A DNA stretch of 59,917 nucleotides, from positions 1 to 59,917 of IMG/VR virus record IMGVR_UViG_3300000176_000011; one strand, 5' to 3'. The notes beneath the pieces are model-generated. The model searched no databases. It was given only the letters and a program-made list of their open reading frames with translations, and was not told the origin of the DNA. The position numbers were made by a program, and so were the translations under genes. Source of the DNA: a virus. This document shows positions 1 to 59,917 of this stretch, piece after piece (positions within the stretch are counted from its first letter, which is position 1; the number at the start of each line of letters is the position of its first letter).

Positions 1-2
1 AG

Positions 3-443
3 TGGATGCTATTCGAGAAATGTATGCGTGGTGATACCAGTGATAATGTCTTCTCGGCGTATCCAGGTGTGCGTACTAAAGGTTCTAAAAACAAAGTTGG
101 TTTACTTGAAGCGTTCGAAGACCGTAAAGCCAAAGGATTTGCATGGAACAATCTCATGCTTCAGAGGTGGGTTGACCATAATGGACAAGAACACAGAGTC
201 TTAGAAGATTACCAACGTAATGTTCAGTTGTGCGATTTAACAGCACAACCAGACGATATTAAAGTTAAAATTAAAGAAACAATTAAGGCTAACGCAGTCC
301 CTAAGGATGTTAGCCAAGTTGGTATCCGTATGCTCAAATTCTGCAACGCATGGGATATGAAAAAGATAGCTGATAATATTCAGCAATATGCAGAACCGTT
401 TCAAGCCAAATATCAAGGAGAACTAAATGGCATATCTAACTAA
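3..443 (+). CDS. rnh: RNase H / 5'-3' exonuclease (FEN family), 3' part
   Basis: The reading frame is open from the window edge, so the N-terminal nuclease half lies upstream and only about 147 codons are visible. What remains matches the C-terminal part of T4 RNase H: it starts with a CMRGDTSDNV segment like the GDxxDN helix-hairpin-helix element of FEN-type nucleases, followed by a helical tail. In T4 this enzyme removes RNA primers and trims flaps on the lagging strand. The gene overlaps the next one by 17 nt, so the two are probably translated together. The family call rests on the GDTSDN motif, the helical C-terminus and the T4-like context. The visible part alone cannot show whether the catalytic acidic residues are intact. 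Confidence 0.75.
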   Translation, partial: WMLFEKCMRGDTSDNVFSAYPGVRTKGSKNKVGLLEAFEDRKAKGFAWNNLMLQRWVDHNGQEHRVLEDYQRNVQLCDLTAQPDDIKVKIKETIKANAVPKDVSQVGIRMLKFCNAWDMKKIADNIQQYAEPFQAKYQGELNGISN

Positions 444-618
444 ACTAGCAAAAGTAAACGAATCAATCACTATTAATCGTTATGACAACGGATACATGGT
501 TGAAGTAGGCGGGCGTGACGACGACAACGAATGGAAGACCGCTAAGATCCTCTGTAATACAGACAATGATATGTTGGCTGTAGTTCAAGAGTGGACTACC
601 ATGTATCTAGATAACTAA
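427..618 (+). CDS. Small hypothetical protein
   Basis: A 63-residue protein that I do not recognise. Its start lies inside the end of rnh (17 nt overlap), and an AAGGAG box sits 6 nt before the ATG, which supports translation. It is rich in Asp and Asn, has no membrane segment or signal peptide, and ends just before the Shine-Dalgarno box of the next gene. Its position suggests co-expression with rnh and the acidic gene that follows. No function is proposed. Confidence 0.7.
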   Translation: MAYLTKLAKVNESITINRYDNGYMVEVGGRDDDNEWKTAKILCNTDNDMLAVVQEWTTMYLDN

Positions 619-628
619 GGAGAACAAC

Positions 629-1132
629 ATGGCCACATGGACCGTTAGTACATATTATAAAAAATCTTGTCAAGAAGTTGAAACATACAATCAAAGAAAT
701 GGTGATGGTAAAGTTACCATTACTAACGGTTTCCGTTATGGCGAGTGGACTGTAGAAACTACAGATGATAATCCTCCAGAATTTGAATTCGTAGAAGTGC
801 CCGGTGGTGATGGCAAGAAAGACAGCATCAATATGTTAGACTGTGAAGTTAACAATATTGAAAGTGTTGAACTTGTAGAAATGTTTGACGGTGGTTGCTG
901 GTATGACGTTGAATTCGAGGGCCTTACAGAAGAAGAGGAAGAAGAAATTCAAGAGTTTATCGACGACAACAGTCCTTATGAATTAGAAGAACGCGAAGAT
1001 GATCCTTGGATGCAGGGTGATACAGAGTGGTGGATTTGGGGACCAATTGAAATTAAAAACGAAGATGGCGATACTGTGCGTATTATCTGTGCAGATGCCG
1101 ATGGCAATGTTATTGACTTTGTCGAGGAATAA
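629..1132 (+). CDS. Acidic hypothetical protein
   Basis: A 167-residue protein of unknown function, preceded by AAGGAG with good spacing. It is strongly acidic, with a run of Glu around residues 98-105 (TEEEEEEIQEF) and repeated Trp-containing stretches (PWMQGDTEWWIWGP). There is no membrane segment. Small, very acidic phage proteins often bind host proteins or mimic DNA, but nothing here shows that directly. The stop codon lies inside an AATAAATA box that could serve the next gene. Confidence 0.7.
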   Translation: MATWTVSTYYKKSCQEVETYNQRNGDGKVTITNGFRYGEWTVETTDDNPPEFEFVEVPGGDGKKDSINMLDCEVNNIESVELVEMFDGGCWYDVEFEGLTEEEEEEIQEFIDDNSPYELEEREDDPWMQGDTEWWIWGPIEIKNEDGDTVRIICADADGNVIDFVEE

Positions 1133-1135
1133 ATA
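1128..1135 (+). promoter_or_regulatory. Possible late promoter box AATAAATA
   Basis: AATAAATA overlaps the stop codon of the preceding gene. If used like a T4 late box, transcription would begin near 1141, at the foot of the hairpin at 1140-1171 and 45 nt before the next ATG. A weaker sigma70-like alternative (TTGACT at 1113, TATATT at 1138, spacing 19) also exists. Confidence 0.35.
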
Positions 1136-1139
1136 CATA

Positions 1140-1171
1140 TATTATTCCAACGCCTTCGGGGTAGAATAATA
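1140..1171 (+). other. UUCG-loop hairpin in 5' leader
   Basis: An 8-bp stem (TATTATTC/GAATAATA) is topped by a short imperfect inner stem and a C(TTCG)G tetraloop at 1154-1159. An AAGGAG ribosome site for the gene at 1186 follows at once. It could protect the transcript or separate the two genes. There is no U-tract, so it is not a standard intrinsic terminator. Confidence 0.5.
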
Positions 1172-1185
1172 CTAAGGAGAAAAAC

Positions 1186-1665
1186 ATGACCGAAATACAC
1201 GCCAAGCCAATTGTGGATGGTAAGTTTTGGATTGTAGAACAAGATGGTTCTAAGATCGCAACACTACACAAGAAAGAAAACAACAAATTTGTACTATCAA
1301 GTACTAACGGTGAACTAATGTTCAATCGAAAACAAGATCTAACCAAGCAATTTGGAGAAGGCTTTTTTCTAACTAATAATAAGATTAAAGTTACACAAGC
1401 TGAACCAAATGAATGCCACGGTTATCCAACTAGTGTAAAACCATACAATGCTATGTACGATGTAAGAAATCGACTGCCATTGTTTACCAAAAGTAATGCA
1501 AGTAAAAGTTTATATTGCGCTGGTTATTACACCATCAAGTTTAATAAAGGGTGGGTTAAATCATTCTGTCCTAAGGTTATTACATTAGAACGTAATGAAT
1601 ACAAAGGTCCTTTTAAAACTGAATTTGAAATGAAACAGGTATTAGCCAATGTCAAATCAGATTAA
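1186..1665 (+). CDS. Conserved-type hypothetical protein
   Basis: A 159-residue soluble protein with a strong AAGGAG ribosome site. It begins with a segment, KPIVDGKFWIVEQDGSKIA, that resembles unnamed proteins I recall from marine T4-like phages. It has a basic C-terminal half and no recognised catalytic motif, signal peptide or membrane segment. It overlaps the next gene by 17 nt, the same overlap length as rnh with its neighbour, so translation is probably coupled. I infer an accessory core role from conservation of type and place only. Confidence 0.7.
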   Translation: MTEIHAKPIVDGKFWIVEQDGSKIATLHKKENNKFVLSSTNGELMFNRKQDLTKQFGEGFFLTNNKIKVTQAEPNECHGYPTSVKPYNAMYDVRNRLPLFTKSNASKSLYCAGYYTIKFNKGWVKSFCPKVITLERNEYKGPFKTEFEMKQVLANVKSD

Positions 1666-1894
1666 TCTAACACCAATAACGCAGTTTATTCAAAGTGTCA
1701 GAGCCGCAGAACTAAGTCAAAGTAAAGAAGTAAAATTATCAATTCAACAAGCAAGGCTACTTAATTTAGCCCTTGCTGAATTGTTAGATAAGATTAATCA
1801 AGATTACGAGACTATGTTTAATGCACTTAAAAAAGGTGTTGATACAGAAGTTATTTCTATAACCATGGACGGTGGTGGTTTTAGCGACAAATAA
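1649..1894 (+). CDS. Small conserved-type helical protein
   Basis: An 81-residue, mostly helical protein (PITQFIQSVRAAELSQSKEV followed by a Leu-rich helix). It looks like a small protein of unknown role that recurs in marine T4-like phages. It starts inside the end of the preceding gene. Its stop codon lies just before a GATAAATA late-type box. It has no Cys and no membrane segment. A small DNA- or protein-binding accessory role is possible, but this is only a guess. Confidence 0.7.
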   Translation: MSNQINLTPITQFIQSVRAAELSQSKEVKLSIQQARLLNLALAELLDKINQDYETMFNALKKGVDTEVISITMDGGGFSDK

Positions 1895-1895
1895 A

Positions 1896-1903
1896 GATAA
1901 ATA
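1896..1903 (+). promoter_or_regulatory. Late promoter box GATAAATA
   Basis: GATAAATA lies 2 nt after the preceding gene and gives a predicted start near 1909, about 23 nt before the next ATG. It matches the form seen before structural genes elsewhere in this window. Confidence 0.5.
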
Positions 1904-1931
1904 TATGCGTATATAATTTGAGGATACGCAA

Positions 1932-2216
1932 ATGTCGAGACCAAAGCCAAAAGTATTGTTAGAGCATACTAACAAAAAAACTTATAAATCTGAACAAGTT
2001 TTGGAAGCCGAGGCTATCTGGGCTGTATTCTACAAGAATGAGCCGTTTAATCTAAAATCATTTAATAGTTTAACTAGCTACCCTGGACCTAAATATAAAA
2101 AAGTATCATTTAGTAATCCAGGGCATGCTCACAATCTTGCTAAAAAGTTAAATTTAACATTTGGAACTGAAGATTTCCAAGTTGTTATGTTAACTCAAGG
2201 CACTATTATAAAATGA
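1932..2216 (+). CDS. Small hypothetical protein
   Basis: A 94-residue basic protein that I do not recognise. It has no clear motif. The sequence around residues 45-65 is rich in Ser, Pro, Gly, Tyr and Lys, and the end is hydrophobic. The stop overlaps the start of the next gene as ATGA, so the pair is translationally coupled. A late-type box precedes it, so it may be expressed late even though its neighbours look early. Confidence 0.65.
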   Translation: MSRPKPKVLLEHTNKKTYKSEQVLEAEAIWAVFYKNEPFNLKSFNSLTSYPGPKYKKVSFSNPGHAHNLAKKLNLTFGTEDFQVVMLTQGTIIK

Positions 2217-2623
2217 TAACCCGAGACACATTAACCAAAATATTCTTACAACAATGGGGTAAGAGTACTGACAATATAAATGTCAAAATGTTTGGTCGTA
2301 AATGGTGGCAAAGTACTCGTGCAGGTAAACAAACCAATTTTAGATTAAGCGATGATGGATATGAGTTTTTGGTAAAAGAATTGGAACTTAGAGAATACGA
2401 AATTCCATTTACTGAACCAATTGAGCTTAGTCCACAAACTATCATATTTTTGGAAAGATATGTAGATTGCCCGTACTATCTTACTCCAATGTCAATAACT
2501 GTTTTTTCCGAACGCAAGAGTTTTGAGCTAATGTTGTTTTCTGACGATATTCGCAAATTTGGTTTGATTAAAGCCATGAATGAACGTGAAAAAGAATTGG
2601 CTAAAGACACAGAAAAAAGTTAA
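2213..2623 (+). CDS. Hypothetical protein
   Basis: A 136-residue protein starting within the ATGA overlap with the preceding gene. It contains RKWWQSTRAGKQTNFRLSDD followed by a mixed region. The N-terminal half resembles uncharacterised proteins I recall from marine T4-like phages with the pattern WWxSxRxGxxxxFRL. It ends with a charged helix. It carries no catalytic motif. The next gene has its own strong promoter, so this is probably the last gene of its transcription unit. Confidence 0.65.
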   Translation: MITRDTLTKIFLQQWGKSTDNINVKMFGRKWWQSTRAGKQTNFRLSDDGYEFLVKELELREYEIPFTEPIELSPQTIIFLERYVDCPYYLTPMSITVFSERKSFELMLFSDDIRKFGLIKAMNEREKELAKDTEKS

Positions 2624-2631
2624 GAAACTCG

Positions 2632-2660
2632 TTGACATAGTGGCCGGTCTAGCGTATAAT
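2632..2660 (+). promoter_or_regulatory. Perfect-consensus sigma70 promoter
   Basis: TTGACA at 2632-2637 and TATAAT at 2655-2660 are separated by exactly 17 bp, an exact match to the bacterial housekeeping consensus. The predicted start is near 2667, giving a leader of about 52 nt before the AAA+ ATPase. It should be read by unmodified host RNA polymerase early in infection. Confidence 0.85.
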
Positions 2661-2718
2661 ACATGCATAGACAGCGTTATTCGTAACAACAATTTTTTTA
2701 ACTAAGATAGGAAACAAA

Positions 2719-3807
2719 ATGGCAGAAATCGTCAGTCGCACTGTAGGCCCTAGCGGTGCTAAAAAGTCTCTACGCAAGGCTTTTAAAAATCAGCGTCCAA
2801 TTTTCCTTTGGGGTCCTCCAGGTATTGGCAAGTCAGACATTATCAAGCAACTTGGTACCGAGCTAGATGCTCATGTGATTGACGTTCGTTTGAGTCTTTG
2901 GGAACCTACTGATATTAAAGGTATTCCATATTTTGACTCCAACGATAATACTATGCGTTGGGCTCCTCCAAGTGAATTGCCTAGCCAAGAATTGGCTAAT
3001 AATTATAAACAAGTCATTTTGTTCTTAGACGAAATGAACAGTGCCGCTCCTAGCGTACAGGCAGCCGCATACCAACTTATTTTGAATCGCCGTGTAGGCA
3101 CTTATAAACTGCCAGACAACGTTGTGCTAGTTGCGGCAGGTAACCGCGAAACTGACAAAGGTGTTACATTCCGTATGCCTGCTCCGTTGGCTAATCGTTT
3201 CGTTCACTTGGAAATGACTGTTAACTGGGACGACTATTTTGAATGGGCTGTTGAAAACAAGATTCACCAAGATGTTGTGGGCTTTTTGAGCTTTTCTAAA
3301 AAGAGCTTGTACGACTTTGATCCAAAGTCTAGCTCACGTGCGTTTGCTACTCCACGCTCTTGGAGTTTTGTAAGCGAATTGCTTACCGATGATGACGTAG
3401 ATACAGATACACTAACTGATTTGGTGTCAGGTTCTGTAGGTGAAGGTCTTGCTATTAGTTTTATGGCTCACCGTAAACATGCCAGCAAAATGCCTAATCC
3501 AACAGACATTTTGAATGGTAAAGTTAAAAAGATGGATTCGAAAGAAATTTCAGCCATGTATTCTTTAACTGTATCCTTGTGCTACGAGTTGAAAGACTCT
3601 TGTGACAAAAATGTTAAAAATTGGAATGACCAAGTTAACCATTTCTTTGAATTTATGATGAATAACTTTGAAACAGAATTGGTTATTATGGGTACTAAAT
3701 TGGCATTGAGCACTTACAAATTGCCATTAGATCCAGACGAAATCAAATGTTTTGATGAGTTCCATTCTAAGTTTGGTAAGTACATTAGCGCCGCAACTGA
3801 GAAATAA
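2719..3807 (+). CDS. MoxR-type AAA+ ATPase
   Basis: A 362-residue single-domain AAA+ ATPase of the MoxR/RavA type. Visible motifs are Walker A GPPGIGKS (32-39), Walker B ILFLDE (100-105), a sensor-1 region AAGNRETDKG (139-148), an arginine-finger segment PLANRF (156-161) and a TPRSW sensor-2-like segment further on. Members of this family act as ring chaperones with VWA-domain partners that select the substrate or help insert metal or cofactors. A VWA partner follows here at 3883. The gene has its own consensus sigma70 promoter, and its GTGCTACG-style coding is like that of its neighbours. The phage role is unknown; remodelling of a host complex is one possibility. Confidence 0.9.
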   Translation: MAEIVSRTVGPSGAKKSLRKAFKNQRPIFLWGPPGIGKSDIIKQLGTELDAHVIDVRLSLWEPTDIKGIPYFDSNDNTMRWAPPSELPSQELANNYKQVILFLDEMNSAAPSVQAAAYQLILNRRVGTYKLPDNVVLVAAGNRETDKGVTFRMPAPLANRFVHLEMTVNWDDYFEWAVENKIHQDVVGFLSFSKKSLYDFDPKSSSRAFATPRSWSFVSELLTDDDVDTDTLTDLVSGSVGEGLAISFMAHRKHASKMPNPTDILNGKVKKMDSKEISAMYSLTVSLCYELKDSCDKNVKNWNDQVNHFFEFMMNNFETELVIMGTKLALSTYKLPLDPDEIKCFDEFHSKFGKYISAATEK

Positions 3808-3823
3808 ATTGGTTTAAGGCTAT

Positions 3824-3852
3824 TTGACACCACCTTCGGGTGGTGTTATAAT
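3824..3852 (+). promoter_or_regulatory. Consensus sigma70 promoter with hairpin spacer
   Basis: TTGACA (3824-3829) and TATAAT (3847-3852) are separated by 17 bp. An 8-bp perfect inverted repeat with a TTCG loop (3827-3846) fills the spacer and the end of the -35 box. The predicted start is near 3859. This is why the start at 3883 is chosen for the next gene. Confidence 0.85.
3827..3846 (+). terminator. UUCG hairpin between ATPase and VWA genes
   Basis: ACACCACC and GGTGGTGT pair over 8 bp around a C(TTCG)G loop. In the read-through RNA from the ATPase gene this is a very stable hairpin. It is followed by TATAATATAT rather than a U-run, so it would work as a weak or pausing terminator, or as a 3' protector. 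In DNA it occupies the promoter spacer of the next gene. Confidence 0.5.
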
Positions 3853-3882
3853 ATATACATGTACAAAATATCAGGAGCAAAT

Positions 3883-5067
3883 ATGTCAAATTTAGATCCA
3901 ATTATCGACAAAATTATCGTAGCCCGAGTGGGTCTACTACTTCGCCATCCGTTCTTTGGCAACATGGCTACACGTTTAAAAATTGAAGAAGGTTCCGACT
4001 GGATGGGTACTGCCGCTACAGATGGTCGTACTATTTTCTTTAATCGTGAATTTTTTGAACCGCTTACAGTTAAACAGGTTGAATTTGTTATTGCTCACGA
4101 AATCTTGCACAATGTATTCGATCATATGGGACGACGCGAAGGTCGTAACCCACGTATCTTTAACATTGCCGCAGACTATTGTGTAAACGGACAGTTGGTT
4201 CGAGACCGCATCGGTGATCATCAAATTGCAGGTATTAAAATCTTTCACGATGCCAAATACTACGGTATGGGCGCAGAAGAAGTCTATGACAAAATTTATG
4301 ACGAAATGGACGAAGAAGAACTTAATCAATTAGGTCAACTATTAGATGATCACATTGACTGGGGCGACAAAGATGGCACAGGTAAACCCAGTTATACTAA
4401 AGAAGAACTAAAACAAATTCGTGACGAGATCCGCGAAGCTACAATGCAGGCCGCACAAGCCGCAGGTGCAGGTAATACTCCGGCTAGTGTACAACGCATG
4501 ATTAAAGAACTAACCGAGCCTAAGATGAATTGGCGTGAAATACTACGTCAACAAATCCAAAGCACTATTAAGAATGACTACTCATTTATGCGTCCAAATC
4601 GTAAAGGTTGGCACATGAGTGCTATTCTTCCTGGCACACAATTTGAAGACACAATTGATATCTGCGTGGCAATTGACATGAGTGGATCAATTGGCGATGA
4701 ACAAGCCAAAGATTTCTTAGCAGAAATTAAAGGCATTATGCAAGAGTACAAAGACTTTAAAATTAAATTATGGTGTTTTGATACTCGAGTTTACAATGAA
4801 GCCAGTTATGACGGTTACAACATTGACGAGTTTGACTACTACGAGCCAATGGGCGGTGGCGGAACTGAGTTCGATGCCAACTGGATATACATGAAGGAAC
4901 ATGATATTCAACCTAAGAAATTTATCATGTTCACAGACGGTTATCCTTGGGGTAGCTGGGGTGATGAAGATTACTGTGATACAGTATTCATTATTCACGG
5001 CAATGATAAGATTGTTCCTCCTTTTGGAGAATATGCGTATTACGAAGCAATTACGGAAAAAGCATGA
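3883..5067 (+). CDS. Metallopeptidase-like / VWA-domain protein (DUF2201-like)
   Basis: A 394-residue protein with two parts. The N-terminal part carries a zinc-peptidase-like motif HEILH (72-76), followed by NVFDH. The C-terminal part is a VWA-like domain with the metal-site motif DMSGS (265-269), then GGGGTEF and FTDG. This matches the arrangement called putative metallopeptidase plus VWA-like, which is commonly encoded beside MoxR ATPases in bacteria. The start at 3883 has AGGAG 5 nt upstream. An in-frame ATG at 3859 falls at the predicted transcription start and has no ribosome site. The last 4 nt overlap the next gene (ATGA). I infer that it works with the ATPase before it. Whether it cleaves protein is unproven. 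Confidence 0.85.
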   Translation: MSNLDPIIDKIIVARVGLLLRHPFFGNMATRLKIEEGSDWMGTAATDGRTIFFNREFFEPLTVKQVEFVIAHEILHNVFDHMGRREGRNPRIFNIAADYCVNGQLVRDRIGDHQIAGIKIFHDAKYYGMGAEEVYDKIYDEMDEEELNQLGQLLDDHIDWGDKDGTGKPSYTKEELKQIRDEIREATMQAAQAAGAGNTPASVQRMIKELTEPKMNWREILRQQIQSTIKNDYSFMRPNRKGWHMSAILPGTQFEDTIDICVAIDMSGSIGDEQAKDFLAEIKGIMQEYKDFKIKLWCFDTRVYNEASYDGYNIDEFDYYEPMGGGGTEFDANWIYMKEHDIQPKKFIMFTDGYPWGSWGDEDYCDTVFIIHGNDKIVPPFGEYAYYEAITEKA

Positions 5068-5351
5068 GCTTAAAGAATGGCAAGCCCAATCCTCTAAATT
5101 ATTTTGACTTAAGGAGGGTTGAGTTTGCCTGCCCTCATTTTAAATATACTACTTTAGACAAATACAATCCTAACATAGTCAAATCCATCGATGCTTGGAT
5201 TAAGAAGAATTTAAATAATAGATACTATGTAGGACAAGGGATAGCCCTAGACAATACCAAAACTATAGTATATATTACACGTATAGGGTTTGAAAGTGAA
5301 AAGGAATTAAGTTTTTTCACAATTGCCTGCCCACATTTGCAGACGAGATAA
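5064..5351 (+). CDS. Small hypothetical protein
   Basis: A 95-residue protein coupled to the VWA gene by an ATGA overlap, so it probably belongs to the same transcript. It has two CPH motifs (ACPHFKY near the start and ACPHLQTR at the end), which could bind a metal or may be chance. I do not recognise the family. Its coupling to the ATPase/VWA pair makes a role in the same process possible but untested. Confidence 0.65.
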   Translation: MSLKNGKPNPLNYFDLRRVEFACPHFKYTTLDKYNPNIVKSIDAWIKKNLNNRYYVGQGIALDNTKTIVYITRIGFESEKELSFFTIACPHLQTR

Positions 5352-5384
5352 TTATATACGTACAAATCATATTAAGGAGATACC

Positions 5385-5642
5385 ATGACAGATACAGTAC
5401 AAAATCCAGCAACACCAGAACAAGCATCTACAGAGTTAACTATTAATGACCTAAATGCAATGAAAGTAATCATTGATATTGCTAGTTCACGTGGCGCTTT
5501 TAAACCAAACGAAATGGTAGCAGTTGGCCAAACATATACTAAACTAACAACATTTTTAGAAACTGTAGCCGCACAACAAGCCGCACAACCACAACAGCCA
5601 GCCGCTCCAACAGCACCAGCGACAGCACCAACAGGAGCTTAA
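5385..5642 (+). CDS. Small conserved-type protein with Ala/Pro tail
   Basis: An 85-residue protein with AAGGAG upstream. The middle (LTINDLNAMKVIIDIASSRG then AFKPNEMVAVGQTYTKL) resembles a small protein of unknown role found in marine T4-like phages. The tail is a low-complexity Ala/Gln/Pro stretch that also contains the ribosome site (AGGAG) of the next gene. It contains no Cys. A small helical adaptor is the most that can be suggested. Confidence 0.7.
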   Translation: MTDTVQNPATPEQASTELTINDLNAMKVIIDIASSRGAFKPNEMVAVGQTYTKLTTFLETVAAQQAAQPQQPAAPTAPATAPTGA

Positions 5643-5643
5643 T

Positions 5644-6270
5644 ATGGCCCAAGAACTCAAACACATAGGCCGTGTTAAAGCTACTAATAAAAAATGTGTT
5701 GTAGCTTATCGTACACTGCCTGGCGATGCATATAGCTGTTTAATTGTTCCAACAGAGAACATGCCAGACATCTATCATGACGCTCTTATTAATCTAGTAG
5801 AAAGTGGTTCAGGTCAAAGCTCTTATGAGCTTGCTGAAGCATTAGATCGCACTCAATTTCCAGATGGTTCACGTATGTTACCATGGTTGCATGCAAACAA
5901 TCGTTTGATTAAGGCACCTACTAATGCTATCGAAGTAACCCCAACAGTTCAAACTTCGATCTTGTTATCTGAACTTAATCAGATGATTGCAGAACAGCGT
6001 GGCGTCTCAGTAGACCAATTGGCTTTACAAGAAAGTCCAGAAAAAGAAATTGATAAAGCCACTGCAACACCACTTGATAATTCAGTGATTGAAACTAAAA
6101 AAGTTGGCAAAGTAGAGTCTTCGATAGTTCCTGAAGTTCAGCCTGTTACTTTTGACAACCCAGAATCAGAAGCCAAATGGTATCGCAGTCAAGCTGACAA
6201 ACTTGCCAAACAAGCCGCTGAAATGCGTCGTAAAGCAGAGGATCTGGTTCCGACCAAGAAGAAAGTATAG
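5644..6270 (+). CDS. Conserved-type hypothetical protein
   Basis: A 208-residue protein one base after its neighbour, with the ribosome site inside that neighbour. The first 90 residues form a compact domain (HIGRVKATNKKCVVAYRTLP) like uncharacterised proteins of marine T4-like phages. The rest is a charged linker and a C-terminal helix rich in Lys, Ala and Glu, likely a coiled coil. No enzyme motif is seen. Its stop overlaps the GTG start of the next gene as TAGTG. Confidence 0.75.
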   Translation: MAQELKHIGRVKATNKKCVVAYRTLPGDAYSCLIVPTENMPDIYHDALINLVESGSGQSSYELAEALDRTQFPDGSRMLPWLHANNRLIKAPTNAIEVTPTVQTSILLSELNQMIAEQRGVSVDQLALQESPEKEIDKATATPLDNSVIETKKVGKVESSIVPEVQPVTFDNPESEAKWYRSQADKLAKQAAEMRRKAEDLVPTKKKV

Positions 6271-6590
6271 TGACTAAAACGGGAAGAATTCTTCCCAAGG
6301 ATGTCATAGAGCATTGGCCAGAAGTATTCGGTGAAGTACATTTAAATGTGTTACCGCTTAGGTATCTCCATACCGTTTTGGTTAATTTTAAAGATGGCAA
6401 GGCTTGGGAAATACGCATCACTGCAAAAACTAAACGCAATGGCTGGCCAGCCTTTGAAAAGAACCTCAGCGAAATATTTAGAACCTATGAAGATCGAATA
6501 GATAACATAGATTTTAAATTAGACTCTGAACGTGTACGCAAGGATATAGAAGCAAGTACACAAAAATTTTTAAAGAAAAAGAAGTTATAA
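6270..6590 (+). CDS. Small conserved-type protein, GTG start
   Basis: A 106-residue protein starting with GTG, overlapping the upstream stop codon by one base. The segment RILPKDVIEHWPEVF followed by a basic C-terminus recalls a small protein carried by marine T4-like phages. The end is very Lys-rich (FLKKKKL), which suggests nucleic-acid contact. Transcription is probably shared with thyX, which begins 3 nt after its stop. Confidence 0.7.
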   Translation: MTKTGRILPKDVIEHWPEVFGEVHLNVLPLRYLHTVLVNFKDGKAWEIRITAKTKRNGWPAFEKNLSEIFRTYEDRIDNIDFKLDSERVRKDIEASTQKFLKKKKL

Positions 6591-6593
6591 ATA

Positions 6594-7283
6594 ATGAATG
6601 TTAGATTACTTAGTTTCAGCCAACCAACTGAAGAATTTGCAAAATTGGGAATTGATGACGCCCAAGAGCTCATTGCCTATTGCGCCCGTGTGTCCAATCC
6701 TAGCAACCAACTTAACACCGAGACATCAGAAAAACTTATACGATACCTTATCAAACACAAGCACTGGAGTCCGCTCGAAATGGTCTCCGCTTGTATCGAA
6801 ATTACCACAACTAGAGACATTGCCAGACAAATCCTTAGACACAGAAGCTTCAGCTTCCAAGAGTTCAGTCAGCGATATGCTGACCCTACTCGAGACTTGT
6901 CGTTTGTATTGCGAGATGCTAGACGACAAGACACCAAAAATAGACAAAACAGTATAGAACTAGATGTCCATGGCAACGATGAAGATCGATTCCTAGCTTA
7001 CCAATGGGAACGTATGCAAGAACTAGTTATTAAACAATCAAGAGAAGCATACGATTGGGCGATTGAAAAAGGTATTGCTAAAGAACAAGCCCGTGCTGTA
7101 TTACCAGAGGGTTTGATCGAAAGCCGTTTGTACATGAATGGCACACTGCGTAGTTGGATACACTACTGTGAGTTAAGATCAAACAATGGAACACAAAAAG
7201 AGCATATGGAAATTGCGTTAGCCGTTGCTAAAGTAATATCCAAAGTATTTCCTATAATGGGTGACGTTTGTAGTGATTTGTAA
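6594..7283 (+). CDS. thyX: Flavin-dependent thymidylate synthase ThyX
   Basis: A 229-residue ThyX. It converts dUMP to dTMP with FAD, NADPH and methylene-tetrahydrofolate, and supplies thymidine for phage replication. The signature RHRX7S is present (R82 H83 R84 ... S92), as are SPLEMV (59-64) and LRSNNGTQKEH (194-204) of the substrate-binding end. The length is normal. The last 40 codons (from H190) are not the native ones: a second ThyX tail with its own stop lies at 7903-8022, beyond an inserted homing endonuclease gene. The present tail therefore seems to have arrived with that gene. Its final 32 nt overlap the endonuclease gene on the other strand. Confidence 0.95.
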   Translation: MNVRLLSFSQPTEEFAKLGIDDAQELIAYCARVSNPSNQLNTETSEKLIRYLIKHKHWSPLEMVSACIEITTTRDIARQILRHRSFSFQEFSQRYADPTRDLSFVLRDARRQDTKNRQNSIELDVHGNDEDRFLAYQWERMQELVIKQSREAYDWAIEKGIAKEQARAVLPEGLIESRLYMNGTLRSWIHYCELRSNNGTQKEHMEIALAVAKVISKVFPIMGDVCSDL

Positions 7284-7881
7284 GATTATTTATTGATACT
7301 TCTTCTTTACATATTGTGCAAGAACATCGAGATTGTATTCTTCCAATAGCCTGTTGTCGTATTTTTTCTTTAGTAGAATCTGTATGAATACGTCCAAGAT
7401 TATGCTTTTTCCTAACTTCGGATCTTTTCTTTTTTAATATTTTAGCTTCTTCAATACCATGAATTTGCTCATAAGTTTTGCCTCTTCTTACATCTGAAAG
7501 TTTTTTTGATCTTAATTGTTTAAGTTCTTGAGCTTTTTTAGTTCCATATCGTATCTCATATGTTTGCCCCTTTCCTCTGTTTAATTTAGAATAATCAATA
7601 TACTTAGATGTATCGCCACCATCCCCCGATTCTAATTTTAAGTTTGCCCATTTATCAGAATTTATAATATCTAATTTTTCAGATAATGGTATAGAAAAAT
7701 TCTTTAAATCTTCATTATTTGCAAATGTTCCTATTATTTCTGTAGTAACATTATTTCCATGTTTGTTAAGATGAGAAACCCAGCGTGTTCCAGAACCTTT
7801 ATATTTAAAGGGATCTTTTATTGTTTTTCCTAAATATTTTAAACCAGTGATTTTATGTGTTTTTATATATAAGTAAATCAT
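7252..7881 (-). CDS. GIY-YIG homing endonuclease with zinc finger
   Basis: A 209-residue mobile endonuclease. The GIY-YIG domain starts at residue 2 (IYLYIKTHKITGLKYLGKT). Next come two related basic segments (TYEIRYGTKKAQELK, TYEQIHGIEEAKILK), a NUMOD3-like segment GRIHTDSTKEKIRQQAIGR, and a C-terminal CTIC-x11-HYKRH zinc finger. These are DNA-binding modules typical of T4-family homing enzymes. It sits inside the thyX locus on the opposite strand, and its zinc-finger end is coded antisense to the replacement ThyX tail. TATAAATA at 7887-7894 gives a late promoter so close that the message may start at the ATG. It is expected to cut thyX of phages lacking the insert. Confidence 0.85.
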   Translation of the reverse strand: MIYLYIKTHKITGLKYLGKTIKDPFKYKGSGTRWVSHLNKHGNNVTTEIIGTFANNEDLKNFSIPLSEKLDIINSDKWANLKLESGDGGDTSKYIDYSKLNRGKGQTYEIRYGTKKAQELKQLRSKKLSDVRRGKTYEQIHGIEEAKILKKKRSEVRKKHNLGRIHTDSTKEKIRQQAIGRIQSRCSCTICKEEVSINNLTNHYKRHPL

Positions 7882-7886
7882 ACATT

Positions 7887-7894
7887 TATTTATA
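7887..7894 (-). promoter_or_regulatory. Late promoter box TATAAATA before homing gene
   Basis: A perfect T4-type late box on the minus strand, 5 bp from the ATG of the endonuclease. By the spacing used elsewhere in this window, transcription would begin at about 7881, the first base of the start codon. This would make the message leaderless. No ribosome site is visible. Confidence 0.5.
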
Positions 7895-7902
7895 TACTTT
7901 TA

Positions 7903-8022
7903 CATTTTATTGAATTGCGTAGTGCAAACGGTACTCAAAAAGAACATCAAGAAGTTGCTATTGCATGTGCTCAAGCGATAGCTGAGATTTTTCCATTAGC
8001 CACCGATCTTGTAGCCAATTAA
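7903..8022 (+). pseudogene. Displaced native C-terminus of thyX
   Basis: A 39-codon open stretch with its own TAA encodes HFIELRSANGTQKEHQEV and continues to the end of a ThyX. It matches the last 40 residues of the intact thyX above (20 of 39 positions identical by eye). It has no start codon of its own, and the codons before the His no longer look like ThyX. It is therefore a remnant separated from thyX by the homing endonuclease gene. It may be retained because the last 65 bases of it also encode, on the other strand, the C-terminus of the glycosyltransferase at 7958-8650. Confidence 0.85.
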
Positions 8023-8650
8023 AATCATTTATTTTACTCAATGCCTCCTTATTGGAGGTATTTTTTTCCCCGTAATCTCGTCCGGCTAATGCTCCTAGAT
8101 AAGCATAAAATCCGTATTTGGCATCGACATTTAGAGTACACCACGCATCTAATCTACTTAAAGATTCCTCGTCGTTAGTTACTGCCAATTTACAAGATTC
8201 TCTAAAAGCACTGCGCCAGGTATTATAAGGATCTGTATTGAAGGCAGTAATATTACTAATAGTATCCATAGCTCTAAATTTACTACTGATATTAGTTGTC
8301 ATATCTATAGTATCAGTATTCATTTTTAAAGTAAGATTTTTTGGCAGTAATTTAACTCCACCGTACCCATATGATAAATTATTAATGGGATTTAAGCTAC
8401 GCCAGACGTGTACTATATCTAAATCCCATTCAGGAACTTTATAATCAAAATTGAAGTCATTTAATATAACTGCATCGGCATCTACTACCCACAACATTTT
8501 AGTAAATGCTTTACGAGCTGCCGCGATGTGAGCTTGATGTATACCTTCAACTCCATGTACACGTTTTGCTAATGGAAACTTTTCTTTTAAATTATTGAAA
8601 TTTTCGTCAGCATACTTTTCATTATAACTGATAAAGATTATATCATACAT
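7958..8650 (-). CDS. Glycosyltransferase-like protein (GT-A type) 1
   Basis: A 230-residue protein related to its upstream neighbour. Both begin with an IIF(I/L)SY segment and share KRVHGV(E/K)G, then a GT-A type metal/sugar-nucleotide motif, here VVDADA with D57 and D59. No membrane segment is present, so it should be cytosolic. The final residues (WLQDRWLMEK) match the same region of the neighbour (YLTDYWKEKH) although they are coded antisense to the thyX remnant, which shows that this overlap is ancestral. It is the last gene of the operon. It could glycosylate virion proteins, DNA or host surface sugars. The acceptor is unknown. Confidence 0.8.
   Translation of the reverse strand: MYDIIFISYNEKYADENFNNLKEKFPLAKRVHGVEGIHQAHIAAARKAFTKMLWVVDADAVILNDFNFDYKVPEWDLDIVHVWRSLNPINNLSYGYGGVKLLPKNLTLKMNTDTIDMTTNISSKFRAMDTISNITAFNTDPYNTWRSAFRESCKLAVTNDEESLSRLDAWCTLNVDAKYGFYAYLGALAGRDYGEKNTSNKEALSKINDFNWLQDRWLMEKSQLSLEHMQ
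8042..8067 (+). terminator. Intrinsic terminator of the thyX transcription unit
   Basis: A stem TGCCTCC/GGAGGTA with a TTATT loop is followed by seven T residues on the plus strand. It lies 20 nt after the stop codon of the displaced thyX tail, as expected for the original thyX terminator. It is embedded in the coding region of the glycosyltransferase on the other strand. Confidence 0.8.
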
Positions 8651-9539
8651 GGCGTTTTCTTATTATACGAGGGCTGTTATTATATACTGTTTTGAAAAAT
8701 TTACTGCCATTTGGATCTACATCTGCTATTTCTAGTTTACATTTTGTTCTAAGTTCTTGTCCTAAGAAATTGTTATAAGACATACTTTCATCTGCACTGA
8801 CACCTTGATGTTTCTCTTTCCAGTAGTCAGTTAAGTAATCAAAATCTCGAACATTAGCATAATCCCAATCTGTACAATTGGTCAAATAAGCTCCTTCCCT
8901 AGCTCCAATAACACTCCATATACCATTATCTACATCTGTGCCAATAGTTGACCATATTAAAAGTCTATGATAATTTTGCCACCATATTGTAGATAAATCA
9001 GCAACCTTGGCTCCTTGGTCTAGCGACATTTTTACACCTTCTCGAAAACCTGCTCGCCACGCCTGGAATGGTGTTGCATTGGTAAAACTTTCTGAATAGT
9101 TTTCGTTGAATTGATAGTATTTGTCGTCAAAACAAAATTCAACTAGTCCTTTAGTATCAGTTGGATCTGAGTTTTCATGTGTGCGCATTTCATTTACAAA
9201 TTTACGTGTCCACAGTTTTAATCCGCCATTGCCATACATAAGTCCATTTACGTGTACACGCCCGCACCAACTAAATACGTGCTCAGGTGTAAGGCCTAAT
9301 TTATCAAGGTCAATTTCAACTTCTAAAAATTTAGAATCAATAATGTTGTCAGCGTCTACAGTAACAAAATATTCTGTTTCACTTAAGGCAGCGCAAGCCT
9401 TGTGTGCCGCATCGCTGCCTTTTACTCCGTGAACACGTTTAGCCCAAGGCACTTTAGTTACTAAATCTGCATAATTTTTTTCAGCGTTTGGTTCATCATA
9501 GCTAAGAAAAATAATATCTTGTTCTATAATTTTAATCAT
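8643..9539 (-). CDS. Glycosyltransferase-like protein (GT-A type) 2
   Basis: A 298-residue paralogue of the gene downstream, overlapping it by 8 nt. It shows IIFLSYDEPNAEKNYADL, KRVHGVKG and the VDADN motif with D62 and D64, the acidic pair expected to hold the metal and nucleotide sugar. Its C-terminus runs about 50 residues past the shared RDFDYLTDYW region. Similar proteins occur in cyanomyoviruses. The duplicated pair suggests two related sugar transfers or acceptors. It probably shares the operon promoter at 12170-12199. Confidence 0.8.
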   Translation of the reverse strand: MIKIIEQDIIFLSYDEPNAEKNYADLVTKVPWAKRVHGVKGSDAAHKACAALSETEYFVTVDADNIIDSKFLEVEIDLDKLGLTPEHVFSWCGRVHVNGLMYGNGGLKLWTRKFVNEMRTHENSDPTDTKGLVEFCFDDKYYQFNENYSESFTNATPFQAWRAGFREGVKMSLDQGAKVADLSTIWWQNYHRLLIWSTIGTDVDNGIWSVIGAREGAYLTNCTDWDYANVRDFDYLTDYWKEKHQGVSADESMSYNNFLGQELRTKCKLEIADVDPNGSKFFKTVYNNSPRIIRKRHV

Positions 9540-10137
9540 TTATTTTTAATCCGTAAGCATTAAACATTTTTTTAGTAACAACAGAAATATTGTTAATTTT
9601 ATTTTCTATATTGCTTTCAAAATCATATACTATTTTTCCACTCTTTAATAAATCATGTATCCTTAAATAAAATGATCTAATTAAAAAGTCAAAATCTGTT
9701 TCTAACGTTATAAAAACAACAATGGTACTGTCGTATTGCGGACCTGATAGAAATTGTCTACCTCGATCTGTAATCAAAAAAGTCCATGTTTTATCTGTAC
9801 TATTCCATTCAACTACAAACTCTGATAATTCCGTAACTTTGTCTTTTACCCAAACAAATGATTTCGACTTAAGATTATACTCGTCAAATATCTGTTGTGT
9901 CATTAGATGGTGTTCAACTGTACCATCAAAATTTATAATACGATTTATTTTATAGTCATGAATATTTTTCTTAGCTTGCCCAATTAATAGGTAATCTTCC
10001 ACTGGCATTTCAACAAAATATTTTTCTTGAGGTTCTACATCATTTGAAACACAAGTTATTTGCAAAGTGTTAGGATTGAAATAGGCAAAATATTTTACAG
10101 GCTTTACAACTATCGGAGTTTTAATCTTTTTTGCCAT
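9532..10137 (-). CDS. Hypothetical protein in glycosyltransferase operon
   Basis: A 201-residue protein that overlaps both neighbours (8 nt downstream, 17 nt upstream). It has no DxD pair or membrane segment. It begins with a basic stretch (MAKKIKTPIVVKPVK) and looks like a mixed alpha/beta protein. I do not recognise it. Its place between glycosyltransferases suggests a role in the same modification. Confidence 0.7.
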   Translation of the reverse strand: MAKKIKTPIVVKPVKYFAYFNPNTLQITCVSNDVEPQEKYFVEMPVEDYLLIGQAKKNIHDYKINRIINFDGTVEHHLMTQQIFDEYNLKSKSFVWVKDKVTELSEFVVEWNSTDKTWTFLITDRGRQFLSGPQYDSTIVVFITLETDFDFLIRSFYLRIHDLLKSGKIVYDFESNIENKINNISVVTKKMFNAYGLKIND

Positions 10138-10969
10138 ACACTAACTCCTGTAATCTTGATATTGTATTCAAATCAATAAAATCTTTTTCCACATAATGAA
10201 ATAATTTACTTTGTTTTATATTCCCTACAATCAAGTCGCCTTTAGAATTAAGAACATAAGTAATTACATCTTGCCAGCGATCGATAGGATCTTGCCATTC
10301 TTGTAGTGCTGGTTTCATATGTATAAATTCTAACGGACTATTTTGATCATTAACACTAATATAGTTCATAGAAATTTCAATAGCTATTGCTGTAGCAAGA
10401 TCCATACTAGACCAATTTTGATATTCATTTGGTGCAAAGTTAGTCCAACACCATTCCCAGTTGTTACATACAAATTCTAATACACGATAAAACTCTAATG
10501 CAGAATCAGATTTTTTAAAATAGTGTAGTGCAAAATAAGGACTAGTTAATTGATTGGCAATAAATGCTTTTCTATGAACAGTATCAACTACTGTGTCTAA
10601 TTTGTAATTTTTAATTCTATTACAAAATTTAATATCAAAATTGCTACAATAATTCCACCATGTTGTGATATCTTCTAGTAGTAACATATCAGCATCTAAC
10701 ACAATAGTTTCTTCATATGGACTTGCATGATACATTTTCCATCTATGTTCTGCAGAATATTTTCCACCTGGAGAATCATACCACGGTATAGGAATTATGC
10801 GGTCAAAAACCGACTTATATTCTTCTGGAACACTATCTGCTGTAACTAGGCTTACAGATTTAGTTTCTTCTTGACTATATTTTATACTTAATGCAAGTGC
10901 ATAGGCTTGTTGTACGTATACTTGCCCTTCTGCATAAATTAAAAATCCTTTATACACCCGAACCTCCAT
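10121..10969 (-). CDS. Glycosyltransferase-like protein 3 (GT8-like)
   Basis: A 282-residue protein with the layout of family-8-type transferases. The N-terminal strand-helix unit is GFLIYAEGQVYVQQAYALA, and TIVLDADMLLLED follows at about 88-100 with D92 and D94 as the DxD pair. A C-terminal HYVEKDF segment could supply the later metal-binding His. It overlaps the upstream gene by 20 nt and the downstream gene by 17 nt, so the cluster is tightly coupled. Sugar donor and acceptor cannot be read from the sequence. Confidence 0.8.
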   Translation of the reverse strand: MEVRVYKGFLIYAEGQVYVQQAYALALSIKYSQEETKSVSLVTADSVPEEYKSVFDRIIPIPWYDSPGGKYSAEHRWKMYHASPYEETIVLDADMLLLEDITTWWNYCSNFDIKFCNRIKNYKLDTVVDTVHRKAFIANQLTSPYFALHYFKKSDSALEFYRVLEFVCNNWEWCWTNFAPNEYQNWSSMDLATAIAIEISMNYISVNDQNSPLEFIHMKPALQEWQDPIDRWQDVITYVLNSKGDLIVGNIKQSKLFHYVEKDFIDLNTISRLQELVYGKKD

Positions 10970-11801
10970 CTATATAACGACTAAGGCTCATCTTATTCAT
11001 AACATGAACATCTAATCCAGTTGTTTTTAACAGAGTATATTCTCCTAAGAAATTTTTCTTTTGTATTAAAAATTTCATTGTGTTATCTTCTACATTTACT
11101 AAAATATCTCTATCAGTTGAATATATCATTTTACCAGGCAAGTCTATTGCAAATCCTCCATTTGTTTTTCCATTCATAATATGTATGGCAATACTAAATG
11201 CAAAATCATTTCTAAAAATTGCACTGTTAATTCCGTACAATGTTTTAAAATATAACCATTCTGATTTGATATAAGATACTAGATCAAAAAACGATTGGGT
11301 GATAGAATTTTTATTAAAAATGAAAACAGTTGCCCAATAAAAAGGAACACTCCACTGGCTTATTCTTTCAAATTCAGTTGTTGATCTATAGTCAGCTAGA
11401 TCCATACTATTGCGATAAATTTGAAAATCATAATCATTATCAAGCGCAGGTTTTAATACGCTCGAATTAATAATAAAATCACTATCAATAACTAGTGTGC
11501 GATCATATGGTGTGAGATCGATTATTTGACCTCTTGAAAAGTTTTTCCACTCTAAAGATTTGCTAGCCAGAGATCCGTCATAAAACAGTTTTTTTTGACT
11601 TGCATCTACATTTTCTGACAAATTTATTATGTGATCAAAACCATGATCTGGGTACTGTCTTTCTAACCAATCCGGACTATCTGTTATAATAGATACAGGA
11701 ATATCAATATAAGTTTGTATACGTTTAGCGGCATATACGGCAAGTTTAACATAATCTACTCCACCGTTATTCTGCGCAAATAAGACTGCTCCAGTGGTCA
11801 T
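10950..11801 (-). CDS. Glycosyltransferase-like protein 4
   Basis: A 283-residue protein with a Rossmann-like start (GAVLFAQNNGGVDYVKLAVY), PVSIITDSPDWL and RTLVIDSDFI with D106 and D108 as the DxD pair. It shares overall order with the third transferase but is not a close copy. The C-terminus has HVMNKMSLSRYID, which could complete the metal site. It overlaps the upstream gene by 4 nt (ATGA). Cytosolic location is expected. Confidence 0.75.
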   Translation of the reverse strand: MTTGAVLFAQNNGGVDYVKLAVYAAKRIQTYIDIPVSIITDSPDWLERQYPDHGFDHIINLSENVDASQKKLFYDGSLASKSLEWKNFSRGQIIDLTPYDRTLVIDSDFIINSSVLKPALDNDYDFQIYRNSMDLADYRSTTEFERISQWSVPFYWATVFIFNKNSITQSFFDLVSYIKSEWLYFKTLYGINSAIFRNDFAFSIAIHIMNGKTNGGFAIDLPGKMIYSTDRDILVNVEDNTMKFLIQKKNFLGEYTLLKTTGLDVHVMNKMSLSRYIDGGSGV

Positions 11802-12148
11802 AGTTCAACAATATCCGATATTTTTCTTTTTGTTTTTAAATCAGCATATTGAACAGCATAATCGTTTGTAGACTCGTAATAAATTCCAACAATTTTATCA
11901 AAAAATTCTTGAACATTACTAATGACTACAGGGAAATTATTTACATCAACAAATGCTACATCTTCGGTATGACCTAAATCTAATGTAGTCTTTGTAAAAT
12001 TAATTAGTTCAGGTGTAATTTTAAAGCTGGCACCATTGGTATAATAAACTAATTTTTGATTATATTCTTCTAAAAGTATGCGTCTTTGATTTGATAAAGT
12101 CGCCATGTAATTAGCAACTGCAAATGCTTTTTCGATTCTCTCATCCAT
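11798..12148 (-). CDS. Small conserved-type protein heading the GT operon
   Basis: A 116-residue protein with the N-terminal segment RIEKAFAVANYMATLSNQRR, which I recall in uncharacterised proteins of marine T4-like phages. It is helical at the start and mixed after that. As the first gene of the glycosyltransferase operon it follows the sigma70-like promoter at once. A regulatory or accessory role is possible but not shown. Confidence 0.7.
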   Translation of the reverse strand: MDERIEKAFAVANYMATLSNQRRILLEEYNQKLVYYTNGASFKITPELINFTKTTLDLGHTEDVAFVDVNNFPVVISNVQEFFDKIVGIYYESTNDYAVQYADLKTKRKISDIVEL

Positions 12149-12159
12149 AGATAAACTCC

Positions 12160-12199
12160 GTAGTGTACTATAATAACACTACAGTAATTAGCTTGTCAA
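12160..12199 (-). promoter_or_regulatory. Sigma70-type promoter with inverted repeat, GT operon
   Basis: On the minus strand TTGACA (12194-12199) and TATTAT (12170-12175) are 18 bp apart. GTAGTGT and ACACTAC form a perfect 7-bp inverted repeat (12160-12166 / 12176-12182) flanking the -10 box, an arrangement that could be an operator. This contrasts with the late boxes used by the structural genes upstream and suggests early or middle expression of the transferases. Confidence 0.6.
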
Positions 12200-12217
12200 G
12201 AGATTATGATTGATAGA

Positions 12218-13180
12218 TTAGACTGGGCCACGTAAGGTTCTAAAACCACTATCAGAAACACTAGGCACATACGAACTAGTAATTTTTAAATCTACTGGGT
12301 ATGTTGGAGGATTAAAACTTGGGCCTCCAGATGCACTGTAAATGGTTACATTACTGGTTAAAGTTCCTGTAATCGTTTCGTCAGTACCCCATGGCGGGTT
12401 CGGTTGTCCAGAACGATCTTGGTACTGAATTGTTAATACTATCTGTGCTCCAGAAATATGAGCGTAGATTTGTATCATATTTGGGCTGTAAGTACTACTA
12501 GTCATCTGAAATATAAGTGTATCAGATGATGATAATTGATTATAGCCAACGTCAGTTCTTAAAACATCAACAGTCTGCCCACTGGTAGAAGTGGTAGTTT
12601 GAGTGGTTCCATCCACACCTAGTTTTACAGTGCCCATGTGAGATAGCATGCTGGCCCAAGAATAATCTTTTGTACCGGCCGTACCAGTTTGACCGCCAGA
12701 CATAGATGCTGTAATTCTAAGTTCTCCGCCTAGATTGAAGAAATATCCTGCATTAGTTGTGCTAGGCCAAGTACAAGATACCCCATGAGATGCGGTTTCG
12801 CTACCAGGATTATAACCCCAACCTGGACTCTTATCCGAGCTTGCTAAAGTTTGAGCACTATAGTAAGTGCTATTAAATTGTTTGTAGTTTGTTGAACAAC
12901 CATTTGCCATGGTCTGATAAGCACTTAGATCAGAATAGTAAACTTTGGTACTAGTGGTAGGCCATGTTAAACTACCAGCAGTTGAATTTTGATGATTATA
13001 ACAAGTTAGAATATCTTGATATAATGCTTGCCACTGAGCGGCTTTAATTTTAGTAGTTGAGGGGCTAGCAATTTGGACACTATTAACAGTTTGTCCATAG
13101 TAGGTACCTAAGACTGTGGCTATGGTTGATTGAACCCCATTATAATCACTTCCATAAATTTTTGAACCTTGAGATGCCAT
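12218..13180 (-). CDS. Late tail/fibre structural protein
   Basis: A 320-residue Ser/Thr/Gly-rich protein of predicted beta structure, with no signal peptide. It begins MASQGSKIYGSDYNGVQSTI, has many Tyr, Trp and Asn residues, and ends in a beta-rich domain. Its place at the end of the fibre cluster, behind a perfect TATAAATA late box with a 16-nt leader, indicates a virion protein, probably a fibre tip or tail decoration. It does not share the N-terminal module of the four fibres upstream. I do not recognise a named family. Confidence 0.7.
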   Translation of the reverse strand: MASQGSKIYGSDYNGVQSTIATVLGTYYGQTVNSVQIASPSTTKIKAAQWQALYQDILTCYNHQNSTAGSLTWPTTSTKVYYSDLSAYQTMANGCSTNYKQFNSTYYSAQTLASSDKSPGWGYNPGSETASHGVSCTWPSTTNAGYFFNLGGELRITASMSGGQTGTAGTKDYSWASMLSHMGTVKLGVDGTTQTTTSTSGQTVDVLRTDVGYNQLSSSDTLIFQMTSSTYSPNMIQIYAHISGAQIVLTIQYQDRSGQPNPPWGTDETITGTLTSNVTIYSASGGPSFNPPTYPVDLKITSSYVPSVSDSGFRTLRGPV

Positions 13181-13201
13181 TTTTTACCTTTTATTCGATT
13201 T

Positions 13202-13209
13202 TATTTATA
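13202..13209 (-). promoter_or_regulatory. Late promoter TATAAATA
   Basis: A perfect T4-type late box on the minus strand. The predicted start is near 13196, 16 nt before the ATG of the tail protein at 13180. Confidence 0.85.
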
Positions 13210-13210
13210 C

Positions 13211-15271
13211 TTAGAGTATTACGCATTCTACAAGTTTGACATCTGAATTCTCATCTGTTGCCAATGCTATTGCAAATACATCTGAAGTTTTATCTGTTGT
13301 GGCTACTGCGGTGCCGTTATCGCCGGCAACCAAACGTTGTCCTTTTTTAACTGGTCCTGATACTTTTACAGGAACACGACCTTTAAGTGCAACATACACA
13401 CCACCGACTAGAGTTTGATTCATTCTAAATGCAGGATTTTGACTAATTACACCCAATGCCAAATCTCCTGCTGTACTAGCAGTTACTTCAGCTTCGCCGC
13501 CCACGCTCATAACAGTACCAATTTCATATTGGGCATCAGCTAGATATTTTTCAGCTAAGTCTGCGTAGTTTGCACTTGTAGCAACACCATGAAATATTGT
13601 AGCATACATATCACCAACGACTGTTAAATTGCCACCTGGTGCTAGTTGTGCTGAATAAACGCCATTGTTTGTAAATTTAATATAGCCATCACCGCCCCAG
13701 TATAATCCAGTATCTTGTGCGCCATCTGAAAGAAATGCAATACTAGGAACTGTAGCCGATCCGTCACCTGCGAATATTCTTGTTGAACTACTAGCAGAAA
13801 CTGTACCATAAAATGTTTTACTAGAAGCGTCGATCAATGTTGTGTCATCTGTGGCTTTTACATTACCTTTTATTGTAGCAGTAATAGTACCTGCTGTAAA
13901 ATTACCAGAAGAGTCTCTAGCAACTACACTAGTTTTATCTGCACCCGACGGCATAGCTGTTGTAGCAGAATAATAGCTACCACTGTTTATTTGTAGTGCA
14001 TTAGCTTGTGTGCTAGTACCATGCAATATATTACAATAAATGTCATTTTGCTGATCTCTAACTACTACTGTAGTTGGATCAGTTGCTGATGCACTAGCAG
14101 TTATTCCTTGCCCGCCAAATGTTAGTGAGTCGGCTCGGCTTGCTGTACCATTCATATAGGTAACATTAATATTACCACCTGCATCTCTAGCAACAAGGGT
14201 TACGTTAAGTTGATTATTTGCAATACTGGCAGATGCATAGCTACCATTTACATTTAATTGATCAGCTTTTTGTGCAACCCCATACATATAGTTTGTATAA
14301 ATGTTAGACCATTTGTAATCATTGCTACCAAGATTGCTCGTAGTTGTTATTCCTGGCAAAACATCATTGTTTAATAACTGTAAAGGAATACAGTCTCCGC
14401 CAGCAGAATTTTTTGTTTTGAATACTAAAGCTATATTATTCTGTAGTCCTTGAAAAGTGGGAACACTAGAATTTTCATTCCATATTCTTAATTTTTCTCC
14501 GGTGTTTACTGGACCTACATAAAAACCAGAATCTGCAAAATGAACAATTGATCCAAAGGATGCAAGATCTTTTGTCACAAATGTACTAGCGTCTAATCCG
14601 CCAAGTTTATCACTATTACTGGCTGTTCCCCAGAATTTAATACTAGCATCAGTTGTTACACCGAGACGACTTGCATTATCATTTGTGTAGACTAGAGTAA
14701 TACCTTGATAAATGTAATCAAAACCAGTAATAGCACTTAATGTAGTGTCTAATTGAAATGTAGGATTTGAACTAATAGTAAACACTACTTGTCCGTTACT
14801 AACTGCCTGCATTATTGAATACTGATTTCCAGAATATTTTTCTGAAACTGTAACTGTTTGCATTTCAGTAGTATGTGATCCAGCAATGCCTTGTGGACCA
14901 ATCAATGTAAAATCAGAACCGTTGTATGTCCATAACTGATTATTAACGGTATCAAACCAAAAATCACCAGTAGTCAATCCAAGCGGCTTAGATGCACTAA
15001 TTTCTGCACCAGTAGAAACTCTCCAGTTGGAGCTATCCCAAAATTTTAATTTTTTATTAGCACTATCATACCAAATTTGTCCAGGTAATGGATTGCCTGG
15101 GCTGGTTGTATTAGCAAAATTTTCTAACAAATAAACAAAATTTTCGTTTTGTGATTGTCCGTATCCTGCATAACTTTTACCAATCAGTTTAATGTCAAGA
15201 GAGGTGTCAATAGTGCCGTCAGCGACAGTTGTTATTAGTGTTCCGTTGTATCTGCTTATTGGATATGACAT
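13211..15271 (-). CDS. Tail fibre protein A (shared N-module, LAEKY C-domain)
   Basis: A 686-residue fibre. Residues 1-130 carry the module shared by four neighbouring proteins: TIDTSLDIKLIGKSYAGYG, then NENFVYLLENFA, GQIWYD and GDFWFDT. The middle has repeated short units of the kind 'YxSGTATSANxLxxxG', typical of shafts. The C-terminal domain (about 570-686) starts YADLAEKYLADAQYEIGTV and contains GRVPVKVSGPVKKGQRL. It resembles C-terminal domains of other phage fibres and is distantly reminiscent of Peptidase_G2-type self-cleaving appendage domains. Self-cleavage is not shown. The gene has its own late box. It presumably attaches to the baseplate through the N-module. Confidence 0.85.
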   Translation of the reverse strand: MSYPISRYNGTLITTVADGTIDTSLDIKLIGKSYAGYGQSQNENFVYLLENFANTTSPGNPLPGQIWYDSANKKLKFWDSSNWRVSTGAEISASKPLGLTTGDFWFDTVNNQLWTYNGSDFTLIGPQGIAGSHTTEMQTVTVSEKYSGNQYSIMQAVSNGQVVFTISSNPTFQLDTTLSAITGFDYIYQGITLVYTNDNASRLGVTTDASIKFWGTASNSDKLGGLDASTFVTKDLASFGSIVHFADSGFYVGPVNTGEKLRIWNENSSVPTFQGLQNNIALVFKTKNSAGGDCIPLQLLNNDVLPGITTTSNLGSNDYKWSNIYTNYMYGVAQKADQLNVNGSYASASIANNQLNVTLVARDAGGNINVTYMNGTASRADSLTFGGQGITASASATDPTTVVVRDQQNDIYCNILHGTSTQANALQINSGSYYSATTAMPSGADKTSVVARDSSGNFTAGTITATIKGNVKATDDTTLIDASSKTFYGTVSASSSTRIFAGDGSATVPSIAFLSDGAQDTGLYWGGDGYIKFTNNGVYSAQLAPGGNLTVVGDMYATIFHGVATSANYADLAEKYLADAQYEIGTVMSVGGEAEVTASTAGDLALGVISQNPAFRMNQTLVGGVYVALKGRVPVKVSGPVKKGQRLVAGDNGTAVATTDKTSDVFAIALATDENSDVKLVECVIL

Positions 15272-15292
15272 CTAAATCTTTCCTTATTTTAG

Positions 15293-15300
15293 TATTTATG
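15293..15300 (-). promoter_or_regulatory. Late promoter CATAAATA
   Basis: A one-base variant of the late box on the minus strand, 16 nt (by predicted start) before the ATG at 15271. An AAGGAA ribosome site lies between them. Confidence 0.75.
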
Positions 15301-15312
15301 CTAATATAGCAC

Positions 15313-17199
15313 TTACTTTATTGTCACTATTGCTTCAACTGTACCTGTTCCATCGGTATTTTTATCTTTTAAAGCACGGCCAATTGTGTTAAATGCGGTA
15401 ATTTCTGACATTTCGGCGGCTCTAGCCATGCCATTACCAGCACTAACTAGCCTATCACCCTTCTTAACTTTGCCCTTAACTTTAACCGGAACACGGCCAG
15501 ATACTGCTATTGCAGGATGTGTTGCATCAGTTCCAGCTTTTGAATTCATCAAATAAGCCGCACTGGTGCTTACTACACCAAAAACTTGACTGCTCAAATC
15601 TTCTTTTACTGCTGTAATTTCAGCCGAGCCGCCCAATTCAACTACTGTACCTGTATCATATAAATCATCTGCTTCAAAGCGTTCTGCCAAGTCAGCATAA
15701 GTAGCTTCTAATTTAGAACCCACATCTAGTGTCCATGTACCAGTTATCAAAGACCCAGTGTTGGATGATACGATAGAATCTGCATATAATTTTTTAACTT
15801 TGCCATTACCATGATCATCTCTGAGTAATATGGTGTTTATATTGGCATTTATATCTGCTGTAATTGTAGAAGAATTTGAAAGTGTGCCATTAGAAACGCC
15901 ATCAGTAATTCCATACCCTGCCAAAGTATTCGGTGTGTCGGTTATTCCTGAAAACGACACATGAGTCGCTGTAGTAGCGGTATATGCGTTACCATCGATA
16001 CCAATATTATATGTACTTCTATCAGCGTAAACAATATTAGAAGGTTTGCCTGATACATTATCCCAAGTGACTAAATCTGCTTGATCTGCATTAGTAGATC
16101 TATCAGCATGAGTAGCATTGTCGGCTTGATCAGCATGTGTAGAATCATCAGATTTACCTATAAATCTAGGAGCAGTTAAATATCCGTCGACATCTCTAAC
16201 CGCAATAGTATCTTTGCCGCCAGATGTACTTGCCATTCTATAAGCACCTGCAACCGCTAGTGCATCTGCTTGTAAAGCTGTAGCATACATATAGTTTGCG
16301 TATATATTATAAAATTTAGCGGTTGAAGATCCAATATTTGTAGTTAGAGTTGTGCCTGGTAACAGACTATTATCAACTAATTGTAAAGGTGTATTTGTAG
16401 TTACACCTGTTGTTGTTTGAAATGCCAGTGCGCTTCCTACAGGATTTTTTATAGTTGGGGTTCCAGTGTTATTAAATAATCTTAAACTTGTTCCAACTAG
16501 CACCCCAGAATCAGCAACTTGAATTGATGTTGTAAAAGTAGGATTCTGAATAGGAGCAAAAAAATCTGCATTTCTATTATCAGGGCCCAATGTATCTGCA
16601 TTTGTAACAGTTCCATGAATTTTATAATCGGTGTTTAATGTAACACCTTTATAAATTGTTGGAAATCCAGCTATGTTTGGACTAGTAACAAAATCGTTGC
16701 TGTTACTAATAGTAAAAATTGTACTGTTATCAACTATTGCTTCTTGTACAGGTTTGCCTTGAAGATTAACAGATTGCATTTGTGTAGTACCAAATCCTTC
16801 TACCTTTTGAGGGCCAACTACATCGTAGTTGCCCGAAGCATTTAATACATTTAATTGGCCAGTTGTAGTATTATACCACAGGTCTCCTTGTGTTCTATTA
16901 GAAGGAGCAGAACTTGCTATATCATTTACTGCTAGGGTTTTCCACTGTGATCCATCGTATAAATTTATTTTTAATACACCTGTACTAGAATTAAACCATA
17001 ACTGCCCTGAAATAGGATGTAATTTTGAAGGCGTTGTATCGGCAAAATTTTCTAATAGATACAAAAAGTTTTCATTTTGTTTGCCGCCATACCCAGCATA
17101 ATTTTTACCAATTAAAGTTACATCTAAAGTGGTGTCAACTGTACCATCAGCTATTACTGCGTATGGTGCTCCGCTAAATCTTATTATGTTGTATGACAT
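15313..17199 (-). CDS. Tail fibre protein B (shared N-module, LAERF C-domain)
   Basis: A 628-residue paralogue of fibre A. The N-module (TVDTTLDVTLIGKNYAGYG, NENFLYLLENFA, GQLWFN, GDLWYN) and the C-domain (about 500-628, from YADLAERFEADDLYDTGTV through GRVPVKVKGKVKKGDRL) are conserved. The shaft differs and contains a short Asp/Ala/His/Thr-rich repeat (HADQADNATHADRSTNADQ). Conserved ends with a divergent middle fit a fibre family diversifying by recombination. It has its own late box. It is expected at the baseplate periphery. Confidence 0.85.
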   Translation of the reverse strand: MSYNIIRFSGAPYAVIADGTVDTTLDVTLIGKNYAGYGGKQNENFLYLLENFADTTPSKLHPISGQLWFNSSTGVLKINLYDGSQWKTLAVNDIASSAPSNRTQGDLWYNTTTGQLNVLNASGNYDVVGPQKVEGFGTTQMQSVNLQGKPVQEAIVDNSTIFTISNSNDFVTSPNIAGFPTIYKGVTLNTDYKIHGTVTNADTLGPDNRNADFFAPIQNPTFTTSIQVADSGVLVGTSLRLFNNTGTPTIKNPVGSALAFQTTTGVTTNTPLQLVDNSLLPGTTLTTNIGSSTAKFYNIYANYMYATALQADALAVAGAYRMASTSGGKDTIAVRDVDGYLTAPRFIGKSDDSTHADQADNATHADRSTNADQADLVTWDNVSGKPSNIVYADRSTYNIGIDGNAYTATTATHVSFSGITDTPNTLAGYGITDGVSNGTLSNSSTITADINANINTILLRDDHGNGKVKKLYADSIVSSNTGSLITGTWTLDVGSKLEATYADLAERFEADDLYDTGTVVELGGSAEITAVKEDLSSQVFGVVSTSAAYLMNSKAGTDATHPAIAVSGRVPVKVKGKVKKGDRLVSAGNGMARAAEMSEITAFNTIGRALKDKNTDGTGTVEAIVTIK

Positions 17200-17221
17200 T
17201 TGGCTATTTCTCTGGTTTCAA

Positions 17222-17229
17222 TATTTATC
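17222..17229 (-). promoter_or_regulatory. Late promoter GATAAATA
   Basis: Minus-strand GATAAATA with predicted start near 17216, 17 nt before the ATG of fibre B. Confidence 0.75.
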
Positions 17230-17239
17230 TTGGATTAGT

Positions 17240-18901
17240 TTATAACAAATTAGGCGACTGATATTGCCATGTTGCAGGATTTCCTAGCAATACAAATTTT
17301 CTAATACTAGAATCATCTAGTACAAATACTCTACAGATTGTGTTTATTTGATGCTCACCTGCTGGAAATAAAATACCTAAATAAGTCGAAAGCAACGAAT
17401 TAGGATTTGGATTTGCACCTACTGTTAGTGTTGCTGATAAACTCATACTTTGTACTGTTGTATCAACATAATTCTTATTGGCCGCATCAGTTGACGACTG
17501 GGGAGTCGACACATTGATAATAGTCGAAGAATTAACATCAACAGAACCTGTACCGCCTGGAGCAATTACAATATTACCTGTGTTTCCATTTGGAATATAG
17601 CTAATAGTATTGTTATTGATGGCAATATTTGCAACTTGTAAGTACAATAAAGAACCAATTGTTTGCAAATTAGGTGCAGATAAGATACCTGTTCCTAAAC
17701 TATTGGAAGTAATTACATCTTGTCCGTTAATTTTGTAAGAATGACCGCTTGCTAAATCTATATTTTCTGAACTTGTCCAACTATCGGTACTATTTGCCCA
17801 AGTAAATCTTTTGTTTGTGGCGCCGTACAATAGTATTCCGCCACCGTTGGCAAATGAGTCTGATGCATTACCTGCGGCTATTTCAACATTTTTATCAGTT
17901 ATTTGAAGTACAGACGATTCTACTAGCGTGGTATTTCCAAGTACTGTAAGACTTCCTCGTACTGTAGCATCGCCATTAACATCTAAAGTACTTTGTGGTG
18001 ATTCTGTAAGAATACCCATTCTGTTATTTGATGCGTTGATAAACAGTGAATTCTGAGCTTGCCCTGATCCGTTTTGTAGTTTTATTTCAAAATTCTGTGC
18101 AGGTTTATTAGATTTTATCTGAAAAATATTTGATGTAATATATAATTCAGTATCAGATCCTGCGCCTAATATAAGCGGAGTTGAATTAGCAATAGTAAGT
18201 GTGCCAGTTGACAAACTATTATCATTTGTTGATACAAAATCAAGTGCTGTTTTTAATGTTTCGTCAGCTGGTGATAGCAAGTAGTTTGCCTGTGTTACAG
18301 GAACCGAGAATGTTAATCCTGTTTGTGTACTAGCTGTAAAACCAATTCCAATAGTTGAAGGCAAACCGTATATTGGTGTTTGATATGTAAATGAATCTTT
18401 ACTAAACACTCCTAAAATTGTATCAGCAACGTATAGATACACAACAGTATGACTAGCTAAATTAATATCTAATTCGGTACCAACAATAAATCCTGTTTTA
18501 CCTTGTTCTTTGGTGTATATAGGTCCGGCTAAAGTCGTTGTTACTCCATCGTTAAACCATAATTGTCTATTAATACTATCAATCCACAAGTCGCCAGCAG
18601 TAAAACTACTAGGTGTAGTAGTTGATACTATTGTACCTCCGCTGACTACAAAAGCTGACCCATTGTAAACTTTTAGTCGACCTTCATTGGTGTCAAACCA
18701 TAACTGTCCTTTTAGAGGATGATTAGGTTGGCTTGTGTTGGCAAAATTTTCTAATAGGTGTACAAAATTATCGTTAATAAAAACACCATACCCTGTAGAA
18801 TTTTTTCCTATAAGAGTAAGGTCAGTAGTTACTTGATCAATTTGTCCATCAACTACACTAGTTAATGTTGAACCATCTGTTTTTAATATCGAATAAGTCA
18901 T
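17240..18901 (-). CDS. Tail fibre protein C (shared N-module)
   Basis: A 553-residue member of the fibre family. It has the N-module (QVTTDLTLIGKNSTGYG, NDNFVHLLENFA, GQLWFD, GDLWID) but no LAEKY C-domain. After the shaft comes a segment LTVLGNTTLVESSVLQITDK, common in phage fibres, and a short unique C-terminus ending WQYQSPNLL. Its start codon overlaps the stop of the collar-domain fibre upstream by one base (TAATG), so the two are translationally coupled and have no separate late box. Residues 310-480 look like a beta-rich shaft. Confidence 0.8.
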   Translation of the reverse strand: MTYSILKTDGSTLTSVVDGQIDQVTTDLTLIGKNSTGYGVFINDNFVHLLENFANTSQPNHPLKGQLWFDTNEGRLKVYNGSAFVVSGGTIVSTTTPSSFTAGDLWIDSINRQLWFNDGVTTTLAGPIYTKEQGKTGFIVGTELDINLASHTVVYLYVADTILGVFSKDSFTYQTPIYGLPSTIGIGFTASTQTGLTFSVPVTQANYLLSPADETLKTALDFVSTNDNSLSTGTLTIANSTPLILGAGSDTELYITSNIFQIKSNKPAQNFEIKLQNGSGQAQNSLFINASNNRMGILTESPQSTLDVNGDATVRGSLTVLGNTTLVESSVLQITDKNVEIAAGNASDSFANGGGILLYGATNKRFTWANSTDSWTSSENIDLASGHSYKINGQDVITSNSLGTGILSAPNLQTIGSLLYLQVANIAINNNTISYIPNGNTGNIVIAPGGTGSVDVNSSTIINVSTPQSSTDAANKNYVDTTVQSMSLSATLTVGANPNPNSLLSTYLGILFPAGEHQINTICRVFVLDDSSIRKFVLLGNPATWQYQSPNLL

Positions 18902-21126
18902 TATATAACACCAGTAAAGATTATGTAATTAATAGTTTCATAAGGATTCATAATGTTAATAGCCGCTCCAGTTTGTTGAGCAATAACACTTCCACTATTT
19001 TTTAATGCTTGACCTTGGCCAGTACCAGTCGGAGCCGCTAGCGAAACATTATCTGCATACTGATCAGTACTAGCAGTGGGAATTCCAACTGCATAGTATT
19101 GTGCATATCCGCTTTGAAGATTGTGTTTGTGATCTGGAAGATTATTAAGCGACAAAGTAACTGATTGATACCCTGAACTTTCACCTAACACATCTGCTGT
19201 AATATCACTAACTCTGTTAGCAGGACCTCCACCCGCACTTACTTGTGTACCTGAATTGTCCTTATATGGAACTTGGAGATTATTATTCATGTTATCTCTA
19301 CCAAGAGCAAATCTTCCTCTTAAATCAGGTAAAGCAAATGTATTATAACCTTGTAGTAAAGATTGAGCTTTGTATGTATAACCTATAACACCAAATAATA
19401 GACTATAATTTTTAACTTGGACTTCGCTGCCGTCGCATAACAAATAGCCTGCTGGAACTGAATTTCCAGCAAACGGAAATATACAACCAACAGGTATTGT
19501 TGGCACATGGTTTAACAAAGTAGTTTTGGTCATTCTTAACAAAGAACCACCGCCACCTGTTGTTGATCTATAGACCAACAACTGATCGTTATCTTGTGAA
19601 TCGCCTGCAGGAGATTTATTACTAATAAAAGTTGGATTAATTGTAGTAGTAAGAACTAGTGTACCAGTTGAGCTTAGTCCATCAAAACTTTGTAAATCGC
19701 TCAGAACGTCGCCCGCAATACTAAAAATTGTAGGACTAGCTAATTTAGCCGCTGACCCGTTCACACTGCCTGCTAGTGATCCGGTAAAACTACCATTAAA
19801 TGTTCCAACAAAAGAATTTGCATATATGTTTCTAAATTTTTGTGTAGGAGATCCAATGTCATACAATCCTGACGCTGTTGTATCACTTGCATTTTTACCA
19901 GGAAGTATTACAGGACCAGCTGTAGGGCTGTTATTAGACAAGTTGTTTAGTAAAATATTTCCGTAAGCAGTAATATTACCACCAAAATTACTTGCCTTGG
20001 CAACACTTAAACCACCTTGTGTTACAATACTACCAGTTGCAGTTGTCCATAAAGATCCCGAAGTATAAGATGAATCTAATGTTCCTGTAATGTTTAGAAC
20101 ACCATTAATGAGATTTGTTGTATCATCTTTAATTGTAACGGTTCCGGCAACATCTAATGTCGATGTAGGTGCTGTATTGTTAAATCCTGCACCAATTTTT
20201 CCAGTTGCATCAAAATACAAAACAGATTTAGTAACACCGCTGTTGTTAAAACTAAAGGTAATATTGTTAGTACTGCCACTACTTGTACTATTTTTACTAT
20301 AAAATACAGTAGAGTTTCCATTTGTACCAATATTAAAATTTAAATCGCTACCTATACTTAATCCAGCATTACTTCTGATGCTTAAAGGATTATTTGTAAC
20401 ACTAGTAGTATCGGATCTTAAAAAATTTGTAGAAGCAACTGGCGTGTTATTAATTAGTAATGCATCAGCTGAACTTGCGGTTCCGTAAAATCGTGTTGGG
20501 TTTGAAGAAAGAGCGTTATCAAGACTTGATAAAGTTATACCTTGATAAATTGTGCCAAATCCAGCAATAGAAATTTTAGGTGTAAATGTATCTTTACTAA
20601 TGATTGATATTCTATAACTATTACCATCAGCGGCTTTTGCAGAATACATTGTGATAACGCTATGAGTAATGTTATTTGTATCAATAATATTTTCAACAAT
20701 TGGACCAGTTAATGTTCCTTGACTGAATTGCGGACCAATTAATAACCAATTAGAACCTGAAAACAAATATAGTTGACTACTTGTAGTATCAACCCATAGA
20801 TCTCCTTGCAAACTACTAGAAACATCGGGTGCGGATCCTGATTTTTTTAGAGATCCAGCAGTATTCCATGTTGTACTATCCCATACTTTTAGAGTATTTG
20901 AACTAGTATCGTACCACAGTTGACCCTGTACTGGATTATCTGGCGCTGTACTATTTGCAAAATTTTCTAGTAAGTGTAGTAGATCTTCAGCAAATGGCTG
21001 TGCATATCCTGAATAGTTTTGTCCAACAAACTTTAAACTTGTTTGAGTGTTTAAACTTTGATCCTGAACTATTATTGGCGGTTTAGCAGGGTTATTTGAA
21101 TCAGTATATTCTACTTTATAAGTCAT
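18901..21126 (-). CDS. Tail fibre protein D with tail-collar domain
   Basis: A 741-residue fibre. It carries the shared N-module (QTSLKFVGQNYSGYAQPF, LLHLLENFANST, GQLWYD, GDLWVD), a long shaft, and a tail-collar-type domain from about residue 546 (GCIFPFAGNSVPAGYLLCDG ... FALPDLRGRFALGRDN). That domain is the one found in T4 gp12-like short fibres and in many adhesins. The last residues (NIMNPYETINYIIFTGVI) are the usual ending of such domains. It is the best receptor-binding candidate here. It lies 2 nt after the gene at 21129 and is coupled to fibre C downstream. Confidence 0.85.
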   Translation of the reverse strand: MTYKVEYTDSNNPAKPPIIVQDQSLNTQTSLKFVGQNYSGYAQPFAEDLLHLLENFANSTAPDNPVQGQLWYDTSSNTLKVWDSTTWNTAGSLKKSGSAPDVSSSLQGDLWVDTTSSQLYLFSGSNWLLIGPQFSQGTLTGPIVENIIDTNNITHSVITMYSAKAADGNSYRISIISKDTFTPKISIAGFGTIYQGITLSSLDNALSSNPTRFYGTASSADALLINNTPVASTNFLRSDTTSVTNNPLSIRSNAGLSIGSDLNFNIGTNGNSTVFYSKNSTSSGSTNNITFSFNNSGVTKSVLYFDATGKIGAGFNNTAPTSTLDVAGTVTIKDDTTNLINGVLNITGTLDSSYTSGSLWTTATGSIVTQGGLSVAKASNFGGNITAYGNILLNNLSNNSPTAGPVILPGKNASDTTASGLYDIGSPTQKFRNIYANSFVGTFNGSFTGSLAGSVNGSAAKLASPTIFSIAGDVLSDLQSFDGLSSTGTLVLTTTINPTFISNKSPAGDSQDNDQLLVYRSTTGGGGSLLRMTKTTLLNHVPTIPVGCIFPFAGNSVPAGYLLCDGSEVQVKNYSLLFGVIGYTYKAQSLLQGYNTFALPDLRGRFALGRDNMNNNLQVPYKDNSGTQVSAGGGPANRVSDITADVLGESSGYQSVTLSLNNLPDHKHNLQSGYAQYYAVGIPTASTDQYADNVSLAAPTGTGQGQALKNSGSVIAQQTGAAINIMNPYETINYIIFTGVI

Positions 21127-21128
21127 TG

Positions 21129-21737
21129 TTATACTCCTACTAGACCAGTTAAGCTCTGAACTCGTACTGTATAATCAATTTGTATTAATCTGTTAAGACT
21201 TTTTAATACAGGATGAAAAATGACATGAGTTAAAAGCAATGGCGTACCTGATGAGCTATAACTTTGTAGTCCTAATTCGTCAAATACATAAGCACTTTCT
21301 CCGTTGGCTGTTGTATCGTATGCGCTTTGACCACTTGGTTCGCCGTAGTCTAACAAACAAGTTACAAAAATATCTGTATAATTTGTGCCTGTAACGTGTC
21401 TAGATTCAATAAAATTTCTACTTGGGTCAGTATTAGTGCTAGAATTACTATTAACTACTTTACTGTATGTTTGATTATACAAACTAGCATTGCTTCCACT
21501 AGAGTTAGGAGTCAAATATGTAATAATTCCTGTTGGATCAATGGATGTGCCGCCATTGCCAAATGCCATTTGATATATAAACCCTTGCCCGCTATTAGCC
21601 ATGCTTTCTGCAAGTGCAATACTCATGTTTTCATAGTGTATCGCATTACGCTTATTCACATAAATCTCAGCAGAAACGGGGTCCCATATTTTAATATGAC
21701 CTTCTATATGGATTCCTGTTGCGTCTTTAGTCTGCAT
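21129..21737 (-). CDS. Baseplate/fibre-associated structural protein
   Basis: A 202-residue protein with GIHIEGHIKIWDP and NKRNAIHYENMS near the N-terminus, a pattern I recall in structural proteins of marine T4-like phages lying next to fibre genes. It is mostly beta-type and ends in a hydrophobic strand region. It heads a late unit (GATAAATA at 21758-21765) that continues into fibres D and C. A fibre-attachment or baseplate-edge role is inferred from position. Confidence 0.75.
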   Translation of the reverse strand: MQTKDATGIHIEGHIKIWDPVSAEIYVNKRNAIHYENMSIALAESMANSGQGFIYQMAFGNGGTSIDPTGIITYLTPNSSGSNASLYNQTYSKVVNSNSSTNTDPSRNFIESRHVTGTNYTDIFVTCLLDYGEPSGQSAYDTTANGESAYVFDELGLQSYSSSGTPLLLTHVIFHPVLKSLNRLIQIDYTVRVQSLTGLVGV

Positions 21738-21757
21738 AATTGTCTCTCTTTATCTTA

Positions 21758-21765
21758 TATTTATC
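21758..21765 (-). promoter_or_regulatory. Late promoter GATAAATA
   Basis: Minus-strand GATAAATA, predicted start near 21752, 15 nt before the ATG at 21737. It should drive the three-gene unit down to fibre C. Confidence 0.75.
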
Positions 21766-21785
21766 AATAGCCATTAACCGCTAGT

Positions 21786-24700
21786 TTAACTCTTATAATC
21801 GCTATACCAGATACCCGGACTAGCTTTTAAGAACTGGGCAATCTTAGTATTGTCGTTTTGAATGTTCAAACTGCTATCCCAAGCAATGCCGTTACGTTTT
21901 ACTACAGTTATTTGAATTCCAGAATTAACTGTGTTAGTTAATCTTAACTGTTTAGAAATACCATCTACTGCAAATTCAGCATCAAACTGTACATCGCCAG
22001 ATGGGCTATATGGAGCTTGATTAACATTGAATAGCTTGTAAGGTTTTTTCTTTAATCTAATTCCACCAGCAAATACTTCTATGTCATTACTTTGTCCGTA
22101 GCCTGCAGGAATACCGCTGGTAAATCCACTAGGATAAGTCCAAAGATCTTTTGATTTAGTTGGAACAAATCCTAGATTTACAATGTGTGTTCCATTAGAA
22201 ATAATTTGTTCTGTTGTAGTGGTTTCAGTGTATGGAATAGTTTCTGTTGGTCCTATATCTTGTACAAACGAACCAGCTCGATGTAAATTATACACACCTG
22301 TACCTAATGTACCTCTACGTAGTTTACTTAAAGTGTTGCCTTGAATAGCAAAATATTCAATTCTTTCTCCGCGAATTTCTATTACACCCGGTAAATTTTT
22401 ACTCGGATTTGGCACATCAAAGTTTGAAGCATCAACTAGGACAATACTAGTATCATTCCAATGCAAATCTTGGGCTAGTGTAGTTTGTTTATTCAAACTT
22501 AATCGTTTAAAATGTACTCGATTTAGCATGTCTTTAAACTGTTGATATGCAATTCCCGTAGTTAATACATTACTGCCAAATGTAATTAATGTAATTTCAT
22601 CTTCAGGATTTGGAGGTACTAACAACTGAATCGATACTTTGTCATCGTTAACTCGGTAGTCAATACTTGGTGTCAATAATGTCGAATTTTTAACTACCCA
22701 AACATAATTGTCATCAATAACTGGTCTATCTAATTTAATCAAACCACTTAAAATTTGTTTGTAATAGTAAAATTCAAATGTATTTGGTGTTAGTACTGCA
22801 TTAGCTGTGACATTAACAGTTGTTCTTTCAATATCTAATACTGAATGATTATACGAACTAATCACTTCCACTGTATGAGTATTATCATAGGCCTGTGTGA
22901 ATGTAATTTGTTGTGTTGAAGGATTATAAAAATAACTCTCATTAGTTGTGATACTGACAAGCAAATTCTTTCCAGTATACTTTGTATAAATTACCTTGCT
23001 AATTTTTATACTAATACCGCCTATGTCTACAGTATAATCTGATCCAAGGGTTAGTTGAACACCGTCGACAAATACTAAAATTTGGTCAATAGCCGCAGTG
23101 TACGGACTTATTTTAGCAGGATCAATTGCATAATTCAGTTTGTTTTTTCCAATAACAAAGTAATTGTTATTCGGTCCTTGCAATATGCTTTGATCTACAC
23201 GAACAATCATATTTGATTCGTTAGGTAAACTTGTACCTATAGGATAATTTAAATTATAAGTTAAACTACCATCTGTTGGGACCAGTTCTGTTTTAGTTAT
23301 TGCAAATGTTTGTTGCTTACCGCCAACAATTATAAAATTAACCAAACTACCAGCATTTGGCGGTATTGGAAATCTAATACCAACAGCATTAGAAAACTCG
23401 TAAGTACTATCAGTTTTAAATAGCACTGGAGATGTTATTACACCATCAATATAAACTAACGATGTAAATGATGATAACCAAGGTGCTTTAGTTATAAATT
23501 CTGTTGTGACACCATCGCCTATAAAATAATCAAGGTCTAATATGTTAGATCCATTAAATCCAATATTAAAAATACTAATAACATCGCCCTTTGCTGGTAC
23601 AGAATTTAATCTAATAGTACGAGTTCTGTAATCAATTGAGTAATCGTCTGAGTAAGTTTTTACTAAGTTATTAACTTTAACTACAACCGCTCTTTGACTA
23701 TTAGGTTGCTGTGTCATAACATAAGATTGTGCTATACCATCAGCAATAAAATTATCTACTTTTATATTTGCAGATCCAGTAATTGGTCTATCATAAACTT
23801 TGATAGAAACTGAATCAACTACTTGCCCTGGAACAACTTCTTCAGGCGCAGGACTAGAAGTAGGTGTTACAAATCCGTCACCATCGACGATAATATCATC
23901 AGCTAACAATCCTGTTGCAGTAGTATATGCCCAATCACCACCAGTTAATGCAGTGTCATAATCTGTTTCTGCTGTCGGGATTGATCCATCGCTGGTTGTT
24001 TTTCTTAAGATAAACTCGTCGCCTTCATTAACTGTATATGTATTTGGTATAGTAAATGTTGCAGATTCACCGTCAGCAACAAATGTCGGTACAATAGCAT
24101 TTTTGTTTTTTTGGTCAGGAGTACCGTATGCAGGGTCATCTAAACGTATTGGATTTATTTTACCAGTTATATTCAATATACTACCTTGAGTAACAGGCGC
24201 AGTAAGTAATAGTGTTCCGTTAGCATTGATAGTTAAGTCATTTGGTTGCACTAAAGTTCTAGTGAACTTTATATCAGAACCATAAGGTATATCTGCATAA
24301 ACTATGGTACTAATCTTAATAGTTGTACTATTAACAATTTGAATAACTTGAGTATCGTATACAAAAGAATTAGAAGCTGTTGTTGAAACTAAGTCTCCAA
24401 CATGTATGTTTGCAGTACTAGTCAAGGTTAGTTGATTGCTACCTGCTTGATTAAATGTAAATGTCAATGTTCCGCTTGGAGTACTGTCAGATACTTTGTC
24501 AATAATAACCGTAGTAGAATCTGGAATTGAAACAACATGTCTTTCAGTAGCAAACCCTACTCCAAATATGCCCATACCAATTACAATACCAGCAGTATTT
24601 GTTACTTTTAATGTAGTATCAAAACTGCCACTAGAATTATAAGTTGTTTGTATACCTGATGATGAAACTGTTGTAATAGTTGTTGCTACAGGACTAATTG

Positions 24701-27700
24701 CTAACGGGTTATAATTATACTCGACCTGAGTGCCATTTGATACGTAAGAATCAGTATTATTTTTAATATGATAAATGTTAATTTCTGTACCAACATCTGG
24801 CGTATATGGCAGAGTAAAACTCCATGTGTTTGCATGTACTGTTACAAAATAATCGTCAAATGCAGTATTTGGGCTCCATTTATCTGAAAAATAAGGAGAA
24901 GATCCCCAACCTTTAGACACATCGAATCCAAGACCGTCGACTATAACTCCTCCATAGTCGATACCTGTCATTAACTGTGCTAGATCTTTACCAAGATCGC
25001 CTTCGCCTGGATTGTAAAAATAATTAATTCTATCAGCGGCATTCAAAATTGCATCGTTGATATAGTATGTAATAACTATTGTCGAACCAGTTGCAGGGGC
25101 ATTGCCTACAACAAAAGATAACAATCCAGAGTATTGTGTATAACCATTAGTTGTCGAAGTAATAGTTGTTAAATTATACAATTCTCTTAGTACTGGAATA
25201 CCGTTAACAACCACAGTTGAACGCCCTATAGTGATATCCGGACTCCATTTTAATTTAAATTGTAAGGCACTGCCTGTACCGCTAAATGTTTCTACTTGTT
25301 GTAACTGTGTGATATAATTTGTCTGTGTAATTCTATCAAATTTAATTCCAATTCTAGTAGAACGTATTACGCTATTTCCAATAATTGCAGATGCAGTCGC
25401 GGCTACACCTGTGCTAGAAATACCACCATCAATTACTACCTTAGGAGCAGACAAATATCCACTACCCGGAGTTAATAACACTATTCGATTAACTGTTCCA
25501 TTGGTAAAAAATGCTCTTGCAGTTGCACCGTTACCAGAATCGCTGATAAATCTTACAGTAGGTTCTGTCAAATATCCAGATCCTCCGCTAGTTAAAACTA
25601 ACTCGGTGACTTGGAATCCAACATTGTCAAGCCAGAATTTCCAAGGATAATTCTGAATATGATAGTCATCTGCTTGAATTTTTCCATCCTTAACTGTAGT
25701 ATTAACTAAGACAATTTTATTATTTTCATATATTGGCTGTAGGTCAAAGTCAGTAACCGGCATCTCAGCAGTATCCATACTTTCGTAATTACTAACGTAT
25801 TCTCTAATTTTAGTTCTATAAGGCTTAACTTCTGCTACATAGTCTTCAAAATTTGACAAATTGTCAACAGGATAATTTACAGGCTGACTTAACGCACCAA
25901 CATTATGTTGAGCTTTGACAAAACTAGTTTTGAAAATCCAGTCAACATAAACTTGTTCGCTAAACACATATCTTATACTATTAAAGAATAAATTTAAATA
26001 TTCTTGTTTAAGGTTACTAATAAAGATATTTGTCTTAATTGTTTTCAAAATAATTCTTAGTTCTGTAGAAGCTACTATGTCAAATACATCGCCATCAAAA
26101 ATACTTGAATCATATCCAACATTTGTTCCTACAAATTCATATAATGAACTGTCTAATTGAATTGTTCCGTTTTGTATGCCAATTACGCTATAAGAAAGTG
26201 TCCAATCAACACTAGTTGAATCGGCATATTTTTCTAATAATAACCAACCTCCAGCATTTGCTGTTCTAATTTTTACAGTATTACCGATAGATGGCTCGAT
26301 TGTGTTTAAATCTGCAAATGTATTAACAACATAGTCAGCTAATGTAAATTGATTGTAACCTGTTGCATACCAATCTACATAAGTCCAATATTTTCTAACA
26401 TCATAACTTTGTGTTAGTGTTCTTGACCACAATTTATAAACTGTATCATATGTATAGATACTCCAGTTACCTTCTGCTTGACCATCACTATGTACTAGTA
26501 CACTATAACTTCTAACTTGACAAATTGTTTCTCCGGCAATATATCCTTCACCAGCCGACACAACAGTTGCTCCGATGATTTGTCCTTGAGAATTTATTAT
26601 GGATTTTACTACGGCTCCTTGACCAGGTCCTACTATTGTTATATAAGGTGCAACTACGTAACCTTTTCCTGAAGATACAATCTTTATTCCTGTAACTTTT
26701 CCGTTAGCATCAACTTCAGGTGTAATCTCAGGCATCACAAACGAAGTTGTGTTGGTATATTTTAATTCTGCATCAGTATCTAACACAGTATCATACAATC
26801 CTTGTATAATATTTGGTTCGGCATCGTACTGATTTAACTTACTTAGGTCGCTATTTTCAACAATTCTATTTTTTAATAAAATTTGATTCGTATATTCTAT
26901 AAATTCTTTTAGTGCTTCAAATCTGTTTACAAACATGCCTTGGCGCGGTCTATTTTCAACACCATATCGAATTTTAACTGGTAACAAAGGATCTGGAACC
27001 AAACGACCTGATTCATCTGCACCGCATAAACTATCAATCCATTTTTGTTCAATTACACTCGGAAGTGTAATTGTAGGATCGTTGCTGATAATTTTCCACT
27101 GACTATGTACATTTTGGTCTGTTTTATCAATAGTCCAATATTCAACAGACAGTACTACGTTACTGCCATTTAAAAATGGTTTTATATTTGCCAAACTAAA
27201 TGTGTTTAATCCAGTTAGTGCTAGGTACGCATAGTCTTGGCCACGTGGATTTGCAATTAAATTAGACACATCTTGGGCAGACATGTTTCTTCCGGGTACT
27301 TGTGGTACAATCTTTTTATTCTTAACCCAGAAATAGTAAGTATTTTTAAATGCTTTACTTATTTTGTCATAATTTTGTCTAGTAGAATAAACACTATCAC
27401 CATATAGACTTGTTCCGCTGATGCCCACTGCTATCCCTGCCACAGTATCTGCTTGTGCATCCCATTGACTAGGTTTAAGATTTGAACTTACCCATTCGTA
27501 GATATCTACACTAGCTCCGACGGCTAGTGTATTCCAATTGCTATTTCTATAAATGATATCTTGGTCATAAGCGTTGACAAACTTTATAGTAGTAAGATTC
27601 CACCACAATGTACCAACTTGTTGTTTTGACCAAGCATTTGAACTATCAACAACTACCGCAGACGTGCCTGTAGAATAAACTGCTGGATCATAGAAAGTTT

Positions 27701-30700
27701 TATACTTAATTTCTTCTTCTGCTGGTCCAGGAATTTTTCCTTGTAAAGGATCAATCACATCAAGATATTTGATAAGATTTCCTGTAGCTCTATTGTATAA
27801 AAATGCCTTTTTAACTTTACTAATATCAGGTATATCAATTCTTTTATTGGTCACAGTCCAAGAATAAGTACCAGGCATTTTAGAATAATTGTAAATTTTT
27901 CCTGATTTTAAATTTCTATCTTGAGCGTAAGGTGCACCAACAAATATTTGATTTGCACCTACGGCAAATCCAACACCGTAACCGTCGCTAACTGTGTTTG
28001 AAGTTGGCAAAGTTTCACTGAACACCCACTTGGTTGCATACATATCATAAACGTCTACACGACCTGTATTAACTTGTGTTGTTAAGAATTGTGTTGAATC
28101 TTTATCAAATGTTGTAATACCGTTTGTATTAAATGTTGTTGTGGTAGTTGTATCGCCTGCCTGGCTATAAACAACCAATGTTTCATAGTCGTTCATAAAG
28201 GCAATTTTATTACCAAAACGTCCTTGTACTTCAGGATAGTGGTCAACCAATTCTTGATAAAAACTATAACTGTTGGAAGTATACTTGTAAACTCCTACTA
28301 CGCCTTGTTGATTAACTTTAGTAGTAGATTTAATATCATCAGAAACAGCAATATAAGTTCCACTGTCAGAAATAGCAATACTCTTACCAAAATTATTATC
28401 AATTCCAACTAATGTTTGGGAAGGAGTTGTGGAAAATGCTGTTCCAGTTTTCTTATAAACAAAAATCTTACCTACAGTAACTCCGCCAGCATTAGAAATT
28501 AATAATGTATTTCCGTCGCCGCTTAATGAAACTGCACTTCCAAAATTTTCTCCGTTTACTGATCCTGTGAATATTTCACTTGAATCATAAACAAACCGTG
28601 TTGTTACAAAACTTAAAACGCCCAAAGGTGTTGAATTAGGACTTCCGGATAAAGCAAGAGTAGTTTCATCTATAATTGACGTTACATATTGATTAGATGT
28701 AAACCCAGTTCCGACAACATACATACCTGGCCTAATGCCCAATGTAGAAGTTACAGAAATAACAGCATTGTGACTTCCTACAGGATTATAAGATGTTGAC
28801 ACATTAGTTATTGTAGTGTATTTAAATTTATAAACTATACCTTTATTATTGTTGTAGCCAATTGCACCAACATACAAGACATTATTTCCAAAGGTTAATG
28901 TTGAACCAAACTGTTCATTTGCTGTTGGAGTTGGACTCAGTATTGTATCGACTAAAATGTATTCATTATTTGCATCTTTTTTGTATAAACTAATAACACC
29001 GTGTTTAGATAAATTATTATTTGTTCCAGTTATATCTACTGGAACATATGGCAACGCTGTCCAAGAAGTTATACCTGTAACAATTGATGCAACTGTAATG
29101 GTACCAGTATTAATATTATTAACACTATCAATTTTAATTAATAGATCATTTAATACATTGTCGCCACCCAAGGCTGCTCCAGAAATTCTAATATTATCTC
29201 CGACAACATAACCTGAACCACCGTTGTTAACAGAAATAATATAGCCTGATAAGATTGGAGTTACATTGAATGTAGCACCTGACCCAAGTATTATGTTACC
29301 AGGTAAACTAGTATAAGTTCTGTCTGGGGTAATTCCTGACCATGAAATAGTTTGAATACTATCTTGTTGTGGAGGAGTTCCCGTTACTGTAATAGTAATA
29401 TCATTAACTGTGTCAAGTCCACCAACTTGTGATCCTAATATTTTAATTTTATTTCCAACTTTGTATCCTGCTCCACCTGACACAACATTTATTGTATAGG
29501 AAGCTCCAATAACAACAATAGTAAAACGAGCCCCTTGTCCTTGAGTTGATGTAATACCACTAACAGTATATGTGCTCTGTATATTAGAAATTTTTGTAGT
29601 AACATTAGCAATGGTACCAATTGTAGGTTTTGACCCTCCAGTTACTAAACAAGTTATTGAAGTATTGCTGTCAATGGATTGAATTGTTACGTTAGTTGGA
29701 TAATTGCCAAACAAACTGCCAGTTCCATCATTAGCAACAAATGTTCCGTTGACTGCTAATCCAGCAGTATTATCTAGCTGATTAATAGTAACTACCCAAG
29801 GTCCGGTGGCATCCAACAAAACATTTACTGGAGTCACTAGACTTATTGTTCCAAAATTACTGATTTTAGAAACAGTTGGTGCTTGATAGTATATGCCACT
29901 GCTGGATACAATCGCACCGCCTGGATAAGAAGTACCAGCTATGAACGCTGAACCATGCACTACATCTTGTACTAATCGAGTAGCCGCATATCCTGCTAAT
30001 GGGCTTCCAGTAGCTAACCATGTATTGTCATTAGAAATTGCAATTACATTAGCAGATACATTGGGAGAATTTAAATTAACTCCTGGAAAAGTATTTGCAG
30101 ATATAGCTGGGTTGGAAATTGCTTGATGCTTAATCCAAGGTACAAGTATTCCAGATTTTGCATACACTAATGTTTTACCATCAGAGGTACTTATTGCTGA
30201 AATAGTACCAGTATTTGAAACAGCTATAGTTCGGCCATAGGTTAAACCAGCAGATGGAGTGGTGTTTAAAATATTGGCTTGACTATAAGCAGACTCGTAT
30301 GTCCATGTAGCCCAAATTCCGTCATCTGTTTGAATGTTGTCGGTCCAAATTAATTCTTTATTTTTTAATCTACTTGGAGAAATATTGTCTAATAAATCAA
30401 TAGTTGTAGTTCGTTGTGAAATTAAAGTATATACTGTAATACTACTTAAATTAGGAAATGGCTGCACCCACTTAGGCACAGTCGCAGACACTACAAATGA
30501 ATTTAGCGATACTGAAATAATTTTGTAAAAACCATTTATATTTGTAGTTTGTGTTATACCAATATAAGAATTAACAGCAAATGTAACTAATTTTTCTGTA
30601 GTAAACGTCAATGTCTTGGCTGTTGCATCGTAGGCAACACCGACTACAGTAATTCCAATATCTGTAAATCTATACACATTCCAATAAAATGGAGGGGTGT

Positions 30701-33700
30701 CAAATGTACACCAAATGTAACTACCGTTTATAAGTTTACTTGGATCTTGACTGGTAATATCGCTAATATTACCTATAATAATATCGACATCACCTGAATT
30801 AACATGACCTGCATTACGCAACAAAGGTTGATAAGTTGTTGCTATTGGCCAAGGATACGAGTTATAGCCAGTTGGTTTTAGATAAACATCGGTGGGTGTT
30901 TGTTGTATAATAAAAGAATTTATACTAAGATCTTTCTGTTGAACAAGATCATAGCCCTGAGGATTATTTTTTATATCCCCATCATTTAAAATAAATTCAA
31001 TTTGCTGGAACGCTGTACTTGCACCATACTGTCCTACACGCAACGCCCATTCTTCATAAAAAGATAAACTTTCTAGATTATCAGAACTTAGTACATCAAA
31101 CAATTTGTTAAGAACATTTTGTGTTCCTTTTTCACGAATCATTCCTTGATAAAATTTAAATTCGCTAACATCGTCTTGAATAATATTATCTAAATACTGA
31201 CGTTTTTGATAGCCAATTAAATGTTGACCCATAGTTTGTTGCTGTAGGTCAAAACTATCTGTGTCTAAACTGTAAAAATCTTGGAACTGTGTGGCTAAAT
31301 TTGTCCAGTTAGGCAAAATTTGTGGTGTTGGTTTATTAGCCAACTGTGTCCAATCGCTTGCTACAAATGTAGTAGTTCCTGGCAAAAATTTATTTGCACT
31401 ATAGTAATATCCTTGATATACAATAATATCTCCCATATTGTAATCAGTCCATTGTTGCCAAGATTTAACTACAGCTTGGTCAAACACAAAGCCAGGAATA
31501 TCTAAACCGCCATACCAGTCTGGAGTTACATAGGCCGAAACTTTGATTCTTTCTTGTCTATATCCGCTTTCAAGATTATAAATTACGTCATTAAAAATTG
31601 TTGTATTATTAATAATTACAACATGTTCATGCTGAATTAAGTAAAAACTTGCACCATAAATACCGTCAGCTGTTCGGGGACTATAGCTTACTGTATTTTC
31701 ATTTCTATAAGAATCTAAATCAGCTGGTTGAATTGCTGTGCCATCAACTTTAAAAATTTCATATGTGTTAAACAAGTTATTGATATCATCAACCACTGAC
31801 AACGGAGCATTGAAATTAATTTTTCCGGCAGAAGGACTAAGACTGATAACACTACTGCCTACGTTACTTAAACCATCTAATTTAGTATAGTCGTCATAAT
31901 TAAAAACACTGCTGGCAGGTAAATTTCTATTTGCACTATAATAATATCCGTTATATCTTACAATACTTCCATAGCTCACAGGCTGGCTTGGCAACCAATC
32001 GCTCCATTTGTCCTGACCTGTACTCCAATTTTGTGTAGTCCAGAATAAAAATTCTTTGGCACTAGTTTCCCAATTTGACACTTGACCGAGATTAGTATTG
32101 AATTCATTAAATTCAAATCCTTGATCCTTTAACCATTCTCCGTAGCCCTGTAAGAAATCAACTACTGCTTGTATTGTAGTAAATTCAGTTCCGTAAGGAA
32201 CTACTAGTTCAGATGTTCTATCCCATACTTTTCTTAAAACGGCATTAACACCGCCATTAACTGGCAACGTTGGTAATACAGCAAAATAAGAATTGTCAAA
32301 TGTAGCACTAGTATTTGTTGCAGTTGTTCTAAAATAAGAACCATTATATTTTACAATTGAGCCAATAGTATATTGTTGGCCTGCTGTCCAGGTAGTAAAA
32401 CTTTCTGATATTCCACCTACGTTAATGCTAGTACCAGATTGAATATATGGGTAATATTTAAAATATGGCTGTGTTTGACTATAACCTGATATTTGATATC
32501 CACCAGTTTGCTTTGTAATAATTACACCGCTATAGGTTAATTTGTTTACAGGATTTGAACTATTTAAAATAACTGAATAATCTTCTGCTGGTATGAATAC
32601 ACTACCTGTGCTACTTGGTGTCTTTGAATCTAATAATAGATTAAATTGATTTTTATTAGTAAATGCACCTAGTCTATAACTTAATTGAAAATTTATGGTT
32701 GCTAGATCGGTGGCATAGGTATTATAAGATTTTATATTATTACTAAAAATATAGTTTAAAATAAGATCTACAACGTAATTAATAATACCCGCAGTTTGTA
32801 CACGAGTATTACTAGAATAGATGCTAGGTAATACTATATCTGTAGGACGAATTCTTAAACCAGTATCTTTATAAATCAATTGTCCTGCGAGATTTCGTTG
32901 AATACGACTTCTGTCCAATAACAACCCTAGTGTTTTAGAAGGTGTTAATAATAGTGAAGTTATCAATACACTAAATGAATAATGACTGCTACGTCTCCAT
33001 GCGGCTTCAACTGGTGCAACATCTCCAAATACAAAATCAAGATTACTACTTGGTGTTATAGTTCCTCTAGATAGGCCAGATTGTACAGGGCTTAATAAAT
33101 TACCTTGTTCATCCACTGGAAGATTAGATATTAAAAATGGTTTAGCAAATTTTGATAGTTTAACCGGAGGAGTATTGGGATTTCTAACAATACCATCAGT
33201 AATATCTTGCCACATTACAAGATTATCACTAGTATATGGAGCTGGACCATACACGCTAGTCCACCATGTAGGTTCTATATTAAACCCTAACATCTCCCAA
33301 GGACAAATATGTGGTCTATCAGTGTCTAATAACCAACGATATACTCCTCTCCAATAGCCTGGTAAACTAGTATTGTCAGGTGCTGAATTGTAACTATAGT
33401 TGTAGGTAAAAGAATTATTAATATCGTAATTAATTGATTTAGTAAAATCTATTCCAACAAGTTTTGCCCATTTATAAAAACTTGGAGCAAGAACTGTATT
33501 AAATTCTTCTAGACTATAAACATTAGTTCTATTATAACTTGGTATGATATTAGTAATATCGAAAATTGTTGGATCATATTCTACTTTAATATTATTAAAA
33601 ATTCGTTTTTCTAATTCTAAAATCAGTTGATCTCTGTAATCACCATAGGCTAATATTTGACTACCATCATGACCTTGGATCATTAATTGACCTTCAGGAA

Positions 33701-36671
33701 TATTTACAGTAGTATCTGTATAAATTCTTGGTTCGTAACGTGGCCACATACCAAATTTAGTAGGTGTTGCTGGAACAAATGATCCATCTGTGCTTTCATA
33801 TTCATAGGTTGTGATTGTATCGCCGTTGGTAAGATTAACTGTTGGAGCTATGACAACAAAACCTTGACTGTTAAAATTATAATCGCGACCGTAAACTAAT
33901 TGTACACCATTATGATAAACTCCTACTGCCTTATTAGATAATTCAGTTAAACTAAAAGGAGTTGTTAATGGATAATTTTTAATTCTAAAATCAACTACAG
34001 ACAAATCTGTTTTTAGACTTGCTCCATAAGGAATCATATCACTAAAATAATAAGGAGCAGTTTTAGGTTTATCTTTATTAATTTTTTCTAAAATTAAATC
34101 TACCAAAAATACAGGATCGCCGTCTATACCCAAATCTCCTGCGATTGCAATAAAAGTTCTTTTAAAATTATTATAATCTTCTCTAGCTTGTTCGATGGCT
34201 CTAATAACATTATTAGATTCGTTTGTAATATGGTATAAACTTAAACTTGCCGGACCACTATGCTGTACAAACTTTGTACCGTACGGTGTTATATTTCCTA
34301 AATCTCTAAGATTGCTTGCTCCAGGAAATGCTCCAACAAAATTAGTTAAATTATCAACAATAGAATTTACATGGTCAATTACTTCACCCAATGTAAAATC
34401 GCCCATGGTGTTATTCAATGGATTATTTTGTAAATTAATTGGAATTTCGTAGTAACCGTTTGCATTTATAGGTTGCGCAGAAAATGCACGTATTGTTAAA
34501 ATATCTGTTAGTGCAATATCAGATTTAAGCACTACTTGTTTGTATACTGGTGTTGAAATCAACGACCAGTCAGATGCCGGTAAGCGAGTTCCATTAACAT
34601 ATACTCTTACAACTAGATCATTTAAATTGTTTAAATTATCAAATATATCAATATCAAAATTATTTGTTTTATTAGAATTTTTATAGATTCTTAACGCGGC
34701 TTGAGTAGTTGTTGCTAGAGATGTTTTCCAACCATTTTCATATATAAGATTACCAGCATAATCGTGGGTTACTAAAAATCCCGTATTAATTTGTTCGCTG
34801 ACAATAGCTGTAGACTTTTTATACTGAAAAGAATCTGTAATAAGATCAAAGTTAAAAACTATATCGCCGATATTACTTACATTTTTATAGCTTAATGGAA
34901 ACCCAAGTGTAGCATCGGCTACGCCTGTTCCAACTTTATAAGAAAATAATTTTGTTCCAACAAAAGATGATCCGCTGTAAGTGGATAAATTACCAAAACT
35001 AGTACCATTTGCATCAACTACATCAAATAAGGGAGGTTGATTTGTATTAGTTTTTTGTTGTCCTTTAACCCAAGCAGTGCCATCAAACCAATACATTAAA
35101 CTTTGATTCTTAAAACCATTTTTAATTAAAACTACTTGATCAATTTTTGGTGTTTCAGCTTCAACTAGATGTATTTGCGGTGATCCTGAATTTAAATGAA
35201 GTACATCAATAAATTCTACTACATATATTTTATTTTGAACTAATGGATCGGTATCGGCAGTAAATAATATACGCTGTCCTTGTGACAACGCAACACCGTC
35301 GATGATACAGCCAGCAGAACCTTCAATGGTAGAAAATACATCTGTTGTAAAATCATCTATCAAATCTACATCAGGAATTGCTGTTGTACCAAAATTAAAT
35401 AGCTTTAAATCAGCATGAAATTCTACAATAGGTCTGATAGCTCTTGTTGTTTGATCAATAGATGGTATTGTATTATTGTATATTGCACTGGTTGTAATTA
35501 CATCTTTATGAAACCAACGATTATATCGGCTCCAAGGATTATGATCTTGACTAGCTCTATCAATAACAATATAATCTGAAATACTGGCATATCCAGTTGC
35601 ATCGCTAAATGGTTCTTTATCAAACGGTGTGTTATCAAATTGTATCGATTCTGATACAGTATAGGGACTAACAATTTCTAATATATTTTCAGGCATTAGT
35701 CTAATAGCATTACCTACACCTTCAACATAAAATGCACCATTGGCATAATTAGAAGGAGTAACATTGCCGCCAAACGTTACTTTCATTCCATTACTTAAAG
35801 TTGTACCGTTAGATAATTGATATGTTTTTTTACCTAATATATCTGCTTCGATATTAATATAGGTGTTTTCGTCAATGTTGTATATTTCAATTGCGCCGCC
35901 AAGATTGATGTCAGATTCACTTTGATAATAAATGATATCAGGAGAATCTAACGGAACTGTGAAAGTTATTGTACCTTTTTCAATTCCGTAATTGTTAATA
36001 TTATCGGTTACATATCTGTCAGTTGTACCTGTTGCTCGAGATAGTTTAAAACTAAAAGGATTACCTGAACTTGATATTTCAAAATGATAAGTTTGACCTC
36101 TATACAATTTTAGTATAGGGTTTGGTGTAAATCCGTCGGGGGTAAAAACATATTGATTATCGTTGCCGTTAGATTGTAATTGTACAGTATATGTACTAAT
36201 AATTGTTTGTGCTTGCCCATAAATTCTAATAGGCTCTGGACCGTATGGCAACCAATAATAGTTTTGAAAATTTACTAATTTGTCCCAATCAATATGCGGA
36301 TCCCAACTGTAAAATTCTTGTTCATTAACTCTTGCATGATTAGTAGTATTGGCTCCGAATACATTTAACTGATTAATAAAATCTAAATAATCTTTAAAAA
36401 ATGTTATATTACCAAGGCTATCAGTTACTGTAGCACCTGGTTCTAATTGATAGTGTTGTCTATTTGCATCTGCGGCTGATATGAAAATATCTTTACCTGT
36501 TGATGCTTTACTATTTTCTTTACCAATGTATCCACTAATCTTATTAACTGAACCTGGTTGATATAATTGGTCTAAAGTAGCCTGTAAGAATTTTTTATTA
36601 GCAGGTGTTTGATAAAAACCTGGTAGTAAATTTGCAGTAAGACCTGTATTTCCAGTTGGGTTATTAACCAT
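21786..36671 (-). CDS. Giant tail/baseplate structural protein (VrlC-like), 4961 aa
   Basis: The largest gene here. Its start overlaps the end of gp6 by 8 nt, with a GGAG ribosome site. Large proteins labelled VrlC occupy this place in marine T4-like phages. The N-terminus (LLPGFYQTPANKKFLQATLD) and a late segment GERIEYFAIQGNTLSKLRRG fit that group. Visible internal modules are: three chitin-binding-like repeats at about 1426-1467, 1554-1600 and 1738-1777; FG-GAP/propeller-like repeats at about 2147-2930; six GxGY beta units between 2390 and 3730; and two copies of a 'GIxxGMxVxGxGF' domain near 2627 and 4007. Many 'VxVNGxxL....DY' strands recur. It probably forms baseplate wedge or peripheral arms, and may touch host sugars. 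Confidence 0.85.
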   Translation of the reverse strand: MVNNPTGNTGLTANLLPGFYQTPANKKFLQATLDQLYQPGSVNKISGYIGKENSKASTGKDIFISAADANRQHYQLEPGATVTDSLGNITFFKDYLDFINQLNVFGANTTNHARVNEQEFYSWDPHIDWDKLVNFQNYYWLPYGPEPIRIYGQAQTIISTYTVQLQSNGNDNQYVFTPDGFTPNPILKLYRGQTYHFEISSSGNPFSFKLSRATGTTDRYVTDNINNYGIEKGTITFTVPLDSPDIIYYQSESDINLGGAIEIYNIDENTYINIEADILGKKTYQLSNGTTLSNGMKVTFGGNVTPSNYANGAFYVEGVGNAIRLMPENILEIVSPYTVSESIQFDNTPFDKEPFSDATGYASISDYIVIDRASQDHNPWSRYNRWFHKDVITTSAIYNNTIPSIDQTTRAIRPIVEFHADLKLFNFGTTAIPDVDLIDDFTTDVFSTIEGSAGCIIDGVALSQGQRILFTADTDPLVQNKIYVVEFIDVLHLNSGSPQIHLVEAETPKIDQVVLIKNGFKNQSLMYWFDGTAWVKGQQKTNTNQPPLFDVVDANGTSFGNLSTYSGSSFVGTKLFSYKVGTGVADATLGFPLSYKNVSNIGDIVFNFDLITDSFQYKKSTAIVSEQINTGFLVTHDYAGNLIYENGWKTSLATTTQAALRIYKNSNKTNNFDIDIFDNLNNLNDLVVRVYVNGTRLPASDWSLISTPVYKQVVLKSDIALTDILTIRAFSAQPINANGYYEIPINLQNNPLNNTMGDFTLGEVIDHVNSIVDNLTNFVGAFPGASNLRDLGNITPYGTKFVQHSGPASLSLYHITNESNNVIRAIEQAREDYNNFKRTFIAIAGDLGIDGDPVFLVDLILEKINKDKPKTAPYYFSDMIPYGASLKTDLSVVDFRIKNYPLTTPFSLTELSNKAVGVYHNGVQLVYGRDYNFNSQGFVVIAPTVNLTNGDTITTYEYESTDGSFVPATPTKFGMWPRYEPRIYTDTTVNIPEGQLMIQGHDGSQILAYGDYRDQLILELEKRIFNNIKVEYDPTIFDITNIIPSYNRTNVYSLEEFNTVLAPSFYKWAKLVGIDFTKSINYDINNSFTYNYSYNSAPDNTSLPGYWRGVYRWLLDTDRPHICPWEMLGFNIEPTWWTSVYGPAPYTSDNLVMWQDITDGIVRNPNTPPVKLSKFAKPFLISNLPVDEQGNLLSPVQSGLSRGTITPSSNLDFVFGDVAPVEAAWRRSSHYSFSVLITSLLLTPSKTLGLLLDRSRIQRNLAGQLIYKDTGLRIRPTDIVLPSIYSSNTRVQTAGIINYVVDLILNYIFSNNIKSYNTYATDLATINFQLSYRLGAFTNKNQFNLLLDSKTPSSTGSVFIPAEDYSVILNSSNPVNKLTYSGVIITKQTGGYQISGYSQTQPYFKYYPYIQSGTSINVGGISESFTTWTAGQQYTIGSIVKYNGSYFRTTATNTSATFDNSYFAVLPTLPVNGGVNAVLRKVWDRTSELVVPYGTEFTTIQAVVDFLQGYGEWLKDQGFEFNEFNTNLGQVSNWETSAKEFLFWTTQNWSTGQDKWSDWLPSQPVSYGSIVRYNGYYYSANRNLPASSVFNYDDYTKLDGLSNVGSSVISLSPSAGKINFNAPLSVVDDINNLFNTYEIFKVDGTAIQPADLDSYRNENTVSYSPRTADGIYGASFYLIQHEHVVIINNTTIFNDVIYNLESGYRQERIKVSAYVTPDWYGGLDIPGFVFDQAVVKSWQQWTDYNMGDIIVYQGYYYSANKFLPGTTTFVASDWTQLANKPTPQILPNWTNLATQFQDFYSLDTDSFDLQQQTMGQHLIGYQKRQYLDNIIQDDVSEFKFYQGMIREKGTQNVLNKLFDVLSSDNLESLSFYEEWALRVGQYGASTAFQQIEFILNDGDIKNNPQGYDLVQQKDLSINSFIIQQTPTDVYLKPTGYNSYPWPIATTYQPLLRNAGHVNSGDVDIIIGNISDITSQDPSKLINGSYIWCTFDTPPFYWNVYRFTDIGITVVGVAYDATAKTLTFTTEKLVTFAVNSYIGITQTTNINGFYKIISVSLNSFVVSATVPKWVQPFPNLSSITVYTLISQRTTTIDLLDNISPSRLKNKELIWTDNIQTDDGIWATWTYESAYSQANILNTTPSAGLTYGRTIAVSNTGTISAISTSDGKTLVYAKSGILVPWIKHQAISNPAISANTFPGVNLNSPNVSANVIAISNDNTWLATGSPLAGYAATRLVQDVVHGSAFIAGTSYPGGAIVSSSGIYYQAPTVSKISNFGTISLVTPVNVLLDATGPWVVTINQLDNTAGLAVNGTFVANDGTGSLFGNYPTNVTIQSIDSNTSITCLVTGGSKPTIGTIANVTTKISNIQSTYTVSGITSTQGQGARFTIVVIGASYTINVVSGGAGYKVGNKIKILGSQVGGLDTVNDITITVTGTPPQQDSIQTISWSGITPDRTYTSLPGNIILGSGATFNVTPILSGYIISVNNGGSGYVVGDNIRISGAALGGDNVLNDLLIKIDSVNNINTGTITVASIVTGITSWTALPYVPVDITGTNNNLSKHGVISLYKKDANNEYILVDTILSPTPTANEQFGSTLTFGNNVLYVGAIGYNNNKGIVYKFKYTTITNVSTSYNPVGSHNAVISVTSTLGIRPGMYVVGTGFTSNQYVTSIIDETTLALSGSPNSTPLGVLSFVTTRFVYDSSEIFTGSVNGENFGSAVSLSGDGNTLLISNAGGVTVGKIFVYKKTGTAFSTTPSQTLVGIDNNFGKSIAISDSGTYIAVSDDIKSTTKVNQQGVVGVYKYTSNSYSFYQELVDHYPEVQGRFGNKIAFMNDYETLVVYSQAGDTTTTTTFNTNGITTFDKDSTQFLTTQVNTGRVDVYDMYATKWVFSETLPTSNTVSDGYGVGFAVGANQIFVGAPYAQDRNLKSGKIYNYSKMPGTYSWTVTNKRIDIPDISKVKKAFLYNRATGNLIKYLDVIDPLQGKIPGPAEEEIKYKTFYDPAVYSTGTSAVVVDSSNAWSKQQVGTLWWNLTTIKFVNAYDQDIIYRNSNWNTLAVGASVDIYEWVSSNLKPSQWDAQADTVAGIAVGISGTSLYGDSVYSTRQNYDKISKAFKNTYYFWVKNKKIVPQVPGRNMSAQDVSNLIANPRGQDYAYLALTGLNTFSLANIKPFLNGSNVVLSVEYWTIDKTDQNVHSQWKIISNDPTITLPSVIEQKWIDSLCGADESGRLVPDPLLPVKIRYGVENRPRQGMFVNRFEALKEFIEYTNQILLKNRIVENSDLSKLNQYDAEPNIIQGLYDTVLDTDAELKYTNTTSFVMPEITPEVDANGKVTGIKIVSSGKGYVVAPYITIVGPGQGAVVKSIINSQGQIIGATVVSAGEGYIAGETICQVRSYSVLVHSDGQAEGNWSIYTYDTVYKLWSRTLTQSYDVRKYWTYVDWYATGYNQFTLADYVVNTFADLNTIEPSIGNTVKIRTANAGGWLLLEKYADSTSVDWTLSYSVIGIQNGTIQLDSSLYEFVGTNVGYDSSIFDGDVFDIVASTELRIILKTIKTNIFISNLKQEYLNLFFNSIRYVFSEQVYVDWIFKTSFVKAQHNVGALSQPVNYPVDNLSNFEDYVAEVKPYRTKIREYVSNYESMDTAEMPVTDFDLQPIYENNKIVLVNTTVKDGKIQADDYHIQNYPWKFWLDNVGFQVTELVLTSGGSGYLTEPTVRFISDSGNGATARAFFTNGTVNRIVLLTPGSGYLSAPKVVIDGGISSTGVAATASAIIGNSVIRSTRIGIKFDRITQTNYITQLQQVETFSGTGSALQFKLKWSPDITIGRSTVVVNGIPVLRELYNLTTITSTTNGYTQYSGLLSFVVGNAPATGSTIVITYYINDAILNAADRINYFYNPGEGDLGKDLAQLMTGIDYGGVIVDGLGFDVSKGWGSSPYFSDKWSPNTAFDDYFVTVHANTWSFTLPYTPDVGTEINIYHIKNNTDSYVSNGTQVEYNYNPLAISPVATTITTVSSSGIQTTYNSSGSFDTTLKVTNTAGIVIGMGIFGVGFATERHVVSIPDSTTVIIDKVSDSTPSGTLTFTFNQAGSNQLTLTSTANIHVGDLVSTTASNSFVYDTQVIQIVNSTTIKISTIVYADIPYGSDIKFTRTLVQPNDLTINANGTLLLTAPVTQGSILNITGKINPIRLDDPAYGTPDQKNKNAIVPTFVADGESATFTIPNTYTVNEGDEFILRKTTSDGSIPTAETDYDTALTGGDWAYTTATGLLADDIIVDGDGFVTPTSSPAPEEVVPGQVVDSVSIKVYDRPITGSANIKVDNFIADGIAQSYVMTQQPNSQRAVVVKVNNLVKTYSDDYSIDYRTRTIRLNSVPAKGDVISIFNIGFNGSNILDLDYFIGDGVTTEFITKAPWLSSFTSLVYIDGVITSPVLFKTDSTYEFSNAVGIRFPIPPNAGSLVNFIIVGGKQQTFAITKTELVPTDGSLTYNLNYPIGTSLPNESNMIVRVDQSILQGPNNNYFVIGKNKLNYAIDPAKISPYTAAIDQILVFVDGVQLTLGSDYTVDIGGISIKISKVIYTKYTGKNLLVSITTNESYFYNPSTQQITFTQAYDNTHTVEVISSYNHSVLDIERTTVNVTANAVLTPNTFEFYYYKQILSGLIKLDRPVIDDNYVWVVKNSTLLTPSIDYRVNDDKVSIQLLVPPNPEDEITLITFGSNVLTTGIAYQQFKDMLNRVHFKRLSLNKQTTLAQDLHWNDTSIVLVDASNFDVPNPSKNLPGVIEIRGERIEYFAIQGNTLSKLRRGTLGTGVYNLHRAGSFVQDIGPTETIPYTETTTTEQIISNGTHIVNLGFVPTKSKDLWTYPSGFTSGIPAGYGQSNDIEVFAGGIRLKKKPYKLFNVNQAPYSPSGDVQFDAEFAVDGISKQLRLTNTVNSGIQITVVKRNGIAWDSSLNIQNDNTKIAQFLKASPGIWYSDYKS

Positions 36672-39600
36672 TCGATGCTCCGTTTGTTGCGCTGGTTATA
36701 TTTTGCGAATTAATTACTGATGTCAATGCTGTGCCTGTTACTGTTTTTAAGTTAGTGGATGTTAAACCTGATACAATAACAATATCACTAGCAGTAGCAC
36801 AACTAATGAATATTTGATCGCTTGGACAAATAATTTCAAATAAGCTACCAAAATATTGGCCTGCTTGTTTAGGTACAATTACAAAACTAGTTATGTCCGG
36901 AGATAATTGTGTTATTATATACGTCGATAATTCTGAGAAATAAAAGGTATCTCCAAAATTCCAATTTTCCAAGGCAAAGAATTGATTAATTGCTATTAAA
37001 ATTCTCGATGTAACATCTGCTGTTGATACCGCAGAATTTGGATTTATAATTACATTAAATGTAGCTTGTAGACTTAAATCTGCCGCGGCTCCAAATAATA
37101 ACTTATAGCTTACAGGATGATATATGATTTCATCACTAATAGATTTTATTAGATTTAAATTTGGGCTCAATAAACTATTAAGTTCGTTACTGCTTGGTGG
37201 CAATGGTTTGCTAATGTTTGCACCAGACAGCCATTGTCTAAATGAAGTATCATAACTGTTAGTTAATACATAGATATCAATGATGTTACTAGATCCTGGA
37301 TCTATTCTACTGTCATAATCCGCACTATGTGTGTATTGAAAACGTAATTTATCTCTACCTATGTAAACTTTATAATCTAAACTAGGCGAAAATATACCTG
37401 TAGTTTTGCTATACTGTTTTACTACATTAACATCGACAAAATAAAAATATTGTCCGTCAACTTTTTGTGCGGCAGATACAAGACTTTCAGTATTAAGTAT
37501 GATCACAGGGCCAGTTACAGGATCGTTTGGAATATATCGATAATCTTCTTGACCTTGGGTAATCAAATATTTTTGTTCAACTATGTATTTGTTATAACCA
37601 GAATTTGTTGGATTAACAATGTCTAAAAATAATTGCGGATTGTCCACCACTCCATTATTATTAGAATCTGCAAAACTAACAACAATTTTCTTTGAATCTA
37701 CATATCCATCTAATCCATTGTAAGCACTTACAATATCCCATACATAATCATTATTAAACGACTGTGTTGTATTTGGTTGTGTATTAATGTTTAATATTTT
37801 TATGTTATCTTTTACTATTGAGGTAGATACAGTATCATATATTTTTGTATTGGTATCAAAGTAAAAAGTTACTTGTTGATTACTTTCAAATATATAACGC
37901 AACTGTCTAGAAGTTACGGTATAGTATTGATTATTAGTTGTAAACAACAGCATCCAACTAGAATCTTTTTGACTATTTGATGTATCACCTTGGTTGCTTA
38001 GGCTAAAAGGACTACTGGTATCCAAGTTAGTTTCAAATATAATTTGCCAACTTTGACTTGTACCGTCGTATCTTAAACCAAATAATTGATTTGAAAAAAT
38101 TAAATCAATCATAGTTGTAATCACAGTTGAATCAATAGTTTTTGTAAATTTTGGAATAATTTGACTTACTATTGCTCCATTAGGTACTACTGAATCTAAT
38201 ACAATTGGTCCAAAGTTTGTTGATAAGATACCAGTACCACTAGCAGTACCATCATCTACTACACTAACAACTTCAGTCCAAATATAAGAACTTGCACCAG
38301 TAACATTTACATTTCCATCAGATGGAGTAACAATTTTATTTTTATTTTTTGTATCAAAATATTGTGTTGATGTATTTGTTACAGTAAATTTTACCAATGC
38401 ACCTGGTGTTAAATATTTTAAATCAGTTGCTGTATATGAACCAACAGGATAAGGTTGAATACTTTGTGTTCCGCCGACACCGCCAACGTATCCAGATGAA
38501 GTATTACTATCGCTTGTTATATTATACCAAACAATATTTAAACTAGCTGTAAGATAATTTACATAATTTAAGTAGTAAAAATTACGAAAATCAGGAGTGT
38601 TTAATATATCATAAACTTCATTATAGATAATTCCTTCGACATCATTTTGTGTCAAATAATTAAAATTAATACTACTGATATAATTTTCTTGATATATTAC
38701 GCCATCATCGGCAAATAAATTAGTGCTTGAATATTTGCCTGTTGGGTCAGTAAGATCAAAATAACGACTAATACCACTACTAGATCTATTGACTGCTTTA
38801 ACTTTTGAAACTTGTGTTGTTGCCGATAAAGGACTAATATTGTAGTCTTCGCCAGTAATCATACGATTTTGTGTATAGTATGTCTGCGGAGCATTTTGTT
38901 GTACACTGGCGTTTGTTTCGCTTATTGCGGCATTTGACACAGTGGTTGGTAAATTTAAAATAATTGATAATGTTTCTATTTTGCCTTGAGCACTAGTGTA
39001 AGGAATTGTGATAGAAACATTTCTGATGTCTGTTGGATTAATAGTGTAAGTCAAAGCATTGCTGGCTCTATAATAAACTCTAAAATCTCCAAGAGGTAAA
39101 TTTCCAAATGTACCATCACTAAAACTTAAACTAATAGCATCACTTGCTCTAGTAATTACACTATAAATATTTTTAATTTTGCTACTCAAACTATTGTAGA
39201 TAATATTATTTCCAGTAGTAGCAGGCACTTGTGTCCATAAAGTGCTTTCAAGGCCATTTTGATTTAGGCTATATAACCATACATCGGTATTGTTAATATT
39301 TTGTGTGTCAATATTAATTTGTTGATTGCTACTTGGTTGGCTAACATTAAATGTGCCTTGATTTAGTGTACCTTGTGTAAAATTAAAAAAGAATCCTGTA
39401 CCAGCACTACCAGCACCATATCCATCGTCTTTGTAGATGCAGGCTATACTATTGCCAATTGTTGGAGGTTCTTCATAAATGTATGTTTGACCTTTAAATG
39501 TTGTACTGGTAATTTCAAAATTCATTGATTGCCCAGCTACCGTTTTATTAAAACTATAAACTGGCACTGCTGTACTAACAGCATTAAATCTGTATTGTGC

Positions 39601-40152
39601 AGTACTAACTCCATAAATTGTTCCGCTATCACTAGGATTACCATATTGCTGTGTGCTAGGCATTGCGGCGTTAATTATTTTAATAAACTGATCATACCAG
39701 TTGGTGTTTGCACTATCATTCCAATTGATATATTGTCCTGATAAATTACGCCCGTTGCTGTCAATAACACTTTCTGTAGTAGAAACTGTGGCAAATTTTA
39801 ATAGGCCAGTTGCGGCTGTATTGCGACTAGCGTTATAGCTGACCAAGCGCCCTAGACGTAAAATACTGTCACGGCGTTCTGCTAGTTCTAGGAAGTTTTC
39901 ACGGGCATTTAAGTCAACACGGAAAGCTATGCTTTGGCCCACATAGGCAATAAGGTCGATAAGGGCAAGGTATTCGCTAGACTCAATATAATCGTTAAAA
40001 TCTTCAGGGAAATTCGTACGAATGTAATCAATCATTGTACGGCGTAAGTTATCAAAATCGTAACTTTGGAAGTCTGCATTCTTAAAAGACTGGTAGATTT
40101 TCTTCCAATCTTCAGATATTAACAGGTTATTTTGTCTATCTGTTGAGCTCAT
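36664..40152 (-). CDS. gp6: Baseplate wedge protein gp6
   Basis: A 1162-residue gp6-type protein. The N-terminal region (FKNADFQSYDFDNLRRTMID, YLALIDLIAYVGQSIAFRVD, LRLGRLVSYNASRNTAATGL) is the conserved gp6/baseplate J-like start. The C-terminal half has the usual gp6-like helix-sheet region (ILIAINQFFALENWNFGDTF). In T4, gp6 dimers link the wedges into the inner baseplate ring and drive the sheath-contraction switch. T4 gp6 has 660 residues, so this one has a large insertion in the middle. It has its own late box and overlaps the giant gene downstream by 8 nt. Confidence 0.9.
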   Translation of the reverse strand: MSSTDRQNNLLISEDWKKIYQSFKNADFQSYDFDNLRRTMIDYIRTNFPEDFNDYIESSEYLALIDLIAYVGQSIAFRVDLNARENFLELAERRDSILRLGRLVSYNASRNTAATGLLKFATVSTTESVIDSNGRNLSGQYINWNDSANTNWYDQFIKIINAAMPSTQQYGNPSDSGTIYGVSTAQYRFNAVSTAVPVYSFNKTVAGQSMNFEITSTTFKGQTYIYEEPPTIGNSIACIYKDDGYGAGSAGTGFFFNFTQGTLNQGTFNVSQPSSNQQINIDTQNINNTDVWLYSLNQNGLESTLWTQVPATTGNNIIYNSLSSKIKNIYSVITRASDAISLSFSDGTFGNLPLGDFRVYYRASNALTYTINPTDIRNVSITIPYTSAQGKIETLSIILNLPTTVSNAAISETNASVQQNAPQTYYTQNRMITGEDYNISPLSATTQVSKVKAVNRSSSGISRYFDLTDPTGKYSSTNLFADDGVIYQENYISSINFNYLTQNDVEGIIYNEVYDILNTPDFRNFYYLNYVNYLTASLNIVWYNITSDSNTSSGYVGGVGGTQSIQPYPVGSYTATDLKYLTPGALVKFTVTNTSTQYFDTKNKNKIVTPSDGNVNVTGASSYIWTEVVSVVDDGTASGTGILSTNFGPIVLDSVVPNGAIVSQIIPKFTKTIDSTVITTMIDLIFSNQLFGLRYDGTSQSWQIIFETNLDTSSPFSLSNQGDTSNSQKDSSWMLLFTTNNQYYTVTSRQLRYIFESNQQVTFYFDTNTKIYDTVSTSIVKDNIKILNINTQPNTTQSFNNDYVWDIVSAYNGLDGYVDSKKIVVSFADSNNNGVVDNPQLFLDIVNPTNSGYNKYIVEQKYLITQGQEDYRYIPNDPVTGPVIILNTESLVSAAQKVDGQYFYFVDVNVVKQYSKTTGIFSPSLDYKVYIGRDKLRFQYTHSADYDSRIDPGSSNIIDIYVLTNSYDTSFRQWLSGANISKPLPPSSNELNSLLSPNLNLIKSISDEIIYHPVSYKLLFGAAADLSLQATFNVIINPNSAVSTADVTSRILIAINQFFALENWNFGDTFYFSELSTYIITQLSPDITSFVIVPKQAGQYFGSLFEIICPSDQIFISCATASDIVIVSGLTSTNLKTVTGTALTSVINSQNITSATNGASNG

Positions 40153-40169
40153 ATTATGTCCTATATCTG

Positions 40170-40177
40170 TATTTATT
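40170..40177 (-). promoter_or_regulatory. Late promoter AATAAATA
   Basis: Minus-strand AATAAATA between gp25 and gp6. The predicted start is near 40164, 12 nt before the gp6 ATG. The first base differs from the best consensus. Confidence 0.65.
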
Positions 40178-40201
40178 GAATAAAATTATGTGGGCAGTTA
40201 A

Positions 40202-40636
40202 TTACAATGTTGATAACAATCCGTTTTGTTGATCAAACTGTAATTGTAAATTCTGCTGTATGTTATAGGGCAAATACTTCAAAACACATTCAATTTGTAG
40301 CCCTGTATCATATGGAGTAATAACAACATTTTCTGCTTGTACCCTAGGATCATAATTGATAATTGTATTAACATTTTGTAAAATAATGTCTTTAACTTGC
40401 TCGGTTAAGGGTTCAAAAATCAAAGCCCATATAATGCATCCAAACTGCGGATTCATTAAACGCTCACCTTGACGTGTATTAAAATGATTTAATATATCTT
40501 GTTTGATTAAGTCAAAATCGTACAATCTAAAATTTTCAGAATTTGTGTTGACTGAACTAAATCCCCTGTACATCTGAGGACTAGCTATAGATGTTGATTT
40601 AGCTGGTAATGTAATTTTATTAAAGATTGTGGCCAT
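40202..40636 (-). CDS. gp25: Baseplate wedge protein gp25
   Basis: A 144-residue GPW/gp25-family protein. It has the conserved core RLYDFDLIKQDILNHFNTRQ, GERLMNPQFGCIIWALIFEP and a C-terminal domain. T4 gp25 (132 residues) joins wedge to hub and starts sheath assembly. It lies 2 nt downstream of gp5 and is coupled to it. The gp25-gp6 order matches T4. Confidence 0.92.
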   Translation of the reverse strand: MATIFNKITLPAKSTSIASPQMYRGFSSVNTNSENFRLYDFDLIKQDILNHFNTRQGERLMNPQFGCIIWALIFEPLTEQVKDIILQNVNTIINYDPRVQAENVVITPYDTGLQIECVLKYLPYNIQQNLQLQFDQQNGLLSTL

Positions 40637-40638
40637 TA

Positions 40639-42330
40639 TTAACTTCCTTGATTTGCGCTAGTATCTTGCGGTTTTGGTCTAGTAAAAGTATCTACTGTAG
40701 TTGAGTATACTTTCCATGCATCTGGTACAGCAATATCGTCAGATGATTCTCTATCTGTTTTATCACTAACAAAACTTTGAGGATCCAGATTTTCATGATG
40801 TGGCCAAGGCTCTATGTTTGGAATACGTTGCATAATGCTCTTAATAACATTTGTAGACGTATCATCTATTGGGTTTATATGTGTACTAAGAGGATCTGGT
40901 TTATCAGCTTTATCAGCTTTGCCAGCTGTTGAGGCTGCTGGACCATTCATATGAATCAATGTTGCAGTTTCAATATGATTACCGCCACTATTGATGTTTG
41001 TATCGCCGCCTGCTGTAAAATTATTATGACCTCCTGAATTCAAATCATAATCTCCGCCGCTGGTAAGAAGTGTATTGCCGCCAACATTAATATCAAGATT
41101 GCCGCCAACAGTATAATTGTTGTTACCATCGATTGTATTATTTTCTTTACCAGAAACATGTATTGTATTATCGCCTTTTACGATAAGAATTTTGTTTCCG
41201 CCTATTTCTGTTTGATGTCGATCTGCAACTTTTAAGTTAAAGTTACGACCTGCTTCCATATTAATATCTCGGTCAGCATAAAAATTAATATCATTTTTTG
41301 AATGAACACTTATACTGTCAGCCGCATAGATATCAATCTTACCGTTGCTGGTCATTTCAATCCAACTAGTGCCAGCGGCATTACCAATGTAAATTAAATC
41401 TTCACTATTGTGTAACAAAATTTGATGCCCGGTACGTGTCCTAATGCGTACTAATTCATTATGAGGAATTTCAACATCGCCACCATCTTCTCCTAATTCT
41501 ACACTGGCGTATTCTGGAGGATTTGCCGTTGCCGATCCTTTGCGCAAAAATGCTGGATCGCCATCGTCCATGACAAATGTAGTTCCGCCAAGTCTACTAA
41601 CAAAGACTTGTGTTTTATATTCTTGTTTGCCAACAGGACCTTTTTTAGCAGAATCACCACTACCAGTATCTGTTCTTTTATCTATTGGTCCAGGTGTGCT
41701 GATACCAAACACTGTGCTTGGAGTTTCGCGTCTTGCACTGCTGGTAGTAATACCCCTTGTATCATCTAACAACAAGCCTTGTCTTGACAATACTTCTGCT
41801 AAAGGATGTTTGGCTTTTAATACTTGTTCTGGATCGTTAATACCAGTAGCATTGATAATTTTATTATATTCACTAACTGGAGATCTACCTTGTGTGCCAT
41901 TATTATCACTATCTACAGATTCAACAACTTTTTCTGTTGCGGCTAATCCAGGCAACATAAAGTTCATTGATTCGTCCATTACGCATCCAAACCAAAAACC
42001 ACGTTTAGGATCACCATCGACAAAGAACACCATTACAATAGATCCAGGGTCAGGTGGAACGAACCACATGCCATAACTTTTTTGACTATTATTATAATCG
42101 TTAGTGCTATCATCAACATAGCCCAAGTTAGTAACACCATAAAACGGGTTTAGCATCCTTACATGTACTAGTTGACTTTCATTATCTGTATTACCAGATG
42201 GTCTCAGTAGTTGTACTTCAAGTACACCCATATAAGTAGGATCTTGATGGCTAACTACCTTGGCCAAAAATGGACCAGGGCGCGGCATTGGATCATGTGC
42301 CGGGCTGTAATTGTCGTCATAGATATTCAT
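40639..42330 (-). CDS. gp5: Baseplate hub/needle protein gp5, without lysozyme domain
   Basis: A 563-residue gp5-type spike. The N-terminus is an OB-fold region (GPFLAKVVSHQDPTYMGVLE, GMWFVPPDPGSIVMVFFVDG). The C-terminal third is a triple-helix needle built from short 'xVGGNxxxxVGG' repeats (about 390-490). The region between, where T4 gp5 has its lysozyme (about 174-342 in T4), is a low-complexity linker plus a beta domain containing QILLHNSEDLIYIGN. I see no lysozyme catalytic pattern. The protein should form the central membrane-piercing spike. It lies 2 nt after the hub gene upstream. Confidence 0.88.
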   Translation of the reverse strand: MNIYDDNYSPAHDPMPRPGPFLAKVVSHQDPTYMGVLEVQLLRPSGNTDNESQLVHVRMLNPFYGVTNLGYVDDSTNDYNNSQKSYGMWFVPPDPGSIVMVFFVDGDPKRGFWFGCVMDESMNFMLPGLAATEKVVESVDSDNNGTQGRSPVSEYNKIINATGINDPEQVLKAKHPLAEVLSRQGLLLDDTRGITTSSARRETPSTVFGISTPGPIDKRTDTGSGDSAKKGPVGKQEYKTQVFVSRLGGTTFVMDDGDPAFLRKGSATANPPEYASVELGEDGGDVEIPHNELVRIRTRTGHQILLHNSEDLIYIGNAAGTSWIEMTSNGKIDIYAADSISVHSKNDINFYADRDINMEAGRNFNLKVADRHQTEIGGNKILIVKGDNTIHVSGKENNTIDGNNNYTVGGNLDINVGGNTLLTSGGDYDLNSGGHNNFTAGGDTNINSGGNHIETATLIHMNGPAASTAGKADKADKPDPLSTHINPIDDTSTNVIKSIMQRIPNIEPWPHHENLDPQSFVSDKTDRESSDDIAVPDAWKVYSTTVDTFTRPKPQDTSANQGS

Positions 42331-42332
42331 TT

Positions 42333-44639
42333 TTAACCTTCGCCCCAGCCGTTGTTTGGAGCAGTTGATCCTGTTGGATTTGTAGCAGATATTAGTTTAG
42401 GGTCATTAGTTGGTTTATCGCCAATTGTTTTTTGTGTTCCAACATTAAACGAATCTGTCTTGGCGGCTTGTTTAGAACTTTCCTGACCTTTGCGTCTCAC
42501 TCCTACTATATTCTGTGTAAACTTTCCGTCTTTGAAATGGCTGGTTAATTTTTGTATTTTATATAGGCCGCTAAAATGTACTACGGGAGCAGATTTAGTG
42601 CCTGATCCAAAATTATATAAACCAGTTGATTGATTAATATCTATCGGACTTCTAAAATTAATTAAAATATCGACTTCGCCATTTTGCCAATTTACTGTTC
42701 CATCAGAAGTAAGATTATGGTATTCGGTTGATTGACTGGTATAATTGCCTGTGCCGCTTTGAGCAATATAATACGGGTCTCCTATGATTTCCATGTTTAA
42801 TGTTGTTTGTTCGATACCAGTGGTAACAATATCAAAAAATTGTCTGGCAGCTCTAGTTTCGATACTTTCGCCAGGACTTCCGCCTTTATTATCGCTCGAA
42901 GTTTCAGTTTGAGCTGGTCTGGCACTGTTAGGAACAACAGGAGTTTTAGTATCTGCACTTTGTCCTTTGGGCATTTGATTAGGTACAGACACATCTGTAG
43001 TACCTTGGCTTTGCTGAGCTTGTGTTTTAGGATCTAAAGATTTTGCAGGACTAGTAGCTGATAGTTTAGTATAATAACTGGCATTTAATTCTATATCAAA
43101 CTTTAGTATATCTACATTTTTTCCAGTATATAGATAGTCATATTGTTTTACTGCGTGTTTTTTTAAGGCATCTAAACCATATGGTCTTAGATTATTAGCA
43201 GTTGTACTACTAGATCCAACGTCATACTCTGTTACTTCATACACATAAATGCAAGGTTTTTCTCCGGTGTACCCATCATTAGCATTTGTGTCCACAATGT
43301 AAACCTTAGTGTGTATTCTCCATAAAGTTTTGTAACCTTCTGGACTAAGTTGGAACGGATCAAGTGTTACTTTGGTAGGAAACACGCTTTGTAAAACCAC
43401 TTGATTAATTGCGTTTGGTATATCGGAATCTTGTCTAAATTGAAAATTGCTTGAATCATAATTGATAGTGTTCAAGCCACGTTTCCAATAATTGCCAGCG
43501 GTATCGTATAGTTCAACTTCTTTTCCGTTAGGTATTGAACCTTTTTGATCAACACTAAACGGCATTTTTGATGTGCCAATAGCATTAGTATCTGCTGTTT
43601 GTTGTACAGACAGACCAGTTGTCTCGTCTTTAGAAACACCTATAATTTTGTATATTGCTTCTGATGTCTTGGCACTAGTAGTAGCACTTGATTTTACTTC
43701 TGTTTTGCCGCCAGCACCACTTTTTTGACCACTATATGAACCTTTCTTTGGAAATAAAATAATATATTCATCTGGATAGGCAACTAATTTATCATATACT
43801 TTTTGTCTAGCTTTCTTGTTCAATAATGCTTGTAGACTTTTTTCACCGTACTGTAAAATTTCTTGTACAGTAACTCCACGCACACTGTGATCGACTGGAA
43901 TGTTTGCAATGGCAGAACTCAATGCTGATTGATTCCACGGTTGGGCCGTACATTCGTATATCATACCCATAGAGTCAACTCGTGAGTTAATTATTTTTAA
44001 TCTCATAGGAATTTTTCTACTGGTATTTGGTATTGTTGCAATTTTTCCTGTTTCAGTGTTACCTCTAAAATCTATAGTTAATAGAAACACAGCTGACAAC
44101 CAATTAGTGTATCCTGCGTTTTGTGCGGCTACTTGGCAAGACATCATAAACATGCCCATACTATATGGTTCTCTAATCTCAAATTTTATACTGGCAGTAT
44201 TGGTATTTTTATTTTTTTCAAATCCAACCACTGCGGCCATTTCTAAATTTTCAATAAAGAAATCAAATTGTCCATAGTTTGTTTTTACTCTATTGCTAGG
44301 GTCAATGTTTGCTGATTTAGCTATTAAATCATATTTTTTAGATTTCATATAGCTGGTGTCTGGTGCGTTAGCGTCTGCTGGAGGTATAACAGCTATGCCT
44401 AATACATAATCATAACTTGCATAACTAAACAAAGGATTGGGTAAAGGTAACTTTACACTAGCACCTAATTTCTTTATAAAAGATCCAGCTCCTCCTAACA
44501 GGCCTCCAATAGCACCGCCTATGCTACTCAATGCACTGGCTGGGCCTGAATCAAGCAATGAGCTTGCACTACTGCCTAAACTACTAATAGATGTAGTTGC
44601 AGAATTAATTAGTCCACTAGCATCGTCAAGTAATCCCAT
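42333..44639 (-). CDS. Probable baseplate hub protein (gp27-like position)
   Basis: A 768-residue structural protein between gp53 and gp5, with single-base to 2-nt gaps on both sides. It starts with a Ser/Gly/Ala-rich hydrophobic segment (about 1-60). Beta-rich domains follow (FDFFIENLEMAAVVGFEKNK, KIPMRLKIINSRVDSMGMIY), then a linker rich in Gln/Thr/Pro (540-600). The C-terminal barrel-like region ends LYKIQKLTSHFKDGKFTQNI, which recalls the end of hub proteins of the gp27/GpD type. The link to gp27 is from layout and position, not clear sequence identity. Confidence 0.65.
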   Translation of the reverse strand: MGLLDDASGLINSATTSISSLGSSASSLLDSGPASALSSIGGAIGGLLGGAGSFIKKLGASVKLPLPNPLFSYASYDYVLGIAVIPPADANAPDTSYMKSKKYDLIAKSANIDPSNRVKTNYGQFDFFIENLEMAAVVGFEKNKNTNTASIKFEIREPYSMGMFMMSCQVAAQNAGYTNWLSAVFLLTIDFRGNTETGKIATIPNTSRKIPMRLKIINSRVDSMGMIYECTAQPWNQSALSSAIANIPVDHSVRGVTVQEILQYGEKSLQALLNKKARQKVYDKLVAYPDEYIILFPKKGSYSGQKSGAGGKTEVKSSATTSAKTSEAIYKIIGVSKDETTGLSVQQTADTNAIGTSKMPFSVDQKGSIPNGKEVELYDTAGNYWKRGLNTINYDSSNFQFRQDSDIPNAINQVVLQSVFPTKVTLDPFQLSPEGYKTLWRIHTKVYIVDTNANDGYTGEKPCIYVYEVTEYDVGSSSTTANNLRPYGLDALKKHAVKQYDYLYTGKNVDILKFDIELNASYYTKLSATSPAKSLDPKTQAQQSQGTTDVSVPNQMPKGQSADTKTPVVPNSARPAQTETSSDNKGGSPGESIETRAARQFFDIVTTGIEQTTLNMEIIGDPYYIAQSGTGNYTSQSTEYHNLTSDGTVNWQNGEVDILINFRSPIDINQSTGLYNFGSGTKSAPVVHFSGLYKIQKLTSHFKDGKFTQNIVGVRRKGQESSKQAAKTDSFNVGTQKTIGDKPTNDPKLISATNPTGSTAPNNGWGEG

Positions 44640-44640
44640 A

Positions 44641-44943
44641 TTATAGTCCTAACACTGTGGTTAAACTACTACCTTTTGGTATGTAAATTTGTGTACCTGG
44701 AACAAAATCTAAAATAGGATCTTGTAGTACGTCTAAATTGCGTTGAATAAACACCCACCACAAACCAGGTTCACCATACAAGTCACTGGCTAATAAATCT
44801 GGACGATATGTATACTGAGTTTGTATTGTATATAAAAAATCATCAGGATCTGCGCTGACAGGTCGAATAGTCAGTATATCCAAATAATTATTAGTTATTG
44901 TAGTATTGTACCAAGGACTTGTATTAATATAATTTGCTGACAT
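44641..44943 (-). CDS. gp53: Baseplate wedge protein gp53
   Basis: A 100-residue gp53-type protein. Its core is QYTYRPDLLASDLYGEPGLW followed by a LysM-like end (FVPGTQIYIPKGSSL). In T4, gp53 completes the wedge and is needed for wedges to join around the hub. The start is set at 44943 (MSANYINTSPW), 1 nt after the gp48 stop. An in-frame ATG at 44958, overlapping gp48, would add five residues and has no better ribosome site. It sits in the gp48-gp53-hub-gp5-gp25 late operon. Confidence 0.85.
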   Translation of the reverse strand: MSANYINTSPWYNTTITNNYLDILTIRPVSADPDDFLYTIQTQYTYRPDLLASDLYGEPGLWWVFIQRNLDVLQDPILDFVPGTQIYIPKGSSLTTVLGL

Positions 44944-44944
44944 T

Positions 44945-45961
44945 TTAAATATATCCAAATGCGTTGTTTAAATATCCGCCTTGAACAAATCTATCAAGAC
45001 TAAAATTACGTGCGCTACTTCTACTGTATATCGGTTGTAGGGTCACAACAAATGTACTCTTAGTTGGCACATGACTTACACCTCCGCTGATTGATCCGCC
45101 TAGACCAAATGTTCCTGCAAGTGCGGCCACTTGACCTATACCTCCTGCAATATTGCTAACGCCTCCTAAAAATCCGCTAACACTACCACCAAGGTCTGGT
45201 CCTAAAATACTACCAGCTACTCCGCCTAAACTACCAGCTAGACCTCCCACACTGTCTGCAAGACCTTGTGCGGCTCCTGCGGCACTACCTACAACATTAA
45301 CACCGATGTAATCGCATTTATCATCTAATGTTGCCTGTACTTGTGTTACTACCACAGGTATATTTTTAAACACATAATTTCCATAACCGTTTAAAAATAC
45401 AATTGGAGGAGGATTACCTGCTTTAGGATCAAGACCTGCAAACATTTTTGTTAAACTTCTTAAATAATGAAGTGCGGCAATCCAGTATAATCCTTGTGTT
45501 GGATCTTCAACATTCATCGGTGCTGTAATAGTTATCGTTCCTGGATCACTATTCTTAAAAGCCTGGAAATTGAAGTTAGTATGAGTTGTTGGAATGGTAT
45601 CATATTTGGCTCCACTATTCATTGCAATAGTAGGAGTATAAGGAAATATTAAACCACCGGCATCTTTTAATGGTTGCAACACTGGGCTAGATTTAAATGA
45701 GCTCCAATTAGCTAGGCTTAATCTAACCCGCCAATCATTAGGATTTGCATCGCCACCAAAGGTAGACACAGCACTTATGATATCACCAACTGCTTCACCC
45801 GCTGCCGGTAAATCAACACTACGGATAGCACCCATGATATCGCCACTCATTGCTTGGTCTAGTGCGCCGCTCAGGTTACTAACTGCACCGGAAGCACCCG
45901 TTACTGCGCCCAATACGTTTTGCGATGCACCTATCGAAGATGTTAAGTCAAGTAATCCCAT
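44945..45961 (-). CDS. gp48: Tail tube cap / baseplate protein gp48
   Basis: A 338-residue protein. After a Gly/Ala/Ser-rich start come WRVRLSLANWSSF, GGLIFPYTPTIAMNSGAKYD, YWIAALHYLRSLTKMF and FLNGYGNYVFKNIPVVVTQV. This matches gp48-type proteins of marine T4-like phages, which start tail-tube polymerisation on the hub. An inserted Gly-rich segment (about 230-290) divides the domain before the C-terminal FVVTLQPIYSRSSARNFSLD. It heads the five-gene baseplate operon behind an AATAAATA late box. Confidence 0.82.
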   Translation of the reverse strand: MGLLDLTSSIGASQNVLGAVTGASGAVSNLSGALDQAMSGDIMGAIRSVDLPAAGEAVGDIISAVSTFGGDANPNDWRVRLSLANWSSFKSSPVLQPLKDAGGLIFPYTPTIAMNSGAKYDTIPTTHTNFNFQAFKNSDPGTITITAPMNVEDPTQGLYWIAALHYLRSLTKMFAGLDPKAGNPPPIVFLNGYGNYVFKNIPVVVTQVQATLDDKCDYIGVNVVGSAAGAAQGLADSVGGLAGSLGGVAGSILGPDLGGSVSGFLGGVSNIAGGIGQVAALAGTFGLGGSISGGVSHVPTKSTFVVTLQPIYSRSSARNFSLDRFVQGGYLNNAFGYI

Positions 45962-45983
45962 AATGTTTTTCCTTTTGGTATAT

Positions 45984-45991
45984 TATTTATT
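45984..45991 (-). promoter_or_regulatory. Late promoter AATAAATA for baseplate operon
   Basis: Minus-strand AATAAATA with predicted start near 45978, 17 nt before the gp48 ATG. It touches the -35 box of the gp55 promoter on the other strand at base 45991. Confidence 0.65.
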
Positions 45992-46019
45992 TGACTTTAT
46001 TAAGTGCGTAGTTTATAAT
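45991..46019 (+). promoter_or_regulatory. Sigma70 promoter of gp55
   Basis: TTGACT (45991-45996), 17 bp, TATAAT (46014-46019). The predicted start is near 46026. The in-frame ATG at 46018 lies inside the -10 box, so gp55 must start at 46042. Confidence 0.8.
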
Positions 46020-46041
46020 GTTACATCGGAGACTGAATAGG

Positions 46042-46878
46042 ATGACACCAAATACACCTAAAGTAAACTATCTAAACAACAAAGATATGCTACTTGAAAT
46101 ACATAAAAGCAAAACATCATATTGTAGCTTTACCAAACCAGAATATCACCAATATGACATCATACTACCCAGTGTAGATAAGATTAATATAAGAAGTATC
46201 GCAGAAGCCAAACGTGCTAGGGCTAAACGTCAAGGCGATGAAGAATATACCAGACGTAAACGAGCAGGCGAAAAAGTCAAACAAGCAGACTGCGAAATTG
46301 ACTACAAAAAAATAGCCAAAACGGATGTAGTTTTTAGGATTATGACTTACGATCATGTACCTGGAAATACTACTCGTAAAAAGAATCCAAAAAGCACGGC
46401 AGACAAACATGACAAAGTAAACTTTCCTCCATTCCAACATTGGAAATTTAACGATGAAGATGAGTTAATATGTGTGGGCAAGAGTCATTGGAAGGGCGAT
46501 TTAGAGAAAGGACACTTTGATAAAGATGCTGGCCAAATTACTAACACCTTAGCACGTATGATGTTAAAATTATGTGAGAGATACGCTACTCGCGGCAACG
46601 TGCGTGGCTACACATATAATGATGAAATGAAAGGCCAAGCTATACTACAGTTAACACAAATTGGCTTACAATTTGACGAAAGCAAGTCGGATAATCCGTT
46701 TGCTTATTTTACTGCGGCTGTGACTAATAGTTTTGTTCGTGTTATTAATATTGAAAAACGCAATCAAAATATACGTGATGATATACTAGAAATTAACGGT
46801 ATGAATCCAAGTTATAGCCGTACTGGTGCTGGAGAACATGCGGCCGCACTAAAACGAAACGAGGAAGCTAGTGAGTAA
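46042..46878 (+). CDS. gp55: Late sigma factor gp55, enlarged
   Basis: A 278-residue gp55-type sigma factor that directs host RNA polymerase to NATAAATA late boxes, with the sliding clamp as activator in T4. The N-terminal KVNYLNNKDMLLEIHKSK and the C-terminal region (LARMMLKLCERYATRGNVRG, FDESKSDNPFAYFTAAVTNS) are the conserved parts. Between them is an extra stretch (about residues 29-162) not found in T4 gp55 (185 residues). It is rich in Lys and Arg, then has DKHDKVNFPPFQHWKFNDED. The start at 46042 follows a GGAG box and the predicted transcript start. Transcription from a sigma70 promoter fits its role as the early-to-late switch. Confidence 0.88.
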   Translation: MTPNTPKVNYLNNKDMLLEIHKSKTSYCSFTKPEYHQYDIILPSVDKINIRSIAEAKRARAKRQGDEEYTRRKRAGEKVKQADCEIDYKKIAKTDVVFRIMTYDHVPGNTTRKKNPKSTADKHDKVNFPPFQHWKFNDEDELICVGKSHWKGDLEKGHFDKDAGQITNTLARMMLKLCERYATRGNVRGYTYNDEMKGQAILQLTQIGLQFDESKSDNPFAYFTAAVTNSFVRVINIEKRNQNIRDDILEINGMNPSYSRTGAGEHAAALKRNEEASE

Positions 46879-46903
46879 TAAGTACACAATGCCAATCGCC
46901 TAT

Positions 46904-46911
46904 GATAAATA
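46904..46911 (+). promoter_or_regulatory. Late promoter GATAAATA before homing gene
   Basis: GATAAATA between gp55 and the GIY-YIG gene. The predicted start is near 46917, 14 nt before the ATG, with AGGAG at the head of the leader. Confidence 0.7.
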
Positions 46912-46930
46912 ATTATAGGAGACATTAACT

Positions 46931-47587
46931 ATGAAATATAAAATTGATTATTATGGATACGTTTACGAGTGGACAAATACTAAGAATGAGAAAAAGTATA
47001 TTGGATCTCATTACGGATCTGTGGATGATTATTATATAGGATCTGGTAAGGCATTTAAGCCAGCATACACTCGAAATCCAGATCTTTTTAAGATGAATGT
47101 ATTAGAATATCTTATTGAAGACGATAAAAAACTACTGTTAAAAAAAGAGCAAGAATGGTTGGACCGTATTCCCAATATTAGAGAAAATAAAACTTATTAT
47201 AATCTAAATAATTATTCTTTAGGCGGGTCGAGCCATATAACAAGAAAACATATTGAAAAAAGATCAAATACATTAAAAGAAAAACACGCAAAATTAGGTC
47301 TGAGCGAGGCGGAACGATTATCCTACAAAACTAAAATTGAAACAAGACTAACAAGAATCGCGTCCGTAGGGTTTACAAAAAAAGAAAAAGAACAACATGC
47401 AAAATACGGATTCCAGGTACAAGTAACTACACCCAACGGCGAGATTAAAATATTTGATTCATGCGGGCAAGCAACAAGAGCATTAGGAATAGATGTACAA
47501 TACGGATTAAAAGTTTGCATCAAAAATCTTGATTTTCGAGGTTATAAGATAGTAAAATTAAGAGATCCATTAGTGGATTGTAGATAA
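46931..47587 (+). CDS. GIY-YIG homing endonuclease between gp55 and gp47
   Basis: A 218-residue GIY-YIG enzyme. The nuclease motif is GYVYEWTNTKNEKKYIGSHYG (split here for length: GYVYEW ... KYIGSHYG), followed by DDYYIGSGKAF and a conserved Glu region. A basic middle and a helix-turn-helix-like tail (KIFDSCGQATRALGID, NUMOD1-like) should provide DNA recognition. It has its own late promoter and sits between conserved genes with no disruption of either, typical of free-standing T4-family homing genes. Its AT content and codon use look like those of the other homing gene. It probably targets gp55 or gp47 of related phages. Confidence 0.85.
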   Translation: MKYKIDYYGYVYEWTNTKNEKKYIGSHYGSVDDYYIGSGKAFKPAYTRNPDLFKMNVLEYLIEDDKKLLLKKEQEWLDRIPNIRENKTYYNLNNYSLGGSSHITRKHIEKRSNTLKEKHAKLGLSEAERLSYKTKIETRLTRIASVGFTKKEKEQHAKYGFQVQVTTPNGEIKIFDSCGQATRALGIDVQYGLKVCIKNLDFRGYKIVKLRDPLVDCR

Positions 47588-47595
47588 AGGAAAAT

Positions 47596-48609
47596 ATGGA
47601 AAATTTATTTAAGAAAGCGGCTGTATTTACAGATCTCCATCTTGGACTGAAAAGTAATTCGTCAATTCATAATCAAGACTGCGAAGATTTTGTTGACTGG
47701 TTCATATCTAAAGCAAAATCCGAAGGATGTGACACAGGATTATTTCTTGGAGATTTTCATCATAATCGAAATACATTAAATGTAGTTACAATGGATTACT
47801 CGTTGAGAGTTCTGGAAAAGCTCGGTCAGGCGTTTGATAACTTCTATTTCTTTCCTGGTAATCATGATTTGTATTACAAAGACAAACGGGACATACACAG
47901 TGTGGAGTTTGGAAAGTATATACCTGGTATCACTGTGGTACATGAGCCTACTACTATTGGAGATGTCACGCTGTGTCCCTGGCTGGTTGGTGAAGAATGG
48001 AAATCAATAAGCAAAAAAGGTGGCAAGTATTGTTTTGGACATTTTGAATTACCTAAATTCTTTATGAATGCCATGGTACAAATGCCTGATCACGGCGAAC
48101 TTCAAGTAGATGCGTTCAAGGGGTTTGAACTAGGATTCAGTGGGCACTTTCATAAACGCCAACAAAATGAAAATATGATTTATATTGGCAACGCATTTCC
48201 GCACAATTATTCAGATGCTTGGGATGATGAGCGTGGTATGATGGTGTTAGAGTGGGGAGGCACTCCCACGTATTTTACTTGGCCTGGACAACCTACATTT
48301 CGTACAGTTAAATTAAGCCAGCTAATCGATGAAGCTGATAAAATTATTAAACCTAAACAACATCTTCGTGTGACTTTAGACATTGATATTAGTTTTGAAG
48401 AAGCTAGTTTTATTAAAGAAAAATTTATTGGTGATTATGACATTCGTGAACTAACACTAATTGCAGAAAAGAAAGAAGCTGAAATTAATACTAGTATTGA
48501 TATCCAGGCTTTTGAAAGCGTAGATCAAATTGTAAGCAATCAGATTATTAGTATTGACAGCGAAACATATAACAAAAACACCTTGTTGGAAATTTATAAT
48601 AGCTTATGA
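47596..48609 (+). CDS. gp47: Recombination nuclease subunit gp47 (Mre11-like)
   Basis: A 337-residue calcineurin-like phosphoesterase. The five metal-binding motifs are visible in order: FTDLHLG (11-17), FLGDFHH, FFPGNHDLYY, a single-His KYCFGHFELP and GFSGHFHKRQ. With gp46 it resects DNA ends for recombination-dependent replication and degrades host DNA. Its stop overlaps the gp46 start (ATGA), so the subunits are made together. It follows the homing gene by 8 nt and probably also receives transcription from the gp55 promoter. Confidence 0.93.
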   Translation: MENLFKKAAVFTDLHLGLKSNSSIHNQDCEDFVDWFISKAKSEGCDTGLFLGDFHHNRNTLNVVTMDYSLRVLEKLGQAFDNFYFFPGNHDLYYKDKRDIHSVEFGKYIPGITVVHEPTTIGDVTLCPWLVGEEWKSISKKGGKYCFGHFELPKFFMNAMVQMPDHGELQVDAFKGFELGFSGHFHKRQQNENMIYIGNAFPHNYSDAWDDERGMMVLEWGGTPTYFTWPGQPTFRTVKLSQLIDEADKIIKPKQHLRVTLDIDISFEEASFIKEKFIGDYDIRELTLIAEKKEAEINTSIDIQAFESVDQIVSNQIISIDSETYNKNTLLEIYNSL

Positions 48610-50387
48610 GTATAAAACTTAAAGAATTAACAGTTAAAAATTTTATGAGTGTGGGCAACCAGACCCAGGCAGTAAACTTTGCCCAAGAAAATCTAACCCT
48701 TGTACTGGGTGAAAATTTAGATCAAGGCGGCGATGATAGTGGTTCACGTAACGGTACAGGTAAGACAACTATTGTAAATGCCTTGAGTTTTGCCCTGTTT
48801 GGCAATGCATTAACTAATATTAAAAAAGATAACTTGATTAATAAAACCAACAATAAAAATATGTTGGTAACACTGGCTTTTGAAAAAGATGGCACAGACT
48901 ATCGAATTGAACGTGGCCGCAAACCTAATGTACTACAGTTTTTTGTTAACGACCAAGCTCAAGAAACTGAAGAAACAGATGATGCACAAGGCGACATGCG
49001 TGAAACACAAAAGGATTTAGATGACCTGTTAGGCATGAGCCATGACATGTTCAAACATATTGTTGCTCTTAACACATACACTGAGCCGTTTTTAAGTATG
49101 CGGGCCAATGACCAGCGTGTGATCATTGAGCAATTACTAGGTATTACGCTTCTTAGTGAAAAAGCAGATGCACTCAAGGAATTGGTCAAACTGACCAAAG
49201 ATGCTATTACACAAGAAACAGCTAACATTGAAGCTACCAAACGCAGTAACGAAGGCATACAAAAAAGTATTGATAGTCTACTGACTAAACAAAATGCCTG
49301 GAATACACAACATGCACAAGATTTAGAAAAGATTGGTCGTGCTATTGTAGAACTTGAAAGTGTGGATATTGAAACTGAACTTGCGAAGCACAGCGAGCTG
49401 AAAGATTTTTCTGAAAAATCAGCGAAGCTGAAAAGCCTAGAAAAGGAGCAAGCTACTTTGAATAGCGCGATAGCGCAAGCAGAGCGAAGCGTTACGAAGT
49501 ATAACGGCGAGCTTGCCAAGTTGGCTAACAAGACCTGTCACGCATGTGAACAAGAACTACATGATCACAAACATGAAGAAATGACCACTGTTGCACAGGG
49601 TCACCTCAATGAAGCAAAAAAATACTATGACAAAGTTTCAAAAGACTTAGAAAAAATTCAAGCCGAGATTCAAGCAGTGGGCGAAATACCCCGCAAGCCT
49701 GTTACTTACTATGATACAATTGAGCAAGCTCTTAAGCATCAAAACAACTTAAAGACCTTGGAAAATCAACTGGTACAAAAAAGCCACGATGCTGATCCTT
49801 ATCAAGAGCAAATTGACGAACTAACCGACACAGCTCTCCAGGAAATTTCATGGGACCGTGTTAATGAACTTAGCAGTCTCAAGGATCATCAAGAGTTCTT
49901 GCTTAAACTGTTGACATCAAAAGATTCGTTTATTCGTAAAAAGATCATAGATCAAAATCTAGCCTACTTGAACAATCGTCTAACCTATTACTTGGACAAG
50001 ATGGGTTTGCCACACAGCGTACTATTTCAAAATGATCTTACAGTTATGATTACTCAACTGGGGCAGGACTTGGATTTTGACAACCTATCACGGGGTGAGC
50101 GCAATCGTCTTATCTTGGGTCTGAGTTGGGCGTTCCGCGATGTATGGGAAAGCCTATATCAAAACATCAATTTACTGTTTGTAGATGAACTAATTGACAA
50201 TGGCTTGGATGCTTCGGGTGTAGAAGGCGCACTGGCTGTATTGAAAAAAATGGCTCGTGAACGCAAAAAGAACATATTCTTGATATCACACAAGGACGAA
50301 CTAATTGGTCGTGTGAACAATGTGCTAAAAGTCGTTAAGGAAAATGGCTATACTAGCTATGCCAACGACTTAGAGATCAATGAGTAA
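48606..50387 (+). CDS. gp46: Recombination ATPase subunit gp46 (Rad50-like)
   Basis: A 593-residue SMC/Rad50-type ATPase. Walker A lies at 46-54 (GSRNGTGKT), preceded by a Gly/Asp-rich loop. Two long coiled-coil arms meet at a zinc hook CHAC (C311, C314). The C-terminus has the signature LSRGERNRL, Walker B LLFVDELIDNGLD and an ISHKD switch. It drives gp47 nuclease action. Residues about 260-300 are coded by a patch with GCGAAGC repeats and an inverted repeat, with codons unlike the flanks, though the frame and coiled coil are kept. It overlaps the next gene by 8 nt. Confidence 0.94.
   Translation: MSIKLKELTVKNFMSVGNQTQAVNFAQENLTLVLGENLDQGGDDSGSRNGTGKTTIVNALSFALFGNALTNIKKDNLINKTNNKNMLVTLAFEKDGTDYRIERGRKPNVLQFFVNDQAQETEETDDAQGDMRETQKDLDDLLGMSHDMFKHIVALNTYTEPFLSMRANDQRVIIEQLLGITLLSEKADALKELVKLTKDAITQETANIEATKRSNEGIQKSIDSLLTKQNAWNTQHAQDLEKIGRAIVELESVDIETELAKHSELKDFSEKSAKLKSLEKEQATLNSAIAQAERSVTKYNGELAKLANKTCHACEQELHDHKHEEMTTVAQGHLNEAKKYYDKVSKDLEKIQAEIQAVGEIPRKPVTYYDTIEQALKHQNNLKTLENQLVQKSHDADPYQEQIDELTDTALQEISWDRVNELSSLKDHQEFLLKLLTSKDSFIRKKIIDQNLAYLNNRLTYYLDKMGLPHSVLFQNDLTVMITQLGQDLDFDNLSRGERNRLILGLSWAFRDVWESLYQNINLLFVDELIDNGLDASGVEGALAVLKKMARERKKNIFLISHKDELIGRVNNVLKVVKENGYTSYANDLEINE
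49383..49490 (+). repeat. GCGAAGC repeats and palindrome inside gp46
   Basis: GCGAAGC occurs at 49383, 49422 and 49484, with a perfect palindrome GATTTTTC-T-GAAAAATC at 49404-49420 between the first two. d(GCGAAGC) is known to form an unusually stable mini-hairpin. The patch is in frame and codes part of the coiled coil. It may be a small inserted palindromic element. Confidence 0.5.
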
Positions 50388-50649
50388 ACACGTTGAGCCC
50401 ACTCCATATCAAAATGAAGAGTCGCATGAGCAACTCATGGCGGCGTTTAGGGAATATTTTAAGGCAAATCAAGATTGGCAAGCAAAAGGCACTCGCAGGG
50501 CAGGTGAAAACATGCGCTATTGGCTAGCGCAGATTCGTATAATAGCTCGTGATCGCAGAGCACATGTACAGCAGTACCGTGTATGGCTGGATCGAGACAA
50601 GGCTCTACGCAAGGCAAACCAAAAGGCAAAGGGTACCAATGAAGAATAA
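50380..50649 (+). CDS. Small basic helical protein after gp46
   Basis: An 89-residue, Arg/Lys-rich helical protein that starts inside the end of gp46 (8-nt overlap). It has no Cys and no catalytic motif. Its composition (REYFKANQDWQAKGTRRAGE and later RDRRAHVQQYRVWLDRDK) suggests nucleic-acid binding. Location in the gp47-gp46 unit suggests a recombination or DNA-handling role. The family is not recognised. Confidence 0.7.
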   Translation: MSKHVEPTPYQNEESHEQLMAAFREYFKANQDWQAKGTRRAGENMRYWLAQIRIIARDRRAHVQQYRVWLDRDKALRKANQKAKGTNEE

Positions 50650-50661
50650 TATACATACATT

Positions 50662-51087
50662 ATGTCTTGGTACTATAACAATGAAATCGTTGAATCGCTT
50701 CCGGAAGAATGTGTTGGGTTTGTATATTTGATAACAAACATGACTTCTGGGCGTATGTACATAGGCAAAAAATTAGCAAAATTCTCAAAAACTACTTACA
50801 AAACAGTAAAACTCAAGAACGGCACTAAGAAGAAAAAGAAAATCCGTAGCAAAATTGATTCAGACTGGCGGGACTATTACGGTAGTTCGCCTGAATTAAC
50901 CAAGGATGTTACGCAGTTAGGTACAGAAAATTTTCGCAGAGAAATACTTTTCTATTGTAAATCAAAGGCAGAGTGTAGTTATATCGAAGCTCGTGAACAG
51001 TTTTCACGCAGAGTTCTTGAATCCGATCTCTATTATAATGGTCATATTCAAGTGCGTGTACATGGTTCACATATACTCAAGTCCTAA
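50662..51087 (+). CDS. GIY-YIG-fold nuclease-like protein
   Basis: A 141-residue protein with a GIY-YIG domain: GFVYLITNMTSGRMYIGKK near residue 19, YYGSSPEL, an invariant-type Arg in NFRREILF and a Glu in YIEAREQF. A Lys-rich loop (KNGTKKKKKIRSK) lies inside the domain. It has no separate DNA-recognition tail. I recall similar short proteins as standing genes of marine T4-like phages rather than mobile ones. It could process DNA junctions or flaps with gp46/47. The stop at 51085 opens the long unassigned gap. Confidence 0.75.
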   Translation: MSWYYNNEIVESLPEECVGFVYLITNMTSGRMYIGKKLAKFSKTTYKTVKLKNGTKKKKKIRSKIDSDWRDYYGSSPELTKDVTQLGTENFRREILFYCKSKAECSYIEAREQFSRRVLESDLYYNGHIQVRVHGSHILKS

Positions 51088-51567
51088 TAATTCAGGCCGT
51101 TTAATCACCAAATAAGCCCGCACTGGCGTTGTTAAAGTGCCCGAAATCCGTTCTGATGTGTGACGGTAAGGTAGTTCTGCTTGGTGACAGAGTTATACAT
51201 TACTATCCTTTACAGGACGATGATCAGATACGCCGCTAACTGGTTTAATGTGTAAGTAGTTGAGAATAAGGCTAAAAGAGGGGTAGTAGCCCCACGGTTT
51301 AATATGTGTTAGCGTATGTATTAAGCCCGCCGTCATATAAAGACATAGCTCGTGGTACCGGATGACCGCCACTGTAATGCTATAACGCTAAGGTGATATT
51401 GTGCAACTCAGATAATGTCCATTTCGCTTTGCCCGCCAGGGCAAAGTGTGACTGAACAATCTAGATAATATCTTAACGCTTCGCGTTTTAATTAAAAGAT
51501 TAACTACTCCTTAATAGTTCGAGCTCAAGCGAAGAACAGAAGAACGCAAGTTCTTCTTCCAGTACTA
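51088..51567 (+). other. Gene-free gap rich in inverted repeats (possible structured RNA or decayed gene)
   Basis: No convincing gene. Inverted repeats seen: CGCTAAC (51234-51240)/GTTAGCG (51308-51314); GGGG/CCCC (51280-51293); GTGG..CGG/CCG..CCAC (51352-51372); GACAT (51342-51346)/ATGTC (51415-51419); CTTTGCCC/GGGCAAAG (51427-51446); AACGC/GCGTT (51475-51487); AGAAGAAC/GTTCTTCT with a GCAA loop (51538-51557). GGTTTAAT and TAAGCCCGC each occur twice. One frame from the ATG at 51156 reads MCDGKVVLLGDRVIHYYPLQ and stops after 27 codons. Later parts of the same frame look protein-like between stops, so decay of a gene is an alternative. Confidence 0.4.
51538..51557 (+). other. Perfect hairpin with GCAA tetraloop
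   Basis: AGAAGAAC and GTTCTTCT pair over 8 bp around a GCAA (GNRA-type) loop. It ends 10 nt before the late box of the next gene. There is no U-run, so it is more likely an RNA 3' end structure or part of a larger fold than an intrinsic terminator. Confidence 0.5.
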
Positions 51568-51575
51568 GATAAATA
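51568..51575 (+). promoter_or_regulatory. Late promoter GATAAATA
   Basis: GATAAATA with predicted start near 51581, 13 nt before the ATG at 51594. AGGAAA serves as the ribosome site. Confidence 0.7.
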
Positions 51576-51593
51576 TCACATAGGAAACAACAA

Positions 51594-52634
51594 ATGCGTG
51601 TTATTGACATTATAAGCCAAGATCTCAATGAGGGTAAAATCAGTACTCCTGTTGAGTTTATATGGGATTTATTTTTAAAATCTGAAGGACGTGCGGCTGC
51701 TCGAGAAGCAGTTGCGGCTACTGAAGCAGTTACCAAAGCGGCTGTTAAAAAAGGTGCTCCGTTAACTCCGGCAGAAATGGAACGTCTTGGCATTAAACCT
51801 GAACTACGTAATAATCCTCAATGGACTAGACAAACCGAAGACAATGTTCGTATAGAGCTGGCCAAACGTGCTCCCAAGGTTAAGACACCTCCTGAGCACA
51901 AAATTAGACCTGCTGAAGTTCCTACTAGCCCACGTCCAACTATTAAAGGTGCAATGAATAAATTGTCATTGGCCACTAATCGATTTGCCAGTTTAGCCAG
52001 TAAACTAACTGCTGTTGGTATTAGTGTAGCACCTTTTTATACCTATAACGAAGATGTCAATAGACTAAAAGAAATGTTGGATGCTGGTGAATTAGAAGGT
52101 GGACAAGCAGAATTTGAAGCACAACGACAGGCCAAAATGAGTATTGCCATAGGAACATTTGCCGCAAGCCTAACAGGTTTCTTTGCCATCAAGAGTGTTG
52201 GCCGTGGATCCAGTTGGTTGCTTGGATGGATTCCTGGATTTAAACCTGCTATGAGTTTGCTGACCAGTGCTGGAGCAATTGCTCTTGAAGAATGGTTACG
52301 TGGTCCTGATGGCAGAAAATTAATTGCCAAGGCATTTGCTGAAGATATGTTTAAATTAGATCGTATATTTGGTGCACCAGTAATCAAAGCTCTAGACGAA
52401 TTAAAGAAAATGTTCCCTATGTTTGATAACGGTATTGGCTCGCCTGGTGCAATGACTCCTGCAGATAGAGCCAAAGCAGGTGCGGCTAATAAATCTAATA
52501 TCTCTGCAACATCATCTGCCGCACCTGATGATAAACTAAATGCTGTTGACCCCAAAACACAAGCAATGTTAAATGCATATGGCTATAAACAAACTCCAGG
52601 CGAAGCAGGTCAGAGAAACTTTGATTACAAATAA
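51594..52634 (+). CDS. Late protein with hydrophobic segments, function unknown
   Basis: A 346-residue protein with a late promoter. The N-terminus (MRVIDIISQDLNEGK) is an amphipathic start common to marine phage virion proteins, followed by an Ala-rich helix. Two hydrophobic stretches, near 140-153 (LTAVGISVAPF) and 181-200 (SIAIGTFAASLTGFFAIKSV), and a third Leu/Trp-rich one (SWLLGWIPGFKPAMSLL) could enter a membrane. The C-terminal 80 residues are Ala/Ser/Pro-rich. It may be an internal virion or ejection protein. The stop codon directly abuts the stop of the convergent gene downstream. Confidence 0.65.
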   Translation: MRVIDIISQDLNEGKISTPVEFIWDLFLKSEGRAAAREAVAATEAVTKAAVKKGAPLTPAEMERLGIKPELRNNPQWTRQTEDNVRIELAKRAPKVKTPPEHKIRPAEVPTSPRPTIKGAMNKLSLATNRFASLASKLTAVGISVAPFYTYNEDVNRLKEMLDAGELEGGQAEFEAQRQAKMSIAIGTFAASLTGFFAIKSVGRGSSWLLGWIPGFKPAMSLLTSAGAIALEEWLRGPDGRKLIAKAFAEDMFKLDRIFGAPVIKALDELKKMFPMFDNGIGSPGAMTPADRAKAGAANKSNISATSSAAPDDKLNAVDPKTQAMLNAYGYKQTPGEAGQRNFDYK

Positions 52635-52832
52635 TTAAAGCAAAGGCATTTGACTAGTTTTAGTCATTTCAAGATTTTCTTTTACGATTTCATAGATAGC
52701 TTGCCTATCATCAAAACTATAACGATCCATGAGATCGTTAACGCTGACACCTCCACGCATGTACCAGCTGAGTCTAAACATTTCTTCTTTAATTTTTTTA
52801 ACTTGTGTATCTAGCCTAACTAGATAATCCAT
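52635..52832 (-). CDS. Small T4-type conserved protein downstream of gp26
   Basis: A 65-residue protein (VKKIKEEMFRLSWYMRGGVS, then an acidic helix and IYEIVKENLEMTKTSQMPLL). Short proteins of this pattern accompany the gp26-type hub gene in T4-like phages. It is separated from gp26 by 23 nt and should be on the same late transcript. A tail-assembly role is likely from context only. Confidence 0.7.
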   Translation of the reverse strand: MDYLVRLDTQVKKIKEEMFRLSWYMRGGVSVNDLMDRYSFDDRQAIYEIVKENLEMTKTSQMPLL

Positions 52833-52855
52833 TATAGACTCGTTATCTAATCTAA

Positions 52856-53683
52856 TTAGGCTTTCGCGAAAAAACTTGATTCGTCTAAATCTAAGTAAAC
52901 TGGATTTTTTTCGTGGCAGTTATCGCACTCACCTTCAAATGGCGGTGAACGCATTTCAATTCTATTAGTTTCAAATTGATCTTTAATACGGTCAAAAACA
53001 TCTTTGTCACAATTTTGCAACCATTCCATGATAAATTCACGTTCAGTTACTACTTTATCAGCGATTTCAACACTGTCAATACTGGTGGCAAATATTTCAT
53101 TTTGCAAAACACCAAGTTCTTTAAACAAATCTTGGATAATATCTTTTTGTTTTTGCTCATCTTCAAGAGTTGTAGTCTGTGCTAGTCGTCTTTGCAAGTT
53201 GTAATTTTTAATATTAAACTCAGTAGCTTGTTTATATGTTAGTGGACGTAGATTAATTGTTAGTTTGTCTAATAATACCTTACCGTTGTAACTAAAAGAT
53301 TTAAAATGTTCAATAATTTTACTTAGATCTAAAGTATAATCATTACTAGTTTTGCAATGTGGGCAAGTGTGGCTAATGTTTATTTCGTTACCGTAGGTGG
53401 CAATACGAATAGCCGCTAGAACAACTTCAAGATCCAGTGTGCTTAACTTCCAAGCATCTTTAATCACTGGACAACAGCTTTGTATAACACGAACTGTGCT
53501 TTCGCCTGACATTAAACTGTCTGGAGTTTTAACAACAATTTCGTCCATACCAGTCATGCCAAATACAGGCATGTTTGTTGCATCGCCTTGTAATGTCCCT
53601 AGCTCGTTAAAGACTCCTTGGCTAGGAAGACTGATATAAACTTTAGGTTGTCTAAAGTACTGCTGTAAGGGATTTGTGGGCAT
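52856..53683 (-). CDS. gp26: Baseplate hub protein gp26-type
   Basis: A 275-residue T4_baseplate-family protein (NPLQQYFRQPKVYISLPSQG, VIQSCCPVIKDAWKL, LDLEVVLAAIRIATYGNEIN). Four Cys in two pairs, CPHC (107-110) and CDNC (253-256), form a probable zinc site. In T4, gp26 helps assemble the central hub. In marine T4-like phages the name is used for this zinc-bearing protein. It has a perfect TATAAATA late promoter and lies opposite in direction to the tape-measure candidate. Confidence 0.8.
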   Translation of the reverse strand: MPTNPLQQYFRQPKVYISLPSQGVFNELGTLQGDATNMPVFGMTGMDEIVVKTPDSLMSGESTVRVIQSCCPVIKDAWKLSTLDLEVVLAAIRIATYGNEINISHTCPHCKTSNDYTLDLSKIIEHFKSFSYNGKVLLDKLTINLRPLTYKQATEFNIKNYNLQRRLAQTTTLEDEQKQKDIIQDLFKELGVLQNEIFATSIDSVEIADKVVTEREFIMEWLQNCDKDVFDRIKDQFETNRIEMRSPPFEGECDNCHEKNPVYLDLDESSFFAKA

Positions 53684-53694
53684 TTTTTACTCCA

Positions 53695-53702
53695 GATAAA
53701 TA
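53695..53702 (+). promoter_or_regulatory. Late promoter GATAAATA (plus), facing gp26 promoter
   Basis: GATAAATA with predicted start near 53708, 39 nt before the tape-measure ATG. It faces the gp26 late box at 53713-53720, and the two form an inverted repeat around TACTGTATAG. Confidence 0.65.
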
Positions 53703-53712
53703 TACTGTATAG

Positions 53713-53720
53713 TATTTATA
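53713..53720 (-). promoter_or_regulatory. Late promoter TATAAATA (minus) for gp26
   Basis: A perfect late box on the minus strand. The predicted start is near 53707, 24 nt before the gp26 ATG at 53683. It overlaps the start-site region of the plus-strand promoter. Confidence 0.8.
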
Positions 53721-53746
53721 TACGCACATTTTCAGGGATTTTTTTT

Positions 53747-56353
53747 ATGGCTGATCCGCAACCAATTACCTATGAGCAAATGCAAAAACTCTTGCAGATG
53801 CAAGCTACTCAACTAGCTGGCATTATCAACAAGGGTGGGTCTAAAGACAGCTCTAGCGGAACATATAGTGCTCCTTATTCTGGTAGCTACGATCCTTACA
53901 TAAGCTCTGGAAATTTATTCAAAGACACAGTTTCTGGAACTATTGGAATATTAGGTAAATTTGGATCAGGAACATTTGACGTTAGCGAAGCACTTAGCAC
54001 AGTTACTGGCATAATTGGTAAATTTGGAACTGCTGGTGAAGTTGCCGCCCAAGTTGTCGGAATGTTGGGTCAAGGTGCAATCAATGCTAATAACGCATTA
54101 AATGAAACATCTAGATACGGCATGACATTTGGCCGTAATATTGCTGGATTTAATGAAGCAATATTAAGTGCTAATTTAACAATTCCAGAATTTGTCAACA
54201 TTGTACAACAAAGCAGTAGACAGATTGTTGGATTAGGCGGTGGTGCAAGTGCATCAGGCAAGGCATTTTTAAATTTATTAGAAGAATTTAATAACACTAA
54301 CATTGGTAAGAAATTAAAAGAAGCCGGTATGGCTCCTAAAGAACTTGCTGACGCTATGATACTAAATGCAGGAGTAATGACTCGTGCAAATACAATGGAT
54401 GCAAATGTTAGGTATCAAGCACAAATAGCTACCGCGGCTTTGGCAGATGAAATGAATAAAGTTGCCGATCTTACAGGCAAGAGTAGAAAACAACAAGAAG
54501 CAGAATTACAAGCAGTAGCTAGTCGTGCAGATGTACAGGCAGAAATATTCCAACGTATGACCATAGATCCAAACTTTGGACCTAATTTAATACGAGCAGC
54601 CGATGGAATGAGTGTATACGGAGACCGTGCTAAACAAGCTATTACAGAAGCCAGTACGCAACTTGGAATTCATACTCCTGAAATGATCAACTTTATAGCC
54701 AGTATGGGTCCAGCTGGTGACGAAATTACCAAGTACGGTGAAGCTATTAAGCGCGGTGTTCCAGCAGAAATAGAAAGACAAAAGAGAGTAACAGAAGAAG
54801 CAGTTGCTAGACAAATGAGCACCAAGGACTATACAGATTTAATGTCCTATCAAAACGGATCTATCCTTGGTGTTGGTAAAGACTTTGAGCAATCAGCCAA
54901 ATATTTGCAAGCCATTAGGGGCGAACAGATAGATTTAGCTAAAAAACAATCTGAAAAAACTGGACAAATAGTAAGTTATCAAGATATTAGCATTGCTCAA
55001 GCAAGAGATTCTTTAATAGAACAAGGTAAATTATCTAGAGAAGGTAAGTTAAAAGACGAAAAGACTGGTGAAGTAAGAGAAGATCCTAAGGCAGTACTAT
55101 CTAAAATCTTAAACGACCTTAATGGTGTGGGCAAAGCAGCCAGCGCAGAAACTGGCAAAATGTTTTCAGCACTTAACGACAAACTAAGTTCAACAGTAAC
55201 TACTGAATTTCCAAACTTTACAAAAGGTTTGCGAGATATGACCAATCCTGCATATATGGAAAAGGTCATAAAGAAAGATTTTGATGACAGCGTTGAAAAA
55301 ATACTTAATAAATTGAATATTCCAGTAGCTGAAAAAGTTCCAGGTGCAAGAGAACGTGCCGCAGAATCTCCTCCAAAGAAAGATGTGGGAAGTCCAGGAA
55401 CTGTTGGAAGTCTAGTTGAAAACTTTGGTCAAGGTACATTAATTGAAACACACGGTAGAGAAGGTGTATTAACCGAACAACAACAGCTTAATCTTGTTCG
55501 TGGCAGTATAGATACTGGTGCTAAAGATGCATTTAGCAATGTACAACGTACACTAACTGCTATGATCAGTGCTGTAAAACCTGAAACTAAACCTCAAGAT
55601 ACCGTTAAAATCAATAGCGATGTGCTATCAGAAAAAATTAATAGTATCAAAGTACCAGATTTTACACAACCTCTAAATCAATTTACAGAACAATTTAGCA
55701 AAGTAGCACCTCCTGACTTGTCTAAAGTACAAGAACAGTTAGATTCGCAAACATCAAACATTAAGTTTCCTGACTTCGGAGTTTTATTCAATGATTTAAC
55801 TAGCAGAATGAGTCAAATCAAACTGCCAGACTTTACAGGACCGTTGAATGAACTAAGCAATCAGATTGGAAATTACGAAATACCTAATCCTGTTGAGCCT
55901 AATAGTGATGGAGTTAGAGATTTAACCAACAGGATGGAAACTATCTTTAAGAAGTTAGCTGGAGATTTTGACGCTACTATTAAAGGCCCGCAGGCATTAA
56001 ACGAATACATTGACAGATCTGCAATTAATTCTGAAGAGTTAAATGAAAGACTTACACAGATTAAAGCTCCTGACTTTAGTAATATTCCAATATTCAAAGA
56101 AATACTTAACGGATTTACGGCAGACCGTACAGAACGTGAAACTAGAATTGAACCTGTACCTCAACCAAAAGAAACCACTGAACGTAGTCGCTTTATTGAA
56201 TCAGATGCTAGTCTAAAAGATGTGGTCAACGGTTTAGATCAGTTAAATAAGAGCATAATGCAAATGGTGGGACATACTGAAAAGCTGACCGACTACAGTA
56301 GTAAGCAGATTAGAGCTACTCAGAGCTTGTCAAATAACCGCTTTGCCGTTTAA
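53747..56353 (+). CDS. Probable tape-measure protein
   Basis: An 868-residue, mostly helical protein. Residues 60-130 form a Gly/Ala-rich hydrophobic region (GTIGILGKFGSGTFDVSEAL), followed by long amphipathic helices. The C-terminal 300 residues contain at least four spaced units with a '(I/V)K(V/F/L/A)PDF' core (near 628, 665, 683 and 778). Length, composition and place between gp26 and the portal fit a tail-length ruler that may insert in the host membrane. T4's ruler gp29 has 590 residues. Sequence likeness to gp29 is not evident to me. It is transcribed from a GATAAATA late box and followed after 11 nt by gp20. Confidence 0.7.
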   Translation: MADPQPITYEQMQKLLQMQATQLAGIINKGGSKDSSSGTYSAPYSGSYDPYISSGNLFKDTVSGTIGILGKFGSGTFDVSEALSTVTGIIGKFGTAGEVAAQVVGMLGQGAINANNALNETSRYGMTFGRNIAGFNEAILSANLTIPEFVNIVQQSSRQIVGLGGGASASGKAFLNLLEEFNNTNIGKKLKEAGMAPKELADAMILNAGVMTRANTMDANVRYQAQIATAALADEMNKVADLTGKSRKQQEAELQAVASRADVQAEIFQRMTIDPNFGPNLIRAADGMSVYGDRAKQAITEASTQLGIHTPEMINFIASMGPAGDEITKYGEAIKRGVPAEIERQKRVTEEAVARQMSTKDYTDLMSYQNGSILGVGKDFEQSAKYLQAIRGEQIDLAKKQSEKTGQIVSYQDISIAQARDSLIEQGKLSREGKLKDEKTGEVREDPKAVLSKILNDLNGVGKAASAETGKMFSALNDKLSSTVTTEFPNFTKGLRDMTNPAYMEKVIKKDFDDSVEKILNKLNIPVAEKVPGARERAAESPPKKDVGSPGTVGSLVENFGQGTLIETHGREGVLTEQQQLNLVRGSIDTGAKDAFSNVQRTLTAMISAVKPETKPQDTVKINSDVLSEKINSIKVPDFTQPLNQFTEQFSKVAPPDLSKVQEQLDSQTSNIKFPDFGVLFNDLTSRMSQIKLPDFTGPLNELSNQIGNYEIPNPVEPNSDGVRDLTNRMETIFKKLAGDFDATIKGPQALNEYIDRSAINSEELNERLTQIKAPDFSNIPIFKEILNGFTADRTERETRIEPVPQPKETTERSRFIESDASLKDVVNGLDQLNKSIMQMVGHTEKLTDYSSKQIRATQSLSNNRFAV

Positions 56354-56364
56354 GGATAAACTAG

Positions 56365-58110
56365 ATGACTTGGAAAAAGTATTTTTCTCCGGTACAAACC
56401 ACTGGACAACTCAGCACAATATCAGGACTTAACTCTGGTAATCGTCCAGGCCCGGCTAGAACTAATTATTCCAGCTATCTTCCTGACGTTTATACAGGTA
56501 GTCCAAATCGTATAGAGCGATATGCTCAATATGAAGTCATGGATTCGGATCCAGAAGTCAATGCGGCATTGGATATTCTAGCTGAGTTCTGTACACAAAA
56601 ATTAAAAGATTCTAAAAGCCCATTTGCTGTTAAATGGCGTAGCAAAGCAACTAATGTAGAAGTTCGTGTGCTAGGTGAATATCTACAGCAATGGTGTAAA
56701 TTGCAAAAGTTTGATACACGTATTTTTCGTATTGTACGTAACGTATTCAAATATGGAGATGCGTTCTTTATCCGTGACCCAGAGAATCAAAAATGGTCTT
56801 GGGTAGATACTGCACAAGTTATCAAGGTCATTGTTAACGAAAGTGAAGGCAAAAAGCCAGAACAGTTTGTTATTAAGAATCTAGCACCCAACTTTGAAAA
56901 TTTAGTTGCTACACAAATTACTCCAAACATAAATCCACGCAATGCAGGCGGTGGTGTTGTTGTACCTGCTAGCGGATATACTGGATCAAGCGGTGCAAGT
57001 CAAGCTGGTGCTGGTGGCGCAAGCACTAGTTCAAGTAATCGTTTTGGATTACAGCAAACAGAGCATGCTATTAATTCAGAGCATGTAGTTCATTTGAGTT
57101 TAAGTGAAGGTTTAGATAACAATTATCCATTTGGCAATAGCTTATTAGAAAACATCTTTAAGGTCTACAAACAAAAAGAACTATTAGAAGATGCTATTCT
57201 TATCTATCGTATACAACGTGCTCCAGAACGTCGTGTTTTCCATATTGACGTAGGTAATATGCCCAGTCACTTAGCCATGGCATTTGTGGAACGTGTTAAA
57301 AACGAAATACATCAACGCCGTATTCCTTCGCAAACAGGCGGAGGACAGAATGTCATAGACTCTGCATACAACCCTCTAAGCATTAACGAAGATTATTTCT
57401 TCCCTAAAACAGCAGACGGCAAAGGTTCCGACGTAACAATGCTAGAAGGCGGTAAGAATATTGGCGAAATTGACGACTTAAAGTACTTTACTAACAAGTT
57501 ATTCCGTGGATTACGTATTCCAAGTAGCTATTTGCCTACAGGACAAGACGATAGTCAAAGTAATTTCAATGATGGTCGTGTAGGTACTGCTTACATTCAA
57601 GAGCTACGCTTTAACAAATACTGTGAACGACTACAAAGTTTACTAACAGATGTATTTGATGAAGAGTTTAAAATGTTCATGCACAGCAAAGGCATGAATA
57701 TCGACCCTGCGTTGTTTGAATTACAATTCAATCCTCCAATGAACTTTGCTAGTTCACGTCAAGCAACCATTGACGCAGAACGTATTAACACATTCAATAC
57801 CATTGTTGCGGTACCATTTATGAGTAAACGCTTTGCTCTTAAACGATTCCTTGCCCTAACAGACGAAGAAGTAGCAGAAAACGAACGTTTATGGGCAGAA
57901 GAAAACGGTAAAGGACAGCCAACTACTACAGATAGTGCTGGAGAATTGCGTAGTGCAGGACTAAGTGCTGCCGGAATTGAAAATGACATGGGTGATGCTA
58001 GTGACATGACTGCTCCTGAAGATTTAACTGCTGAAGCAGGAGAAGGAGAAGAAGGCCAACAAAGTCCAGCGGCAATGCCACAGCCAGCAACTCCAGGTAC
58101 TCCTACATAA
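56365..58110 (+). CDS. gp20: Portal vertex protein gp20
   Basis: A 581-residue T4-type portal. Conserved segments are IERYAQYEVMDSDPEVNAAL, FKYGDAFFIRDPE, SLSEGLDNNYPFGNSLLENI, YRIQRAPERRVFHIDVGNMP and RLRIPSSYLPTG-like GLRIPSSYLPTGQDDSQSNF. Twelve copies form the DNA channel at the head vertex, nucleate prohead assembly and dock the packaging motor. T4 gp20 has 524 residues. The extra length is a Gly/Ser-rich loop (about 190-230) and an acidic Pro/Gln-rich tail after 540. Confidence 0.95.
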   Translation: MTWKKYFSPVQTTGQLSTISGLNSGNRPGPARTNYSSYLPDVYTGSPNRIERYAQYEVMDSDPEVNAALDILAEFCTQKLKDSKSPFAVKWRSKATNVEVRVLGEYLQQWCKLQKFDTRIFRIVRNVFKYGDAFFIRDPENQKWSWVDTAQVIKVIVNESEGKKPEQFVIKNLAPNFENLVATQITPNINPRNAGGGVVVPASGYTGSSGASQAGAGGASTSSSNRFGLQQTEHAINSEHVVHLSLSEGLDNNYPFGNSLLENIFKVYKQKELLEDAILIYRIQRAPERRVFHIDVGNMPSHLAMAFVERVKNEIHQRRIPSQTGGGQNVIDSAYNPLSINEDYFFPKTADGKGSDVTMLEGGKNIGEIDDLKYFTNKLFRGLRIPSSYLPTGQDDSQSNFNDGRVGTAYIQELRFNKYCERLQSLLTDVFDEEFKMFMHSKGMNIDPALFELQFNPPMNFASSRQATIDAERINTFNTIVAVPFMSKRFALKRFLALTDEEVAENERLWAEENGKGQPTTTDSAGELRSAGLSAAGIENDMGDASDMTAPEDLTAEAGEGEEGQQSPAAMPQPATPGTPT

Positions 58111-58117
58111 ATACAAT

Positions 58118-58360
58118 ATGATTTTAAGAGAATTGTTTTATATTGATCCTGATACTAGGCACATAGCCAACGATTTGCGCTATGAGCCAAGTCGCGATAC
58201 GAGTCAATTGCATAGAAGTGATGCACGTAAGACAAGATTAACCTTAAGACAACTTAATGAACTACGCAAAAGTAGTGAAGCACACATACTGGAACAGGAA
58301 AGTGAGTTAGAGTTTATTCACGCAATGTACGCAACTCCCGAGCCTGCACCAGCACAATAA
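58118..58360 (+). CDS. Small conserved-type protein after portal
   Basis: An 80-residue charged helical protein (MILRELFYIDPDTRHIANDL then ARKTRLTLRQLNELRKSSEA). Similar proteins stand next to gp20 in marine T4-like phages. In T4 this position holds gp67, a prohead core protein also of 80 residues, but there is no clear sequence match. A prohead-core role is inferred from place. It is followed by an intrinsic terminator. Confidence 0.75.
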   Translation: MILRELFYIDPDTRHIANDLRYEPSRDTSQLHRSDARKTRLTLRQLNELRKSSEAHILEQESELEFIHAMYATPEPAPAQ

Positions 58361-58364
58361 ATAA

Positions 58365-58388
58365 AAAACGGCCAAAACAGGCTGTTTT
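58365..58388 (+). terminator. Intrinsic terminator after portal unit
   Basis: AAAACGGCC and GGCTGTTTT pair over 9 bp (one G.U) around AAAACA, with the T-run forming the 3' arm. It lies 5 nt after the preceding stop codon. Confidence 0.6.
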
Positions 58389-58402
58389 CATGCCTTATCT
58401 AT

Positions 58403-58432
58403 ACACTTTTTTAACAAAAGTGTAAATATAAT
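58403..58432 (+). promoter_or_regulatory. Hairpin followed by TATAAT
   Basis: ACACTTTT/AAAAGTGT (58403-58410/58416-58423) is followed by TATAAT at 58427-58432. A start near 58439 would leave a 29-nt leader with AGGAG before the next gene. No good -35 box is present because the hairpin lies in its place. Confidence 0.3.
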
Positions 58433-58467
58433 ACAGCCTTGTAACACAAATCACAGGAGAAATAAAC

Positions 58468-59382
58468 ATGACTGACCGCGCTCAATTTGAAGCAATGCTA
58501 GAAGCCTTGATCAATGAAGATCATGAGCAAGCAAAAGAAATATTCCACAACATCGTTGTTGGAAAATCACGTGAAATTTATGAAGAATTACTAGCTGAAG
58601 ATTTCAGCCCAGAAGAAGCCAACCGTGCTGCCGGCGGACACATGCATTCTGAAAGTTCAGAAGAGGAAGAAGAGTCTGTAGAAGAAGACATGGAAGAAGA
58701 AGGCGCTGAAGAAGGCGAAGAGGAAGAAGAAGGCGAAGAGGAAGAAGAAGACGGTGAAGATGATGCCGAAGATAATCCTTTTGGCGGTGAAGACGATGGC
58801 GAGGAAGACGGTGAAGAAGACGGTGAAGAAGACGACATGGGCGGTGACTCCGATCTAGAAGCCAAAGTATACGATTTAGAAGATGCATTAGAAGATCTAA
58901 AAGCAGAATTTGAACAGCTAATGGCTGGCGAAGAAGCAGAAGAACATGATCACCCAGGTATCCATGACATGGGCGGTGCTGATGCAGACATGGGTGGCGA
59001 CATGGGTCCAGATGATATGGGCGCAATGGGCGAGCCAGACGAATTAGCAACAATGATGGAGTATGTTAACAAAGTTGGTAACGTACAACACGGCGACAAT
59101 GGACAAAACACCAAGTCAATAATTGATAACATGAAGAACGATATGGGCGGTACAACTGCTAATATTGCTCAGAACTTTAGCACAACAACTGGTGGTACAC
59201 AAGGTGGATTGGCAGCGCCAACTACTAAGCCTTTAATTGGCAAAGTACAAAACAGTCCAGATGCAAAAGCAGGCAAGACAGCGTTCAAGAAACAAGAACC
59301 AGGTCATGGTGCTGAGAAGAAAGGCAAAGGCGAAATGGGCGGCACTGATAAGAAGAGTCTTATCGGCGGACGCATTCGTTAA
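58468..59382 (+). CDS. Acidic prohead-core candidate
   Basis: A 304-residue protein just before the prohead protease. The N-terminal helix region (FEAMLEALINEDHEQAKEIF, HNIVVGKSREIYEELLAED) resembles proteins next to gp21 in marine T4-like phages. Residues about 62-132 are almost all Glu, Asp and Gly. A coiled coil (DLEAKVYDLEDALEDLKAEF) follows, then a Met/Gly/Asp-rich linker and a basic, Gly-rich end. Scaffold and core proteins of T4 heads are acidic and are cleaved by gp21, which fits. The acidic tract could exclude DNA or bind basic capsid parts. Confidence 0.7.
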   Translation: MTDRAQFEAMLEALINEDHEQAKEIFHNIVVGKSREIYEELLAEDFSPEEANRAAGGHMHSESSEEEEESVEEDMEEEGAEEGEEEEEGEEEEEDGEDDAEDNPFGGEDDGEEDGEEDGEEDDMGGDSDLEAKVYDLEDALEDLKAEFEQLMAGEEAEEHDHPGIHDMGGADADMGGDMGPDDMGAMGEPDELATMMEYVNKVGNVQHGDNGQNTKSIIDNMKNDMGGTTANIAQNFSTTTGGTQGGLAAPTTKPLIGKVQNSPDAKAGKTAFKKQEPGHGAEKKGKGEMGGTDKKSLIGGRIR

Positions 59383-59405
59383 TTAACACAGAGTACATAT
59401 AATAT

Positions 59406-59917
59406 ATGTCACTATACCTCCGAGAGAATCTCAGTTTCAACGAAGCAAAAATGATCGTTGAGTCTGATGACAAAGATGGGAAAAACTTATACATGTCTGG
59501 GATTTGCATCCAAGGCGGTATTCGTAACGCTAACCAGCGTGTTTACCCTGTGAATGAGATTGGCAAGGCTGTCAAGACCCTAAACGATCAGATTCAAAAC
59601 GGTTATTCAGTTCTCGGAGAAGTAGATCATCCAGATGATCTAAAAATTAACCTGGATCGTGTAAGTCACATGATAGTTAATATGTGGATGGACGGTCCTA
59701 ATGGTTACGGGAAGTTGAAAATACTTCCAACACCAATGGGACAACTTATCAAGACAATGTTGGAAAGCGGAGTCAAGCTAGGTGTTTCAAGTCGCGGATC
59801 CGGAAACGTCAAAGATGACGGATCCGGTGAAGTATCAGATTTTGAGATTATCACAGTAGATATGGTAGCTCAACCTAGTGCTCCAGGAGCATATCCCACA
59901 CCAATTTATGAACACCT
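59406..59917 (+). CDS. gp21: Prohead core protease gp21, 5' part
   Basis: The frame runs off the window end, so only about 170 residues are visible. It begins MSLYLRENLSFNEAKMIVES and contains GGIRNANQRVYP, GEVDHPDDL and LGVSSRGSGNV. The His of GEVDHP and a Ser of VSSRG are the presumed catalytic residues of this herpes-assemblin-like serine protease. In T4 it cleaves core and capsid proteins before DNA packaging. It lies 23 nt after the acidic core candidate, matching the T4 order of core genes then 21. Confidence 0.93.
   Translation, partial: MSLYLRENLSFNEAKMIVESDDKDGKNLYMSGICIQGGIRNANQRVYPVNEIGKAVKTLNDQIQNGYSVLGEVDHPDDLKINLDRVSHMIVNMWMDGPNGYGKLKILPTPMGQLIKTMLESGVKLGVSSRGSGNVKDDGSGEVSDFEIITVDMVAQPSAPGAYPTPIYEH

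Follow-up and report, generated by a model that had tools for sequence, protein, structure and literature searches.

A probable homing cassette that supplies a replacement 3′ end to the thyX gene of a T4-like phage

The thyX locus of a T4-like phage (IMG/VR record IMGVR_UViG_3300000176_000011, positions 1 to 59,917, the whole of which is referred to here as the window) very likely (probability roughly 0.9) carries a mobile homing cassette, composed of a thyX 3′ end and a GIY-YIG-like homing endonuclease gene (HEG), at thyX codon 189/190. Sequence comparison establishes that one thyX tail is foreign while the native tail persists as a remnant, that the cassette moves as a block and sits at a fixed codon, that tail and HEG are inherited together, that the arrangement recurs, and that chimeric alleles lacking the HEG exist.

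The thyX reading frame (6594-7283, plus strand) specifies 229 amino acids and matches Pfam Thy1 (E=8e-45). Its body, codons 1-188 (6594-7157, plus strand), which carries the Thy1 match, is native to the window phage, the nearest sequences being the insert-free genes of L001-L007 (85-87% protein identity). Codons 189-229 and the stop (7158-7283, plus strand) constitute the in-frame tail carried by the cassette, which is identical in L081 and agrees with that of L158 at 35 of 42 positions; its foreign character is seen in its grouping with other cassette tails and in an identity that tracks that of the HEG. A second tail at 7903-8022 (plus strand) begins with CAT (H190) at 7903, runs to the original stop at 8022 and has no start codon of its own. 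It matches the uninterrupted thyX of L001-L007 and L100, and the match extends into the DNA past the stop, where several insert-free relatives share AATCATTTAT..GCCTC.. with the window. In L001-L007 the uninterrupted protein reads ..NGTLRSW[I/V]HFIELRS[A/S]NGTQKEHQEVAIACA.., the body being joined directly to the downstream-type tail of the window, whereas the present fused tail reads ..WIHYCELRSNNGTQKEHMEIALAVAKVISKVFPIMGDVCSDL. The remnant at 7903-8022 is therefore the native tail, and the tail now fused to the body is foreign.

An earlier note, prepared without database searches, had described a diverged second ThyX tail beyond the minus-strand GIY-YIG gene, identical at 20 of 39 positions, and this held (20 of 40 residues, 50%, by tblastn). 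It had further proposed that the endonuclease arrived with a foreign, in-frame thyX 3′ end, which the insert-free relatives and the grouping of the tails support. Relatives joining the body to the remnant were found (L001-L007, with the post-stop DNA shared as well), and when the tails were compared separately the present one grouped with those of other endonuclease-carrying thyX genes. Insert-free relatives bearing the present tail, which would have refuted the proposal, were not found as such; the nearest are L100 and L153, with chimeric tails, and L158, with a related one. A thyX-tail HMM scores the fused and displaced copies at approximately 79 bits each. Among 276 thyX-tail loci, this HMM detects a second tail in no contigs other than those of the window, L081, L180, L184 and L185, so that its presence is not due to chance.

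The last 65 nt of the displaced tail are overlapped by the 3′ end of a neighbouring convergent gene from the ORF list (7958-8650, minus strand). Cassette-free L100 keeps the same neighbour arrangement (at 1364-2056), and the overlap may conceivably help to preserve the remnant DNA. Elsewhere on the minus strand of the window, a single ORF of 4961 codons occupies 21786-36671.

The endonuclease gene (7252-7881, minus strand; 209 aa) is convergent with thyX and overlaps its last 32 nt, a detail absent from the earlier note; endonuclease and fused tail are therefore physically joined. The product matches PHROG 314 (homing endonuclease; E=1.6e-10), and a Pfam search returned no match to the GIY-YIG model. 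The AlphaFold model, based upon 43 sequences, has a pLDDT of 85 overall and of 93-97 in the N-terminal domain. Its best Foldseek matches in the PDB are to the I-TevI catalytic domain (1mk0, probability 1.00, E 0.04; 1ln0_B, probability 0.99), while the C-terminus, a putative zinc finger, gave weak matches to zinc fingers in the structure search. Residues Y16, G18, G29, H37, N80 and E84 are invariant in 43 endonuclease relatives. The enzyme is thus predicted, on the strength of the model, to possess a GIY-YIG catalytic fold of the I-TevI type; the catalytic Arg is unassigned, and cleavage and homing are inferred. A putative T4-type late promoter −10 element for this gene, TATAAATA, lies at 7887-7894 (minus strand) and is supported by the recurrence of its motif among cassettes: [TC]ATAAATA occurs no more than 45 nt from the HEG start in 12 of the 13 listed thyX cassettes, where 0.003 occurrences are expected per 45 nt. 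T4 late promoters have a similar motif, and a late sigma factor gene is present in the window; late expression of the endonuclease is inferred from sequence alone.

The insertion site comprises the conserved RSW-[I/V]-H codons of thyX (7149-7163, plus strand). The left boundary falls within 7147-7159, since L081 differs through 7146 and the window first departs from the native consensus, built from 69 native sites, at 7160; native sequence picks up again at 7903, to the right of the cassette. Fused and native sites differ by 7.7 mismatches per 36 nt in the left half-site (8.7 between native sites) and by 14.7 mismatches per 30 nt in the right half-site (7.0 between native sites). Being alike on the left and unlike on the right, they place the junction at W188-I189. 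The right-hand divergence bears upon the suggestion, made in the earlier note, that the replaced tail may give immunity, which remains an inference.

At least nine distinct cassette versions, all at this same codon, are present in other phages. Relatives of the endonuclease lie behind thyX in L170/L171, L172, L176/L177/L179, L180, L181/L182, L183, L184, L185 and L216, in every case convergent with it. The HEG overlaps the thyX end by 29-53 nt in complete cassettes; in L170/L171 tail and endonuclease are 640 nt apart, the additional DNA containing small reading frames. The right end of the cassettes begins at thyX codon H190. L180, L184 and L185 keep the whole displaced tail there and the remainder have a stub (e.g. 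HFIELR, HFIELRV or HFNELRA), except L183, where neither tail nor stub was found to the right of the cassette. Stub cassettes retain only about 18-20 nt of right-hand thyX homology, and their right crossover therefore needs another homology. Stub or displaced tail abuts the putative late promoter of the endonuclease. I-TevI represses its own expression through a homing-site-like operator over its late promoter (PMC2988022) and, by analogy, the retained stub might double as an operator, though this is no more than a possibility.

Several other arrangements were observed. The thyX stub of L162, L121, L163 and L034 sits in a near-consensus promoter (TTGACA-18-TATACT; TACAAT in L034) directed toward the next gene, which could be co-option or coincidence. 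L083/L186 and L187 have a related endonuclease on the same strand, directly behind a distant thyX and without a remnant; that of L083 contains an in-frame stop. In Rhizobium phage RHph_N3_13 an HNH-type endonuclease gene precedes thyX, a different arrangement.

Movement of the cassette as a block is evident from L081, a different phage, in which 784 of 785 columns are identical across 7147-7931, the extent of a recent lateral transfer. Identity in the left flank (4261-6593) is 81.6%, and the two remnants have diverged from each other. Their differences lie mostly in third codon positions, indicating that the two lineages were already separate before each received the cassette. The stretch 6861-7146, at 95% identity, is a possible co-conversion tract. 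A second version of the cassette occurs, near-identical, in L162, L121 and L163, three backgrounds with flanks that are mostly 60-80% identical. Chance or an assembly artefact is ruled out by the occurrence of the same cassette in contigs from other metagenomes (L081; L082 at 100% identity).

Across 11 carriers, the Mantel correlation of tail with HEG is 0.80 and that of body with HEG is 0.38; the partial values are 0.76 for tail and HEG given the body, and −0.03 for body and HEG given the tail. Because pairs of related carriers lack independence, the values should be read as a pattern and not as a strict probability. The sequences nonetheless show that the tail is co-inherited with the endonuclease and not with the thyX body, the two ends of the gene having discordant histories. 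In L180 the nearest neighbours of the fused tail are cassette tails and those of the displaced tail are native tails; with a tail of only about 41 codons, tree resolution is limited.

Two alleles, L100 and L153, have chimeric tails and no endonuclease gene. L100, the thyX body of which is identical to that of the window at 184 of 188 positions, carries 155 nt exactly as in the fused-tail region of the window, across the site, followed by native sequence; L153 carries 72 such nt across the site and switches to native at AAAGAGCAT. The native target is removed in both. We consider these tails probably to represent a loss or resistance state of the cassette; they could have arisen by recombination of one tail copy with the other or through aborted homing. 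L158 has a related full tail, not identical to that of the window, without the HEG, and may be a donor-type gene or a cassette after loss of the nuclease.

We envisage that, during mixed infection, the endonuclease, made late, would cut a cassette-free thyX near the conserved RSW-IHF codons. Repair would draw on the cassette-bearing genome, with homology supplied on the left by the thyX body and on the right by the displaced tail or by a short stub of that tail. The recipient would thereby acquire both endonuclease and foreign tail, its thyX remaining complete and in frame, and its old tail would be shoved past the cassette. Because the new tail differs from the cut site, thyX would no longer be a good target. 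Cleavage, the repair route, immunity, late expression and the activity of the hybrid ThyX are all inferred, there being no biochemical data.

A simpler history would have a free-standing HEG downstream of a donor thyX, with ordinary co-conversion bringing in the donor end; there would then be no mobile unit, and the remnant would reflect one imprecise join. T4 Seg and Mob enzymes do home in this manner, with co-conversion (PMC2988022), and L158 has a related tail without the HEG. However, many cassettes have this codon and this H190 stub in common, near-identical blocks are found in several backgrounds, displaced ends also occur at other genes, and the tail-HEG Mantel correlations speak against it; we regard this account as very improbable.

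Most known gene-interrupting homing endonucleases reside in introns or inteins, and from this usual home one might suppose that thyX is interrupted by a group I intron or intein bearing the endonuclease, the downstream tail being the true one after splicing. This is practically excluded, since the upstream ORF already has a complete ThyX tail and stop. A group I intron, which the earlier note had also discounted, is rejected on that ground and for want of any Rfam family match at E<=1 in 6550-8150; an intein is rejected because the endonuclease gene lies on the strand opposite thyX. It could be argued, from the mere 50% identity of the fused and downstream tails, that an unrelated second thyX once lay beside the intact one and that the downstream fragment is what is left of it. 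Yet the fragment starts exactly at the codon where the body stops and matches the native tail and downstream DNA of insert-free relatives, and L180, L184 and L185 repeat the arrangement. The presence in those relatives of a single thyX with the remnant-type tail refutes this alternative, which the earlier note had named as a refuting case, and leaves it next to no support.

The homing cassette most resembles the WHO elements of Torulaspora and Lachancea yeasts (Coughlan et al. 2020; PMC7282813), a better parallel than the integrases rebuilding the 3′ end of their target with which it had been compared in the earlier note. In both, the endonuclease gene and a foreign host-gene 3′ end form one mobile unit, each integration leaves the host gene with two histories by swapping its 3′ end, the old one being pushed downstream, and the nuclease has a zinc-finger domain (putative in the cassette). 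The features of the WHO type, a third structural class, are met here: an HEG beside a foreign in-frame 3′ end, a displaced old end and discordant histories. WHO proteins, however, are intein-derived (LAGLIDADG type) and occur at yeast FBA1 in tandem clusters, whereas the cassette is single-copy and phage-borne, encodes a GIY-YIG-like nuclease whose gene overlaps the swapped tail, and is found at thyX and several other genes, with related cassettes swapping 5′ ends. With a GIY-YIG-like enzyme, a thyX target and one endonuclease gene beside thyX in the window, it does not meet the definition of the WHO family proper. It very likely works like a WHO element without belonging to that family, the nuclease family and host being different; allele-specific cleavage and resistance are inferred.

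Fungal mitochondrial mORFs with C-terminal duplications (Allomyces atp6; Glomus atp6, atp9, cox2 and nad3; PMC3630166) likewise combine an endonuclease ORF with an in-phase foreign C-terminal part, the native C-terminal part being left past the ORF, and in one case (atp9) the enzyme is of the GIY-YIG family. They are mitochondrial, whereas the cassette resides in phages and has an opposite-strand HEG, a putative T4-type late promoter and HEG-free chimeric alleles. The free-standing Seg and Mob endonucleases of T4 and gene-splitting insertions such as Aeh1 mobE in nrdA (PMC2988022) are also phage GIY-YIG or HNH enzymes near nucleotide-metabolism genes, some inside coding sequence, with late promoters; they are encoded between genes or divide a gene into two polypeptides, whereas the cassette keeps its gene whole through the replacement end. 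A free-standing HEG lies between genes and leaves coding sequence unaltered, which is not true of an insertion inside thyX at codon 189/190. I-TevI of the T4 td intron shares a GIY-YIG catalytic fold, zinc finger, thymidylate synthase gene target and late promoter with what is predicted here, but is intron-encoded and targets the ThyA-type td, whereas the cassette is intron-free and targets ThyX.

No tail replacement is described in the relevant sections of the T4 endonuclease review (PMC2988022), and a phage HEG survey (PMC10448857) cites WHO with no such phage case in its relevant sections. No phage precedent for an end-swapping cassette was found in the literature searched, mostly without subscription journals, and priority is unproven. 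The cassette would extend to bacteriophages a homing strategy of yeasts and fungal mitochondria, there based on another nuclease family and directed at several genes, and suggests that a selfish element can occupy an essential gene (thyX, thymidine synthesis) without an intron or intein. Its three natural states (empty, occupied and chimeric scar) make gain, loss and resistance testable in fast phage crosses. Caution is also warranted with phage marker-gene trees, which may blend two histories inside one gene.

Displaced gene ends were sought in 151 sequence contexts drawn from the endonuclease clade. Tail swaps were seen in L213 and L489 (metallophosphoesterase genes), L223 (SLOG family), L409 (nucleotidase-like) and L412/L420 (SegE-like), and head swaps in L226, L487 and L488 (TnsA-like/head-completion genes) and L422 (a gene of unknown function). 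The matches in L487 and L488 are short and weaker, and the contigs of the collection are partly redundant. In the cultured Vibrio phage VB_VaC_SRILMA (L562, 2384-4074), CDS0202 joins a displaced 37-codon 5′ end, in frame, to a GIY-YIG endonuclease; the intact head-tail adaptor gene, CDS0203, comes next and has a different start (63% identity over 41 residues). CDS0202 is annotated "head-tail adaptor" although it is an endonuclease with a displaced gene start, illustrating how annotations can mislead. No convincing displaced ends were found in the regions of Vibrio phage D486, Synechococcus phage S-SRM01 and a second place in VB_VaC_SRILMA, or at L566, the sole bacterial-genome relative of the endonuclease. 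It is likely, from sequence layout without insert-free comparison, that the same clade exhibits the end-swap layout at several other phage genes. A bolder reading, towards which the balance tips only slightly, is that end-swapping homing elements form a general, unrecognised class in tailed phages: the GIY-YIG clade would repeatedly enter coding sequence near gene ends, bringing a replacement end, with HEG-free chimeric alleles as the resistant outcome and the stub possibly an operator. If so, selfish elements turn over the ends of core phage genes.

The window contains two more GIY-YIG genes (46931-47587 and 50662-51087), one NUMOD1-like and one SegE-like, of which one lies between the late sigma factor and SbcD-like genes and the other follows the next large gene; neither showed displaced gene ends around it. 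A Polynucleobacter-1 RNA (RF01718, 73 bits) is situated at 51115-51255, immediately after the SegE-like gene, and might be a clue to the host range or to an origin of this RNA family in phages.
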